A DNA stretch of 64,000 bases from Chloranthus sessilifolius (taxonomy: Eukaryota > Streptophyta > Magnoliopsida > Chloranthales > Chloranthaceae), in the NCBI GenBank assembly GCA_021018995.1, contig CM037585.1, positions 122,416,831 to 122,480,830 on the forward strand. The letters run 5' to 3'. This document shows, in pieces, positions 1-64,000 of this stretch; the stretch's first letter is position 1; the number at the start of each line of letters is the position of its first letter. A program made the translations under genes and the position numbers. Under the pieces are notes generated by a model. That model was given only the letters and a program-made list of their open reading frames with translations, did no database searches and was not told the origin of the DNA.

Positions 1-1
1 C

Positions 2-604
2 TTAACAGTTATAATCAGGGGATTGTTTGTACCCCATGCACTAGTCAACACCGAAGTAGGACTCAATATATGCCCTATTATTATACTAAAGACGCTCAAG
101 TACACAGAACAAGACATTAGGCCATCAGCCCTATCCCTCATAGCTTACGACCGCTCGCATCGTTTCGTTAAAGGGACTATCAAGCTTCAAGTTCGCCTCG
201 AACCCGTAACAAAGGACGTCACCTTCCATGTATCTAACTCCTTTAACACTTATAATCTTATCCTAGGTAGGAAGTGGTTAAAATCCATGAAGTCCATGAC
301 ATCCACATACCATCAATGTGTCAAGCTCCCATATGAAGATTTTATTGCCCACATATACGCCGACACACCACTCCAGGAGATAGACACTGATTACACAGCG
401 AGTATCCCTACATCCCATGACTCCATGTTGAACACTGGCCACATCAAGAGGACACGAGTCCTCAACGAGGTGACGGTCGTAGAGGTTAGCCCTCCTCCGA
501 TGCATCAACCGAAATTAATAAGAAGAGAGGTCGGCCCAATCTCGCCAAACTCTATGACCTTAATCCTACTGCGACAAAAGGGTGGGACCTCATGTACCAA
601 CTAG
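2..604 (+). pseudogene. Retrotransposon aspartic protease (Tat pol), catalytic triplet lost
   Basis: The protein reads as the usual plant gypsy protease: a start region LFVPHALVNTEVGLNICP, a flap-like strand (SLIAYDRSHRFVKGTIKL), the hydrophobic strand and the conserved ending YNLILGRKWLKSMKSM followed by a Q.VKLPYE segment. In the family this enzyme cleaves the Gag-Pol polyprotein in the retroelement particle. The place of the catalytic D-T/S-G triplet is Asn-Thr-Glu (residues 9-11 of the frame starting at 23), so the active Asp is gone. The frame runs in from the window edge, so the N-terminus and gag are not seen. The last 60 residues lead into the G-patch-like segment. Confidence 0.8.
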
Positions 605-760
605 GACACGTCCCTCACACCGGACTTGGCAAGAACAAGTAAAGCCACATATGGCCTGTTGTCCCAAGGAAAATCCGTAAGCATATAGGATTAGGATACG
701 AGTCAGGCAACCAGCAAACTGATATACTGCCTACCTCTCCGAAATAGTCTCTGTACGACC
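540..760 (+). pseudogene. G-patch-like segment between protease and RT
   Basis: After the protease the frame reads about KGWDLMYQLGHVPHTGLGKNK, a stop, then IGLGYESG. The glycine-rich G.GLGK pattern followed by GLGY is the G-patch-like stretch I know from Tat/Ogre elements between protease and RT; its role there is not established. One in-frame stop (TAA near 641) interrupts it. This is motif resemblance only. Confidence 0.5.
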
Positions 761-1120
761 ACTTCGTCTAAGGGACTACCGAAAAAGTTGACACACAGAA
801 ACGAAAAGAAACACCTCTTACCAAATTGCGGGAAGCCAAGATTGAGAAAATGGCTAGGGCATTCATGGATCTGACAAACCTAAATGACGACGTCAATAAA
901 CCACTCGAGGGAGACAGACCCCTGTTCAACACTGAGCAATCTACGAAAGAGAGAATAGAAGAATCTCTGGAGCTTAGCCCACACAGACGACTGCGGGTTG
1001 GTTGACGAGGAAGACTTCCGCATCGCAATTCTAAAGAATGAGGGAGAACTGGAACAACACGCCCCTCAATCTCTCCAATTACTCCAGCCTCATCTATCCG
1101 CAGAAGAGGACTAGATCTCG

Positions 1121-1684
1121 ATGTCGAGCGAAGACGAAGACTACTGGAGGAACCTTACTAACATTGAATTAGAAGATCACTTGAGGGCAAAATGCTTGAA
1201 ATTGCTTGAGGAAATTAATCATTCCCGAGATGAAGATTCAACATCTGACGATGAATTCGACTACCGACCCATACTTCATCATTGGTGGTGCCCGCATCGT
1301 TGCCCCTACCCAAAATCCTCGTACTGTAACTTGTGTGCATCCATCCTGACCCGATGCGAAAGGGCCATCCTACGAGAAATTCAGTGAACAACTATGGAAG
1401 AAGAAACTCACATCGCCCTCATAGAGTTCGAGGAGGGACTCGAACTAGATACTTCCTAGTCCTCAGATGCACCATAACTTCAGATATTTTAGAAATCCCT
1501 AGTGGAAGAATGGCAACCGCCACCAAGCGATGATGAAGACTATTGGATAGATCTCTCCGCGCTCGAATTAGCAGAACAAGTTAACCAAGGCCTTCAGGCA
1601 CTGTCAGACCATGAAGAGGAACTCATCGCCAGTTCTGACCTCAATCCAAAAGGATGGGAATCTCCCAACATCTCTTTCCCATAA
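1121..1684 (+). pseudogene. Acidic linker with a duplicated SDDEDYW motif
   Basis: Two short frames (1121-1387 and 1502-1684) share the pattern S-E/D-D-E-D-Y-W-x-x-L-x-x-(I/L)-E-L, once as SSEDEDYWRNLTNIELED and once as PSDDEDYWIDLSALELAE. They look like an internal duplication in the linker between protease and RT. The first copy also has a Cys/His cluster (WWCPHRCPYPKSSYCNLC) that could bind zinc. I do not recognise a known domain. The stretch 1685-2750 continues the linker with more stops; 2380-2736 is an open but featureless part of it. Confidence 0.4.
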
Positions 1685-2751
1685 TAGCCTCACTGTTGTG
1701 CATGCGCATTTATCCTAACATACTATGAAGATAAAGAAAGAGAATTTGCCAGTCCTGGGGATCATCAAGAAGATGACCCCCGACAAAAAGGAAAACTTCA
1801 CTCTAACTCAAAGGACAAAAGTCTAGCCGATTATGATCTCCAAACCCTTTTCGAAGAAGAAGCTGTCAACATGCTAAAGGAAGTGAGGGCATCAGCAACG
1901 CCACCACTAGCATCGCTCATCCAGAGGATTGCGCCCGATGAGGACTACAAAAAAAAATGACAAACTCAGAATGAGTCCGCATTACTAGAAGGATCGCACG
2001 AATGGCTCCAGCAGCCGTATCACCCCCTCAACTAGAGGAAAGAACTTTATCGGTTCCTTTTCAGGCAACTGACCCTGTACCATACTTATTATCAAAAATC
2101 AAAAAAATAAAAAATCTAAAAGACCATAAAAATCTAAAAATATAAAAGCCTAAAAGAGTAAAAAATTTCGTAAAAGAGAGGGAGCCTTTCATCTCAAGAC
2201 CATCCAATGACCCACCAAGGGACCTTCCCCTTAAGGCTACAGGCATTGGTCGCATCAGTAAGGGAGTAATAGCAGATATACAGAATCACCCTATGGAGCC
2301 TCACTCCGACTTCGACCGGCACGACCCTGCTACCTCTTCCTCACGAAGCCGATGAGCGTCCTGACGAAGCGATAAGCTGGTGATCATACCCGACGAGATA
2401 CTCCACGATTTCGAGAGGAGAATCAATAGCCTCAATTTACACCTGACTAAGGACATTGCGGTCATTACTTACCTCGATGAAGGGCTACCTCTCGCAAAAC
2501 TAACTCCCAGTGTAGCCATTTTGCAATCTATGAACTCACAGATGATGAAGAAGGAGCGTCAACCACTGAGGAAACATAGGACTTCTAACGGATCATCAAG
2601 CGCTTCGACGAGCAAACCCAAGCCGTCGCAGAACCCACTGAAGAAATTAACTTCGGCACCGAGGAGAACCAAGAAGCTGTTGATCAGTGCAACACTCAAC
2701 TGCATGGAACAACAACAAATTATCCAAGTCTTGTAAGACCACCTCAGCTCT

Positions 2752-3730
2752 TTTGCATGGTCTTATGAAGACATGCCTGGTCTAGACCCAAGCCTAGTAG
2801 AACATAGTTTGGTCCTGAAACCCAATGCGAAACCTGTTAAGCATAAACTCAGAAGGATGCACCCAAAAGTAGCACTTCAAGTTAAAGAGGAAGTTGAAAA
2901 ATTACATAAAGCAAAATTCATCTGAGTCGTCTCTATCCTAAATGGATAGCCAACATAGTACCTATCGCCAAGAAAGACGGCAGAGTCTAGGTATGCATCG
3001 ACTTTCGAAACCTCAGCCAGGCATGCCCAAAAGATGACTTCCCACTCTCGCACATTGACACTCTAGTCGATAGCACTGTCGAACATGAGATGTTATCCTT
3101 TATGGATGGATTCTCTGGGTATAATCAGATTAGCTTAGTAGAGACCGATAAAGAGAAAATGTCATTCACCACGCCATGGGGAACTTATTTCCACGTCATC
3201 ATGCCTTTCAACCTCAAGAATACAGGAGTCACCTATCAACGCGTCATGATGGCTATTTTTCATGATATGATGCACAAATGTGTAGAAGTTTATGTCGATG
3301 ACATATTAGTGAAGTCCCAAATGAGGGCAGGACATGCTGAAGCACTCCTACTCATGCTACAAAGATCTGAGCAATATCAACTGAAGATGAACCCAAAGAA
3401 ATGTGTGTTCGGAGTCACTTTCGGAAAACTACTCGGCTTCATAGTCAGCAAACGAGGGATTGAAGTTGTCCCTGTAAAAGTCAAAGCCATCCTTGAGATG
3501 CCACCTCCCATCAATATTAAAGAATTATGAGGCCTTATAGGATGATTGTAATTTATTAGAAGATTTATCTCCCAGCACTCGGATAGATGCGACCCTTTCT
3601 ACAGACTATTCAAAGGAGGAGTTGAATACAAGTGGGATGACCAGTGTCAGCAAGCCTTCAACAGCATCAAGACGTACCTCTTCAATCTGTCGGTATTATC
3701 ACCGTTAATCCCTGAAAGACCCCCTGATCC
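2752..3730 (+). pseudogene. Reverse transcriptase (Tat pol)
   Basis: The domain starts with SYEDMPGLDPSLVEHSL and a KPVKHKLRRMHP segment, the standard N-terminus of Tat RTs. Fingers and palm follow: VANIVPIAKKDG-like and V-C-I-D-F motifs split by frameshifts near 2925-3000, then the open frame 3090-3530 with LSFMDGFSGYNQI, FTTPWGT and the catalytic YVDD at residues 68-71 (nt 3291-3302). The thumb (LLGFIVSKRGIEV) ends in a TGA near 3528, and the connection (FIRRFISQHSD, DDQCQQAFNSIK) follows after two stops. The YVDD is intact but the frame is not, so the copy is dead. Confidence 0.9.
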
Positions 3731-4680
3731 TTTACGTGTCAGCCAATATTAAAGCAATGGGAGTAATCCTCCGACAATATGAAGAAGACGACAAGAGAGA
3801 GAAGGCTATCTACTACCTCAGTAGAATGATGGTCGAATACGAACAAAAATACACTCCAATGGAGAAGACTTGCCTCGCACTGGTGTGGGCCTCAACGAAA
3901 CTACGGCACTACTTCAGAGCGCATAGGATATTAGTGCTAGCATGCATGGACCCTCTGAAGTACATCTTCGAGAAGCCCGCTACCTCCGAGAAAATCGCTC
4001 GATGGCACATGTTACTACAAAAATTCGACATCACCTATGTTACGCAGAAATTAGTCAAAGGACAGGCGATTGCCGATTACCTCACAAATCTCTCCCTCCT
4101 AGGCAGCGAACTTGTACACGCAGATTTCCCCAATGAAGACCTACTCACGATCCACCATGAAGAGCCTGACAAGACCTCATGGACACTCTACTTCGACGGC
4201 GCTCTTAACCACAAAGGGAAAGACATTGGAATAGTTCTGTTAAGCCCAGAAGGAGTTGTCATACCTAAAGCTTTTCAACTAGACTTCCCTGTCACTAATA
4301 ATGTTACAGAATATAAAGCCTTCATAGCTGGACTACGAGTAGCGTTGCAATTGGGCGTCAAGCAGCTAAAAACCATCGACGACTCCAAGCTTGTAATATC
4401 ACAAGTCATCGGAGAATGGAAGTCCAAAGAAAGAAGACTGATGACGTACTTAGAAACAACTCAATACCTGGTAAAGAAGTTCGAGAAAATTTCTTTCACA
4501 CACATCCTTAGACTAGAAAATGAGTTCGCAGATTCCCTTGCCACATTAGCCTCAGTCATTCAGATACCAATCAGACAAAGCACAAAATCATTTTTCATCG
4601 AAAAGCTAACAATACCCACGCATAAGGAAGCATGGACAGGTAAGCAGGAGCTACCAATCCTCCTCGAGACACAAGAATGA
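3688..4680 (+). CDS. RNase H plus additional (archaeal-type) RNase H, Tat pol
   Basis: This is the longest open stretch of the pol (314 residues from 3736). Residues 1-118 are the ordinary gypsy RNase H: ILRQYEEDD, AIYYLSRMM, Y.PMEK.CLALVWA, LRHYFRAH and the ending QAIADYLTN. Residues 148-272 are a second RNase H with all four acidic sites visible: Asp154 (LYFDGA), Glu192 (TEYKAF), Asp215/216 (DDSKLV) and Asp266 (EFADSLA). In the family these remove the RNA strand and help primer processing during reverse transcription. The doubled RNase H assigns the element to the Tat/Athila side of the gypsy tree. It is a fragment of a polyprotein and not an independent gene. Confidence 0.88.
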
Positions 4681-6037
4681 AACGAAGTAATCACGCCAGA
4701 AAGCCCTGCCAAAATAGAAGCCAATGTTGCAACCTTCAGATTCAAGAAATCACCCACCGACGATGGACAACCATGGTTCTTCGACATATAAAATTTTCTG
4801 AAGCACCAGCATGTCCCTCCATATGCCACAAAGATTGAACGAAAGACTATAAGAAATTAATGTGCCAGATTCTACATTTTAGGCAAGATACTATACAAGG
4901 AAGTCTTCACCAAAGGACTACTACTATAATATATTACAACAATCGAAGGATAATATATCATCAGAGAAGCACACGCCAGTGCCTGCGGCGCCCACACCGG
5001 TAGACAGAGACTCGCAGATCAAATCATACGACAAGGCTACTTCTAGTCAACAATGATGAGAGATTGCCACCTTCACGTCCAATTCTGCAAGCAATGCTAA
5101 GAACACACCCCGCTCATCAAAGTTCCTTCAGTTGTATTGAATCCTATACCCTCGCCATGGTCTTTCTCAATGTGGGCCTTTGACATCATCGGACCCCTCA
5201 TGGACACAGTTGGGAACACTCACAAGCATGCGTTCATCCTCACAGCAATCGAGTACTACACCAAATGGGTAGAAGCTGAATCATATGTCAGAATCACCGC
5301 CTCAATGCTCGTAAAGTTTATCATTCATAACATTATCACCCAATTTGGAGTACCTAGGATGTTTGTCACCGACAATGAGCCGCAATTCATTGCAAAAAAG
5401 ACGAAGAAACTGTGCAAGAAGTTTGGCATAGATCTACACCACTCATCACCGTTCTATCCTCAAGGCAACGAACAAGCATAAACCATGAATAAAATTCTGA
5501 TTCAAATTTTGAAATGCACAGTAGAGATGAGTAATGGAGCCGACTGGCCTGAACAATTACCTGAGGCACTTTGGGCCTATAAGACCTCTATTCGCACGGC
5601 CACTGGCCAAACTCCTTACCTCCTCACCTATGGGATGGAGGCAGTCCTACCCTATGAGATATAGATATCATCCTTACAGATTCAACTTGATGATCAACTA
5701 TCCTTGGACGAAAGGAGAATTACTTTGCTCGCCGAGCTAGAGCAACTTGATGAGACACGCCTAAGGGCAGCTGACCATACTCAGATATATCAAAAGAGAG
5801 TGGCCAAGGCTTACGATAAGAGAGTCCTCGAGCGAACTTTTGACATTGGAGAATTAGTCTTGAAGAAAATATGCCCTCCAAACACACCCATCCAAAAGGA
5901 AAACTGAAACCAAACTGGGAGGGCCCATATGTTATAGCAGCCGCATACCTTGAGAATGCATACAAGTTGGTGAACCGGGATGGGGAAGAACTTCATAGCC
6001 CTTGGAACACCATGTACATCAGAAAATACTATCCTTA
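4681..6037 (+). pseudogene. Integrase (Tat pol), catalytic Glu codon turned to stop
   Basis: The zinc-binding HHCC part is readable at about 4960-5100 (REAHASACGAHTGRQRL, then QFCKQC). The core starts at 5137: Asp16 in WAFDIIGP and Asp79 in FVTDNEPQF are the first two catalytic residues. The third should lie at the position after NEQA, where the codon is TAA (5479-5481) in place of GAA, so the frame stops exactly at the catalytic Glu. Beyond it the sequence continues as WPEQLPEALWAYKTSIRTATGQTPY and the usual C-terminal tail, ending near 6037 with the W-N-x-M-Y-I-R-K-Y-Y-P pattern typical of Tat pol ends. The enzyme would insert the cDNA into the genome; this copy cannot. Confidence 0.88.
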
Positions 6038-7630
6038 AACTCTGTGATCATCACAGCCTGTAGCTAAATATGTATATGTACCGCCCCCGTAGTTGTCACG
6101 ACCCATTCATTGGTCGTAAGGCTCCAATTCCAAAAATATCCTTAAGACTTCTGATTTCTTGCCCACCTTATTCGAGTAACGTGATCAAAGGACTGGTGAC
6201 ATACCTAACCTCTTTCAAAAGCATAAGTAACACCCGATTCTCATTCCCCTTCCTCGTTATTGGAGAAGTTAGAGCACAAAAAAAATGAAGATGTTAAGTT
6301 CAATCAAAACTTTCCATTCTTGCATTAGCAGGTTGCTTTCAAAAATATATAGGTAAAAAGAAAAGAGAAAAAATTGAGTGAGAGCAATACGACGAATGAA
6401 CCAGTCAATGAGCTCAGGAAAACATAAACAGGTTGTGAGGACATCTCTGGTAACTCTGCTAGAAATGTATAAGCAAACTGTGAGGGCATCCCTGGTGTCC
6501 CACACTACTAGATAGTGTCGTAAGGTGGCGGGAGGAGGATAAACTCCTGCTGAATGTGAGACCTTGTTCATACAGAAACATGATGAAGAGCTCAATCATG
6601 GCACCCCATACCCACTCTGAGAAAAAAACTGTTACTCATCTCCTTTAAAAAGTGTCAGCTACAAACTATTCCCTCACATCAATGAGCCTTATCCCTCTTC
6701 CATTTGTTTTCTTTTCGGACACTAAATTAAAAGTCACTTGGATATCTCTAGAAATGAAATCGAAATCCAATAGATAACGACTTATGCAATCACCTACTAT
6801 GCCTACCGCACTACCCTAGAATAATGACCACGGGGGATGATCACTACCAAGGGTACATCCCCGATATACAGCTACTGCAACCGAAATAACTCCCTTGGTT
6901 CGATGATAGTATCAACCAATGTTTCTTCAAAACTAACTCACCAAATACACATGGCTACCTATAGGCCCAAAGTACTTATCAAAAACTCAGAGAATCTCCA
7001 TTGCACCTCGACACTAGGGCATTTTTTTTAGAATCACGTTAAATGCTCTGGCTTGCCTAAAGAAGAAGCGGAACGACGAAGTCACCACTCGAGGAATATC
7101 ACTGAAGACGCCACACTGCTTATTCCGTCACGCTCTTACACTGGGGCATTTTTTTAGTAGTATTAGAATTTTCTTTCAGTTATTTGCTTTCCCTGTTGTA
7201 TTATTTCCCTTTCCTTTTAATGAAAAGTATAAAAAAGTAAAAAAAACAAAAAAAAATAATAATAAAAGAAGAAAAAAAAAATGCCTCCCCTTTTATTACC
7301 AGACCTCAGTCTAAGACACCTCCCCCCTTGACAACCAGTAAGGGGAAAAATAAAATTACTAACAGCCTTACTCCTCATGTTCAGAGACAAAGCAACCCTC
7401 AGCTATCGTCGAGATGAATTAAGTAGCCACCACGCCCAAAGACAGCAGATAGCGCAAAAGACAAACAGAAAAGTACAAGAGGTAACACAAAAGGAACAGT
7501 AGAATCAGGTACATCTGAACTAAATATATATATACATCAAAATTTTTTTTTTACGCCCATCACCGAGAGCACACCCCCTGTATATACAATGAACACGCAC
7601 AAGGAACAAAAAAAAAAAAAACACACATAC
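6038..7630. other. Non-coding interval between pol and the antisense gene
   Basis: No coding similarity is seen. Two copies of a short motif (ACACTAGGGCATTTTTTTT near 7014 and ACACTGGGGCATTTTTTT near 7138) lie about 125 bases apart. An A-rich tract with AAAAAATAATAATAAAAGAAG sits at 7230-7282. On the minus strand this interval would be the 3' flank of the antisense PMD gene, and the A-rich tract (T-rich on that strand) may be part of its 3' end region. Confidence 0.5.
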
Positions 7631-10600
7631 ACCTCTACTCCCTGCGCTGCCTCTGGGATGGTCGCTCACCACTATCCCCAGTATCGTCAACTCGAAGATC
7701 GGGAGTCTGATCCTCCAAAAGCGCGATCCCAGCACCCAGAGTCGGTGGACAATCTTGAAAACGAGGAGGCCCCATAACTGAACCCCCCTCACTCGCCTGA
7801 CTAGCGGACTGCCTCAATCGAGAACAAGGAGGATACCCAACAAGAAACTCCTGAATAATAGAATCCTCATGAATATAATTCCTGACACGATTATGTGTTG
7901 TATGACAAGGAGGCCCCATCGAGGAACCCGTAGCCCTCGACTCTAATTCAGCAAGCTGACCAACCATCCCGTGCACCCCCCACTCACTCCTCATCAGACA
8001 ATACTGCAGCCGATCTATCGTCGCCTGCATATCTGCCCACATCGTTCGACGCACCACCTCCAATGCCTCAGTCTGAGTCCCCTACTTAATAATCATATCT
8101 ACCAGCAGGTCCTCACGATTGTGCGTGTCACCAAGGACCCACCTCGCCCCTGGAGTAGCACGTGCTCGTGCTACCTCTAGACGTGACTCCTCAAGCTGCC
8201 GAACCTATACATCCACACCAAGTCAGAAGACCAATACATTCGCAAAAGAAGAAAAAATATTGAAGAGAGAGAAGTATGCCAAATCCACCCTCTCCCCAAG
8301 GACTCTAGACAGTCGCGACAGTCATCGAATCAGCCGGTGGCACTGAAGGGACAACAAATGCAGACGATTGCAACGCGGAACAACAAACGCATCAGATGAC
8401 CAAACCCCTAATGACCAATCACAAATAAATATGCTAACTAAGACACACCTGAGAAGGAGCAGGAGCAGACCCTTGAGGGGGAGCCTCAGGAGCAGTGTCT
8501 GGTACGACCTGCACAAAAGCCAAACAAACCAACATAAGATATGCTAGAACAAAATAAGTGAAATAATAGGAATCAAACTACACCAAATAAAAAAAAATAC
8601 CTAGCTCTCAGGGCATAGAGAGGCAGCAGTCGCCTCCCTTGTCCTAAGGTCCTCGGCGATCTAACGCGGAAATAACACGCGGTATCAGTAAACTATCAAG
8701 CAAAACAAAACATAACACTCGACACCAACAAATTACCAAAACCACATAAAGTCAGACAATTCAGGAGATTAAAGAAACTCACCCAGTGCTCTAGCTCGGC
8801 CCAAAGAAGCAGCTGAAGATGGATCGAATGCGTGAGCAGAAGCCCCTACGGCAGAAAGCTCCGCCCTCTGTGAACATTAATAAACACACCAGACCTAATA
8901 AGAATCAACAAAATACAACAACCGACAAAACAAGGTAGACACTTACCAATCGATCAATCTTAGAGCGCAGACTAGCCTCCACCTCGTGGCTAGCCTGCTG
9001 CTGACAGCGTAACAACTCAACCATCGCCTCATGACTGGCAACCTCAACCTCCCTCTCGGGCTGACAGAAGAAAACAAAATAAGACAACCATGTTAGAACA
9101 ACCAAAAATTGAATCGACATAGTGCAAACAACTAGCTAAGTGAACTAACTCACCAGGAGTTGTCGAGTCTCCGCTAGCTGAACCCGAAGCTCATCCTCTG
9201 CTGCCCTAGCCTGAGCGACTAAACTAGCTAGGGAACGCAACATCTCCTCATCAGGACAAGCAGCGCACCCCGTCTGCTCCATCACCCTATGAAGGGCATC
9301 TAACGCTCTGCGGCCACCCACCGTAAGATGGCCCTGCTCTAGTGCGGCCAATCTCTCCCTCAATGCCGACGCTGACTCAGGTTTAGCGACCGCGAAAGAG
9401 CCGCTCCCTTGGAAGGGACATGTGAAGAGGCACCCAATGCCCCGAACCATCTCACAAACTCCCGGGCATCCGCCTCATCACGCGCCCCCATCACTTTGGT
9501 CCCTCCACCTCTAAAATCAGCCATCTAAATCACCATCCATCTCGTAAAGTCCCTACCAGGGGGACTAGTCATCCTCTTTTCCACCCTGTGGTGAATCTTT
9601 GGAGGGACTCCCTGTGGAAGTCCCAACTGACGTGTCACCTGAGATAGGTGGATTCACTCCACCTTCTCAAAGCAATGGACCCAGATGTCCACATCAGAGA
9701 CAGGCTGACCAAATCGTATCACTGGCATAGCAGCGTCCTCCTCGGTCGCGTACGGCCTCCAAATCACCTACAATCAAACAAGCAACCCAAACCATCAGTA
9801 AAGTCTTAGAGCCTAAAATCCAAAGCAAAACAAAACAAAAATGTGTTCACGATGATATATACTTGCTCCTCATGCATGTCCTCGAAAAGACCACGCGCGG
9901 TCTGAAGATCCAAACGCCCCAATGCTATCCTCCACACATGCATCCGTGGGAACGTGAAAGTAACCTCCGTCGGAACATGTGGGCGAAGGAAGGCAAAATG
10001 GTTGTATGCCCAAAACTGGAACACACAAAATGCCCAAACACGAAAAAATGTCACTACGATAAAAGACTAGACAACATAGATACCATAACACCAACGATTA
10101 ACTGAAACCTACCTGAAGAAAAGGAAGGAAACCTCCGATCGTCGCAACACCTCACCCCCGACGATAAAGCTGCTTGTAGATATGTACCAACGCAGTCGCA
10201 CCCCAAGCATAAGTAGGGACCCGGTCTAGATCCCCAAGAAGTCTCAAAAACAATTCGGTAACACACCCTTGAGTCGATGAAAAAAAGAGCACTGCACCAA
10301 AGAAGTGCATCAAAAAGGCCCAGAGCACCCGATCCGCCGCCAACCCTGGCTCAACCACAGCCTCTCGGCATGCCATCGCCACGCAGCATCACTCTACTTC
10401 GAATGATGCCTCAGAGGAACGAACCCGCTGGCAAAAGTATCAAAAAACCATGTGACTCGGACCATCCCCGGCCCAGAGCCACTCGACCGGTATGCAACCC
10501 CAAGGATCTCCTCACATACCCTCAAAAAATCTCCAGCCATCTACCCCATAATCGACTCCCCCTCAAATCGGAGCCCAATGATGCAGACCTAATCCTCCGC

Positions 10601-11023
10601 TATCGGCAGCATCATCCCAACTGGGAAGAGCAACGCATGCTGCTCCTCCCTCCACCTCTCCAGGATCGCAGCGATCAAATCAAGATCAACCTGAAAGGGT
10701 TCCAACTCTAGGATCGGCCCAAAGCCAAAAGACACTAGTTGTGCCTACTAAAACTCAGGCAAGGCACGATACCACGTATGAGACTCAGACCATGCCGAGT
10801 TGATAGCCAGGTGTGGAGGCTCCAACCGAACGGTAAAGCATAGAGAAAAGGAAGAAATAAGATAAGACTAGCACTTATGACTACACTAAGCAATGAAAGG
10901 CAAACCACCATGATAATTTATGAGAAATACGATGAAAGCACTATAAAACAGTAACTTAGACATGGCCTAGAACTAGATACAGTCATAGATGTACACAATC
11001 AATAACAAGTACAAGTTCGACGT

Positions 11024-11133
11024 AAATAAAAGGGTCTCCAGATCCTAGGAAGCCTACGTTATAACCTAAATGCCTAAGAAATAAAAGGGTTTCCAGATCC
11101 TAGGAAGCCTAAGTTATAACCTAAATGCCTAAG
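11024..11133. repeat. Two-copy 55-bp tandem repeat in the first antisense intron
   Basis: Positions 11024-11078 and 11079-11133 are 55-base copies differing at two sites (GTCTCC/GTTTCC and CTACG/CTAAG), followed by the start of a third copy (AAATAAAAAGG). It lies just past the donor of exon 1 of the antisense gene. Near identity points to a recent duplication. Confidence 0.9.
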
Positions 11134-11162
11134 AAATAAAAAGGACTCTTGCTCGCGGGTAC

Positions 11163-11468
11163 CTGCCTGGTCTCGCACAAAAACTCCTCCAAGGGGATGC
11201 ACCTCCCGTCCTGACCCTCAACGCCCTGACCCTCAGCGCCCTGATCCTCAGCACCCTCATCCACTCTACCCTCACCAATCGCAGGTACCTCCTCCCTGAC
11301 CCCCATCTCATCACCCTTAGGTACCTCCTCTCTCACTACCACCCCAACATCCTCCTCCACGGCACTAGCACCGGTCCAAGCATTGGAAGACTTGCTAATC
11401 TCTGTCGCTAGCATCCGCTCAACCTCCAAAATAGTCTCATAGAATTGATCACTACCCCCAAACTCCAT
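11163..11468 (-). CDS. First exon of the antisense PMD gene
   Basis: It opens with ATG at 11468 and stays open to a GT donor at 11161-11162 (CAG|GTACC). The start is chosen because it is the first ATG about 170 bases inside a TATA-like box on the same strand. The product is acidic, with a degenerate GAEDQGAEGQGVEGQ repeat and no recognised fold, as is usual for the N-terminus of retroelement PMD proteins. Confidence 0.55.
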
Positions 11469-11629
11469 CTCAAAAGAAAGAGCTCAAAAAACTGGAAAGA
11501 ACACAAGAAATGGAACCCGAAATGGATGGGCGGATCACAAGATATCACGAAAACACAAAAATTAGAGCACAAGAAGACAAGGAAACAAAGAATCGAAGAA
11601 AAAACAGATAGCACGGGAAGAATGAAGAC

Positions 11630-12050
11630 TTTCCAGGTATATATAGAGCGCAATTAAATCATGCACTCGCTCAGGGCGCGCAATGAAATTGCACACCATA
11701 CAACTCGCGCATAATCCCCATCACACGGCCCCCTTTTAGTGCATAAACAAATCGTCACTTGCTCAAAATAACCCGACGCCCCAATTGCACGCCGCATAAC
11801 ACACGCGTAATTATATCACGCGCCCGAAATATGGCATGTAAATCCCAACGGTCACCCGCACAGTGACCAGGTGCCGCCCCAATCCCACATCCCAGAACGC
11901 ACGTGTAATTTGATTACACGATATCATACCTACGCGTAAAAATCCTCTAGCCTTCTCAAATGTGCGCGGATATTACAGCGCGCAATTTAATTATGCGCCC
12001 AGAGTTAAGCACGTAATTCCCCAGGTGAAACACAAAAATATGCCCAGAAC
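11630..12050 (-). promoter_or_regulatory. Promoter of the antisense PMD gene
   Basis: On the minus strand a TATA-like box (CTATATATACC, about 11638-11648) lies about 170 bases upstream of the exon 1 ATG. Upstream of it (11650-12030) are many variants of a GCGCGCAATT/ATTAcgCGC motif, for example at 11649, 11677, 11787, 11968 and 11978-11995. The same motif family fills the U3 of the 3' LTR ahead of its TATA box. Promoter function is inferred from position and the TATA box. Confidence 0.5.
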
Positions 12051-13680
12051 AGCAGGTTTACAGGCCAAAATAAGGGCATTCTAAATACCGGTTACTGAGC
12101 CCAAACTACGCCCTTGCTAGGACGAGTCTAAAAAACAAAAACACCCCTTAAACTTAGAAAATAAACACTCCGCAAACTAAAAAAAAATGCCCCCAACATC
12201 CCTAAAGCGAATTACTTGCTTAGACAAAACTAAACTAAACCCAAATAAATGTCCCGAACACTCCAAAGCAAACAAAAAAATAAACCAAATCAACCCAAAC
12301 TCAAAAAATAATAATAAATAAATAAACAACACACCCAAACAAAGTGAACTAAAACTAAAACTAAACCAAAACTGTGCAAAAATATGAGTAATCATAAATT
12401 CCCTTCGCTTCATAAATAAATAAAACCGTTACAAAATACACCAAGGGCATACCCTCTAAATACACAATTTAAAATGGGAAATTTAAAACCAACACCTTCA
12501 AGCCATGCCTGACCTGGATTTATTCGAGAAAGAAGAGATCCTAGAGAGGCCTAGGGAAGAAGCACATCCTGAACGAATTCTAACAAGAATCTCGTCTTCC
12601 ACTCCCGAGCCGACAGAAAAGAAAGAGCGGCTCACCAGAAGCTACTCAGGATCTGACGAATTCACTTACAGAAGATCGGTCTTGGAAACTCCCCAAAAAG
12701 GAGCAACTAACACCGAATCCACAGACCCTACCAAGGAGCAGTTGGCGTCGGTCACGCAAATTCTAACACCACCTTATCCTTGGGTTTCATTTCTTCCACC
12801 TTTAACCCTTCCATCTCTTCTCCCAAGGGGGTGTCACTTCGAATCGGATTGACGTCACCAATCCGACCGCTACCCCACATTCCCAATTCCATCCATTCCC
12901 AAAATATAAAACAATTACAATTTCCTTGGGGTCCAGTACCCGGGATACAAAGTAAATAGGAAGAAAAGACATTAACAAAAAAACAAGAATAAACTAAAAC
13001 AAAAATGAAAGAAAATTGCCCCTAAACCTCTTAATTTTCAATGAGATGCAAAATGAAAACTAGACCCCTAGATCCTATTTATAACCTTATACCCCTTTCA
13101 CCATAAGATGGCAAGTGCCACATTTATGAGCACCCTCCACTTGATTTAATCCAAAGATAAACACATGCCCCCCTTTTAAAGGTTACAATCCAAACAAAAC
13201 CTAAATCGACCAATCAACACCAAACACTCACCCCCACAAGAAACACTAATCCAAGGCAAACTAGATGAACCAACAGGATTAAAACACTTAACACCCATCC
13301 AAAATTTCACACATTTCTAACGAGAGTCATTCCAAATCAAACACAAGATTGAAACAAATATCTTAAACATAAAATTCAACTCATACCTTAAAATAAACGC
13401 AAAAGTCACGAAGGCCTTAGAATTCCCTAAAACAAAAAAAAACTTAATATGCTCTCAAGCTAACCACTCATATCAAGTTAAAGGAATCTAATAAAATAAA
13501 TGCCTCAAACTAACAAAGAAAAAAAATCCTAAATAAAAAACCCGTACATATATCAAATAACATAAAGTTCTAGGTAAATCAAATTAACTTCCAGTTAATC
13601 CCAAATAAATCCTAAAATCCCAAATTAAATCAGAACTAAACCCAAAACAAAATCCTAGAATAAACTCAATCCTAAAATCA
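12051..13680. other. A-rich, C-rich/G-poor filler of the Tat 3' region
   Basis: The + strand is strongly biased to A and C, with runs such as AAACTAAACTAAACCC and long A/C stretches. A 115-residue + frame (12505-12852; MPDLDLFEKEEILERPREE) is rich in Glu, Ser, Thr and Pro and matches nothing I know. I treat it as chance or a remnant. No other feature is supported. Confidence 0.45.
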
Positions 13681-13859
13681 GATAAATGCCCAAATCCAAT
13701 GATAAACAAACAATAATAGTAATAACTTCATTAATAAAAAAATTTACAAGTGCCACAAGAGGCATACCTCCTGAGTTACAACCCAAAACGAAAACCGAAA
13801 TACCTAATCTACAACCCAAAATGAAAACTAAACCTAAGACGGAGAAAAAGCGAGGAGCA

Positions 13860-14720
13860 GCACCTGACTTAAAGTGTCCAATCAGAGGCTTCAGGGAGCA
13901 TTGGTTGGGGAATACGTCCCTCTACTTGTAACGGCTCCTCTTTCGCCATCGTCACCTCCTCCGTCGCCTCCTCAACGCTGCATTCACTGCTCCCTAAAAG
14001 GGATCAATGTGAAAGCTAACCTCCTCTTTCCCAATACCACCCATTCTCAAAGTTATGCCATCCCCAAGCACCACCTTAGATTGAAGAACGTGCAAAATGA
14101 CGAACATCAGAAGAAACGACATCCCGAACGGACGATTGGATCACACAATATCACAGAAACACGGATACCCGAGTGCAAAGAAACTAGAGAAGGTAAAAAT
14201 CAAGACTAAATTGAGAGATACAAAGAAAATGAAAACCCATTTGCTTATATAGAGTACAGACTTGATCGCACGCCCAGATCCCGACGCGCAATTAGATCAA
14301 TCGCTCAAAAACCTGTGCGGAAATCAAATCACGCGCACTAACACTAGCGCATAATAAAACCCTCGCCTGCGCCATCGGCGCAACGCTCCAGTCACGCGCC
14401 TAATACATGACACTTAATCACATTACCCACATTAGCAAAAATGCAGAATCTGAAGGGTCACCCACACAGTGGCCCAGCGACACTCCAATTGCACGCTATC
14501 ACCTAGCCGCTTAATTAGATTACATGCTAGTACCCACACGCAAAATCTAGATTGACACCCGAACACTGCCCCTTTACCAACCTGGCGACCTTTCGATCAC
14601 ACACTATGCTAGAAGCGCGCGAATATAATACGCGCACTCACGAAAATGCGTAATTGACTTCTTTAGCCCAAAATCACGTGCTCCTAAATGAACGCGCAAA
14701 TCAATTCAACGCCTTGAATC
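13860..14720 (-). promoter_or_regulatory. Diverged second copy of the antisense promoter and 5' region
   Basis: The order of motifs at 14080-14350 repeats that at 11480-11720: GGATCACACAATATCACAGA against GGATCACAAGATATCACGAA, then an AAGAAA-rich stretch, then a minus-strand TATA box (CTATATAAGC, 14244-14256, against CTATATATACC), then GATCGCACGCCC and CGCGCAATTAGATC motifs. The minus frame below it is not open, so the coding exon of this copy is lost. The same-strand plus frame 13874-14209 is a shadow. Confidence 0.5.
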
Positions 14721-14829
14721 AGGCATGTAATCCTCAACTACAGTACACCACCAACCAAATAAACATACCCTGTCACAATATGATGTACACCTAACCCGTC
14801 ACGGACCAACCAGAGATGAGTATATTCTC

Positions 14830-15630
14830 TCAAAAGCCCCATCGCAACCAAATTACACCTTTGATAACTTGCACGTCCCTTTACGATCAAAATCCCTCTT
14901 GCGTCGCATCGCGTTACCTGCCAAGCTATTCAAAAATAGAGAGACGCTGATCATCTTCATGTCCCATCGCAGCCGGACATATCAGCATAAATTGATCATA
15001 CCCTACCACGACGATGAATCTTACCACATCACTTAGACCGAAGGCAAGTCCCGTCACGATCCCAAAACCTCATCATTGCCCCATCACGACAGTCAAGGAG
15101 TCACTAGACCAACCCTTCACCGCACACTCGTAAACACGTCTCATCGCGATACAACCACAGCGTGATCTCATATAGCCCAAGATCTAACAAAGAAAGAAAC
15201 GCCATCGTTGTCTTATCATGAAATTAAAACAACTAAGGAATTGACGATGTCTTGCACGTCCCATCGTAACGCCACCACAACTCAAGCATCTTACAAACCC
15301 GTTCTATCGTGACACTACTACCCAAGACACTCAGACAATGTCCCATCATGTAAGTAGGGAGCCTAATCCCCGGAGCCCCATTACATAACCAAATTGAAAG
15401 AAAGCTCAACCATGTCCCATCGCGTAAGCAGGGAACCTAATCCCCAAACGCTTCACGATGCAACAGTCACCAGATGCCATTACAGTAGAAACATAAGGAC
15501 AGAGAAATCTCCCTGATATCCTGCCACATCCCATCTCAGCACGGACATCTCACCAGAGAGGGAACCCTCTAATGTCCCATCGCTGCATCACTACAACAGC
15601 CGATCAAGTCCTATCACAAGTAATGCAAGG
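14830..15630. repeat. Irregular repeats of GTCCCATCGCGA
   Basis: About fifteen variants of GTCCCATCRCGAC occur with spacing of roughly 40-70 bases, for example near 14850, 14958, 15048, 15077, 15140, 15258, 15344, 15413, 15523 and 15571. Two neighbouring copies (15344 and 15413) share a longer stretch ending AGGGANCCTAATCCCC. Such variable tandem repeats in the 3' untranslated region are known for Tat elements and can seed satellites. No coding is seen. Confidence 0.65.
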
Positions 15631-16292
15631 GCCTTCCGCCCAGATCAGGTGAGTATCACCCCCTTTTCAATTACTCAATATTTCTTATAAAATATAGTTA
15701 GCTATGATTAAGTCAAATGTCTTCAAAACTCATCTCTCTCGACTCGTGAATCATTGTAGTCCTCCCACAAGTGACCAGCATCAGTATTCGTCGAGAAGGC
15801 TAAACGGAGCATCCGGCATATCAAGTGTTGTCTTGACAAACACGCAAATGGTCGGGTCCACAAATCCCGTACCGGTGGATCTGCTCAGTGACGTCTCGAA
15901 AGCTGCATTTTTCATAGTTTTACCACCGAAATTGATCCTAAGTTAAATTCCTAAACGTTCAAAAAAAATGAACAAATATTTCCAAAATGCTTAACGAATA
16001 AATAAAAATAAATGCATTGACACCTATCAGTCAAAATTCACTTATTGCCCCAATCTGTTCATTCCCCTGAAAAATCGAACAATGAATATATTCAACTTTG
16101 AGAAATCTCAAATGCCCACTGGAAAAGGGACACCTGACGCTCCATTGGTGTGAGCAATGACGCGCCCGTCTGACATGATTTGAGAAAGCTTTCACCATTA
16201 CATGACATTTTATTTTATTATCGGTCTTTGGACGTTGTCTATGGACATTCGTATGATGCCCTCCGGTACCTCAACTGCGTCAATTCCCTTTA
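15631..16292. other. Non-coding part of the Tat 3' region
   Basis: One 80-residue plus frame (15704-15946) shows no recognisable domain and its neighbours are not open. Nothing else is supported here. Confidence 0.4.
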
Positions 16293-16530
16293 TTTGACTT
16301 GCCCCTTGTAGCAAGTCGCGACATACGGCGGGATGCCCCTTGCACCCACAGATTAGGATCTGATGATTCTCATTTCTGTTTGATTGTCACTCGTAATAGG
16401 TCGCACCATGTGACGGGATGTCCCTTGCACCCGCGGATTAGGATATGCTGACTTACCTAGTTGACTGCTATTCGCAGCACATCGCGATACATATCGGGAT
16501 GCCCTTCCACATCCACGGCCAGGAATATGC
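16293..16530. repeat. Three imperfect tandem copies of about 80 bp before the polypurine tract
   Basis: Each copy has the layout TTTGACTTG...RTCGCGACATAY..GGGATG.CCCTTGCACCC.C.GATTAGGAT.TG. They begin near 16293, 16379 and 16461. The third is the most diverged (CCCTTCCACATCCACGGCCAGGAATATG). Their place just inside the 3' LTR agrees with the hypervariable 3' repeats described for Tat elements. Confidence 0.75.
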
Positions 16531-16682
16531 CTTTCGACAGCTACCACTGGGCCCTCGAATGCTCCATTTTAGCTTGCGCTGATATATAAGAAAGCCAAGC
16601 ATGTTATGTCAGCATCCCTAGTTCACATTTGTAATTTCTCAAGAAGAATGAGAAGGCACCCTTAGGAGAGGGGTGTCTACTT

Positions 16683-16719
16683 CTTCGACGCATTCTTACT
16701 TCGCAAGAACGCGTCGAAG
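16683..16719 (+). other. Hairpin directly before the polypurine tract
   Basis: Arms 16683-16697 (CTTCGACGCATTCTT) and 16705-16719 (AAGAACGCGTCGAAG) pair over 15 bases with one mismatch around a 7-base loop (ACTTCGC). The 3' arm overlaps the start of the purine tract, so the RNA form would present the tract at the base of a stem. Confidence 0.85.
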
Positions 16720-16728
16720 AGGGGCATC
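16716..16728 (+). promoter_or_regulatory. Polypurine tract, plus-strand primer site of the Tat element
   Basis: GAAGAGGGGCATC lies immediately before TGTAGACATCCCC. A purine run next to a TG is the standard plus-strand primer of LTR retroelements and fixes the LTR start at 16729. Confidence 0.85.
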
Positions 16729-16837
16729 TGTAGACATCCCCATTTTGCCCTCTCGGAGTACATAAGTTTGTTCGGTCAACCTTTGACCTTAACTGTGACT
16801 CTTCGAAAAGGACTTACCTTCTCCAAGGGTTTCGAAA

Positions 16838-17166
16838 CCCTAACGCGAGGACCATATGCTAAAATAGTAGTGTATGACTGAACGCGGACTGAAACAATAG
16901 CTCTATGGCTCAGACCCCATGACCCTAATGTGGGACCATATACTGAAATAATAGTATATGACTGAACACAAGATGAAACAATAGCTTTGTGGCTTAGACC
17001 CCATAAAGGTAGGGATTATATACTGAAATAATAGTATATGGCTGGACACAAGCTGAAATAATAGCTCTGTAGTTCAGATCTCATAACCCTAAAGGTGGGA
17101 ACTATATACTGAAATAATAGTATATAGCCAAAACACAGGCTGAAATAATAACTTTGTGCCTCGGAC
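16838..17166. repeat. Four tandem copies of an 81-bp unit in the LTR U3
   Basis: Units share GGGACYATATACTGAAATAATAGTATATGRCTGRACACA...TGAAACAATAGCTYTGTGGCTYAGACCCCATAA. They start near 16838, 16921, 17003 and 17087. The ATAC-TGAAATAATA-GTAT core is itself an inverted repeat. Such U3 repeats are typical sites of LTR regulatory elements; function here is not known. Confidence 0.85.
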
Positions 17167-17665
17167 CCAACCCAGACCCGAGACAATCTCAAATTATGCG
17201 CATTGAACAATGCGTGCAATTCGATTGGACGCCACACCACCAGCGCTCAATCAGTCCTGTTAGACCAAACTTCCCCTCTTTCAGACCGCCTCGAGACCCG
17301 ATTGCACGCTCCAACAAGCGCATGAAATCGGATTAAGCATCCCATCACCGACGCTCAATTGGTCTGTTTCATACCTGGTTTCTAAGTCCTAAGACCGCCA
17401 AAACTCCATGATTAAGCGCCATGCATGTAGCGCTTAATCGAATTGTGCATTCTAAACTAGGCACAGAATTAGTCTAATCAGACTAAGATTGGGACACCCC
17501 GGCTGAGCCAGTCAGCTGGTCACTCACTAAGTCGGTCACCGACTCAAAGTGGTTAAGCGCCTGATATAGGGCGCACAACTCAATTAAGAACCTCGGATAG
17601 AGAGCGTAATTTAAGTTAACTGACTAATTACACACACCCCACAGGGCGCGTAATTAGCAAAATAC

Positions 17666-17675
17666 CTATAAATAG
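17666..17675 (+). promoter_or_regulatory. TATA box of the LTR
   Basis: CTATAAATAG, followed after about 30 bases by ACCTCGACCCAAAGGGACAC, a likely transcription start region. It sits downstream of the GCGC-motif-rich U3 and upstream of a T-rich stretch (17780-18360), as expected for U3-R-U5 order on the + strand. Confidence 0.7.
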
Positions 17676-18379
17676 ACCCCCTTACCTCGACCCAAAGGGA
17701 CACAACAACGACTTCGAGATTCGAGTTTCGAGTTCTCTGCCTTCAAGCTTAGGATTTCGAGATTCCTCTCTGCAGACCCGGCCTTAGGTATAATTTTTCT
17801 TCTAGTTCTTAATTTCTAGCTCTCAGTTCTTAGTTCTTAGTCTCAAAGAACTCAGATTTCAACTATTAGATTTTTTAATTTTCAGTCTTAGGCCGTAATA
17901 CCTTTTTTTTAATCCATATTTTAATCTTTGGTTCTAATTCTTAGTATTTTAGAACCAGTCCTTAATTCTATTCACTATTTTAAAGTCTAATCTCAATTTT
18001 CAGTCCTATCGTTAATCTCTGGTTCTAGTTCTTAATTTCTAGAACCAATCTTTAATCATACGGCCTGATTTTCTGATTTTGATCTCGATTTCAGTCTTTA
18101 AATTTTAGATTCTAGTCTTAATTTATTGATTCCTTATAGTTCTGGATTTTAAATCCCTAATTTATTAATCTATAATCTAAAAACTGTTGATTTTTCAATC
18201 TAAAAATATTGTCTTATAATTCAAATTCAGTTTACTTTAATCTTAGTCACCCGATTTGCCCAAGGGAGCTTATGGAGGGTACCCGGGAATGGGGCCGATC
18301 CTCCTTAGCACAACAGGCCAAATCCTCCCTTTTTTTAGATTTTTAGTAAAAATCAGTTTATCTATTTTAATTAGAGTTT

Positions 18380-18910
18380 CAGTCAAAGTAGTAAATTTTT
18401 AATTAATTAGAGTTTTGATAGAAGTATATTTTAATTAATTAGAGTTTCAATAGAACTAACATATTTGCATTCCTAGTACAATTAGGAGACTAATATTAAT
18501 TATATTTCTAGTGGGATGATGAAAGTTGGTTAGTTATTAGTGAAAGTCAAGTATTTAAATTAATTAAATTCCTAGTATAATTAGGATATCAAATTAGTTA
18601 GACTAAAATACTTAAATCAATTAGACTCCTAGTAGGATTAAGAGACTTAATTAATTAGATTGCAAATAGAATTAACATATTTAGACTCCTAGTAGTATTA
18701 GGAGACTTAATTAATTAGATTTCTAATAAAGATTAAGACACTGAAATTAATTAGACTCCTAGTAGGATTAGGAGACTCAAGTAGATCAGGATATCCAGTA
18801 GACTCCTAGTAGAACTAGGAGAAGTTAATTAGACTAGGATTAAAAGCTAAAAGACCAAGAGTTAGAATAGTATTAAGCATCTTATAATTAATTAGACTCT
18901 CAGTAGAATC
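18380..18910. repeat. AT-rich short repeats in the LTR U5
   Basis: The phrase TTAGACTCCTAGTAGGATTAGGAGACTTAATTAA recurs with changes about every 50-70 bases (for example 18463, 18568, 18623, 18683, 18750, 18805). CTCCTAGT...ATTAGGAG is an inverted pair within each unit. No coding potential. Confidence 0.7.
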
Positions 18911-19238
18911 AGGAAACTCCACTTAATTAATCAACGCAACAAAAGGAGAATAGATTATCTAGACATCCGAGCCACCCAAAGCTGCTAACGTTGGCAGGCC
19001 AACGATTTAGTAAAGAAGGAATCCACACCTCCTCACAAGCATGATCAGTGACGTGTTGCAACGTCGATAAATATCTACAGCTGGCAATCGCAACGAATCA
19101 GGTATTTTCATTACGAAATTACCTCTTTAATCTTAGCACTTATTATTTTCTAATTAATCACACCACCACCCATCGCCAGAGTCCACTCGGGACCGAATTG
19201 GATCACTAATTTCAGGGACCAAAAGGAACCCAGAAAAA

Positions 19239-19697
19239 GTGCGTACCAACAGTACGTCCATGAAAATAGAGTCGATCACTATTAACCCTTATACTGATGG
19301 AACGAGTTGTGCTTCTAAGATAATAGATGATGGGGAGAGGGACTGTGAAGAAATATTTGTAGAAGATGAGAGCGAATTACCTCGTGAATCATTTAAAGGC
19401 AATAAGGATGATCATCTTATGCATACGTCCTTGAAAGAAGATGAGGGGGGAATTGCTACTATAGATGATAAAGAGCAAACGCCTTTCATTTATTTTTACC
19501 GATGAAATATGTGGATCTCCAAGATGATAGCGGATCAAACGTCCATGAAACAAGACGATGATAGAGAATTTATCGGGGAGATGAGAGAAGAATCTATAGT
19601 GGAAACCAAAGTTACATCAACACCTAATAACAATAAAAAGGAACCCCTTAGGAATAGTGAAAAAAAGTTGGTGGGCGTAATGGATACTTATAAGTGA
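19239..19697 (+). pseudogene. Unrecognised acidic ORF broken by one stop
   Basis: A single frame runs from 19239 to 19697 with one TGA at 19503-19505. The product is rich in Asp, Glu and Lys. A short motif, T-S-M/L-K-x-(D/E), occurs three times (nt ACGTCCATGAAAATAG, ACGTCCTTGAAAGAAG, ACGTCCATGAAACAAG at about 19255, 19426 and 19540). No family is recognised. No true ATG precedes the open stretch, since 19239 is GTG and lies in the end of the LTR, so an exon fragment is more likely than a complete gene. It may be the target gene of the Tat insertion. Confidence 0.35.
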
Positions 19698-21690
19698 GTG
19701 TGGGCTAGTTTAAGAGAAAAGTTACTCTGCAAACTACATCGGTAAATAATTTCGAGGGTTCTTAGCAAACCCCATTACCACCGAAGACCTCAACATACCA
19801 ATCAACTCCATAAGGTCAATCTTTTAAATGTCCACTCCCAAACACCTGTACCTCCACAGTGGGTAATAAACGAACCCTCAAAAGTAACTCTGGAGAAGAA
19901 GGAAAGGTGACCTCTGCAAATGCTGAAATTAATAATTTTTATATTTTTAAGAGTATAAGTTTTCAACATATTTAATTATAGGATATACATATAGGAAAGA
20001 TCGCAAAGAAGAATTGATACTAAATATACAACCAAGAGATCACCTCCAAAGGGTGCGCTGGAGGTGAATGGTCAATTAGCTAACATAAAGGTTCAAATAT
20101 ATATATGTTAAATTTAGTAGAATACTTGTTAATTTATATGTGTAGTCTATCCGCAGAAGGACTACAACCGTTTCCACTGGCCTATGAAACCACTAACGCA
20201 ATGATAAATATGATATAGATAAAGCTCTTAATGATGGCCCCGTGGAGTAGAATTTCTCCCCTTTGAAAGTTATTGAGTTATAGTTAATGTAATTTAATTC
20301 TTCTCTTAACAACCTATGTGGCTTTGCAGACGTGAGATTCATGTGACTGATAAACTGTCCATCACGGTGAAGAACTTGTTCTCAGTTTACGGTACTAATT
20401 GGTTTGACAGTGAGGAAAAGTCAACATTTTAAAAGGTACACATGCTTATATTCATAGAGTCGTTCGTCCGATATCCATAGGTCGTCTGGTGTGAGTCAGT
20501 TCGATGATTCTCTTTTTATGGAAAGTACAGATCTTTATTTCATGATATCCATTAGGGTGATATGTGACTTTGTTTTGTAGGCAATTGATGCATACTTTAT
20601 CTTGATGAAGAAACGAGAGAATGATCATAAAAAGAAACTTATAACAAGTCATTTCTTCTCAACTTATTTTATCTTAAGAGTCCAATTTTTCATTTTCACA
20701 TCTTATAATTTGTAATTATCTCTTAAACCTATTTCATATTTTGTTTAGACAAAATTGAAAGAATCGTTGGTGAAAGACGAAGCCGGTACGACCAAAAACT
20801 TTAACGTTTAGACTTCACCCCATGCACTAGGATATAAAATAAGCGAATGTGAGAAGGTAATTGAATAAATTTTAGTACTTCCTTTGTACATATACTATTG
20901 CTAGAGTTCGTCACTTGTCTCTTATAACATGGCTCCACTTAACAGGTTTGTCTTCCTGTCAATAGAGACTATCATTGGTCTTTATTCATATTATACATGA
21001 AGGAGAGGAAAGTTAAGTATTTAGACTCGTCTAGTGGGCAAAGTAACAGTGTATATTGTCTGGACATTGTAAACATATTGATACATATATCATTCAACTC
21101 TAGATCTTTATTGTTATATGTCTACTTAATAAATTTTGAGTGTTCTTAAATATAGAAAAATATTCTTTTTAAGATCCTAGCTCAACAAGGCGATGACAAT
21201 ATCGACGTCAGAGATTGACCGTTTACTAGATCACTTGCTATCCTGCATTAATCAAATTACTTTGATTATAGAGTTTTTATGATAAAGTATATTGACTACG
21301 CATCCCGTGGGCTTAGTTTCGATTTTGATCAATATCATATGTCATACTTGAGAGATAGGATTATGCTAGAGTTACTTAGAGGAGAAGCTAAACCTTAACA
21401 AATTTTGATATGAAATGATCCCGTCTTTTGTATCGTATACTACTTTTTTCTTACAACATCAAACAGGTAGTAGTTTATCAATATGTTCATTAATAATGAA
21501 ATGTAACTGAACTATGAATTCTTAAGACTTTATTTGAATTAAACTATTATTTAGCATTTCTAAGTTTATTCTTTTCTGTAAAGTGTTCTTCAATTAAATT
21601 ACACTTATACTGCAATTTATCATTATCATATTTATTCTATTGTATGTTCAATTTAGTTGCAATTGTATCTCAAATCTTTATACATAAGCT
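19698..21690. other. AT-rich interval with possible exon remnants, unassigned
   Basis: Short open stretches flanked by AG and GT are seen, for example around 20323-20431 (reading about RREIHVTDKLSITVKNLF) and 21290-21390 (ASRGLSFDFDQYHMSYLRD). They may be exons of the same decayed gene that ends in the GRF fingers, but I cannot name it. No repeats or RNA genes are seen. Confidence 0.3.
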
Positions 21691-22220
21691 GAAATGGACG
21701 TCTGTTTTGGTTGTCGAATGCGGGGACATTAGATTAAAGATTGCCCGCAAAAGAAGATCGTTGATGAAAAGGGTGCACCCCTATGTTACTGTAAAAACTA
21801 GCAGTGCTTAGTGTTTCAAACTCTGACAATAATCCCGACCATAAATATTATAAGTGTTACAATTGTGGGTTCTTCATATGGGAGGACGAATATTCAGGAT
21901 TGGTAAATCGGACTGTTGGGAACGATGAAATAGTTCACTTGGACGATGCTCGTCCTCTTTGCTACTGTCAAAAGCAATCAATGCTGCGAGTTTCAAACTC
22001 TCTCAAGAATCCCGAACATAAGTATTTTACATGTTATCAATGTCGATACTTTAGCTGGTTGGACGAACGTTCTTGAACTCCGGCGCTGGCGTCGAAGTTG
22101 GAAAACATCAAAAGGGACGATTTAAAAATAAAAGTAATGGTGGAGATTGAAGAGCTCGCCAAAAAATTTGAAGTGACTACGTCAATAAGCAGTAAAGGAA
22201 AAGGAAGCCTTCCTTGATTT
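21691..22220 (+). pseudogene. Broken exon with a CCHC zinc knuckle and two GRF zinc fingers
   Basis: After a likely AG acceptor the frame reads AEMDVCFGCRMRGH-stop-IKDCP, a CCHC knuckle (C-x2-C-x4-H-x4-C) interrupted by a TAG where Trp or similar is usual. Two GRF-type fingers follow: a C-Y-C start, then KYYKCYNCGFFIWEDE (copy 1, with a TAG and a one-base frameshift near 21800) and a C-Y-C start then KYFTCYQCRYFSWLDE (copy 2, intact, in the open frame 21804-22076). A Lys/Glu-rich helix follows to about 22218. GRF fingers bind single-stranded nucleic acid in topoisomerase III, APE2 and related proteins; plant TOP3A ends in this type of finger, but many plant GRF proteins are small and uncharacterised. 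The breaks show a pseudogene. Confidence 0.65.
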
Positions 22221-22599
22221 AGGGTTATCTACATATTTTAGTTAGCTTTATCTATGATTGTTTAATAATTTTGCGCTGTTACAAGTGAAGCACCGAAGTA
22301 TTTTTAATTTCCTGAAAGTTATTTCTATAAGTAAATATAGTCTACTACAATATTGTTGTAAGGTGCGTACTACTACAAACTTTTTCAGTTTCTATTTGAC
22401 TGCTTTGGATATACATGCAACGAATATGACAGATGATCTGACTAAAATTATTGATGGGTCTTAATAGCTTTAAGGGAAAAGTGAAGTAGATTTTTAGTCT
22501 ACTAATAGAAGTTGAGGTTAATTATCATGCATATATATGTACGTGTGTGAACAAGGGAGTGTTCTTTTAATGTGGTGGTATTCAATCCATTCCTTAAAG
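22221..22599. other. AT-rich spacer before the satellite
   Basis: One chance frame (22258-22464) and nothing recognisable. ATGCATATATATGTACGTGTGT occurs near 22527 as a short alternating stretch. Confidence 0.4.
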
Positions 22600-25500
22600 A
22601 CCTACTAGACTCACATGAGTCTCTATGGGACTTGTAAGAGTCCGTTAATGACTCATATGAGGCTTGTATTAGTTAAATTGCTTATTGGTACATCACTGTT
22701 ATCAGACAATAGCATGACTATTGGTGCGTCACTGTTATGGGACTATAACTTGACTGGCGTTATTGACTATCAGATTTGGATCCTACAGCTCTCACATGAG
22801 TCTTACTTGGAATCGTAAGAGTCAGCAAATGACTCATATAGGACCAAGTCATGCAAAATCTCTATTAGTACATTAATATTGGAAGTATTTAATATGACTG
22901 ATCTCATTATCTATCATATTTGGATCCTACAAGTCTCACATTAGCCAAAATTGGACTGATAAGAGTCAGTAAATGACTCATATCAGACCCGATCATAGAA
23001 AACGGTTATTGGTACATCACTGTTATCAGACTATAATTTGTCTAATGTCGTTGACTATCAGATTTGGAGCCTATAGGTCTGACATGAGTCTTACTTGGAA
23101 TCATAAGAGTCAGTAAATGACTCATATGAGATCAAGTCATGAAAAATCCATATTGGTATATCAATGTTGGCAGTGTTGAACATGATTGATCTTATTGTCT
23201 ATCATATTTAGATCCTACAGGTCTCATATTAGTCTAACTTGGACTTATAAGAGTCAATAAATGACTCATATCTGACCTGGTCATAGAAAATGATTATTGG
23301 TACATCATTGTTATCAGACTATAACTTATCTTACGTCGTTGACTATCAGATTTAGATCCTACAGGTCTGACATGAGTCTTACTTGGACTCATAAGAGTCA
23401 GTAAATTACTCATATGGGACCAAGTCATGAAAAATCTCTATTGGTACATCAATGTTGGTAGTGTTTAACATGACTGATCTCATTGTCTATCAGATGTGGA
23501 GTCTACAGGTCTGACATGTGTCTTACTTGGACTCATAAGAGTCAGTAAATGACTCATATGGGACCAAGTCATGAAAAATCCCTATTGGTTCATCAAAATT
23601 ATTATACTATAACTTGTTTAACATCGTTCACTATCAGATTTGAAACCTACAGGTCTGACATGAGTCATACTTGAACTCATAAGAGTCAGTAAATAACTCA
23701 TATGGAACCAAGTCATAAAAAATACCTATTGGTACATCACAGTTATCAGACTATAACTTGTCTATCGTCATTGACTATCATATTTTGAGCCTACAAGTTT
23801 GACATGAGTCTTACTTTGACTCAAAAGAGTCAGTAAATGACTCATATGGGATCAAGTCATGAAAAATCCCTATTGGTACATCACTGTTATCAGACTATAA
23901 ATTGTCTAACATCATTGACTATCAGATTTGGAGCCTACAAGTCTGACATGAGTCTTACTTGGACTCATAAGAGTCAGCAAATGACTCATATGCGACCAAG
24001 TCAGAAAAAATCCTTATTAGTACATTAATGTTGGCAGTATTTAATATGATTGATCTCATTGTCTATCATATTTTATTCCTACAGGTCTCACATTAGTCTA
24101 ACTTGGACTTATAAGAGTTAATAAAATACTCATATCAAACCCAGTCATAGAAAATAATTATCGGTACACTACAGGTCTGACATGAGTCTTACTTGGAATC
24201 ATAAGAGTCAGTAAATGACTCATATGGGACCAAGTCATGCGAAATCCCTATTGGTACATCCATGTAGACAGTTTTAACATTACTGATCTTATAGTCTATC
24301 ATATTTGGATCCTATAGGTCTCACATTAGTCTAACTTTGATTTATAAGAGTAAGTAAATGACTCATATCAGACCCGATCATAGAAAATGGTTATTCATAC
24401 ATCACTCTTATCAGACTATCACTTGTCTAACGTCGTTGACTATCAGATTTGGAGCCTACAGGTCTGACATGAGTCTTACTTGTACTCATAAGAATCAGTA
24501 AATGACTCATATGGGACCAAGTCATGAAAAATCCTTATTGGTACCTCACTGTTATCAGACTATAACTTGTCTAACGTCATTGATTATCAGATTTGGAGCC
24601 TACAGGTCTGGCATGAGTCTTACTTTGACTCATAAGAGTCAGTAAATGACTCATATGGGACCAAGTCATGAAAATTTTCTATTAGTACATCACTGTCATC
24701 AGACTATAACTTGTCCAAAGTCATTGACTATCAAATTTGAAGCCTACAGGTCTGACATGAGTCATATTTGGACTCATAAGAGTCAATAAATGACTCATAT
24801 GGGACCAGGTCATAAAAAATCCTTATTGGTACATTAATGTTGGCAGTGTTTAACATGATTAATCTCATTATCTATCATATTTGGATCCTACAAGTCTCAC
24901 ATTAGTCTAACTTAGACTTATAAGAGTCAGTAAATGACTCATATCTGACCTAGTCATGAAAAATGGTTATTGGTACTCTACAGGTCTGACATGAGCCTTA
25001 TTTGGAATCATAAGAGTCAATAAATGACTCATATGGGACCAAGTCATGTGAAATTCCTATTGGTACATCAATGTTGGCAGTGTTAACATGATTGATCTCA
25101 TTGTCTATCATAGTTGGATCCTACAGGTCTCACATTAGTTTAACTTAGACTTATAAGAGTCAGTAAATGATACATATCAGACCCGATCATCGAAAATGGT
25201 TATTGGTACATCACTATTATTAGACTATAACTTGTCTAACGTCGTTGACTATTAGATTTGGATCCTGTAGGTCTGACATGAGTCTTACTTGAACTCATAA
25301 GAGTCAGTAAATGACTCATATGGGATCAAGTCATGAAAAATCCCTATTGGTACATCACTATTATCATACTATAACTTGTTTAACATCATTGACTATTAGA
25401 TTTGGAGCCTACAGGTCTGGCATGAGTCTTACTTGAACTCATAAGAGTCAGTAAATGACTATATGAGACTAAGTCGTGAAAAATCCTTATTGATACATAA

Positions 25501-28500
25501 ATGTTGGCAGTGTTTAACATGATTGATCTCATGGTCTATCATATTTGGATCCTATAGGTCTCACATTAGTCTAACTTGGACTTATAAGAGTCAGTAAATG
25601 ACTCATATCAGACCCAGTCACGAAAAATAGTTATTGATATACTACAATTCTGACATGAGTCTTACTTGGAATCATAAGAGTCAGTAAATGACTAATATGA
25701 AACCAAGTTATGCGAAATTCTTATTGGTACATCAATGTTGGCAATATTGTACATGACTGATTTCATTGTCTATCATATTTGGATCTAACAGGTCTCACAT
25801 TAGTCTAACTTGGACTGATAAGAGTCAGTAAATGACTCATATCAGACCCAATCATGAAAAATAGTTATTGGTATATCACTATTATCAGACTATAACTTTT
25901 CTAGCGTCGTTGACTATTAGATTTTGAGCTTACAAGTCTGACATGAGTCTTACTTGGACTCATAAGAGTCAGTAAATAACTCATATGGGGCCAAGTCATG
26001 ATAAATCTCTATTGGTACATCATGGTTATCCGACTATAACTTATCTAACATTATTGACTATTAGATTTGAAGCCTATAGGTCTTGCATAAGTCTTACATG
26101 AACTCATAAGAGTCAGTAAATGACTCATATGACACCAAGTCATTAAAAATCCCAATTGGTACATCAATGTTGATAGTTTTTAACATGATTGATCTCATTG
26201 TCTATCATTTTTGGATTCTATAGTTCTCACATTAGTCTAACTTGGACTAATAAGAGTTAGTAAATGACCCATATCAGACTCAGTCACGGAAAATGATTAT
26301 TGGTACACTACGGGTCTGACATGAGTCTTACTTTGAATTATAAGAGTTCGTAAATAACTCATCTGGGACCAAGTCATACAAAATTCCTATTGGTACATTA
26401 ATGTTGGCAATGTTTAACATGACTGATCTCATTGTCTATCATATTTGGATCCTACAGGTCTCACATTAGTCTAACTTTGACTTATAAGAGTCAGTAAATG
26501 ATGACTTATATCAGACCTAGTCATGAAAAATGATTATTGGTATATCACTGTTATCAGACTATAACTCGTCTAACGTCATTGACTATCAAATTTGGATCCT
26601 ACAGGTTTGACATGAGTCTTACTAGGACTCATAAGAGTCTGTAAATGACTCATATGTGATCAAGTAATGAAAAATTCTTATTGGTACATCACTATTATCA
26701 GACGATAACTTGTCTAACGTCGTTGACTATCAGATTTGGAGCTACAGGTCTGACATGAGTCATACTTGGACTCATAAGAATCAGTAAATTACTCATATGA
26801 GACCAAGTCAAGAAAAATTCCTATTGGTACATCATTGTTATCAGACTATAACTTGTCTAATGTCGTTGACTAATCAGATTTGGAGCCCATGGGTCTGACA
26901 TGAGTCTTACTTGGACTCATAAGAGTCAGTAAATGACTCATGTGAGACTAAATTATGAAAAATCCTTAATGGCACATCAATGTTGGCAGTGTTTAACATG
27001 ATTGATCTGATTGTCTATCATATTTGGATCCTACAGGAATCACATTAGTCTAACTTGGACTTATAAGAGTCCGTAAATTACTCATATTAGACTCAGTCAC
27101 GGAAAATGGTTATTTGTACCCTAAAGGTTTGACATGAGTCTTACTTGGAATCATAAGAGTCAATAAATTACGCATATAGGACCAAGCCATGCGAAATCCC
27201 TATTGGTACATCAAGGTTGGCAGTGTTTAACATGACTAATTTCATTGTATATCATAATTGGATCCTACAGGTCTAATATTTGTCAAACTTGTACTTACAA
27301 GAGTTAGTAAATGACTCATATCAGACCCGACCATGAAAAATAGTTATTGGTAAATCACTATTATCAAACTATAACTTGGCTAACATTGTTGACTATTAGA
27401 TTTGGAGCCTACAGGTCTGACATTAGTCTTACTTGGACTCATAAGAGTCCGTAAATGACACATATGGGACCAAGTAATGAAAAATCTCTATTGGTACATC
27501 ACTGTTATCAGGCTATAACTTATCTAACGTCGTTGACTATCAGATTTGGAGCCTACAGGTCTTACATGAGTATTATTTGGACTCATAAGAGTCAGAAAAT
27601 GGCTCAAATGGGACCAAGTCATCAAAATTCTTTATTGGTACATCAATGTTGGCAATATTTAACATTACTAATCTCATTGTCTATCATATTTGGATCCTAC
27701 TGGTCTCTCATTAGTTTAACTTGGGCTTACGAGAGTCAGTAAATGACTTATATCAAACCCAGTAACGGAAAATGGTTATTGGCACACTGGTCTGACATAA
27801 GTCTTACTTTGAATCATAAGAGTCAGTAAATGACTCATATAGGACCAAGTCATGTGAAATCCCTATTGGTATATCAATGTTGATAGTATTTAACATGACT
27901 GATCTCATTATCTATCATATTTGGATCCTATAGATCTCACATTAGTCTAATTTGGACTTAAAAGAGTCAGTAAATGACTCATATCAGACCCGATCATGGA
28001 AAATGGCGATTGGTACATCACTGTTATCAGAGTAAAACTTGTCTAACGTCATTGACTATTAGATTTGGAGCCTACAAGTCTGACATAAGTCTTATTTGGA
28101 CTCATAAGAGTAAGTAAATGACTCATATGGGACCAAGTCATGAAAAATCTATATTGGTACATCGTTGTTATCAGACTATAACTTGTCTAACATCATTGAC
28201 TATTAGATTTGGAGCCTACATATCTGACATGAGTCTTACTTAGACTCATAAGAGTTAGTAAATGACTCATATGCGACCAAGTCAAGAAAAATCCCTATTG
28301 GTACATCAATGTTGGTAGTGTTTAACATGACTAATCTCATTGTCTATTATTTTTAGATCATACAGGCCTCATATTAGTCTAACTTGGACTTATAAGAGTC
28401 AGTAAATGACTCATATCAACCCAGTCATGGAAAATGATTATTAGTACACTACATGACTGACATGAGTCTTACTTGGAATCATAAGAGTCAGTAAATGACT

Positions 28501-29656
28501 CATATGGGACCAAGTCATGTGAAATCTCTATTGGTACATTAATGTTAGCAGTGTTTAACATGAATGATCTTATATTCTATAATGTTTGGATCCTACAGGT
28601 CTCACATTAGTCTAACTTGGACTTATAAGAGTCAGTAGATGACTCAAATCAAACTCGGTCATGGAAAATGGTTATTGGTAAATCATTGTTATCAGACTAA
28701 AACTTGTCTAACGTCGTTTGCTATCTGATTTAGAGCTTACAAGTCTGACATGAGTCTTACTTGGACTCATAAGAGTCAGTAAATTACTCATATGGGACCA
28801 TGTCATGAAAAATTCCTGTTGATACATCATTGTTATCAGACTATAACTTATCTAACGTCGTTGACTATCAGATTTGGAGCCTACAAGTCTGACATGAGTC
28901 TTACTTTGACTCATAAGAATTAGTAAATAACTCATATGAGACTAAGTCATGAAAAATCCCTATTGGTATCACTATTATCATACTACAACTTATCTAATGT
29001 TGTTGACTATCAGCTTTGGAGCCTACAGGTTTGACATGAGTCTTACTTGGACTTATAAGAGTCAGTAAATGACTCATTTTGAACCAAGTAATGAAAAATC
29101 CCTATTGGTATATCAATGTTGGCAGTGTTTAACATGACTGATCTCATTTTATATCATTTTTGGATCCTACTGGTCTCACATTAGTCTAACTTGGACTTAT
29201 AAGAGTCAGTAAATGACTCATATCAGACCTAGTCAAGGAAAATGATTATTGGTTCACTACAGGTTTGACATGAGTCTTACTTGGAATCATAAGAGTCAGT
29301 AAATTACTCATATGTGACCAAGTCATGCAAAATCTCTATCGGTACATTAATATTGGCAGTGTTTAACATGACTGATCTCATTATCTACCCGATCATGGAA
29401 AATGGTTATTAATAAACTATACGTCTGGCATGAATCTAACTTGGAATCATAAGAGTCAAAAAATGACTCATATGGGGTCAAGTAATGCGAAATCTCTATT
29501 GGTACATCAATGTTTGCGGTGTTTAATATGGCTGATCTTTTTGTCTATCATATTTATATCCTACAGGTCTAACATTAGTCTAACTTAGATTTATAAGAGT
29601 CAATGAATGACTCAAATCAAACTCGGTCTTGGAAAATTGTTATTGATACATCACTG
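22600..29656. repeat. 144-bp satellite array with higher-order structure
   Basis: About 49 monomers of 144 bp each carry the core GAGTCAGTAAATGACTCATA. Three monomer types can be told apart. V1 has TATCAGACTATAACTTGTC and TTTGGAGCCTAC. V2 has GTTGGCAGTGTTTAACATGA and TTTGGATCCTAC. V3 is a V1 shortened to about 91 bp by an internal deletion (GGTACACTACAGGTCTGACA). From 23983 onward the order is V2-V3-V2-V1-V1(-V1), giving units of about 666 or 811 bp. Unit starts are near 23983, 24792, 25458, 26122, 26935, 27601, 28264 and 29071. The left edge (22600-23983) is irregular, as array edges often are. Translated frames in it (23837-24028, 27455-27742) are repeat translations. Confidence 0.95.
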
Positions 29657-29828
29657 TCACTGAGAATATTCAATCCCTCATTTGTCACTGACAATATTCA
29701 ATCCCTGCAATGCAGAGCCAATATATCTAAGACATGAAAAATCCACTGAAATGACCTGCATGATCAAATTCGTTAATTAATAATGAGCCTACTAGACTGC
29801 ATTATCAATTTGATTAAAATATCTACAG
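29657..29828. other. Junction sequence between satellite and MITE
   Basis: The last monomer stops within TACATCACTGTCAC and is followed by two copies of a 27-bp stretch ending GAATATTCAATCCC / CAATATTCAATCCC. Nothing else is seen. Confidence 0.5.
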
Positions 29829-30037
29829 CAAGGATCAAAATTTTGGGTAAATTTTCGATTTTGGGCTTGACCAAAACCGAAAATTTGAACCGAAATTTCT
29901 ATCTAAATTTTGGCCAAAAATTTGAGTCCCATACAAATTTGGACCGAAATTTCGGTCCAAATTGTTGTTTTGGTGGGGACTGAAACCTATAATGTCGGCC
30001 GAAATTTTAGTCATTTCGGCTGAAATTTTGATCCTTG
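29829..30037. mobile_element. 209-bp hAT-like MITE with 8-bp target duplication
   Basis: The ends are CAAGGATCAAAATTTT and GAAATTTTGATCCTTG, inverted repeats of about 15 bases. Flanks are ATCTACAG (29821-29828) and ATCTGCAG (30038-30045), an 8-bp duplication with one change. The interior has nested palindromes such as GGACCGAAATTTCGGTCC. No coding capacity. An 8-bp duplication fits hAT-type transposition; the TIR start CAAGG is close to the hAT pattern CA.GG. Confidence 0.8.
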
Positions 30038-30339
30038 ATCTGCAGCATCAATATCATAAGTACTTGCAATATGCAGGCAATGAAAAATCTAAGACATTCA
30101 TAAATACCTGCATTAATCAACCATAAGTATATCTGTTTATAGCAAAATAACTCATAACCGGCATAATAGAGTCTAAAAATGACTGCCAACCATAAATTCA
30201 CAAATTCATCATACAAATTCAAAAATTCTCAAACCACTGTCATTCACAAATTCACCACTTCAACATAGAATATCAGAAATTTATAAACCACAACCATCCA
30301 CAAACTTATCATACAAATCTATCATAAACTAGCAATGAG

Positions 30340-31610
30340 AGTCTAAAAATGACTCTGTGTCTCATCCATTTGAAGAATTTCTGGGCCACTTAGAATTGTT
30401 TACCTTTTTACTATTAATTTTTTGAAAATAGCACAACATGATTGACATGTTTGAGGCTGATTCATGAGAATATCTAACACACATTGCTTCCGGAAAGCAA
30501 GTCTCTCTTCCACTCCAAATTGGAACTAACCTTCTCTCCCGGCCATAATATTTTCGGTATATTTTAGCACGAATAATGCACAGTTCACCTATCCTCGAGC
30601 CTATTTTGGGAGGCCGTTAGTGAAGAATAGTGGCCACGGAAGAGCTTTCTCTAGCGCGTTGTCTGTCCATTCAAGTATAACAGCCGTGGGAGATGCAAAG
30701 CCTGAAATAAATCGAGTACAGAAACACAAAGTATATAACTTATAAATGAAAATTAAATTAATAGATTAAATGACCCACTTATTTTCTTACCAAGGCATGT
30801 GTGTGATGTTTTCACATGTCGAATATTGGCTTGGCCGATGGGTCTAGGAGATAAATTTCTTTCTCGTTGAGGTTGACACAGGCTAACGCATAATTAGAGC
30901 CAGTATTATTGTGCAACAGAATTACAACCTGTAAATGTAACATCTAAACCGTGATTAGTGAAGGGCCACTCATATTACAGAATACTAATTATATGAGTAG
31001 TGAATAATAAGACATTTTAAAATAAAAAATTACAATTACCATTCCACAATGGGCTGCCACATTTTTAAAATAGTGTTTGTTGAGGAATGGAAGGCAAAAA
31101 TGATGTAATCTTTCATCGCCCTCTCAAATCGCAATTTTTTGTCCCTCATCCTTAATTGCATTATATACAGAGTCATTATTTTGGGACTCCTCAAATTTTA
31201 GCACCTCCTCCTTCAGCAATTCCTGTATGAAGATGCACTCAATTAATGATTATCAGTCACAACTTATAGGATCCAAGGAAATGAGTGTGCGAGAGGAGTG
31301 CTCACCGCAAACATAACCGGTAGAAGGTACACAATATGCGAACTGTATTTGCGGTATAGGCCCATTATCATTGCGTTCAGCACGTCGTCTTCCACTTCAG
31401 TATTCGGCCTAAGACTCTTAATGAACTTAATAGTTATCTAGAGCTCTTCAACCTTAGACACCATCAATCTGTAAATTACACCTGCTATACAAATTATGAG
31501 TTGTTCATGTATGTGTAATTAGTAAATTAAATTTTAACTTGATTAAGTAAGATATATTACTTATCAGTTGCGTCCGAAAAATCCCAAAAGAAAGAGGCAA
31601 ACTCATTTCT
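30340..31610 (-). pseudogene. Ulp1-like C48 cysteine protease domain, several exons
   Basis: Minus-strand blocks match the Ulp1/SENP fold in order: TEVEDDVLNAMIMGLYRKY (about 31410-31350, ending in a GT donor), a weaker block with LHHFCLPFLNKHYFK (31130-31020), NYALACVNLNEKEIYLLD (about 30930-30870), and VNCALFVLKYTENIMAGR (about 30590-30535). The last two are the strands around the catalytic His-Asp and the Cys. The usual His-Trp is Asn-Tyr here and the Asp before the Cys is Asn, so the active site is altered, though Cys and the LLD Asp remain. A TAG and a TAA interrupt the blocks (near 31445 and 30604). Family members remove SUMO from proteins. ULP-like genes of this form are known in plant MULEs. 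Confidence 0.72.
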
Positions 31611-31899
31611 ACCTTCTACCGCCATAACTCCCATTTTCTTTGCATCATCACTTTTCCACCAAATATTGGCAGCCAATTGGGCCTCATCTAATGAGGCATA
31701 GTCTTCTGATAATATTTTTTCATTTTCCTGGTGATTACAGATGTTTTTCCTATCGTCTCCTTTACTTTTCCTTGCTTCTTCAGCCTAGTCCTTGGCCTTT
31801 CAGCTATCTAGGTAGTCATGTCAATCTATCGCTTAGGCTTTTTCTCCCTTACTGGACATTGTTCAGCAAGGCTGACCTCAGCTGGATGTGCCCTTTTCA

Positions 31900-32660
31900 T
31901 TGAAACCTATATTATACATACCCCATATTACTGAAGGGATAATAGGTGTTATAGATACATAAAAATATCAAGTAAAAGTAGATAGAGGACTACATGGGCA
32001 ACTATATTTAATTCAAAATAAATACCTACTCTCCTTCATCTATTCCCGTAGTTGTTTCTCCTCTCTCTTCTACTTCGACTGTCGCAGTATCAACTCCCTC
32101 TCCCACTCTCTCTTGGCCCTCTCCCTCTCTCTCACACTCTCCATTTCCTCCGCTCTCATCTCCCTCTCTCTCACACTCTAGTTCCTTTGCTCTCATCTTG
32201 CTCTTTACCCTCTCCACTCTCTCTTGGCCCTCTCCCTCTCTCACACTCTTTATTTCCTCCCCTCTCATCTCCCTCTCTGCCCTCTCCAATCTCGGAGCTC
32301 TCGCCTGTTTCTAATGCGGCCTTAAGCGTCTTAACTCATTCCAATAATAATAAATTTTGTTGTTTCAGAACTTTGATCGAGTGACCTTACTTCTCAACGA
32401 CGGTGAGAATGGCCGAATCGACCTCGCCTCAACTTCTAATGCATCAACTATACAAAGAAATCTAGTAATAACCTCAAATTCTCTAATACCGGTGCCAATC
32501 TTGGCTGCACCGTATACTCATCCACATCATTATCATCTTCTTCTTCTTCCTCTTCCTTATTATCTTCTCTCTTTCTACACATGTCATCTCCTTGTTCTAG
32601 TTACTCTCTTTTCCTTAGTATCTCTTTTGGGCTGCTCGATCTAGGAAGTTCAAGCCCCTT
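31900..32660 (-). pseudogene. Glu/Arg-rich linker of the Ulp1-like gene
   Basis: The minus frame 32289-32026 is a highly charged stretch with repeated EGEGQERV and EREGDES-type units; two longer DNA copies (near 32108 and 32219 on the + strand, TCTCTTGGCCCTCTCCCTCT) show it is an internal duplication. Charged low-complexity linkers between DUF1985 and the Ulp1 domain are common in this gene type. The plus-strand Ser/Leu/Pro frame 32052-32384 is its shadow. Confidence 0.5.
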
Positions 32661-32779
32661 AGGTGGCTCCATATTTTCAACCACAACATACAAACTTCTG
32701 AATAGTACATATTCTATATCCAGTAACTAATCTTGTTGATAGAATAGTACCTCAAACTTCTGAAATTTTCAAAAATAGA

Positions 32780-33540
32780 AGTTAGTGTCGGAGCGCGAAA
32801 TCTTCAGTGGCATATATTTCAAGAGCAGTGGCCACTCATTACATGCGTTATTCACTTTACCCGATGAAATTTGAGGAGCATGCTCGAATGCCCATATATG
32901 TAACAGAATAGTGCAGCCTAGCACACAATACATCTTACCACCAAAAGAATGTGCGGTTTCATGTATAGAATCGATTAACTAAGCGTAAACCACATCCCCC
33001 CAATTGTGGCCATTAAACATTCGAAGATCATTCGTGAGATCGATGTAGTCCCAATCGATCGTACGATGAATGTCGGAGAGTAGGAAGTTCGCTAACATGT
33101 ACAATTCTCGAGTCGGATGAAGTCAACATCGGCTAGGCTAGGTAATCGAAGGCTAATTCGATATGATCCCTGGTGACCGACTGCCCGGCTGCCACTTGCC
33201 CAAATAATCACTCTCTAAAAGAGGTTGCACCTTCAAGATCTACCGGCACTGAAGGTTCTGCCGATTTTGAAGGGGAGCTAACTTTCAAGCCCAAAATCTT
33301 ACTCACGTCTATCCGGACGAATGGAATAAAATACTCTCCAATGGAGAATGTCTCATGCTCTGAATCGAAGCCTCTAATAATGGCGTGCACAAGCTGGCCA
33401 GATTGGGTGAGGAATTCGCTAATTAACCATAAATATTTAAAACAACTTTGTTGAAGGAGGAGTTGTTTCTTGTCACTACTCAATTGACCGTACAATCGGC
33501 CTAATTTGTAATAGTTCATCACTCCTTTGATGACTTGTCA
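32780..33540 (-). pseudogene. DUF1985 domain, N-terminal part of the Ulp1-like gene
   Basis: The minus frame 33522-33208 reads CFKYLWLISEFLTQSGQLVH, then GFDSEHETFSIGEYFIPF and DVSKILGLKV, the start of DUF1985 (an N-terminal domain of plant Ulp1-like genes). A second block (33070-32790, after a frame change) reads FLLSDIHRTIDWDYIDLTND then NWGDVVYA, FGGKMYCVLGCTILLHIWAF and LKYMPLKI, the rest of the domain. One stop (TAG after VVYA) and a frame change show decay. The domain order DUF1985, charged linker, Ulp1 on one strand supports a single gene of about 3.2 kb. Confidence 0.72.
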
Positions 33541-33639
33541 GTCATCCTCATCGACTTTCCATTTTCCTTTCTTCAATCTTGTTGCCATTTTTATTTTAGT
33601 CTTGAAAAGCTAACTGAATATCTGAAATAAGAGGAGTGA

Positions 33640-35570
33640 AACATATTAGACGACTAATATGAGATCAATATAAGAAAATATAATACATTACATGATTGAT
33701 GTGAGAACATTAGAGGACTGATATCAGAGAATAAAGTACTGATTAAGACAGTAAAGGATTGATATCATACCATAAAGTACTGATCTGAGATAAGACAGGA
33801 CTGATATCATACTCATATTAACCTTTAAGCTACATTGTTAAAGGCATGAGTAAAGTTATATGAAATATTAAATGATTGATATCAGTCCTCTAATAGTCTG
33901 ATATTAGTCATTTAATGTTTCTGATATCAAACCACGCAGTCATTCAATATTATGATATCAAACCATTAGAGGACTGATATCAGACATTTAATATATTTCT
34001 GATATCAGACATTTAATGTTTCTAATATCATACCATTAAATGACTGATATCAAACTCATATTTAGCTTTAAACTACATTATCACAGGCATGACTAATTTT
34101 TTTTGAAATATTAAATAACTGATATCAGACCATAAAGTACTGATGTAAGATAAGACAAGACTGATATCAACCTCATATTTACCTTTAAGCTATATTGTCA
34201 CAGTCATGAGTAAAGCTATATGAAACATTAAATGACTGATATCAATCCTCTAATGGTCTGATATCAGTCATATAATGTTTTTGATATCAGACCATTAGAG
34301 GACTAATATAAGACCATTAGAGAATTGATATCAGACATTTAATATTTCTGATATCAGACCATTAGAGGACTGATATCAGCCAATAAAGTACTGATGTGAG
34401 ATAGTAAAGGATTGATATCAGACTCATATTTAGCTTTAAACTATATTATTACAGGCATGAATAATTTTATCTTGAAATATTAAATGACTGATATCAGACC
34501 ATAAAGTACTGATGTGAGATAAGACAGGACTGATATGAGACTCATATTAACCTTTAAGTTACATTTTCACAAGCATGAGTAAAGTTATATGAAACATTAA
34601 ATGACTGATATCAGTCCTCTAATGGTCTGATATCAGTCATTTAATGTTTTTGATATCAGACCATTAGAGGACCGATATCAAACATTTAATGTTTCTGATA
34701 TCAAACCATTAGATGACTGATATCAAACATTTAATGTTTCTGATATCAGACCATTAGAGGACTAATATAAGATAATAAAATACTGATGTGAGACAGTAAA
34801 AGACTGATATTAGACTCATATTTAGCTTCAAACTACATTGTCACATGCATGAATAATTTTATATGAACCATTAAATGACTGATATCAGACCATAAAGTAC
34901 TGATGTGAGATAAGACATGACTGATATCAGTCTCATATTTACCTTTAAGCTACATTGTCACAGGCATGAGTAAAGTTATATGAAATATTAAATGACTGAT
35001 ATCAGTCCTTAATGATCTGATATCAGTCATTTAATGTTTTTGATATCATACCATTAGAGGACTGATATTATACTCATATTTAGCTTCAAACTACATTGTC
35101 ACAAGCATGACTAATTTTATCTGAAACATCATTAAATGATTGATATCAAACCATAAAGTACTGATGTGAGACAAGACATGACTAATATCAGTCTCATATT
35201 TACCTTTAAGTTATATTGTCACAGGCATGAGTAAAGTTATCTGATTCTATAAAGGACTGATGTGAGAACATTAAAGTACTGATATCAGACAAGATAGAAC
35301 TGATGTTAGACTCATTTTCAGTATTAAACTATATTCTTACCTGTATGAGTAATTTGAATCTATAAAGTATTGATGTGAGAATATTAAAGGACTGATATAA
35401 GAAAATAAAGTACTGATATGAGACAGTACATGACTGATATTAGACTAATATTTAGCCTAAACTATATTGTGACCTACATGAGTAAGTTGAAGAACTATAA
35501 AGTACTGATGCGCAAACAATAAAGGACTGGTATCAGACAATAAAGTACTGATGTGAGACCACACAAAGAT
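33640..35570. repeat. Palindrome-rich tandem array built on CTGATATCAG
   Basis: Dozens of GATATC palindromes occur, many as the 10-bp palindrome CTGATATCAG, in phrases such as TTAAATGACTGATATCAGACC and CCATTAGAGGACTGATATCAG. A larger unit is marked by two alternating anchors. Anchor a is CTCATATTTACCTTTAAGC, near 33813, 34172, 34541, 34932 and 35193. Anchor b is CTCATATTTAGCTTTAAAC, near 34055, 34423, 34815 and 35073. The same anchor recurs every 260-390 bp. The unit also holds CAGGCATGAGTAAAGTTATATGAAACATT-type sequence. It lies between the Ulp1-like gene and the MULE transposase. Confidence 0.88.
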
Positions 35571-36372
35571 CCACATATATTACACATCAGAGAAAAAGAA
35601 CAGTGGATTATCTAATAATATAATAAAGTACAATGATCGTACAATGAGTAACACGAGACTCATAGAAGTTGTACATTATTCAACGATATACTTATTATAA
35701 TATTTTATATATTTCTCACCACTTTTCTCATTCAATACCCTACTTATTATAACAAGTTTGTCACTTAGAAATTTTTATAATTTTTTTATGCATTTTTTTG
35801 ACCGTGGTCCTTATCAAGTTCAATGATTGTGTCCCTCGTCAACTTCCCATTTGCCTTAGGCGTTTCATCATTCGTAATTTACTTTTAAGAGGACTTGAAT
35901 ATCTGAAACAAGATCTACCTTCAGACATATGAGTGAGTAAGAACAGGAAGAACTAATGACATTGTAAGAACTGGTATGAGACAATAAAGTATTGCTGTCA
36001 GACAATAAAGGACTTATTGAGAGTTAAAATAAAACTTTAAACTTCAGTTGTTCGCTGTATGAGTAAAATTCAAGAACTAAATATGATATTAAAGGATCGA
36101 TGCGAGACATATTAAGCAATTTACATGAGACATAAGAAAACCTATTACAAATATTATGGACTGATATAAGATGTAAACATTCCAGCGAATGACACATATA
36201 TTAGACATCGAAGATAAAGGAAACATAGTGAATCATCCATATAAATAATAAGGTATAATAGCTACTTATTATAATGTATTATACATTCTTCACCATTGTT
36301 AAGATTGAATACTCTACTTATTACAAGATATCTTAGGGATAGCAAAATTAATTATGTTGTTTTGCATTTTTT
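35571..36372. other. AT-rich spacer downstream of the MULE transposase
   Basis: Scattered degenerate remnants of the neighbouring array (ACTGATGTGAGA-like phrases) occur up to about 36190. Two short near-copies, TTTTTTTGACCGTGGTCCTT (35793) and TTTTTTTACTGTGGTCCTTG (36367), flank most of the spacer. No coding seen. Confidence 0.5.
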
Positions 36373-39355
36373 TTACTGTGGTCCTTGACAAGTTGAACGA
36401 TTGTGTCCCTCCTGCTTATAAGTCATACAATACATTCTCCGTTTCTTTTCAAGTACAAATTTTAACCTTTTTTTCTGTGGTCGACCTGGGGCGTTCCTAC
36501 AGTGAGGCGGGTGAACAACAAGGGTAACATGCTTGACTTGCCATTGAGATTCGTCTAAAGTCGGTTCGATTACCTTACTATATGTCTCACAATACTGCAC
36601 AGATATATATATCATTCCTCACAAAATATCGACGGATCTGCATTACTCCAACGAATGACAGCCACAGCATGGATACAAGGGAGGCCCAAAACGTCAAAAC
36701 AGCAATAAGAACAAGGCCTCTTATCTAAATGTACATTGCACTTAAATGTCGATGTTGACACCTCAAAAACATTAGGTGATGATGGTAGAACTTGACAAAA
36801 CCTAGCTGCTTCATTAACCTCTTCCAAGATATCGAATGTATATGGGGTTAAACCCTTTGACATCTTTTGACCTTTTATAGTTTTGTCATGAAAAAGTTGG
36901 GCAACTTTCTTCCTCATTGCTTCAATAAGGGCTATTATTGGTAGACCTCTAACATGAACTAGGATTTTGTTCAAGCACTCAGACATGTTTGTAGTCAGAA
37001 TATCATCCTTACAACCAGGGAAGAGCGCTCTAAACCACCTCCGTGGTTTACTCTGTCGAAGATATTTTGCCCCAGCGGGGCTCACACTCTCAAGTTTCGT
37101 CATTAGCTTATCATGTTCTTTTACGATATATGCTCAAGCAATAGGCCAGAGTTGACTCTACAAAGTCAGATTCCTAAACTTCTCCCTGAAGTTCTTGACA
37201 ATGTGAAAGAAGCAAAGCTATGAGTGTCGAAGAAACCTTTTCCAAGCATTTTTTATTTTATTATCAACTACAACAAAAGCAATGGGGAACAAATCATTGT
37301 TGTCATTGACAGCTATCGCAATTAACATCGGGCAGGGAAATTTATCTTTTGAGTGTGTTCCATCAATTGACATTATGGGCCTCAACGTTCTTCTATATCC
37401 ATCGATAGAGGGACTGAATGTCCAAAAAATCTATGGAATGAATCATCATACAAACATTGTAGTTTCTTGAAGGCATCGAGATCGGATCTACACAATTATG
37501 TAATATATGAAGGGAGATTAGCACAAGACGACTCTCAACCACCCCTAATGTTAGCCAACACTATCTCTTTCACCTTCCACGCTTTACAATAGCTTATTAT
37601 AACCCCCCAATTTATTTATATTTCAGAGATAATTTTGGCAAGCACATAATCAATAGCGTCCTTCAACATATTCGTTATTTTAGAAGTTACTCAATCACTT
37701 GAGGCTTGTCGATAACCTCCCTTTTTTTGCATAGCTATACTAAGTGGACCGTACTTGTGCTAAGGATTCATTGTCTTAATTATGAAAGAATTGCCATCGA
37801 CGTTGCCCCTACTCGCACGAATATGCCATGGACAAATATTGTCCGCACATCTAGCGGCAATAATCATCTTGGTTGTCTTTATTGGTTTCAATTGAAAATT
37901 CTGCAACACAACATTATTCTTCAAGGCAGTAAGATATTCATCTCGAGAAGAAAAAGCTTTTCCGACAGTCAAAGATGTATTTCTAATCCTATCAAATCTC
38001 GACTTTCTTACATAATTTTCTCCTTCTAAGTTATCATCTTCAATTTTGAAGTCTGCATCTTTTGATTTATTCCCAATAATTCATCCCTAGAATCTCACTC
38101 CAATTGAAAAACTCGTGTCGCTATCTAAGCCCGTATATTCAGTAATCTCATCGTCTCCTGATAGTTCCTCGATATTGTAATTCTGGTACTAACTGAATCG
38201 GAAACCCATGTCTTCGATGGCAGAGCACTCTCGTTCCTTCAATTAAAATAAATATATAATGTGTCACTCATACGTAAGATATACACTCTAATATTACATA
38301 TGATTATACGAAAACTCAATTTAGAGTCACCTCTGAGTTGGTGGAGAATTTTTTACTGAAGTTGAGTCTTCATCTACTTGCCCCTCTTCAACTACTTTCT
38401 CCTCTACACAAGTATCGGGGAGGAGATGTGGAAATAGACGTGAATGCTCAGAATTATAAAATTACAGATAAGTATCAACCAAAAGATGTAATTCTTCATT
38501 AATAAAGCTGCCCTTCCCTAAGGAAATGGGAGACCAACCCACCTAAAATTGGTATTTCGTTCACGCTTTTCTTCGACAACAAGGGGAAAAAAACTAAATT
38601 ATAAGCATTGCAAGAGGTTGAGTACTATGTGTATAAAAAAATAATTGCAAATCATATAAAAATTATGTAAAATACTCACTATCGTGGGTCAGATTAGCAC
38701 GATCGGTGACTTTGATGGGCTCTTGAATTAGGAAACATGTGGTCATGAGCAATTCTACGATCAAAAGCATACCAGTATATATCAGTCAACTTATTAACAA
38801 TTTATCAATTAATATTAAATAAAAGTACAAACATATAACTTCATCGACTTACCTAAATGCCTTTGTTTCCTCTCATTTCTTCACTGTGTCTAAGTACATG
38901 TTGTATCGTTCATTACATCCAACTCCTTTACTTCGCGAGCCGTCAGGTTTCTCACTACCAAATAAGTAACATAAAGCATGGAATGCTTGACTACCAAACA
39001 AATTTAATTGCATTTACTTCTAATCTACTAGCACATACCTCTCTAGCATTCCTGTCTCCAGACTTTCCTTTCTTTTATGCTCGTTCAACTTTTTTGATTC
39101 TGCGGTCTTTTCATAAATATATAGGACAATATGAGGACAGTCAATAGGGCATAGGGTCATCATGTCACGAAAGTCGGTCTCATTGTTTATGTCAAAAATA
39201 AAACTCCCTTTGGTAGTTGGGTATCTAAATCTAAACCTTAGATCTATCTGCTTCGATATTAAGTTACACAAGTCATACATCTTTTCCATAAATTCGTTAT
39301 ATATTGCATCTCGGCTTATCGGTTTCTGTTTACATTTTTCACCACTATACATCAT
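36373..39355 (-). pseudogene. Mutator-like (MULE) transposase
   Basis: Minus-strand blocks in order: an N-terminal segment (39355-39020, LRFRFRYPTTKGSFIFDIN to CPHIVLYIYE); an acidic linker (about 38240-38030); the MuDR N-terminal zinc/DNA-binding domain (LTVGKAFSSRDEYLTAL, CADNICPWHIRASRG, about 37990-37760); the catalytic core (PSIDGYRRTLRPIMSIDGTH, then VNDNNDLFPIAFVVVDNK, about 37440-37240) with two catalytic Asp visible; and the C-terminal part (37103-36612, MSECLNKILVHVRG, then a SWIM-type CSYCCFDVLGLPCIHAVAV). The tail (36615-36373) has PPHCRNAPGRPQKKR and a CCHC knuckle CMTYKQEGHNRSTC. The enzyme would cut and paste a MULE with 9-bp target duplications. Stops in the 37740-37450 stretch and near 37225 break the frame. 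Confidence 0.85.
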
Positions 39356-39359
39356 ATTA

Positions 39360-40500
39360 TTTCCTTAGACTTTCAATAGCCTATTATAGTGGCATACTAG
39401 TATAACTGTGTCAGTACTCATAATACACCTGCATGCAAAGCCTACATATATTAATATATGAGATATTAACCAACTCTATAAAGATTAAAATAGCCCATTA
39501 TAGTGGCATACTAGTATAATTGTATCAGTACCTATAATGCAACTACATGTAAAGCCTACATATATAAGGATTATCTAACTCGGATTGGTTGGAGAATATA
39601 ACCACGAATAATTAATTGGTGATCCTAATATTTTATTTCATACTTCTATGATGTATCTTATGTAAAAGCTAAATAAGAAAAGAAATAAATTCTTAAACCC
39701 TAATGTCTTAAAGAAGACCCTGATCATGTCTTAAAGAAGACACTGCCTAACGAAGGGACATCACAGTCTTATATACAAACTACTATACGTCTTATATACA
39801 TTAATTCAAGCTGTTATTTAAATAAAAAACTAAATATTAACAAAACATTAATTCAAACTATTATTTTAAAAAAAAAATTAAAAATTATAGGGTTATTTAT
39901 AAAAAAGTTAAATAGGGGTGGCATTTATACATAATGTTAAAGCATTGGGTATATGCTAAAAACTCATATATTTTTTTTTCCAACGGATCGGTTGTGATTA
40001 AATTTGAGACCTCAAGCTTACAATGGTTGAATTACCCAATACGGATTTTACACTAGAAAATATGACAAAATTAATGCCCCTATTTATACCGAGTAAGGGT
40101 AAAACCCTAGTTCATTCCCAACAAACCAAAATAATAACCCTAAATCCTAAATATTAGAATTTTATAAATGGAAATCAACTAAAATCATAACCCTAAACCT
40201 TAATTATGGGTTTCTCTGCAATATCAGGAGTCGAGGAGTGAAAAGGGGGACAGTTAAGATCACTAAAGCTACTTATAATACTCCAATTACGCCCTAAAAT
40301 GAGCATTGAAAAATAAACAAATATTTAATTAATGCAAACAAATTTTATACTAGTAATAAAAAAAAACACAAATAAATTACATATTGAGTGCAGATTATCG
40401 AAAGCATGAAATTTAAAAAAGAAAATACTATGGTATATAAGAGATCGAGAGCTCTATCTACACAAAAACTGGATTAGACATGAGATAATCTTTTTTTACC
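39360..40500. other. AT-rich interval upstream of the MULE transposase
   Basis: A duplicated stretch (ATAGTGGCATACTAGTATAA with GTATCAGTAC and CATGNAAAGCCTACATATAT) occurs at about 39383-39450 and 39493-39565. AAATAGGGGTGGCATTTATA (39909) and its partial inverse TGCCCCTATTTATACCGAG (40074) could be ends of a small element of about 190 bp, not proven. On the minus strand this is the promoter side of the transposase. Confidence 0.4.
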
Positions 40501-40548
40501 TAATCGAATAACAGAAGACTCATTATTTAGTCTTCTGTTATTCGATTA
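40501..40548. other. Perfect 20-bp inverted repeat
   Basis: TAATCGAATAACAGAAGACT (40501-40520) and its exact reverse complement (40529-40548) are separated by the 8-base CATTATTT. It lies about 85 bases before the second satellite array and is followed by T-rich DNA. Confidence 0.95.
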
Positions 40549-40631
40549 TATTCATCGTTTTTTAGTTTTAATTTTTTCAGGGTTTTTTTTGCCACTTTTT
40601 CTATTTTACTTCATCTGAAATTGAAGTAAAT

Positions 40632-41495
40632 GACTCTTATGTGACCCAGTCATGCATAATCCTCATGTGACAGTGACTCCAGTGAGTATAACATGAATCT
40701 CAGGTGATTGACAATCAAATTTGGAGCCTACAGGACTAACATGAGTCTTCATTAGGCTTATAAGAGCCAATATAAGACTCATATGGGACCCAGTCATGGA
40801 TAATCTCGATTTGCCAATGGCTGTTATTAGACTCTAACATGACTGATATCAGTGACTATCAGATTTGGAGCCTACTGAAGTCATGTGAGTCTTTCTTGAA
40901 CTTATAAGAATCAATAAATGACTCTTATGTGACCCACTCATGCATTATCCTCATTTGTACATGACTGGTGAGTATAACATGACTCTCATGTGATAGACAT
41001 AGGATTTGGAACCTACAAGACTCACATGAGTTTTCCCTGAACTTATAAGAGAAAATAAATGACTCATATGAGACTCAATCATGCATAATCCTGATTTGTC
41101 AGTAGTTGTTATCAGACTCTAACATGACTGACGTCAGTGATTATCAGATTTGAAGCCAACTGAACTCACATGAGTCTTCCTTGGACTTATAAGAGTCAAT
41201 AAAGGACTCTGATGTGACTCACTCATGTATTGTCCTCATTTGTACATGACTGGTGAGTATAACACGACTCTTATGTGAGAGACTATCAGATTTGGAGCCT
41301 ACAGGATACATGAGTCTTCTGTGGACTTATAAGAGCCAGTAAATGACTCATATGAGACCCAGTCATGTATAATCCTGATTTGTTAGTGGGTGTTATCAGA
41401 CTTTAACATGACTGATGTCATTGACTATCAGATTTAGAGCCTACAAGACTCACATGAGTCTTCCTTGGACTTATAAGAGCCAATAAATGACTCAT
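40632..41495. repeat. Second, diverged array of the 144-bp satellite family
   Basis: Six monomers start near 40632, 40776, 40920, 41061, 41205 and 41345 (spacing 140-144). Two types alternate: P (GACTCTTATGTGACCCAGTC, TGACTGGTGAGTATAAC) and Q (GACTCATATGAGACCCAGTC, TATCAGACTCTAACATGACT). The sequence is clearly related to the 22.6-29.7 kb array (GGACTTATAAGAGCCAATAAATGACTCATA, TATCAGATTTGGAGCCTAC) and in the same orientation, but it forms its own subfamily and has no V3-like short monomer. Confidence 0.92.
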
Positions 41496-42044
41496 AGAAG
41501 AAGATATGAGCAAGGATTAGGAGTTAATCTATAAAGGAAGAATTTTTTCTTTAGATTTGGCGGAGATCAGGATATGGGTTGAAACAGGCTAAGCTTTTTT
41601 ATCTTTTTTCCCACAGAAGATAGGATCTGAATTTGTACAGGATTGTCGAGCTAAAAAAAATTGTGCAAGATTGGTTCTTGATCTGCATAGGAGATGGAAT
41701 TCAAAGTTCAAACCATGAAAGAATAAATTTTATTTACTTCATAAATAAGATGATCATTATCTATGGTAGGAAAGATCTTCAATTTCTCTGTTTTTTATCT
41801 TGAGAGTTTGGGGTTTTCTTATATAAAAACATGCTCCACTACCATGTTAAAGTTTGTTAACTTGAATGTTACTTTATATAAAATGATGCATATACATAGC
41901 CTTGAAGGTATATATCAATAAAAATCCTTTGAAACGATAAACATCATAGAAAAACAGAGAAATTGAAACAATAAGGTATATATCACTAAATACACTTGGC
42001 TTTACCCAATAACACAAAAATCTGATTTGTTTCAATGCGTTGTT
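41496..42044. other. Spacer without recognised content
   Basis: AT-rich. A minus frame (42071-41874) has no similarity I recognise. CATAGAAAAACAGAGAAATTGAAAC (41946) is close to the inverse of TTCAATTTCTCTGTTTTTTATC (41778), a possible loose inverted pair about 165 bases apart. Confidence 0.4.
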
Positions 42045-44133
42045 CTTTTTCAAAGGATGGTTGAGAGACAACTACAAAAAAATATCTGTTTTTGTCAATC
42101 TGACGGTGGAGGAGAATTTAATAAAAAATGAATTTTTGAATCATTTAGCCAATTGTGACATTGATCATCAAATATCATGTTTGGCAACCAGGGATGATGG
42201 AGCCAAGGGAGGGCTAACAGGGGCCACCACTTATTTTATTTTTTCACCTTTTCTTTATTCCATTTCACCTATTTTTGAGGCGTCAAACTAATGTCCTCCT
42301 CTACCTTCTTTCTCAAAGTTCTCTCTCTCTAATCTTTTAGGCGCCTCTCTCTCTCCTATCTTTTCTCTTTTATATATCTTTTAGGCACTTCTTTTTCTCT
42401 CCTATCTTTTCTCTCCTATATATTTTTTAGGCGCCTCTCTCTCTCTTATCTTTTAGGCACCTCAACCAAACACTGTATTTCACTTTCTCCTATATTTTAG
42501 CACCAACAGTTAAACCATCCAACTACAACTTCTCATCAAAATATATCTAAGAAAACTCTCTTTCTCTCTCTCTCTCTCCATTTTTCTCAAATGTCATTTT
42601 ACAAATCATTCTTGAGAAACTTGATTAGCCCTTCAAAATATTAAAAAGTGAATTAATCATCGAGATTCCTATAACCTCATGAAGCATAGGAATTCATCAT
42701 ATTTATAAATTCAAATCTACCATTTTCCTATTATTTTTTCAAAACATACCCTAAAAGTAAAGATTAAGCTTAGCCCATTTAATATGGCCCCCAACTATGG
42801 CAGACTGACCCTAATGGCCCAGTGGTAAAGTCATTCAGAGGCGAGTGGGGACAGAGATTTTTTGAAAAAAAAAAATTATTATTTTTTTAACATCTTTTAT
42901 AAGGTAATTTTGAAAATAAAAGGGCGGCTTACGCCCTAAAATATACCAGGTGATTGAGTTGAAATTTGAACATATTAAAAAATAATTGTTTTTTGAATTT
43001 TATTTTATTTGTAATTTATTAACAATGAATGAATTTTATTTTTATTTTTTATAATATTAATATATTTCTCATTATTCCTTGACTATTCTATCTCGATATT
43101 TTTTTGTTCATACTTTGGCCCCCTCTCATGAAAATTTCTGGCTCTGCCCCTGTCGGCAACCCCTGAACAAAATGGAGTTGCGGAAAGAAAACACCGACTC
43201 ATCGTTGAACTTGGTCTTGTTATGATGATCAATGCCTCAATTCCTGAACACTACTGGGTTAAAGCCTTCTCTACAACGGTTTTTCTCATTAATCAATTGC
43301 CCTATGGACATGAACTCTCCATTTTACGTTTTATTTCTCAAAGAACCAGATTATACAAGTCTTCGTATTTTTGGGTGCCGATGTTTTCCATGTCTACGAC
43401 ATGTTGCTACAAATAAATTTGAACCAAGATCTTTGCCTTGCTAGCACTTATTAATGGATCCTTACTTGCACCCATTACTGAATCAACTCCTCATGTTCCC
43501 CAATCTAATATTGGTAGTACAATCACTTATACAGAGCCACCTGAACCTCCACATAGTCCCTCATCTCATTCCCCAAATTGTGCCTCTACACAAGAACTTG
43601 ATTCCAATGACCTAACACTCGAACTCCCTTTAGAACAAAAATCAGACTCCAATGACCATGAGATTTCACCTTCTCCAACCGATCATTCAGCACCCACAAT
43701 CGCCCCATCTAGGATACATACTCATTCTAAATTGGGAGTTCTCAAGCCCAACCCAAAGTATGGTCTTGTTACTAAAAACATTATTCTCACTTAACCAAAA
43801 TCCACTTGTGTTGCTCTAAATCGCCCTGGAAGCTGTTGTGCAATAGAAGAAGAGCTTCAAGCTCTTGCTGACAATAATACAGGGGACTTAATTCCTCGCA
43901 CTCCTAATATTAATATTTTTCCATGTCGATGGGCCTTCAAAACTATATTGAATTATGATAGGACCATTGAACGATTAAAAGGGCGACTTGTTGCAAAAGT
44001 ATTTACCCAACAAGTAGAGATTGACTTTATTGAGACCTTTAGCCATGTTATCACCAATGACTATTCAGTTAATTCTTACTTGACGTTAAAAATGCCTTTT
44101 TCGTAGCCTCCTGGTTTCATTGATGCCACTCGG
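42045..44133 (+). pseudogene. Ty1/copia pol fragment: integrase and start of RT, split by a hAT insertion
   Basis: Integrase core reads FQRMVERQLQKNICFCQSDG then GGGEF (one frame), a stop and frame change, then EFLNHLANCDIDHQISC. After the inserted hAT it resumes as TPEQNGVAERKHRLIVELGL, HYWVKAFSTTVFLINQLP, and PDYTSLRIFGCRCFPCLRHV, the known copia integrase end. A Ser/Pro-rich linker (43438-43794) leads to the RT N-terminus: EEELQALADNNTGDLIPRTP, CRWAFKTILNYDRTIERLKG, KVFTQQVEIDFIETFSHV, VKNAFF, then PPGFIDATR after a small deletion. The style (PDY.SLR.FGC.C.P) suggests the Ale/Retrofit group. It ends where the next copia LTR begins. Confidence 0.82.
42189..43152. mobile_element. 964-bp non-autonomous hAT element inside the copia integrase
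   Basis: Left end CAGGGATGATGGAGCCA, right end TGGCTCTGCCCCTG (inverse CAGGGGCAGAGCCA), the hAT type CAGGGGCGGAGCCA. Flanks are TTGGCAAC (42181-42188) and TCGGCAAC (43153-43160), an 8-bp target duplication with one change. Removing it joins copia integrase codons into the conserved TPEQNG stretch. The interior is AT-rich with CT-rich repeats (TCTTTTAGGCGCCTCTCTCT type near 42330-42480) and no transposase, so it depends on a hAT transposase elsewhere. Confidence 0.88.
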
Positions 44134-44136
44134 TAG

Positions 44137-44545
44137 TGTTAGCCGGATCTCATTTGAGATCCGGTGTGGCCCAATTGTCACATTAAGACCTATTATGGTT
44201 TGACCCACTAGCTCAATACGGTTAAGAGGTTTTGGAAAGTGGGATTATGCCCATTAGCCACATACAGTTAAGTAGTTTTAGAAAGTGGGATCATGTAGCT
44301 AATTTTTAGCCCATTATCTCTCAATGATGGTAGAGAGATTATAAAGTTATTCCATTCTTGAGGTCCCGAGTCTAGTAAAAAATATATATGAGAGAAATAA
44401 GCCTGTAGAATCCATCGTTGCATCTCGAAAAGGTTTGCATAGACTTGAAGATCCTTAAATCTCGGCATCATAAATTAGTGTATCATAGACAGAGGTAGGA
44501 TTTTGGTTAATCACTTCCGCCTTAATTTTATCGTATATAGCTCAC
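44137..44545 (+). repeat. 5' LTR of a second Ty1/copia element
   Basis: It begins TGTTAGCCGGATC and ends GCTCACA, 409 bp, and is followed at once by a primer site. Its first 30 bases hold a palindrome, CCGGATCTCATTTGAGATCCGG. The LTR begins directly at the break in the upstream copia RT, which fits insertion of this element into the other. The 3' LTR is missing, so the target duplication cannot be tested. Confidence 0.82.
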
Positions 44546-44549
44546 ATTG

Positions 44550-44561
44550 TGGTATCAGAGC
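44550..44561 (+). promoter_or_regulatory. Primer binding site for initiator tRNA-Met (copia)
   Basis: TGGTATCAGAGC is the complement of the 3' end of plant initiator tRNA-Met and lies four bases after the LTR. It sets element orientation as +. Confidence 0.92.
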
Positions 44562-45870
44562 AGGTATCTCTTATCATGGTGTCTACTTAATTTTATTTGA
44601 TGCCTTATGATTTTAAGAGAAGAAGTTTAACTCTTTCATGGCCAATTTTGACCGTAAAGTTTTTTGAGTATGGCTCCTTCTCTCTCTCCAAATTTTACAA
44701 ATCATGTTTGATGGAGAAGTTATTTTTTTTTATGATATTGTTTCTATGGATTAATTCGAATTAATTATAATTTTTTGGTAATTTTTGAGAAAAAATTTTA
44801 CCACCCGAACACCATTAGGCGTTTTGAATGGTCATTAGTCGACGATGCGATCGCCGATCTACCGATCCAGGATAGTCGCATGGTCATAGTCAATCGATCA
44901 TTTGGATGGTCGCCGGTCCAGATCGGCCATTCCCAAGCATGAGCACATCTCTGCAAAATGCAGAGACGTGTACTGTTGGGAGTTCTGGTAAGGACGTTTG
45001 ATTAAGAAAGATGAGTTATTCAGAGTTGATTGGGTATGTGGGTGGAGCACCATATAAGTTGCTTCACACACTTTTAAAATTTTATTTTATAATTTATGGG
45101 CTCTAGGCCCATTTACCTATTGACCTGCATACCCCAGACCTAGCTTAGACCCAATCAAAATTTGTCCAGATCCAAGACCCGACATGGGCCTGGTCAAAGT
45201 TTGATCAGACCCGATAAGGGCCCAATTTTATTTATTTATTTGTGGGGGCTATCGGTATTGATTTTCACATATTATATATGTTTTTTGAGTATCTCAGACC
45301 TTCCAGACACTTTTATGGGGTTTGTTTATGCATCAAAGCTCTCTATTAAGTAGAATTGACTACTGTTTCTTTTAAGGTCACCATTAGGACTAAATATATC
45401 ATAGATTAAAGAGTACCCATAGCATCTTGAATTGCAATTATGTATTTAGTATAAAGTATGTATTTTAAATTATTTTTTGTGTGATCTTATAAATTGTGAT
45501 TGACTATGAATCAAAATGGCTCAGCTCCACAAAGAAGTTGTTGTGATTCATAGATCAATTGGAATGAGATGTTAAGCATGACATTAAGATAGAGTTTTTC
45601 CTAATGCCCACAGGTAGGGAAAAGTTTTCTATTTAGATGTTATTCGTCACTTAGTCTCATTATAAGGCAATTTAAATAAATCATTAGTGTGTTTCAACCC
45701 CTACCCACATGAAGGTTAAAATATCTCATCGATTTATTATCTAGAATGTTGACATTGGTTGACATTCTAAATAAAGTATGGATTTGTATGTTCTTCATAG
45801 CACCATTGTAAGCACTTTTTTCTTTTAATTATTACAGTTTTGTCATTTGTCATTATTTCAAAAGGACCAA
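44562..45870 (+). other. Leader of the second copia element
   Basis: Non-coding. Contains TTATTTGATGCCTTATGATT just after the primer site and a stretch rich in GACCCG/GGGCC motifs (45090-45240). No splice or packaging signal can be recognised by eye. Confidence 0.4.
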
Positions 45871-46672
45871 CTCACATTCCTATTCTGACTAGTGATAATT
45901 TTTTGGACTGGAAAGAGGAGATTCTCCTTACATTGGGGTGTATGGATTTAGATTAGGCACTCCAAATGGATGAACCCATCATCCCTTCAGAATCTGGCAC
46001 ACCAACTGAAAAGAACTTATATAGCAATAGGAACGATCAAATTGGTTGAGTCTAATGCTCATTAAGTCCCACATTGGGAAGAACATTAGAGGATCTATCC
46101 CGGACAAAACTAAAGTTAAAGATTTTCTCGACACCGTTGACGAACAATTTACAAGTTCTGATAAAGCTCTTGCCAGTACCCTAATGAATAAGCTCTCCTC
46201 CACGAAGCACAATGGTAATAAAGGAATTCGCGAACACATTATTGAAATGAGGGACATAACTGCCCAGCTACACTCCCTTGAGATTATCTTTTCTGAGGCC
46301 TTTTTTGTCCAATTCATACTCGACTCTCTTCCAATAGAATATGGGTCATTTAAAATCTCCTATAACACACATAAGGACAAATGGTCAATAAATCAATTGT
46401 TGGCCATGTGTGTTCAAGAAGAAGGGAGACTGAAGCAGAAAAAACTAGAAAGTATTCATCTAGTTTCTCATGGAAATAGACAAATTGAGAAAGGGAATGA
46501 TGCCCATCCTAGCAAGAAGAAGAAAATGAAACAATCATCTGCACTAGGTAGCAATAGGAAGCCAATAAAATGTTTCTTTTGTAAGAAGTCAGGACACATA
46601 AAGAAAGAGTACACAAAATATAAGTCTTGGCTCATAAAGAAAGGTAATCTTTTGTCTTTAGTGTGTTATTAA
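45870..46672 (+). pseudogene. Copia Gag
   Basis: The N-terminus reads PILTSDNFLDWKEEILLTLG then CMDLD-stop-ALQMDEP, followed after a frame change by the open frame 46046-46672: LMLIKSHIGKNIRGSIPDKT, TSSDKALASTLMNKLSS, IREHIIEMRDITAQLHSLEI and LDSLPIEYGSFKISYNTH. This is the UBN2-type copia Gag, which packages element RNA into particles. The zinc knuckle is CFFCKKSGHIKKEY: the fourth ligand Cys is Tyr, so the knuckle is damaged. The lysine-rich stretch before it (PSKKKKMKQSS) is normal for the family. Confidence 0.85.
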
Positions 46673-47019
46673 TCAAATACTGTTGATATTATTCATGACA
46701 CTTGGTGGATTGACTCCAGTTCATCAATCTGACATTTAGACTCATCTTTAAATCTAGTTTTGTTTTAAATCTAGAAAGAATTTTTTACATTCTTTCATTT
46801 TCTAGAAACCTTATTTTTGTTTCTCGTTTGGCTACTTGTCAATATGTTTTTAATTTCGTTGGACCCAACTTTAGTCTGTTTAAAGATTCCTCTTTGTTTG
46901 GTACTAGAAATCTAGTTAATGGTTTATATAAGCTTCACATAAAACCCAGTTATGATCAAAATCTTTAAACCTTGCATGATAGTATTGGTATTAAACGAAA
47001 TGTCATGAATGAGAAGTCT

Positions 47020-47660
47020 TCTTGATTATGGCATCGGAGATTAGGGCACATCTCCATAGATAGAATCAGAAGATTGATAAATGACGGAGTCCTTAAAACT
47101 CTTAATTTTTTTTATTTTGTGACTTGTGTGGACTACATAAAGGGTAAGCAGACCAACAAGGCCAAAAAGGGTGTCAGGAGGAGTTCTGGTACGTTAGAAA
47201 TCATACACACCGATATATGTAGACCATTTCTAACTCCATATTTGGTCAAAAATATTTCATCTCTTTTATAGATGATCATACACGATTTATGTATCTCTAT
47301 CTGTTGATAAAAGTGAATCATTAAATTCTTTGAAATTTATAAAGCAGAGGTAGAGAAACAGAGGCAAAAATATTAAAATCGTGAGATCAGATAGGGGAGG
47401 GGAATATTATGGCAAGTACATGAGCAAACGATAAAATTCTGATCCATTTGCAAAATTTCTTGAACGTGAAGGCATTATTGCACAGTATACAATGTCAGGC
47501 TCTCCACAATAAAATGGAGTAGCCGAAAGAAGGAATCGAGCTCTAATAGATATTGTGAGGAGTATGATAAGTAACTCCTCTCTTCCCTTATCTCTATGGA
47601 GTGAGGCCTTAAAAACCGTTGTGTATATGCTAAATAGGGTTCCTACTAAATCAGTTCAAA
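47020..47660 (+). pseudogene. Copia integrase (second element), truncated
   Basis: The pre-integrase HHCC region reads WHRRLGHISIDRIRRLIND and FYFVTCVDYIKGKQTNKAKK. The core follows as LEIIHTDICRPF, a degenerate middle with stops, RSDRGGEYYGKY, and [17 protein letters not shown] (with a stop in the NG loop), [16 protein letters not shown] and [10 protein letters not shown]. The sequence stops at about 47655, where the end of a minus-strand gypsy element begins; RT and RNase H are absent. Protease between Gag and integrase (46680-47020) is only faintly readable (DTWWIDSSSS). Confidence 0.8.
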
Positions 47661-47850
47661 GAGCTGTGGATATTGGTCATGAACCTCTGCCTCGCATTCC
47701 CAGGTAGCCTCATTAGAAGAATGATTCTACCACCTAACTAGCACGAGCAAGATCCACTTGGTACATAAGATCTATTCTTTACGGTCGAGAATCTGTATCA
47801 GCTCTTCAGCTACAGTCATACTTCTTGAAGTTCAATGGTTTGATAATCCA
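47655..47850 (-). pseudogene. Chromodomain at the integrase C-terminus
   Basis: Minus strand reads AEELIQILDRKE, a stop, about [18 protein letters not shown] and HDQYPQLFE. This is the C-terminal chromodomain of chromoviruses, which is thought to steer insertion to heterochromatin marked by histone methylation. Two stops and a frame change break it. The final FELI-stop lies at the junction with the copia. Confidence 0.72.
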
Positions 47851-49359
47851 AGATGTGAGTTGGGTCCCTTACGTACTTCCTCAACATGGATACGTGAAAA
47901 ACATTATGCATGTTCGAAAGTTATGACGATAAGGCAATCCGATATGCAACTTCACCGACTCGACCCAATAACTTCAATCTGATAAGCCGACGTAGCGTGG
48001 GCTTAGTTTTTTACCCTCCCCAAATTGCATCACACCTTTAGTAAGGAAAATTTTGATGAAGACATCGTCCCCCTTCTACAAAGGATGTATGTCTCAGTAA
48101 TGTATATAGATAATGGGGAAGACAAAAGTAATAATTGTAGAAAACTTACCTGAAACTCGGCATTCGTCCTTTTGAGGTCTGCATAGCTCTTCCGTCTGCT
48201 CTATGCAGACCTTAATCTTTCACGAATTAATCAGATTGCTTCGCTTGTGCTTTCAATCACCTATGGGCCTAGTAAGAATTTCTCTCTGATTTCTTCCCAA
48301 TTGAGTGGAGACTTGCATCTTCGATCATAGAGTGCTTCGAAAGGGGTCATACCAATGCTTCCCATGATCCGTGAAAGTTATTGTTGTAGTCAAACTCAAT
48401 CAGTGGTAGGTGCTGGTCCCATGATCCGTGAACGTCTAGCATGCAAGCCCAAAGCATGTCCTCGATAATCTGATTCACTATTTCTATTTGACCATCTGTC
48501 TGAGGGTGAAATGCAAAACTAAAGTCCAGTCTAGAACCCATTCCTTTTTGGAATCATTGTCAAAACTTTAATGTATACAATAGATCTCTATCTGATACGA
48601 TGCTAGCAGGGATACCGTGTAATCTGATAATTTCTTTGAGAAACAACTTTGCGAGTTGACTGGTTGTATACTTCGTGTTGTATGGTAGGAAGTGGGTAGA
48701 CTTAGTTAAGCGATCAATGATCACCCAAATGCTATTGTGTCCTTTCATGGTTCTCGGTAATCCAAGGATTAAATCCATGGATATAGCTTTCCATTTTCAT
48801 TCAGGTATCGGTAAGGATTGCAATAAACCTAGGGGTTCCGATAGTCGACCTTCACCTGTTGACATACCAGGCACCTTGATATGTATTCTGCTATTTCTTT
48901 CTTCAAACCTTTCCATCAGAAGTTCTTCTTTAGGTCCTGATACATCTTGATACAACTAGAATAGATAGCGTATTTTGACTTGTGGGCTTCTTCTAGAATC
49001 ATGCGTCGAAGGTCAGTATCGGCCGGCACACACAATTGGCCTCTGAAGAGTAATGAATCATCCTCCCTGCTGGAGAAATCAGGCCTATTCCCACTGGTCA
49101 CATCTTGTCTAATGGTCGTAAAGTCCTCATCAGTCCTCTGAAGTTCACAGATATTGTCAAAGATCATTGATCGGATGGTAATATTAGCCATTAAGGTTTG
49201 TGAATCTATAACATCGAACTTTGTAATGTATAAGGATATATCTTCGAACAACCGCCATCTGTTTATTCTCAAAAAGAGGTTTGCCAATTGAGCAGAGAAC
49301 TTTTGACTCAGTGCGTCTGCCACTACATTCACTTCCAACGGTGGTACTAGATGAAACAA
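47851..49359 (-). pseudogene. Gypsy integrase
   Basis: The zinc finger region reads EEAHKSKYAIYSSCIKMYQD, then YISRCLVCQQVK (a His of the HHCC set appears as Tyr/Ser). The core follows: MDLILGLPRTMKGHNSIWVI (first Asp), GIPASIVSDRDLLY (second Asp), and FHPQTDGQIEIVNQIIEDML (Glu). The C-terminal GPY/F-like end reads RVGEVAYRIAL, then HVSMLRKYVRDPTH at about 47920. Stops occur near 48556 and in the 48340-48000 part, which is worn. Confidence 0.85.
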
Positions 49360-50641
49360 TCATAATCCTTGAGGAATTCCATCCATCTTCTTAGCCTCAT
49401 GTTTAAGCCCTTTTGCGTGAAGAGATATTTAAGGCTCTTATGACCAGTGAGGATCTCGAACGTTTCTCCGTAGAGATAGTGCCTCCAAATCTTTAAGGCA
49501 AAAATCACTACTACTAGTTCTAGGTCATGCGTTGGATAGTTCTTCTCATGGTCATTGAGTTGTCGAGAGCAGTAAGCAATGACCTTTTTGTGTTGGTTGA
49601 GTACACAGCCTAGCCCACTGTGTGACGCATCACTATATACTATGAACCCTCCACTGCCTGACAGAATTGCGAGAACCGGTGCGAAAGTTAACTTGCTCTT
49701 AAGGTCTTGGAAGCTCTTTTCGCATGAATCATTCCATTCAAACTTTGCACTCTTCTTTGTGAGTTGGGTGAGCGGTCCTGCAATTCGGGAGAAGCCTTCA
49801 ACGAATCTTCGATAATACCCGGCCAAACCCAGAAAACTACGGACTTCAATTAACATTCCCATTTTGTAATGGCCTCAATTTTAGTTGGATCGACGGTTAT
49901 GCCTACCTCGGAGATGACATGTCCCAAGAAACTGACTTATTTTAGCAAAAATTTGCACTTGTTTAGCTTTGCATGCAGACGATGATCATGAAGTGTCTAA
50001 AGGGCGACGCGTAGATGTTGTTCATGATCTCCTCTTGCCTCGAATAAATGAGGATGTCATCTACGAGGACAACCACACATTGGTCGAGATGTGGTTTGAA
50101 CACTCTGTTCATCAGGTCCATGTCTAGTGCGGAAAGCGATTTTCGGAATGTTTCTTACCCTCACTTTCAACTAATGGTAACCTGATCTTAAGTCTATTTT
50201 TGAGAAGAACCTTACGCCTTGTAGCTAATCAAAGAGATCATCAATTCAGGGGAATGGATAGTAGTTCTTGATCGTTAATTTATTCAACCAACGGTAATCG
50301 ATGCATAGCCTCATCGAACCATCTTTCTTTTTAACAAATAGAATGGGTGCTCCCCATGGGGAAATAATTAGTCTTATGAACCCTTTATCTAAGAGTTCCT
50401 GCAACTGTTCCTTGAGTACTTTCAGTTAGGCCGTTGCCATACGGTATAGGGCTTTAAATATCGGTTTCGTGCCCAGAGCTAGATCAATTGCGAACTCGAA
50501 TTCTCTATCTAGTGGTAAACCTGCTAAGTCTTCGAGAAATACGTTAGAGAATTCGCATGCAATAGGAATATCGGTGATGTTGATCTTCTCTTCCCGTTGA
50601 TTTTGTACAAATGCGAGGTACCCATGACATCCATTCTTCAT
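49347..50641 (-). pseudogene. Gypsy reverse transcriptase and RNase H
   Basis: The RT starts with GCHGYLAFVQNQ and FSNVFLEDLAGLPLDREFEF, then [20 protein letters not shown] and [17 protein letters not shown]. The active site is [14 protein letters not shown] (nt 50055-50063 hold the V-D-D codons), followed by VSFLGHVISEVGITVDP. The open frame 49862-49347 holds [20 protein letters not shown], then RNase [39 protein letters not shown], and [20 protein letters not shown]. Several stops and a frame change around 50030-50240 break RT. Confidence 0.88.
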
Positions 50642-50689
50642 CAGACGTTTAGCTCTAATGGCGGAGATAAATGGTGCGATGCTTGACTC

Positions 50690-51479
50690 AGTGTCGTAAA
50701 ATCAAAACCGAGCATTCTTTCTTGAAAGGAGGCCTAGTGGGCTTTCTCTTCTTCTGTGTGATGCTTGACTCAATCCCTATGCAAAGGTCATGGACCGAAA
50801 CTATGAACTTTTCTAAATCACGTTTTGCAATAAGAGCTCGGTCCATGACCTCTGCATAGGTCCTTAGCTTGAATAAGGAAATTCTTTCTTGAATGCTCGG
50901 TTTCAGGCCATGCTTGAACTTCTTAGCTTTCATGACCTTTGTGGCAACGTGTTGGGCTGCAAATCTGGAGAGCCTGGCAAATTTGGCGTCATACTTGGCC
51001 ACAAACAATTTTCCTTGTTCCGGTGCAATAAAATCTACTTCCCACTGATCTCGGACTGATTATGGGAAGTATTTCTCATTAAACTCTTCAATGAATTGGG
51101 CCTAGGCCCATGGAGTGTTCGGCGTTTCCAATACTCTAGTTCTTTTGACTAATTACCACCATGGATCTACTTCTCCTTCAAGTTGAAAGGAGGCCCAGTT
51201 GACTTTCTCTTATGTGCATGGTATCACCCGAAGAATCTTTTCTATTTGATTCAGCCATTTTTTCGTTTCGAGCGGGTAGTCTTGCCCTAAGAAATTGGGA
51301 GGCTTCATCCTTCGAAATTTCTGAAATCCGGAGGATTGTTGCCTTGCCACAAGCAAAGTGGTTTGTAGAGCCATAGTATTGACCATTGACTCTAACAACT
51401 GCCCATTTTCGTTTCCTCCTCCCAAAGGAGTGGTATTTGCACCAGTGGCGATTCCCTTACCATTCGATGTGCCTTCCAT
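50690..51479 (-). pseudogene. Gypsy Gag, knuckle and protease deleted
   Basis: Reads QQSSGFQKFRRMKPPNFLGQ, WLNQIEKILRVIPCT, a stop, NWASFQLEGEVDPWW, EEFNEKYFP, FVAKYDAKFARLSRFA and HGLKPSIQERISLF, a standard Tekay-type Gag. It runs to about 50690 (PPFKKECSVLILRH), where the sequence jumps to the linker just before RT, so the zinc knuckle and protease were lost in one deletion. ATG at 51479 is about 110 bases from the primer site. Confidence 0.82.
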
Positions 51480-51591
51480 ATGGAAGATTCTTGGTCAACG
51501 GCGAGGGGCCATAAGGATTTGTCAAGTCATATTTAGATAAATCAGAAATTGTACAGATCCAACATGTGTCCCAATAAGACCTAGCGCCTAG

Positions 51592-51603
51592 TCTCTGATA
51601 CCA
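51592..51603 (-). promoter_or_regulatory. Primer binding site (initiator tRNA-Met) of the Tekay-like gypsy
   Basis: On the minus strand TGGTATCAGAGA lies two bases inside the LTR end at 51606. It fixes orientation and the inner LTR border. Confidence 0.88.
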
Positions 51604-51605
51604 AC

Positions 51606-53678
51606 TGTAACGACTCAAAATTTCCAAGCCGAAAGATGTAGAAATATCGGGTCGCTAGATCATAATTCACAATCTAAATACAGTGTGTCTTTGGTATCAA
51701 TAGAAATCAAGCTATTATAACTTAATTAAATGCTTCAATGCCCATAGATGAAAAATATAAATCTAAAATATACCACCGGTGATGGCCTTATATCACACAA
51801 ACAATGGTATTTACATCAATACTCGAAAAGTAGTCCAACAATATCCACAGAAATTTTCATTGAAATCATACCAAGTTTAAAATTACTGAAAGATATCCTA
51901 ACGAAAAAATTCTTCTAGTGGAAGATCAACTTCTTCTTCTAGTAAAAAAGTCAAGGTCCTCGTTAGCTTTTATACATGTGACACAGTGTCGGGGTGAGCT
52001 AAAAATCCACAAGCTCGGTAGGGAATACCCAATAACCAGCCATATTATAGCCATCTAACGTATAGTTCTTACTGATTCTGATAGGAGTCATTACATTTAA
52101 TATTCTAAGACAATTATTTCTAAGTGATCAATCAATCAACGATATAGTTTTCAATGAATTTCAGATGACGTATTCAGAGAGTCCAATATAGCTTTCATGC
52201 ACATGTTCCAATATGAAGTCTTATATTGATGTTTTTATCTATTTCACATGTCATTCCTTATGTTCATGCATGACTTAAATAATGTAACTTAAAAATCTCT
52301 AAATGTGGATATAGCCCTAGAGTCGATGGTAGCCGATGAGGATCCCGACCATCGTCATTTAAGAATAAGTTTTAATATGCCCAAGGTCCTGCGTTGTGAG
52401 GAATACCTGTGCAGTTCAATAGGCCATCATCATGGTTCAATTTGTGCGCTAGCACGGTTCGATATGTGCCAAGGCATGGTTCAAATAAGGATATACCGCC
52501 GTCATGGTCCGATAGGTGTGTCATCGCACGAGATCCATTTCAAGGGAATCGCTTTAAATCACATGCACATTCTAACATAAAATTATATACATATGCCATA
52601 AATAGTTTAGAGTTCGATGTTCGATATTCGATGAGTTTCATAAGCTCGATGAAAATACAATGTTCGATGAGTTCTAATTATTCAATGAGTTCACATATAT
52701 CCAATATATGCACATTATTCGATGGTTTACATTTGTTCGATGGGGTATGATGTTCAATAGTTTCATTTATTCACAGTGTATACTAAATCAATGTATCTCA
52801 ATGGTTCGATGGGGTATGATGTTTAATAGTTTAATTTATGAGTTTCGATGTTCAAATTCTAATAGTGAAGAGAATAGTTTCAGAATCGTTAAATCACTAA
52901 ACAACTATGAATCAAGGATATACAATACGAGTAAATAATTGAAATTTCCCTACCTCGAATCTTAGCATTGCAAGGAGGAAGTGCGATGATGCCTATCGAT
53001 AGCAGTCAATTCTCCCTTCTACATTTTACACTAGTAATATATTAATGGTTGATAAATCAAAAGAGGACATGTCGATCTAAAGAATTTTCCTCCTTTTCTT
53101 GTATTCACAGCTCGTTGTCGTGAGGTGACGACGAGTTGTGGTAGTGTTCACAGCTCACTACTGTGATATGATAGCGAGCTGTGGCTGCAATTATCGTGAT
53201 ATTTTCAGTAATCACAGCCAGTTATTGTCTTCGGGCAACAAGTTGTGTATAATTATCCTTTGTTCTATTTACATCCACAGCGAGTTATTGTCTTTTGACA
53301 GTGAGTTGTAGCTAAGGATGTTGTCTTCTTGACAGTGAATTATCATGTGTTCACAGCGAGCTGCAACCCTCTGACTGTGAGATGTGTATATTTATTTGCT
53401 TTTTTGTTTGTATCAACAACGAGTTGTGGTTTCCATTGGTAGCAAGTTGTGCATGGTTCTACTTTCTTCTGTTCTCTAGTTACAGCTCGTTGTCCCTTCG
53501 TAATAGCAAGCTGTGACTTGGTTTAAGGGTATGACAAGACTTTCAAAAGGCTTCCTCAACGGTGTTAATTTGCTTCCAGTGATAGCGAGTTGTGGGTACT
53601 TCCACGGCGAACTATCATTGCTGGCAGCGAGCTGTGGGTACTACCACAATGAGGAGTCATTATCGTCTTCAAAGTCGG
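51606..53678 (-). repeat. 5' LTR of the Tekay-like gypsy, inner part
   Basis: The inner border is TGTAACGACTC on the + strand. The LTR continues to 53678, where the younger gag-only element is inserted, and resumes at 62585. Inside are loose repeats: ATCATGGTTCAATTTGTGCG-like phrases (52430-52520), TTCGATGAGTT phrases (52610-52830), and a long cluster of ACAGCTCGTTGTCGTGA / GACGAGTTGTGG phrases (53105-53640). Overall similarity to the gag-only element's LTR (ACCGGTGATGGCC, GTCGGGGTGAGCT) shows the two are related families. Confidence 0.75.
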
Positions 53679-55507
53679 TGTGACAGCCCAGATTTTTTCG
53701 ACACATTTTTTTTTTTAACAACGCGAATACTTGGGAAAACTCGGACCGTCGGGTCATACAAGTCACGATCCAAAACACAATACTATTGGTACAACCACAC
53801 AGTGCGGAATTCAAAGCAATTAAAACACATGGCATGAATAGAAGATTCTATCTTTATACAAAATACAGGATATCAATTTAAAATCACTAGTGATGGCCGA
53901 CCATCACCTAAATAGTGGTACCCAAAAAAGGATATACATCAAAAATCTAATTCTACCAGTCTACATGATGATTGGACGTACCAAGTCCTAACCTCAAAAT
54001 CCACAACTATATCAAGATCAAATGCACTGGTCTATGGTAGAAGGTCTACCTCAAGCTCCGAATCTCACCCAAGACTTGCACCTGTGACGTATAGTCGAGG
54101 GGTGAGCTACAGTCCAAGCTCAGTAGAAGAACTCAAGAATAATTACATTTATCATCTTATGCATAGATTCAAATGACAAGATTTCAAAATAGTTTCTCAT
54201 TAAAATGCATATTTAAATACAAGTTTTCAAAAGCATTTCATTTCAAAATAGGGACATGCTTCAAAACCATTTTCATTTCAGAACAGTCATGTCATTTTCA
54301 TATCAAACAAAATATGCGAAGATTTTCGCTCATATCAAAACAAACTTTTAAAAAAAATCACGTGTCTTAGGTAGAGTTTCACAAAGGTTCAAAGTCAAAT
54401 GCAATTTGGATTCAAAGGTCATGTTATATTCTCTTATATTTAAATCCGCCCATAGCGGTCAATAATTATACAAATAATCCACCCATAGCGGTCCACCATT
54501 ATACGAATAATCCGCCCATAGCGGTCCACAAATGCACGTATAATCCGCCCTAGCGGTCCTCAGCGTGTGCATATAATCTACCCATAGCGGTCCACTTTAA
54601 TTTATATGTTTTATATATTCAATTCACGGATATCCCACCGTGCCGGTTCAATTCACAAATTAACTGTCGTACCAGTTCGATTCACGGATTAACTGTCGTA
54701 CCAGTTCGATTCATGGATATCCCGCCATGCCGGATTGATTCACAGATTGATTGCCATACAAATTCGATTCACGGATATCCTGCTGTGCCAGTTCGATTCA
54801 CCTACACATTTATATTGAATCAGATTCAAGATAAATATTCATATTCGAGGTCCATAGGTTTCTAATTCAAGATTCATGTTCAATGTTCAACAGATCCATT
54901 TTAAAGTTCGTGTTCAGGGTTTCAAACTGACGTTCAGAGTTCACAAGTCAAGTTCGGATTCAAAAAGGTACCTAATACGCTGTGATCCCTAGACCTTTTT
55001 ATTTACTAATCAAGTCTCTAACCGTTGTGCCATCACGTGGCCCGTGCACTTTTTGCGAAATTATTTGTATGAACCTTTCACACACGATTACATGCATTTA
55101 TTTTTTATTAACTTGGGTTATTGGGCTTGGTTTGGGTTCGTGCTTAGCGTGCACATGATCGCCCTTAATCACGTGTATGCCATCTTCTCATTCTACTTTA
55201 TTCATTAATTAACTAAGGCCATGATATACTAGGGTGCTTGAAATGGGTGAATTCGAACCTGGTCTAACCCCGGGTTCGAGTCGTGTGCAACACACACTTC
55301 TCACGAGGGTTTGATCTCGATTCAGTGTTCAAGTCAAGGACTGGTTCTCAGAATTTGGATATTGGGTGGGTTTACCCAATCAAGGTGGATGAGTCAGGGG
55401 CCCCATCATAGTCATCAACATCTTGACCAAAGTCAAATGGGTCAAGGAAGTCGTATCCACGTCGAAGGTCAATGATTCAACGCTAGAAAAAAATCACGGT
55501 TGTTACA
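53679..55507 (-). repeat. 3' LTR of the gag-only element (deleted form)
   Basis: 1829 bp, TGTGACAGCCC to GTTGTTACA on the + strand. It matches the other LTR from both ends but lacks about 3.2 kb present there. The join is at about 54966, in ATTCAAAAAGG, where four bases (TCAA) are shared by both sides of the lost segment, a sign of microhomology-mediated deletion. The lost part includes the TATA box. Confidence 0.88.
54446..54800. repeat. Short tandem repeats in the gag-only element's 3' LTR
   Basis: Five copies of CCGCCCATAGCGGTCCAC with about 35-bp spacing (54446-54600), each containing the small inverted pair CCGC/GCGG, are followed by about six copies of a 33-bp phrase GATTCACGGATATCCCGCCG (54630-54800). 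The same two blocks occur in the other LTR at 58279-58400 and 58445-58650 with different copy numbers. Confidence 0.88.
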
Positions 55508-55520
55508 CCCTTCCCACCTT
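55508..55520 (-). promoter_or_regulatory. Polypurine tract of the gag-only element
   Basis: On the minus strand AAGGTGGGAAGGG lies directly before TGTAACAACC, the start of the 3' LTR. Confidence 0.88.
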
Positions 55521-56229
55521 ACAAAACTTTTGCCCTCAAAAATTAGTGTGTCGTACTCGGAGGGGCACGAAGACTTGATAGCCTAAATACCGGTAATCAT
55601 ATTCTTCGCCAGAGTTAATGATTTAACATCCTTGGAATTTTGGGGTCATTACATTCTCCCCTCCTTAATGGAATTTTCATCCTCGAAAATTCACGACGTG
55701 ACTTCAGGAGTGTCTAGTATAGTAGATGCTTCGACATCAAAGGTAAATAGGTTATCGCTATATAAGGGTGTCATTGTCACCATCAAGATCTAAATCCTGC
55801 GGCAAATTACATCAACACCACAAGGCTTAAACTATCTACTAATTTCCCCATAACTAGCAATTGAAAGGTATCTCATCACTAGAACCAATCCCATTAACTA
55901 GCGACCGCAAACATGAACCCAAGGTATGCCATCTCGGCAAAGGAAAATCTAATCTAGAAATCTCAAAGTTTAACCATAAGGCAGGGTATGTCGTTGCTAC
56001 AGACAAAATTTACATCGTTGATTAACAAGGGTTAACCGTTGCCCAAAGGATCCCATGAGTATAGATCCAATTTAAACATCAATTCACAAGTTAACGATAA
56101 ACCTAGTCCCCTATCACGAAACTATCTATTAGAAAGCCTTAAGATTATCCATTACAATACATTGGGACCATAAGTTCAGACTATGAACTACCGATATCAA
56201 TTGCATGCATTAAATCGTCTGTTGCTCTT
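55521..56229. other. Non-coding internal part of the gag-only element
   Basis: No pol similarity on either strand. This is the stretch where protease to integrase would be in a full element. Confidence 0.5.
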
Positions 56230-57130
56230 TTTTGCCTTAGGGTAGTCCCTTATCTAGTGTCATGTCCGGCCACACTTGAAGCAAGCTCCTGTGGCCCACC
56301 AGCACTCCTTTTTATGTGGCCCTCCATATCAGGAGCATGGTTCAACCGGTGCAGATGGTGAAATGTCTGAAGTCTGCTGCCTGTTCGATGTTTCAACTAA
56401 TGTGGAAATTAAAGGTTGGAAGGGCACTGTCGGGGTAGACACAATTTGGGTAGGTTGACGGGATGCAGGCATTAATAGCCTCAGTCTCTGGCTCGCCGGC
56501 TGATGGACGTACGGCTGCATATGACTTGTCGTATTCACATTTTGTCCTTCCCTTCTCTTATACATACTATCAATATCCCTTTCGGCGATGAGGGCTAATC
56601 TTATAACTTTTGCATATGTCGTGGGCTCAAATAGAAAATCCTCTCCTTGATAATTGGTTTCAGGTCGTACTCAAACTTTTGGGCCTTCATTAGTTCGGGG
56701 GCCACTAGTAGTGGTGCGAACCTAGAGAGCCTCATGAATTCTGACTCATATTCACGAACCGTCATTTGTCCTTGTACCAGATTTGCAAACTGGATCTCCA
56801 TTTGATGTCTCTCCGATGTCGGGAAGTATTTCTCATTAAAGACCTCAGTAAATTCGGCCCAAGTCCAAGGTGTCCCTGGTGCTTAGGTCCTTTCGATAGA
56901 TTTCCACCACTGATCCGCCTCTCCTTTGAGTTGGAAGGAAGCCCAACTTTCTTTTTCCTCTTCAGTGCAAGGAATTCTTTGGAGGGTCTTTTCTATTTGA
57001 TTTAACCATGCTTCTGCCTCAAGCGGGTCGGTTTGACCGTAGAAGCTAGGAGGTCTCGTACTCCTGAACTCTTGGAATCCTATCGCTTCCTTCTCCCAAA
57101 GGAACGTCATTGGAACCAATGGCTACTCCC
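56230..57130 (-). pseudogene. Gag of the gag-only element
   Basis: Reads VPMTFLWEKEAIGFQEFRST, PPSFYGQTDPLEAEAWLNQI, IPCTEEEKESWASFQLKGEA, WAEFTEVFNEKYFPTSERHQ, FANLVQGQMTVREYESEFMR and LKPIIKERI, then a worn Ser/Pro-rich part. At 56340-56250 two adjoining zinc-knuckle patterns remain: C-x2-(stop)-GGPHKKECW and GACFKCGRT-stop-H. It is a typical chromovirus Gag. Stops after IERT (56883), in the 56600 stretch and in the knuckles break it. Confidence 0.82.
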
Positions 57131-57502
57131 TCATCATTATACATGCATTTGGTACAGACAACTCTTGGTCTACCTCGTGGAGGCATACTGAGCTGTCACG
57201 ATGAAACAAAGGTTTCAATCAAAAGTGATCGTGAAGATCCAAAGTATGTCTAATTAAGGTTCCTATGTCCTAACAGAATAAGTCTAAGCCCCGACAAAAT
57301 TTAAAGTCATTTAGAGACCTTAGAATAGGGATCGTGAATCCCTTCTAAGTTTTGACAGAATCTAATGCCATCGCATTTGAGTCCCAATAAGGCCTAACGC
57401 CAAAGCTTTAATACCAACATTGATGGAGTCATAGTTGGGTCTCCTATGCCCTAATAGAATCTACTACCATAACTTTGGGTTCCCAGAAGATCTAAAGCCT
57501 AA

Positions 57503-57514
57503 GCTTTGATACCA
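57503..57514 (-). promoter_or_regulatory. Primer binding site (initiator tRNA-Met) of the gag-only element
   Basis: Minus strand TGGTATCAAAGC, two bases from the inner LTR border at 57517. One base differs from the usual TGGTATCAGAGC. Confidence 0.88.
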
Positions 57515-57516
57515 CC

Positions 57517-60500
57517 TGTGATAGCCCGAATTTTCCCAACACATTTTTTTTAACAACACGGATAATCGAAACACTCGTACCGTCGGGTCGTACAGGTCAC
57601 GATCCAAAACAGAATACTATTGGTACATCCACATAAAGCGAAATTCAAAGTAATTAATACACATGGCAGGAATAGAAGATTCTATCTTTATACAAAATAC
57701 AGGCTAACAATTTAAAATCACCGGTGATGGCCGACCATCGCCTAAATAATGGTACACCCAAAAGGATGTAGATCACAAATCTAATTCTACCAGTCTACAA
57801 GATGATTGGACGAATCAAGTCCAAACGTCAAAATCCACAACTATATCAAGATCAAATCCACCAATCTAGGGTAGAAGGTTCGCCTTAAGTTACAGATCTC
57901 ACCTAAGACCTGCACCTGTGATGTATAGTCGAGGGGTGAGCTACAATCCAAACTCAAAAGAGGAACTCAAGAACAATTTCATTTATCATCTTATGCATAG
58001 ATTCAAATGACAAGATTTCAAAATAATGTTTCATCAAAATGCAGATTTAAATACAAGTTTTCAAAAGAATTTCATTTTAAAATAGGGGCATGCTTCAAAA
58101 CCATTTTCATCTCAGAACAGTCAGGTCATTTTCATATCAAACGAAATATGCAAAGATTTTCACTAATATCAAAACAAAATTTTTAAAAAAATCACGTGTC
58201 TTAGGTAGAGTTTCACAAAGGTTCAAAGTCAAGTGCGATTCGAATTCAAAGGTCATGTTAGATTCTCTTATATTTAAATCCGCCCATAGCGGTCCACATT
58301 GTACGAATAATCCGCCCATAGTGGTCCACAAATGCATGTTTAATCCGCCCTAGCGGTCCTCAGTGTGTGCATATAATCCGCCCATAACGGTCCACTTCAA
58401 TTTATCTATTTTATCATTTGGTCCACTTACATATTTTATATATTCGATTTACGGATATCCCGCCGTGCCGATTCGATTCAAGGATATCCCACCGTGCCGG
58501 TTCGATTCACAGATTAACTGTCGTACCAATTCGATTCACGAATATCCCGCTGTGCCAGTTTGATTCACAGATATCCCGTCGTGCCGATTTGATTCACGGA
58601 TTGACTGTCGTACCAGTTCGATTCACGGATATCCCACCGTGTCGGTTTAATTCATGTATACATTTATATCAAATCAAATTCAATGTTCATATTCATATTT
58701 TAGGTCAATAGGATTCTAATTTAAGATTCATGTTCAATGTTCAACGGATTCCATTTCGAACTTCATGTTCAGGGTTTCAAACTAACATTAAGAGTTCACA
58801 AGTCAAGTTCAGATTCAAGTTTTCAGAGTTCAAAGCTCATGTTCAAAGTTCATATTAAAAGTGTATATCCAGATTCTAAAAGGCTTCAAATTCGGGTTCA
58901 AATCAGAACAAGATTTAGAATAAAGTGCAGATCTATGATTCATTTTCAAAAATTACAATTTTGATTCGAATAGATCTCATAAGTACATGAATTCAAAGTC
59001 CATGTTCAAATTTCAAATTTTAAGATTCAAAGTCCATTTTCAAACAAATCATATCTTATCAAACACTCATCATACAAGTCTATGAATTCAAATAAGAAAT
59101 TTCATTGGTTTACGAAGTTCCCCTACCTCCGTCGCGAAATCTCTTAAAGTCATGCAAAACGGTGCAAAAATCCTCATGAACATTCCCAAACCTTAACCTA
59201 CATTACAAAGCATTCATATACTTAAATGTTAATGAGTAAATATCATACATGTCGAAGTTCGTAAAATTTTCTCAAAACTGGGACGAAAAGGATAAATCCG
59301 CGTTAACTTTGGATCATGTAAAACTTGTCCCTAATTACTACTAAATTTTGACATTTAAAACATTATATTTCTAAAAAAATTAATTCATATGAGTTATAGA
59401 GATCATTGTCATCTTTCCAACGCCTCAAGAATCTCCCCAATTGAAGTTCGAGGTCAAAAGTTATGACCAAAATACCGACTATGTGCTGGCACTAGGAACA
59501 GTAGCTCGTCGTGGCGAGATTGTAACTCACCGTGGCGAGGCCTTCAGGCACCTATAGCTTGCCGCAATGAGTTTGCACAAAGCAAAAAATGGCTTGACAA
59601 CTCAAGGGGCACTCGTCGCAGCAAGGATTTCAAAACATGCCTTGTCGCAGCAAGGTTTAGGGTCGTCGCAGCGAGTTTGCTATGACTCATTTCATTTGGG
59701 TTTTTTTCCGAATCGCCCAAAATCACATCATTTCTTGCATAGCCTATCTTAATTTCTCATTCTAATCGTAATTTATGACTTCTATCCTAGTTTGGTCGAG
59801 CATGCACGCTTCGAAACATCGGAATCGAAAGAATTCGGCTACCATGTGTCACAGAGTTACTCTTTGCGACGTAATTTCTCGTGTGGCAACTAGCTTTCTC
59901 GACCTAGATCAGCCTATTCACATTTCAAACCTGCACGGTAGTACATTAGGATAGAAACTATGCGAATTCCCGAATATAATTCATATAGCTATACGCAGCG
60001 ATCATCCTAGGGGCAGCCCCACTTAGGGTCTAGGTTCGTACCGTGGATGGTGGTCGTGGACCACCAACACGATGGCTCCAATGCACGACGCGACAGGAGC
60101 AACCCAACACCTATGCGAGGCCCAAATGCATGAACTCAAGCCCACAAGACTATCGTACATATTCTGTAGGAGATCACTTAGGCCAACGACACGCCACGTG
60201 GCTGTTAGATCACTTCCCCATATATATGGTTATCAAGTGCGAGTCACCGAGGGAGACGAAAGCAAGACTACCTGTGTGACCAAGTACAGAGCCTTTAGGT
60301 TTCTAGTGATGCCTTTTGGGCTGACTAATTCCCCAGCCACCTTCTGCACCCTGATGAATGAGTTGTTCCATGCCTACCTCGACAAGTTCGTGGTAGTGTA
60401 TTTAGACGATATCATTGTATATAGCAACACATTGGAAGAACATCTCAGCCACCTCCAAATCATCTTTAATATACTGCGAGAAAATTAGCTCTATATCAAG

Positions 60501-62584
60501 AAGGAGAAGTGTTCATTTGCATAAGAGTAGATTATGTTTTTAGGACACTATATTGGGGGAGGAAACATCAGTATGGACCTTGAGAAAGTTCGTGCAATCC
60601 AAGAGTAGAGAGTGCCAGAAGGCTTGACCGAGTTGCGGTCATTTTTAGACCTTGTCAACTATTACAGAAGGTTCATCCCCAGTTATCCACACCGTGCGAC
60701 ACCACTAACTGACCGTTTGAAGAAGGATCGACCGTGACAGTGGTGGGAGAAGTGCCAAAGGGCATTTGAAGATCTAAAAGTGGTGGTCATGAGTGACCCT
60801 GTGCTGAAGCTACCTGATCACTCCAAGCCATTTGCGGTACACATGGATGCCTCCGACTATGCGATAGGAGGAGTATTAATGCAAGCCCCAATAGTGGCCA
60901 AACGGCGGGAGGACCTCAAACCCCTTGGTTTGACATATCGCAACGCTTCGCACCGCTAACCCAGTTTGGTCATGTCACGATCGTATCGCGTGCCTTGTTG
61001 GCATTGCGTCACGAGTCCAACTGCCACCATGTCGCGTGCCCTCTTGGCCCACGATTGAAGCTCTAGGAGTACCAATGGCGAAGCCCTCATGGCTTGATAA
61101 CGCGCCAACGATGCCCTAGCTTCAATCCACCAGTGCCTGACGCACAAGTGGCTCAAGTGGTCCTGCGGCTGACCCGGATTGCCACGCCGCGAGCCCACTT
61201 CACACATGTCTCTCGTGCGTCCGATCTTCGTAAATCCCTTTGCATGTCATTCCAATTTCAACCAAATCTATCCTAATCTTAAGACATTGAGGTTTACAAG
61301 GCAGGGTTAAGGCATTACCTCGAAGATTTGCTTAAGCGAAGATCAACGATCGTCGGTGACGGGACTTTTCGGTGCTCAGACTTCCTATCCTCCGATAGTT
61401 CGATCCTAGAACTCGACAGATCGCAACAGCGTCGCGATGCTCAAATGGCGGGGATTCTTCAGCTAGAAAAATATGGAGAAATTTTTGTGGTTTTGTGGAT
61501 CATCGAATGGTTGGGGTTTCCTCAATTAGAAACCCCAAAGAATGGTTCAATCCGTCGAATCTTGTGGTGAACTAAGGGAAAGGTTTGATTTTGAAGAAGC
61601 GAAATAGTTTCGGAAGAGATTCAAGGGTTGAGATCGCTTGAGAGGGTGATCAAGGCAAAAGGAACAATGGTTTCTCCATCTTTTTTTTTTTTTTCCTTCT
61701 CTCAAATTGTATCTACATGCAATTTTCCAACCCATGCCTAATTTATATAAGCACATGGCTGGTTTGTTGTGGTGTTGCGTCAGCACACTACTCAAACGTG
61801 TATTGACTTCTAAAGAAAGATTTAAAACCAAGGTCCAATGTCCCCTTTTAATACTGAATGGAAATCCGACTCGGCGTTAAGCCTACACATCGTGAATCGG
61901 TGTATGGGCTCTTTGAGTTTTGAAGTCGAGAAGTCTTGTACGTGGGTTTTATTCATCTTATGGGGGCTTAATCTGTTATGGAATTGGTACACCATGGTCC
62001 ACTGTATTGGTTCCTATCCAAGGGTCTAAGATGACATCAAAAAGGTTACCTAATACGTTTTGATCCCTAGACCTTTTTATTTACTAATCAAGTCCCTAAC
62101 TGATGTGCCATCATGTAACCCGTGCACTATTTGTGAAATTATTTGTGTTAACCTTTCACACAGGATTACATGCATTTATTTTGTATTAACTTGGGTTATT
62201 GGGCTCAGTTTGGGTTCATGCTTAGCGCGCACATGATCGCCCTTGATCACGCGTACGCCATCTTCTCATTCTGATTTATTCATTAGTTAAGTAAGCCCAT
62301 GATATACTAGGGTGCTTGAAACGGGTGAATTTGAACCTGGTCCGATCCCGGGTTCGAGTTGTATGCAACACACACTTCTCACGAGGGTTCAGTCTCGATT
62401 CAGTGTTCGAGTCATTGATTGGTTCTCAGAATTTGGATATTGGGTGCATTTACCCAATCAAGGTGGATGAGTCAAAGGCCCCATCATAGTCATCAACATA
62501 TTGACCAAAGTCAAATTGGTCAAGACTGTCGTATTTACGCCGAAGGTCAACGATTCAATGCTAGAAAAAATCATGGTTGTTACA
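57517..62584 (-). repeat. 5' LTR of the gag-only element, with an inserted gypsy fragment
   Basis: 5068 bp including an 869-bp insert at 60022-60890. The long form holds the part missing from the other LTR (58823-62038): TTCAAAGTTCA-rich sequence, a GCTCGTCGTGGCGAG cluster (59500-59670), and a minus-strand TATA box (GCTTATATAAATTAGG, about 61738-61752) that would drive transcription toward gag. A T-tract of 14 lies at 61680-61694. Confidence 0.85.
60022..60890 (+). pseudogene. Chimeric chromovirus fragment: short gag-like start fused to RT
   Basis: An open frame (60072-60488) starts MAPMHDATGATQHLCEAQMH, then turns into RT at about YGYQVRVTEGDESKTTC, FLVMPFGLTNSPATFC and the catalytic FVVVYLDDIIVYSN. 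RT continues in frame after a stop ([42 protein letters not shown]) into the first RNase H strand (FAVHMDASDYAIGGVLMQ). The RT is of a different chromovirus group from the two gypsy elements around it. The block is flanked by the 7-base direct repeat AGCCCCA (60015-60021 and 60884-60890). The MAP start resembles gag starts of such elements, so gag end to mid-RT was probably deleted before or during capture. Confidence 0.75.
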
Positions 62585-63382
62585 GTCGGAATTTCTAGAT
62601 GTTCTAGGTTTCAAAAATAAGGTCTAACAATGGTCATGACGGTTCTAAGATTCTCTTAAGAATTGAACTGATCACAAGGGTTCGTAATATTCTAATTAAG
62701 ATTTGACAACCATAAGGGCAATAAAAGTGATGAGTATTCTCCTCTCGAAGCATGGTTGATGATGCTACAGTGATCAACGCTTGAGAAGATTGATGATCAA
62801 TATTACCGTTCTCGCGAAGTTTCTACTTCCTCTCTCCTCGATCTCGATGGTGGAAAAGATTGAAATGATTCTCATGGAAAGATACTCAAAAGTTCTTGGG
62901 TGACGAGAAAAAGGCGATTGAGGGAGAAGGATGGTGACGGCTAGGGTTTTCTTACGAAGAAGAAGGACAAGAAGAGACGGCTAGGGTTTTCTCACTGCTT
63001 TATCCTCAAGAAGAATTCTTAAATTGTGATTTAAGGTTCTCCATAACACCTCTTCTTAAAACTTAATGGAGATTATCAGGTGTTGGGCTGATATACCAAG
63101 GCAAGGTGTATAGGCTTTTATTTCAAGGTTCAAAAATAAAAGTTTTAAAGCCTATACCAAGGTTTGATCCTTGGACCTCTAGTCTATAACTCAAGTTTCT
63201 AACTGTCTTGCTATCACGTAGCTTGTGTAATTAGTGACGAAATTAAATATAAGGGTCTTTTAAACCAAAACGTGTTTCTTTTGTTTAAAATATTTTTAAC
63301 ATTCAAGACATGCAATGTATATTTTGTTAAGCACATATACTTATTGGACATATTAAGGTTTGGAAAATTTTGGGTTTTTACA
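62585..63382 (-). repeat. 5' LTR of the Tekay-like gypsy, outer part
   Basis: Continues the LTR interrupted at 53678. It starts with the second GTCGG copy. Its U3 (GATCCTTGGACCTCTAGTCTATAACTCAAGTTTCTAACTG region) matches the gag-only element's U3 (ATCCCTAGACC, ACTAATCAAGTCCCTAACTG) in the same orientation. The outer border is taken as GGGTTTTTACA at 63382; GTTGTGACA at 63403 is the alternative. Confidence 0.65.
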
Positions 63383-64000
63383 GATACGATTTCGGGTTGT
63401 GACAAAAATATTGCTAAAACCCCAACATTCAAATTACAAATTTCATATTTAAACTGTTGTAAAAATAAATTAGTGATATTATTAAATGATTTAGTCTCCA
63501 CGCAAGGTGCACGTTTATAGCATAAATCTTTATAAAACTAATTCAAATTACTCGAATAAATTTTAGCTATTTCCTCAATTTGCATAATAAATTTTGATGA
63601 TAATGATGATTCAAGTAAAAATGATTAGGATGGTAATCATAATTATGATGATGCTAATGATAATTACTGAAGATGGTGATACCAATGAGGATAACGGTAA
63701 TGATAATAGTGCATATGATAATAATGAAACTTAGGTTATTCTAAAATTAATAAACTTATCTTATTCTAAAATTAATAAACTTATCTTATTATGATTCACT
63801 ATTCTAGCTATACCTCTAACATAGTAGTAGGCCATTATAAAAGTGGCGATTTTACCACTTAAAATGCCTAAACAACCATTTTACTACTTACTTTAAAGTG
63901 TCGTTAATCTTACTATAGTTCATTTATTACAAACCCATCATATGCTAGGGATAAGAACATAAATTTAAATTGATTTGTATCTAAAGAAAATAACTTCAAC
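63383..64000. other. AT-rich DNA with simple repeats
   Basis: GATGATAATGATGATT-type repeats occupy 63595-63730. A 25-bp direct repeat (TTATTCTAAAATTAATAAACTTATC) is found twice at about 63738-63788. No gene is recognised. Confidence 0.6.

What the first reader, a model, noticed from the sequence alone, without database searches (positions are those of the whole stretch)
23983..29071. Satellite with three nested levels: 144 bp, 666/811 bp, about 2.14 kb
Monomer types follow V2-V3-V2-V1-V1 (666 bp) or V2-V3-V2-V1-V1-V1 (811 bp). Successive unit lengths are about 809, 666, 664, 813, 666, 663 and 807, so one long unit followed by two short ones repeats as a block of about 2140 bp (23983-26122, 26122-28264). 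Higher-order repeats are known in human alpha satellite but less often described in plant satellites, and a third level with a deleted monomer as a marker is unusual. It implies recent amplification in 2.1-kb steps.
Basis: seen in the sequence. Interest (0 to 1): 0.75.

Follow-up and report, generated by a model that had tools for sequence, protein, structure and literature searches.

The report
Old nested repeats beside transposon genes
A 7-kb plant tandem repeat really is built in two nested levels, but the proposed third level and recent origin are not supported, and the array most likely belongs to the non-coding part of an old, silenced Mutator-type transposon rather than to a centromere.

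Summary
Observation: real. A head-to-tail 144-bp array fills 22.6-29.66 kb, and 24079-29166 is a higher-order repeat. A truncated 88-90-bp monomer marks 8 places, spaced 809, 664, 666, 813, 666, 663 and 807 bp. Each unit reads t-A1-B-(C)n-A2, n = 2 (long) or 1 (short), in the order LSSLSSL.

Third level: not supported. Units three apart are no more alike (86.5%) than units one (86.2%) or two (85.6%) apart. Changes shared by two units fit a star (32 seen, 33.1 simulated). The order of lengths, 1 of 35 arrangements, and two sites shared by the long units are all that remain.

Recency: not supported. Monomers lie about 7.7% from class consensus, with C>T graded CG > CHG > CHH as in long-methylated plant DNA.

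Identity: this and two further arrays (33.6-36.2, 40.6-41.5 kb) hold all 27 GACTSATATSAG of the window (0.03 expected), around remains of a Mutator transposase and Ulp1/GRF-like genes. My reading: expanded non-coding repeats of a VANDAL-like Mutator element. No element ends were found, genome copy number could not be measured, and protein binding is inferred.

The parts
22603..24078 (+). Flanking 144-bp monomers without the truncated marker (nine of full length from 22783, order A B A B A C C C A); not in the higher-order register
   Evidence: nhmmer decomposition and clustering
24079..24887 (+). Higher-order unit 1, long (809 bp): t-A1-B-C-C-A2
24888..25551 (+). Unit 2, short (664 bp): t-A1-B-C-A2
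25552..26217 (+). Unit 3, short (666 bp)
26218..27030 (+). Unit 4, long (813 bp)
27031..27696 (+). Unit 5, short (666 bp)
27697..28359 (+). Unit 6, short (663 bp)
28360..29166 (+). Unit 7, long (807 bp)
29167..29660 (+). Eighth, incomplete unit: t, A1, a short B remnant, A1-like and a cut-off B
33620..36200 (.). Second tandem array with other periods (about 22, 117, 369, 392 bp; TRF rows cover 33707-35559, the rest by motif and by eye), rich in GACTGATATCAG on both strands
40624..41498 (+). Third array: divergent 144-bp monomers in a two-monomer (285-bp) repeat, same strand, 65-74% identical to the main array in alignments of 300 bp or more; holds two GACTCATATGAG and one GACTGATATCAG
36376..39364 (-). 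Broken Mutator (MULE) transposase: MuDR DNA-binding domain and MULE catalytic domain above cut-off; PB1-like start and SWIM below cut-off
   Evidence: Pfam; two relatives at 24-25% identity with MULE, MuDR and SWIM domains
30365..33560 (-). Broken gene, tentatively of the PMD/DUF1985 type with an Ulp1-like tail
   Evidence: Weak Pfam matches below cut-off for the PMD/DUF1985 part, none for the tail; no homologue found; the Ulp1-like tail is judged by eye
20943..22073 (+). Broken gene with an Ulp1 (C48)-like stretch and two GRF zinc ribbons
   Evidence: GRF E 5e-10, two stretches; C48 E 0.0043, below cut-off

Best explanation
The array is an expanded block of non-coding tandem repeats belonging to an old, decayed Mutator-type (VANDAL-like) transposon. 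A founder stretch of five or six monomers, one of them a B monomer cut to 90 bp, was amplified in one burst into about eight units, with the C monomer present once or twice (local nesting). The copies then decayed independently under dense cytosine methylation. By analogy with VANDAL elements, the repeated motif GACTSATATSAG would have been a clustered binding site for an element-encoded protein, so that more repeats meant stronger binding. Shown: the repeat anatomy, the shared truncation, the nearly star-like divergence, the C>T gradient, the motif confined to three arrays, and the neighbouring transposase. Inferred: that the three arrays and the genes were one element, that methylation caused the C>T load, and that the motif bound a protein.
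For: Eight truncated monomers share one junction to within 3 bp and set the unit. Unit differences fit a star closely: 32 changes shared by two units against 33.1 simulated, 181 private against 191. C>T is 22 of 96 at CG, 59 of 407 at CHG and 133 of 1498 at CHH, against 0.016-0.020 per site for T>C and A>G. All 27 GACTSATATSAG in the 64-kb window lie in the three arrays (9, 15, 3), 0.03 expected; the right array has a form of each of the other two kinds of array. GACTSAT runs at 11.4-12.8 per kb in the arrays and 0.2-0.5 per kb in the five other regions counted. All five tested 144-bp monomers share more 7- and 8-letter words with the middle array than shuffles do (10 of 10 tests, P 0.005-0.045), against 2 of 50 tests below 0.05 for five control regions. 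Mutator transposase domains lie between the arrays. In VANDAL21, motif-bearing tandem repeats lie in introns and upstream of the transposase gene and are bound by VANC (passages of PMC5735166; PMC10398659).
Against: No ends or target-site duplication were found: 5 of 6 end searches were no better than shuffles, and one, with an 8-bp duplication, was borderline (best 13 of 18, P 0.05 in 60 shuffles). So a single element of about 22 kb is not shown, and it would be large for a VANDAL (size recalled). The Ulp1 and DUF1985-type matches are below Pfam's cut-offs, and a search with the joined minus-strand gene found nothing. The motif is not clearly better preserved than the rest of the monomer (8-13% of circular shifts do as well for the strict list, 22-45% for the 10-letter core, 2-8% for a broad list chosen afterwards). 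Changes shared by three units slightly exceed the star (12 against 7.1, P 0.05). Self-BLAST at 1e-5 found no alignment between the main and middle arrays. Motif copies inside an array are duplicates, not independent sites, and the motif was chosen after looking.
Confidence: 0.55

Rival explanations
1. An ordinary dispersed satellite array that merely lies next to, or was split by, an unrelated Mutator insertion between 29.66 and 40.62 kb.
For: 144-bp arrays of the same strand lie on both sides of that stretch; no element ends were found that enclose the arrays.
Against: The monomer register does not continue: the left array stops at consensus position 100 and the right one starts at 41. The two arrays are 65-74% alike in alignments of 300 bp or more, and the right one has its own 285-bp period. 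The middle array, inside the supposed insertion, carries the same 12-letter motif.
Confidence: 0.24
2. A three-level satellite recently amplified in 2.14-kb steps.
For: The order LSSLSSL has strict period 3 (1 of 35 arrangements). Two derived sites are shared by exactly the three long units (simulated P 0.0125 for this triple, 35 triples possible).
Against: Same-phase units are not more alike (permutation P 0.12-0.25). Of 32 changes shared by two units, 8 are in phase, simulated 7.65. Units differ by about 13%, so nothing is recent.
Confidence: 0.1
3. A centromeric satellite under CENH3.
For: Nucleosome-scale monomer and higher-order structure, both known from plant centromeres (general knowledge; passages of PMC10053651 on Arabidopsis).
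Against: The array is only about 7 kb, diverged, and set between coding remains of transposons. Abundance could not be measured.
Confidence: 0.04
4. An assembly artefact in the number or order of units.
For: Tandem arrays are prone to it; no reads were available.
Against: Units carry many private differences (181 over 515 sites in seven units), so reads could be placed; no N in the window.
Confidence: 0.05

Closest known systems
VANDAL elements of Arabidopsis (non-TIR Mutator-like) with VANC target repeats, and the Ulp1-bearing Kaonashi (KIU) group
   Same: Mutator transposase; non-coding tandem repeats built on a short motif; possible Ulp1/DUF1985-type genes nearby
   Different: The motif differs (GACTSATATSAG here; YAGTATTAY, and AGTTGTCC or AGTTGTAC, in PMC5735166, passages read); the array here has higher-order structure; no VANC protein, element ends or close protein relative shown
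Local-nested higher-order repeats, such as human D17Z1 with one monomer repeated n times (PMC10053651, passages read)
   Same: A unit in which one monomer is repeated a variable number of times
   Different: Here n is 1 or 2, the unit also holds a truncated monomer, and there are only seven full units
Tetris transposon and TIR-220 repeats of Drosophila virilis (PMC4079207, passages read)
   Same: Tandem repeats inside an element that its authors place in the Mutator superfamily, expanding into satellite-like arrays
   Different: Tetris is a foldback element with the repeats in long inverted ends; no such ends were found here
Ogre-derived satellites of Lathyrus sativus (PMC7004042, passages read)
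   Same: Transposon-borne tandem repeats as seeds of satellites in a plant
   Different: There an LTR retrotransposon, here apparently a Mutator element; genomic abundance unknown here

Membership tests
Higher-order repeat | Ordered set of distinct monomers repeated as a unit | tested here: met
   Seven full units of the same order t-A1-B-(C)n-A2 with a shared truncation
Higher-order repeat | Same-slot monomers more alike across units than different monomers within a unit | tested here: inconclusive
   Clustering separates A, B plus t, and C across units, units 83-89% alike; but A1 does not separate from A2, nor t from B, by clustering: they differ in consensus and length
Third-level (2.14-kb) repeat | Units three apart more alike than other pairs | tested here: not met
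VANDAL-like Mutator element | Mutator transposase | tested here: met
   MULE E 6e-8, MuDR DNA-binding E 4e-9; which Mutator clade was not tested
VANDAL-like Mutator element | No long terminal inverted repeats; target-site duplication at both ends | tested here: inconclusive
   No ends found; 5 of 6 searches at shuffle level, one borderline; no long inverted repeats enclosing the region at BLAST E 1e-5
VANDAL-like Mutator element | Further gene with DUF1985 and, in the KIU group, Ulp1 | tested here: inconclusive
   C48 E 0.0043, PMD 0.0039, DUF1985 0.03, all below cut-off; no homologue
VANDAL-like Mutator element | Tandem repeats with a short shared motif in non-coding parts | tested here: met
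   27 of 27 motif copies in three arrays; motif chosen after looking
VANDAL-like Mutator element | Element protein binds the motif and removes methylation | not testable with these tools
   Needs expression and a binding assay
Satellite DNA | High copy number in long arrays | not tested
   The genome search did not complete
Centromeric satellite | CENH3 occupancy | not testable with these tools
   Needs ChIP

The most novel reading that the evidence does not exclude
A VANDAL-type anti-silencing system in an early-branching angiosperm, whose target repeats grew to 7 kb with higher-order structure. The forms of one palindrome-like motif in three arrays of one element (GACTCATATGAG, GACTCATATCAG, GACTGATATCAG) would record a shift of binding specificity, and the higher-order repeat would be the fossil of a burst of target-site amplification.
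Probability: 0.15. Interest if true: 0.65.

Novelty: new variant of a known kind. Interest (0 to 1): 0.36.

Why it matters
If the arrays are a transposon's own target repeats, higher-order structure of the kind usually discussed for centromeres can arise in one burst inside a single DNA transposon, with no centromere. The graded C>T load would also be a record of how such repeats are silenced. As a three-level satellite, the finding is not supported.

Tried and rejected
Third level tested four ways: unit identity by distance with exact permutation, counts of shared changes, simulation of a star and gapped block alignment. Only a weak sign was left: two sites shared by exactly the three long units, one G>A in t and one T>C in B.

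Extra C monomer as a recent duplicate: rejected. The two C monomers within a long unit are 87.3-89.5% alike, inside the 82.5-92.4% range among C monomers.

Motif under selection: first counts looked significant (Fisher P 0.0008 and 0.036, with a broad motif list chosen after seeing the monomer). With circular shifts the strict list gave 0.08-0.13, the 10-letter core 0.22-0.45 and the broad list 0.02-0.08, so I do not claim it.

Element ends: searches for 8-10-bp duplications with matching ends between 16.5-22.65 or 29.6-33.5 kb and 40.4-44.5 kb, against 60 shuffles: 5 of 6 at chance, one (8 bp, long element) P 0.05.

RNA families: none at gathering threshold. The array pattern gave no match in the viral and prokaryote collections, which hold no plants. 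The third protein search, with the joined minus-strand gene, found nothing.

Literature: seven searches. In the titles and abstract openings listed (20 of 133, 20 of 69, 4 of 4, 3 of 3, 12 of 33, 15 of 28, 10 of 22 papers) I saw no Mutator-borne plant array with higher-order structure. Most subscription papers are not held, so this is no proof of absence. I read only passages of PMC5735166, PMC10398659, PMC13317346, PMC7004042, PMC10053651, PMC4079207 and PMC9659126.

Full report
WHAT IS THERE. Tandem Repeats Finder and a monomer profile agree on a head-to-tail array of 144-bp monomers from about 22.6 to 29.66 kb, plus strand. I cut it into 51 pieces for alignment, leaving out the fragments before 22783 and 16 bases at 29401-29416. 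Clustering gives three classes (A; B with the truncated ones; C). From 24079 the order is strict: t, A1, B, C, (C), A2. A1 and A2 are told apart by consensus and position, not by clustering. The class t is a B monomer that stops at position 90 and runs straight into the next A1. It occurs 8 times (24079, 24888, 25552, 26218, 27031, 27697, 28360, 29167), 88-90 bp long; the junction is the same to within 3 bp, the copy at 27697 having lost a little more. This shared break is the best single evidence that the units descend from one founder. Upstream (22783-24078) nine monomers are full length and not in this order. The unit is a pentamer or hexamer in which C is present once or twice, the form called a local-nested higher-order repeat in human centromere work (passages of PMC10053651).

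THE THIRD LEVEL. Seven complete units have lengths L S S L S S L. If three long and four short units were placed at random, this strictly period-3 order would be 1 of 35, and it was noted after being seen. The stronger prediction is that units three apart should be more alike. They are not. Over t, A1, B, one C and A2, mean identity at unit distances 1 to 6 is 0.862, 0.856, 0.865, 0.861, 0.868 and 0.867; exact permutation over 5040 orders gives P 0.12 (0.25 without C). With gaps allowed, the two complete 2.14-kb blocks are 86.8% identical, and the 21 pairs of single units lie between 85.0 and 90.4%. At 515 gap-free sites, 181 changes are private to one unit, 32 are shared by two and 12 by three; 8 of the 32 pairs are in phase, 7.6 expected. 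A star simulation (400 runs) with rates by sequence context gives 191, 33.1 and 7.1. Triples are thus a little in excess (P 0.05), and two of the 12 unite exactly the long units 1, 4 and 7 (P 0.0125 for that triple, among 35 possible). I read this as a hint that long units may share ancestry, not as evidence for blocks. A block amplification at the time of the burst itself cannot be excluded, because units were then nearly identical.

AGE. Monomers differ from their class consensus by 7.7% on average. C>T and G>A run at 0.10-0.11 per site, A>G and T>C at 0.016-0.020. By context, C>T is 22 of 96 (0.23) at CG, 59 of 407 (0.145) at CHG and 133 of 1498 (0.089) at CHH, both strands counted. That is the usual order of methylation in plants (general knowledge) and suggests long, dense methylation in all contexts. 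At A and T sites divergence is about 0.04 per copy; with plant rates of a few per billion per year (recalled) this points to some millions to tens of millions of years. The amplification looks like a burst, but an old one.

SURROUNDINGS. On the minus strand, 39.36-36.38 kb holds a broken Mutator transposase (MULE E 6e-8, MuDR DNA-binding E 4e-9; SWIM 0.016 and PB1 0.02, below cut-off). A search with joined pieces of it found 2 proteins among 3365 candidates, 24-25% identical, from Cinnamomum and Davidia, both with MULE, MuDR and SWIM domains. A plus-strand broken gene at 20.9-22.07 kb has two GRF zinc ribbons (E 5e-10) and an Ulp1-like stretch (E 0.0043, below cut-off). A minus-strand broken gene at 30.4-33.6 kb gives weak PMD and DUF1985 matches, and a search with it found nothing; its Ulp1-like tail is my judgement by eye. 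Of ten other open frames across the window, five match LTR-retrotransposon domains. The RNase H protein at 3709-4680 has 246 relatives, 120 of them listed; its best named matches are Tasmannia (49% identity) and Persea (56%), with Magnolia further down and many other angiosperms in the list. The plant is thus probably an early-branching angiosperm, but it was not identified.

THREE ARRAYS, ONE MOTIF. A second array (33.6-36.2 kb) has other periods. A third (40.62-41.50 kb) consists of divergent 144-bp monomers in a 285-bp dimer, 65-74% identical to the main array in alignments of 300 bp or more. The 12-letter pattern GACTSATATSAG, which I chose after looking at the arrays, occurs 27 times in the window: 9 in the main array (7 GACTCATATCAG, 2 GACTCATATGAG), 15 in the middle one (14 GACTGATATCAG, 1 GACTGATATGAG) and 3 in the right one (2 GACTCATATGAG, 1 GACTGATATCAG), and nowhere else; 0.03 are expected in shuffles. 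Copies within an array are duplicates, so the number alone overstates the case. The telling points are that arrays of different period share it, and that the right array holds both the form of the main array's edge and the form typical of the middle array. A check by word sharing gave P 0.005-0.045 for all five monomers against the middle array at both word lengths (10 of 10 tests); against five control regions 2 of 50 tests were below 0.05, both of them one right-array monomer against the plus-strand Ulp1/GRF region. Against this, BLAST at 1e-5 aligned the main array with the right one but not with the middle one, so the kinship of the middle array is at the level of the motif.

EXPLANATION. 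In Arabidopsis VANDAL elements, VANC proteins bind short motifs that are multiplied as tandem repeats in introns and upstream of the transposase gene, and these repeats gain and lose copies quickly (passages of PMC5735166). Non-coding regions of these elements are also targets of RNA-directed methylation (passages of PMC10398659), and some VANDALs carry an Ulp1 domain in the VANC gene (passages of PMC13317346). The layout here fits: Mutator transposase, possible Ulp1/DUF1985-type genes, repeats on a shared motif between the genes and upstream of the transposase, and a methylation-type decay. It is an analogy in function and a candidate for membership, not a demonstrated member, because ends, a target-site duplication and a VANC protein were not found. 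Tests for stronger preservation of the motif were not convincing. The main rival, a satellite split by a Mutator insertion, is weakened because the monomer register does not continue across the gap (position 100 to position 41), because the outer arrays differ so much, and because the middle array carries the motif.

CHANGES ON CHECKING. I lowered confidence in the best explanation from 0.58 to 0.55 and raised the split-satellite rival from 0.22 to 0.24, because I had not weighed that BLAST does not join the middle array to the main one.

VERDICT. The nested repeat is real at two levels. The third level and recency are not supported. Most likely it is an old transposon-borne array, a new variant of a known kind. 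Copy number in the genome, which would decide much, could not be measured because the genome search did not answer in eight attempts.

Noticed in passing
33620-36200: A dense array of palindromic GACTGATATCAG copies in both orientations, with periods of about 22, 117, 369 and 392 bp.
   Followed up: partly
40624-41498: Second, divergent 144-bp array with a two-monomer (285-bp) higher-order period.
   Followed up: partly
54960-55507 and 62037-62584: Direct repeat of about 549 bp at 89.6% identity, 7 kb apart, with a reverse transcriptase fragment between (60027-60485); possibly the two LTRs of one element.
   Followed up: no
53679-54963 and 57517-58818: A 1.3-kb direct duplication at 84% identity, each copy holding 29- to 33-bp tandem repeats.
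   Followed up: no
16837-17168: Four copies of an 80-bp tandem repeat in what looks by eye like the LTR of the left retrotransposon.
   Followed up: no
29870-30029: A self-complementary stretch just beyond the right edge of the main array.
   Followed up: no
22783-29400: C>T load graded CG > CHG > CHH in the monomers, a possible fossil record of methylation.
   Followed up: yes
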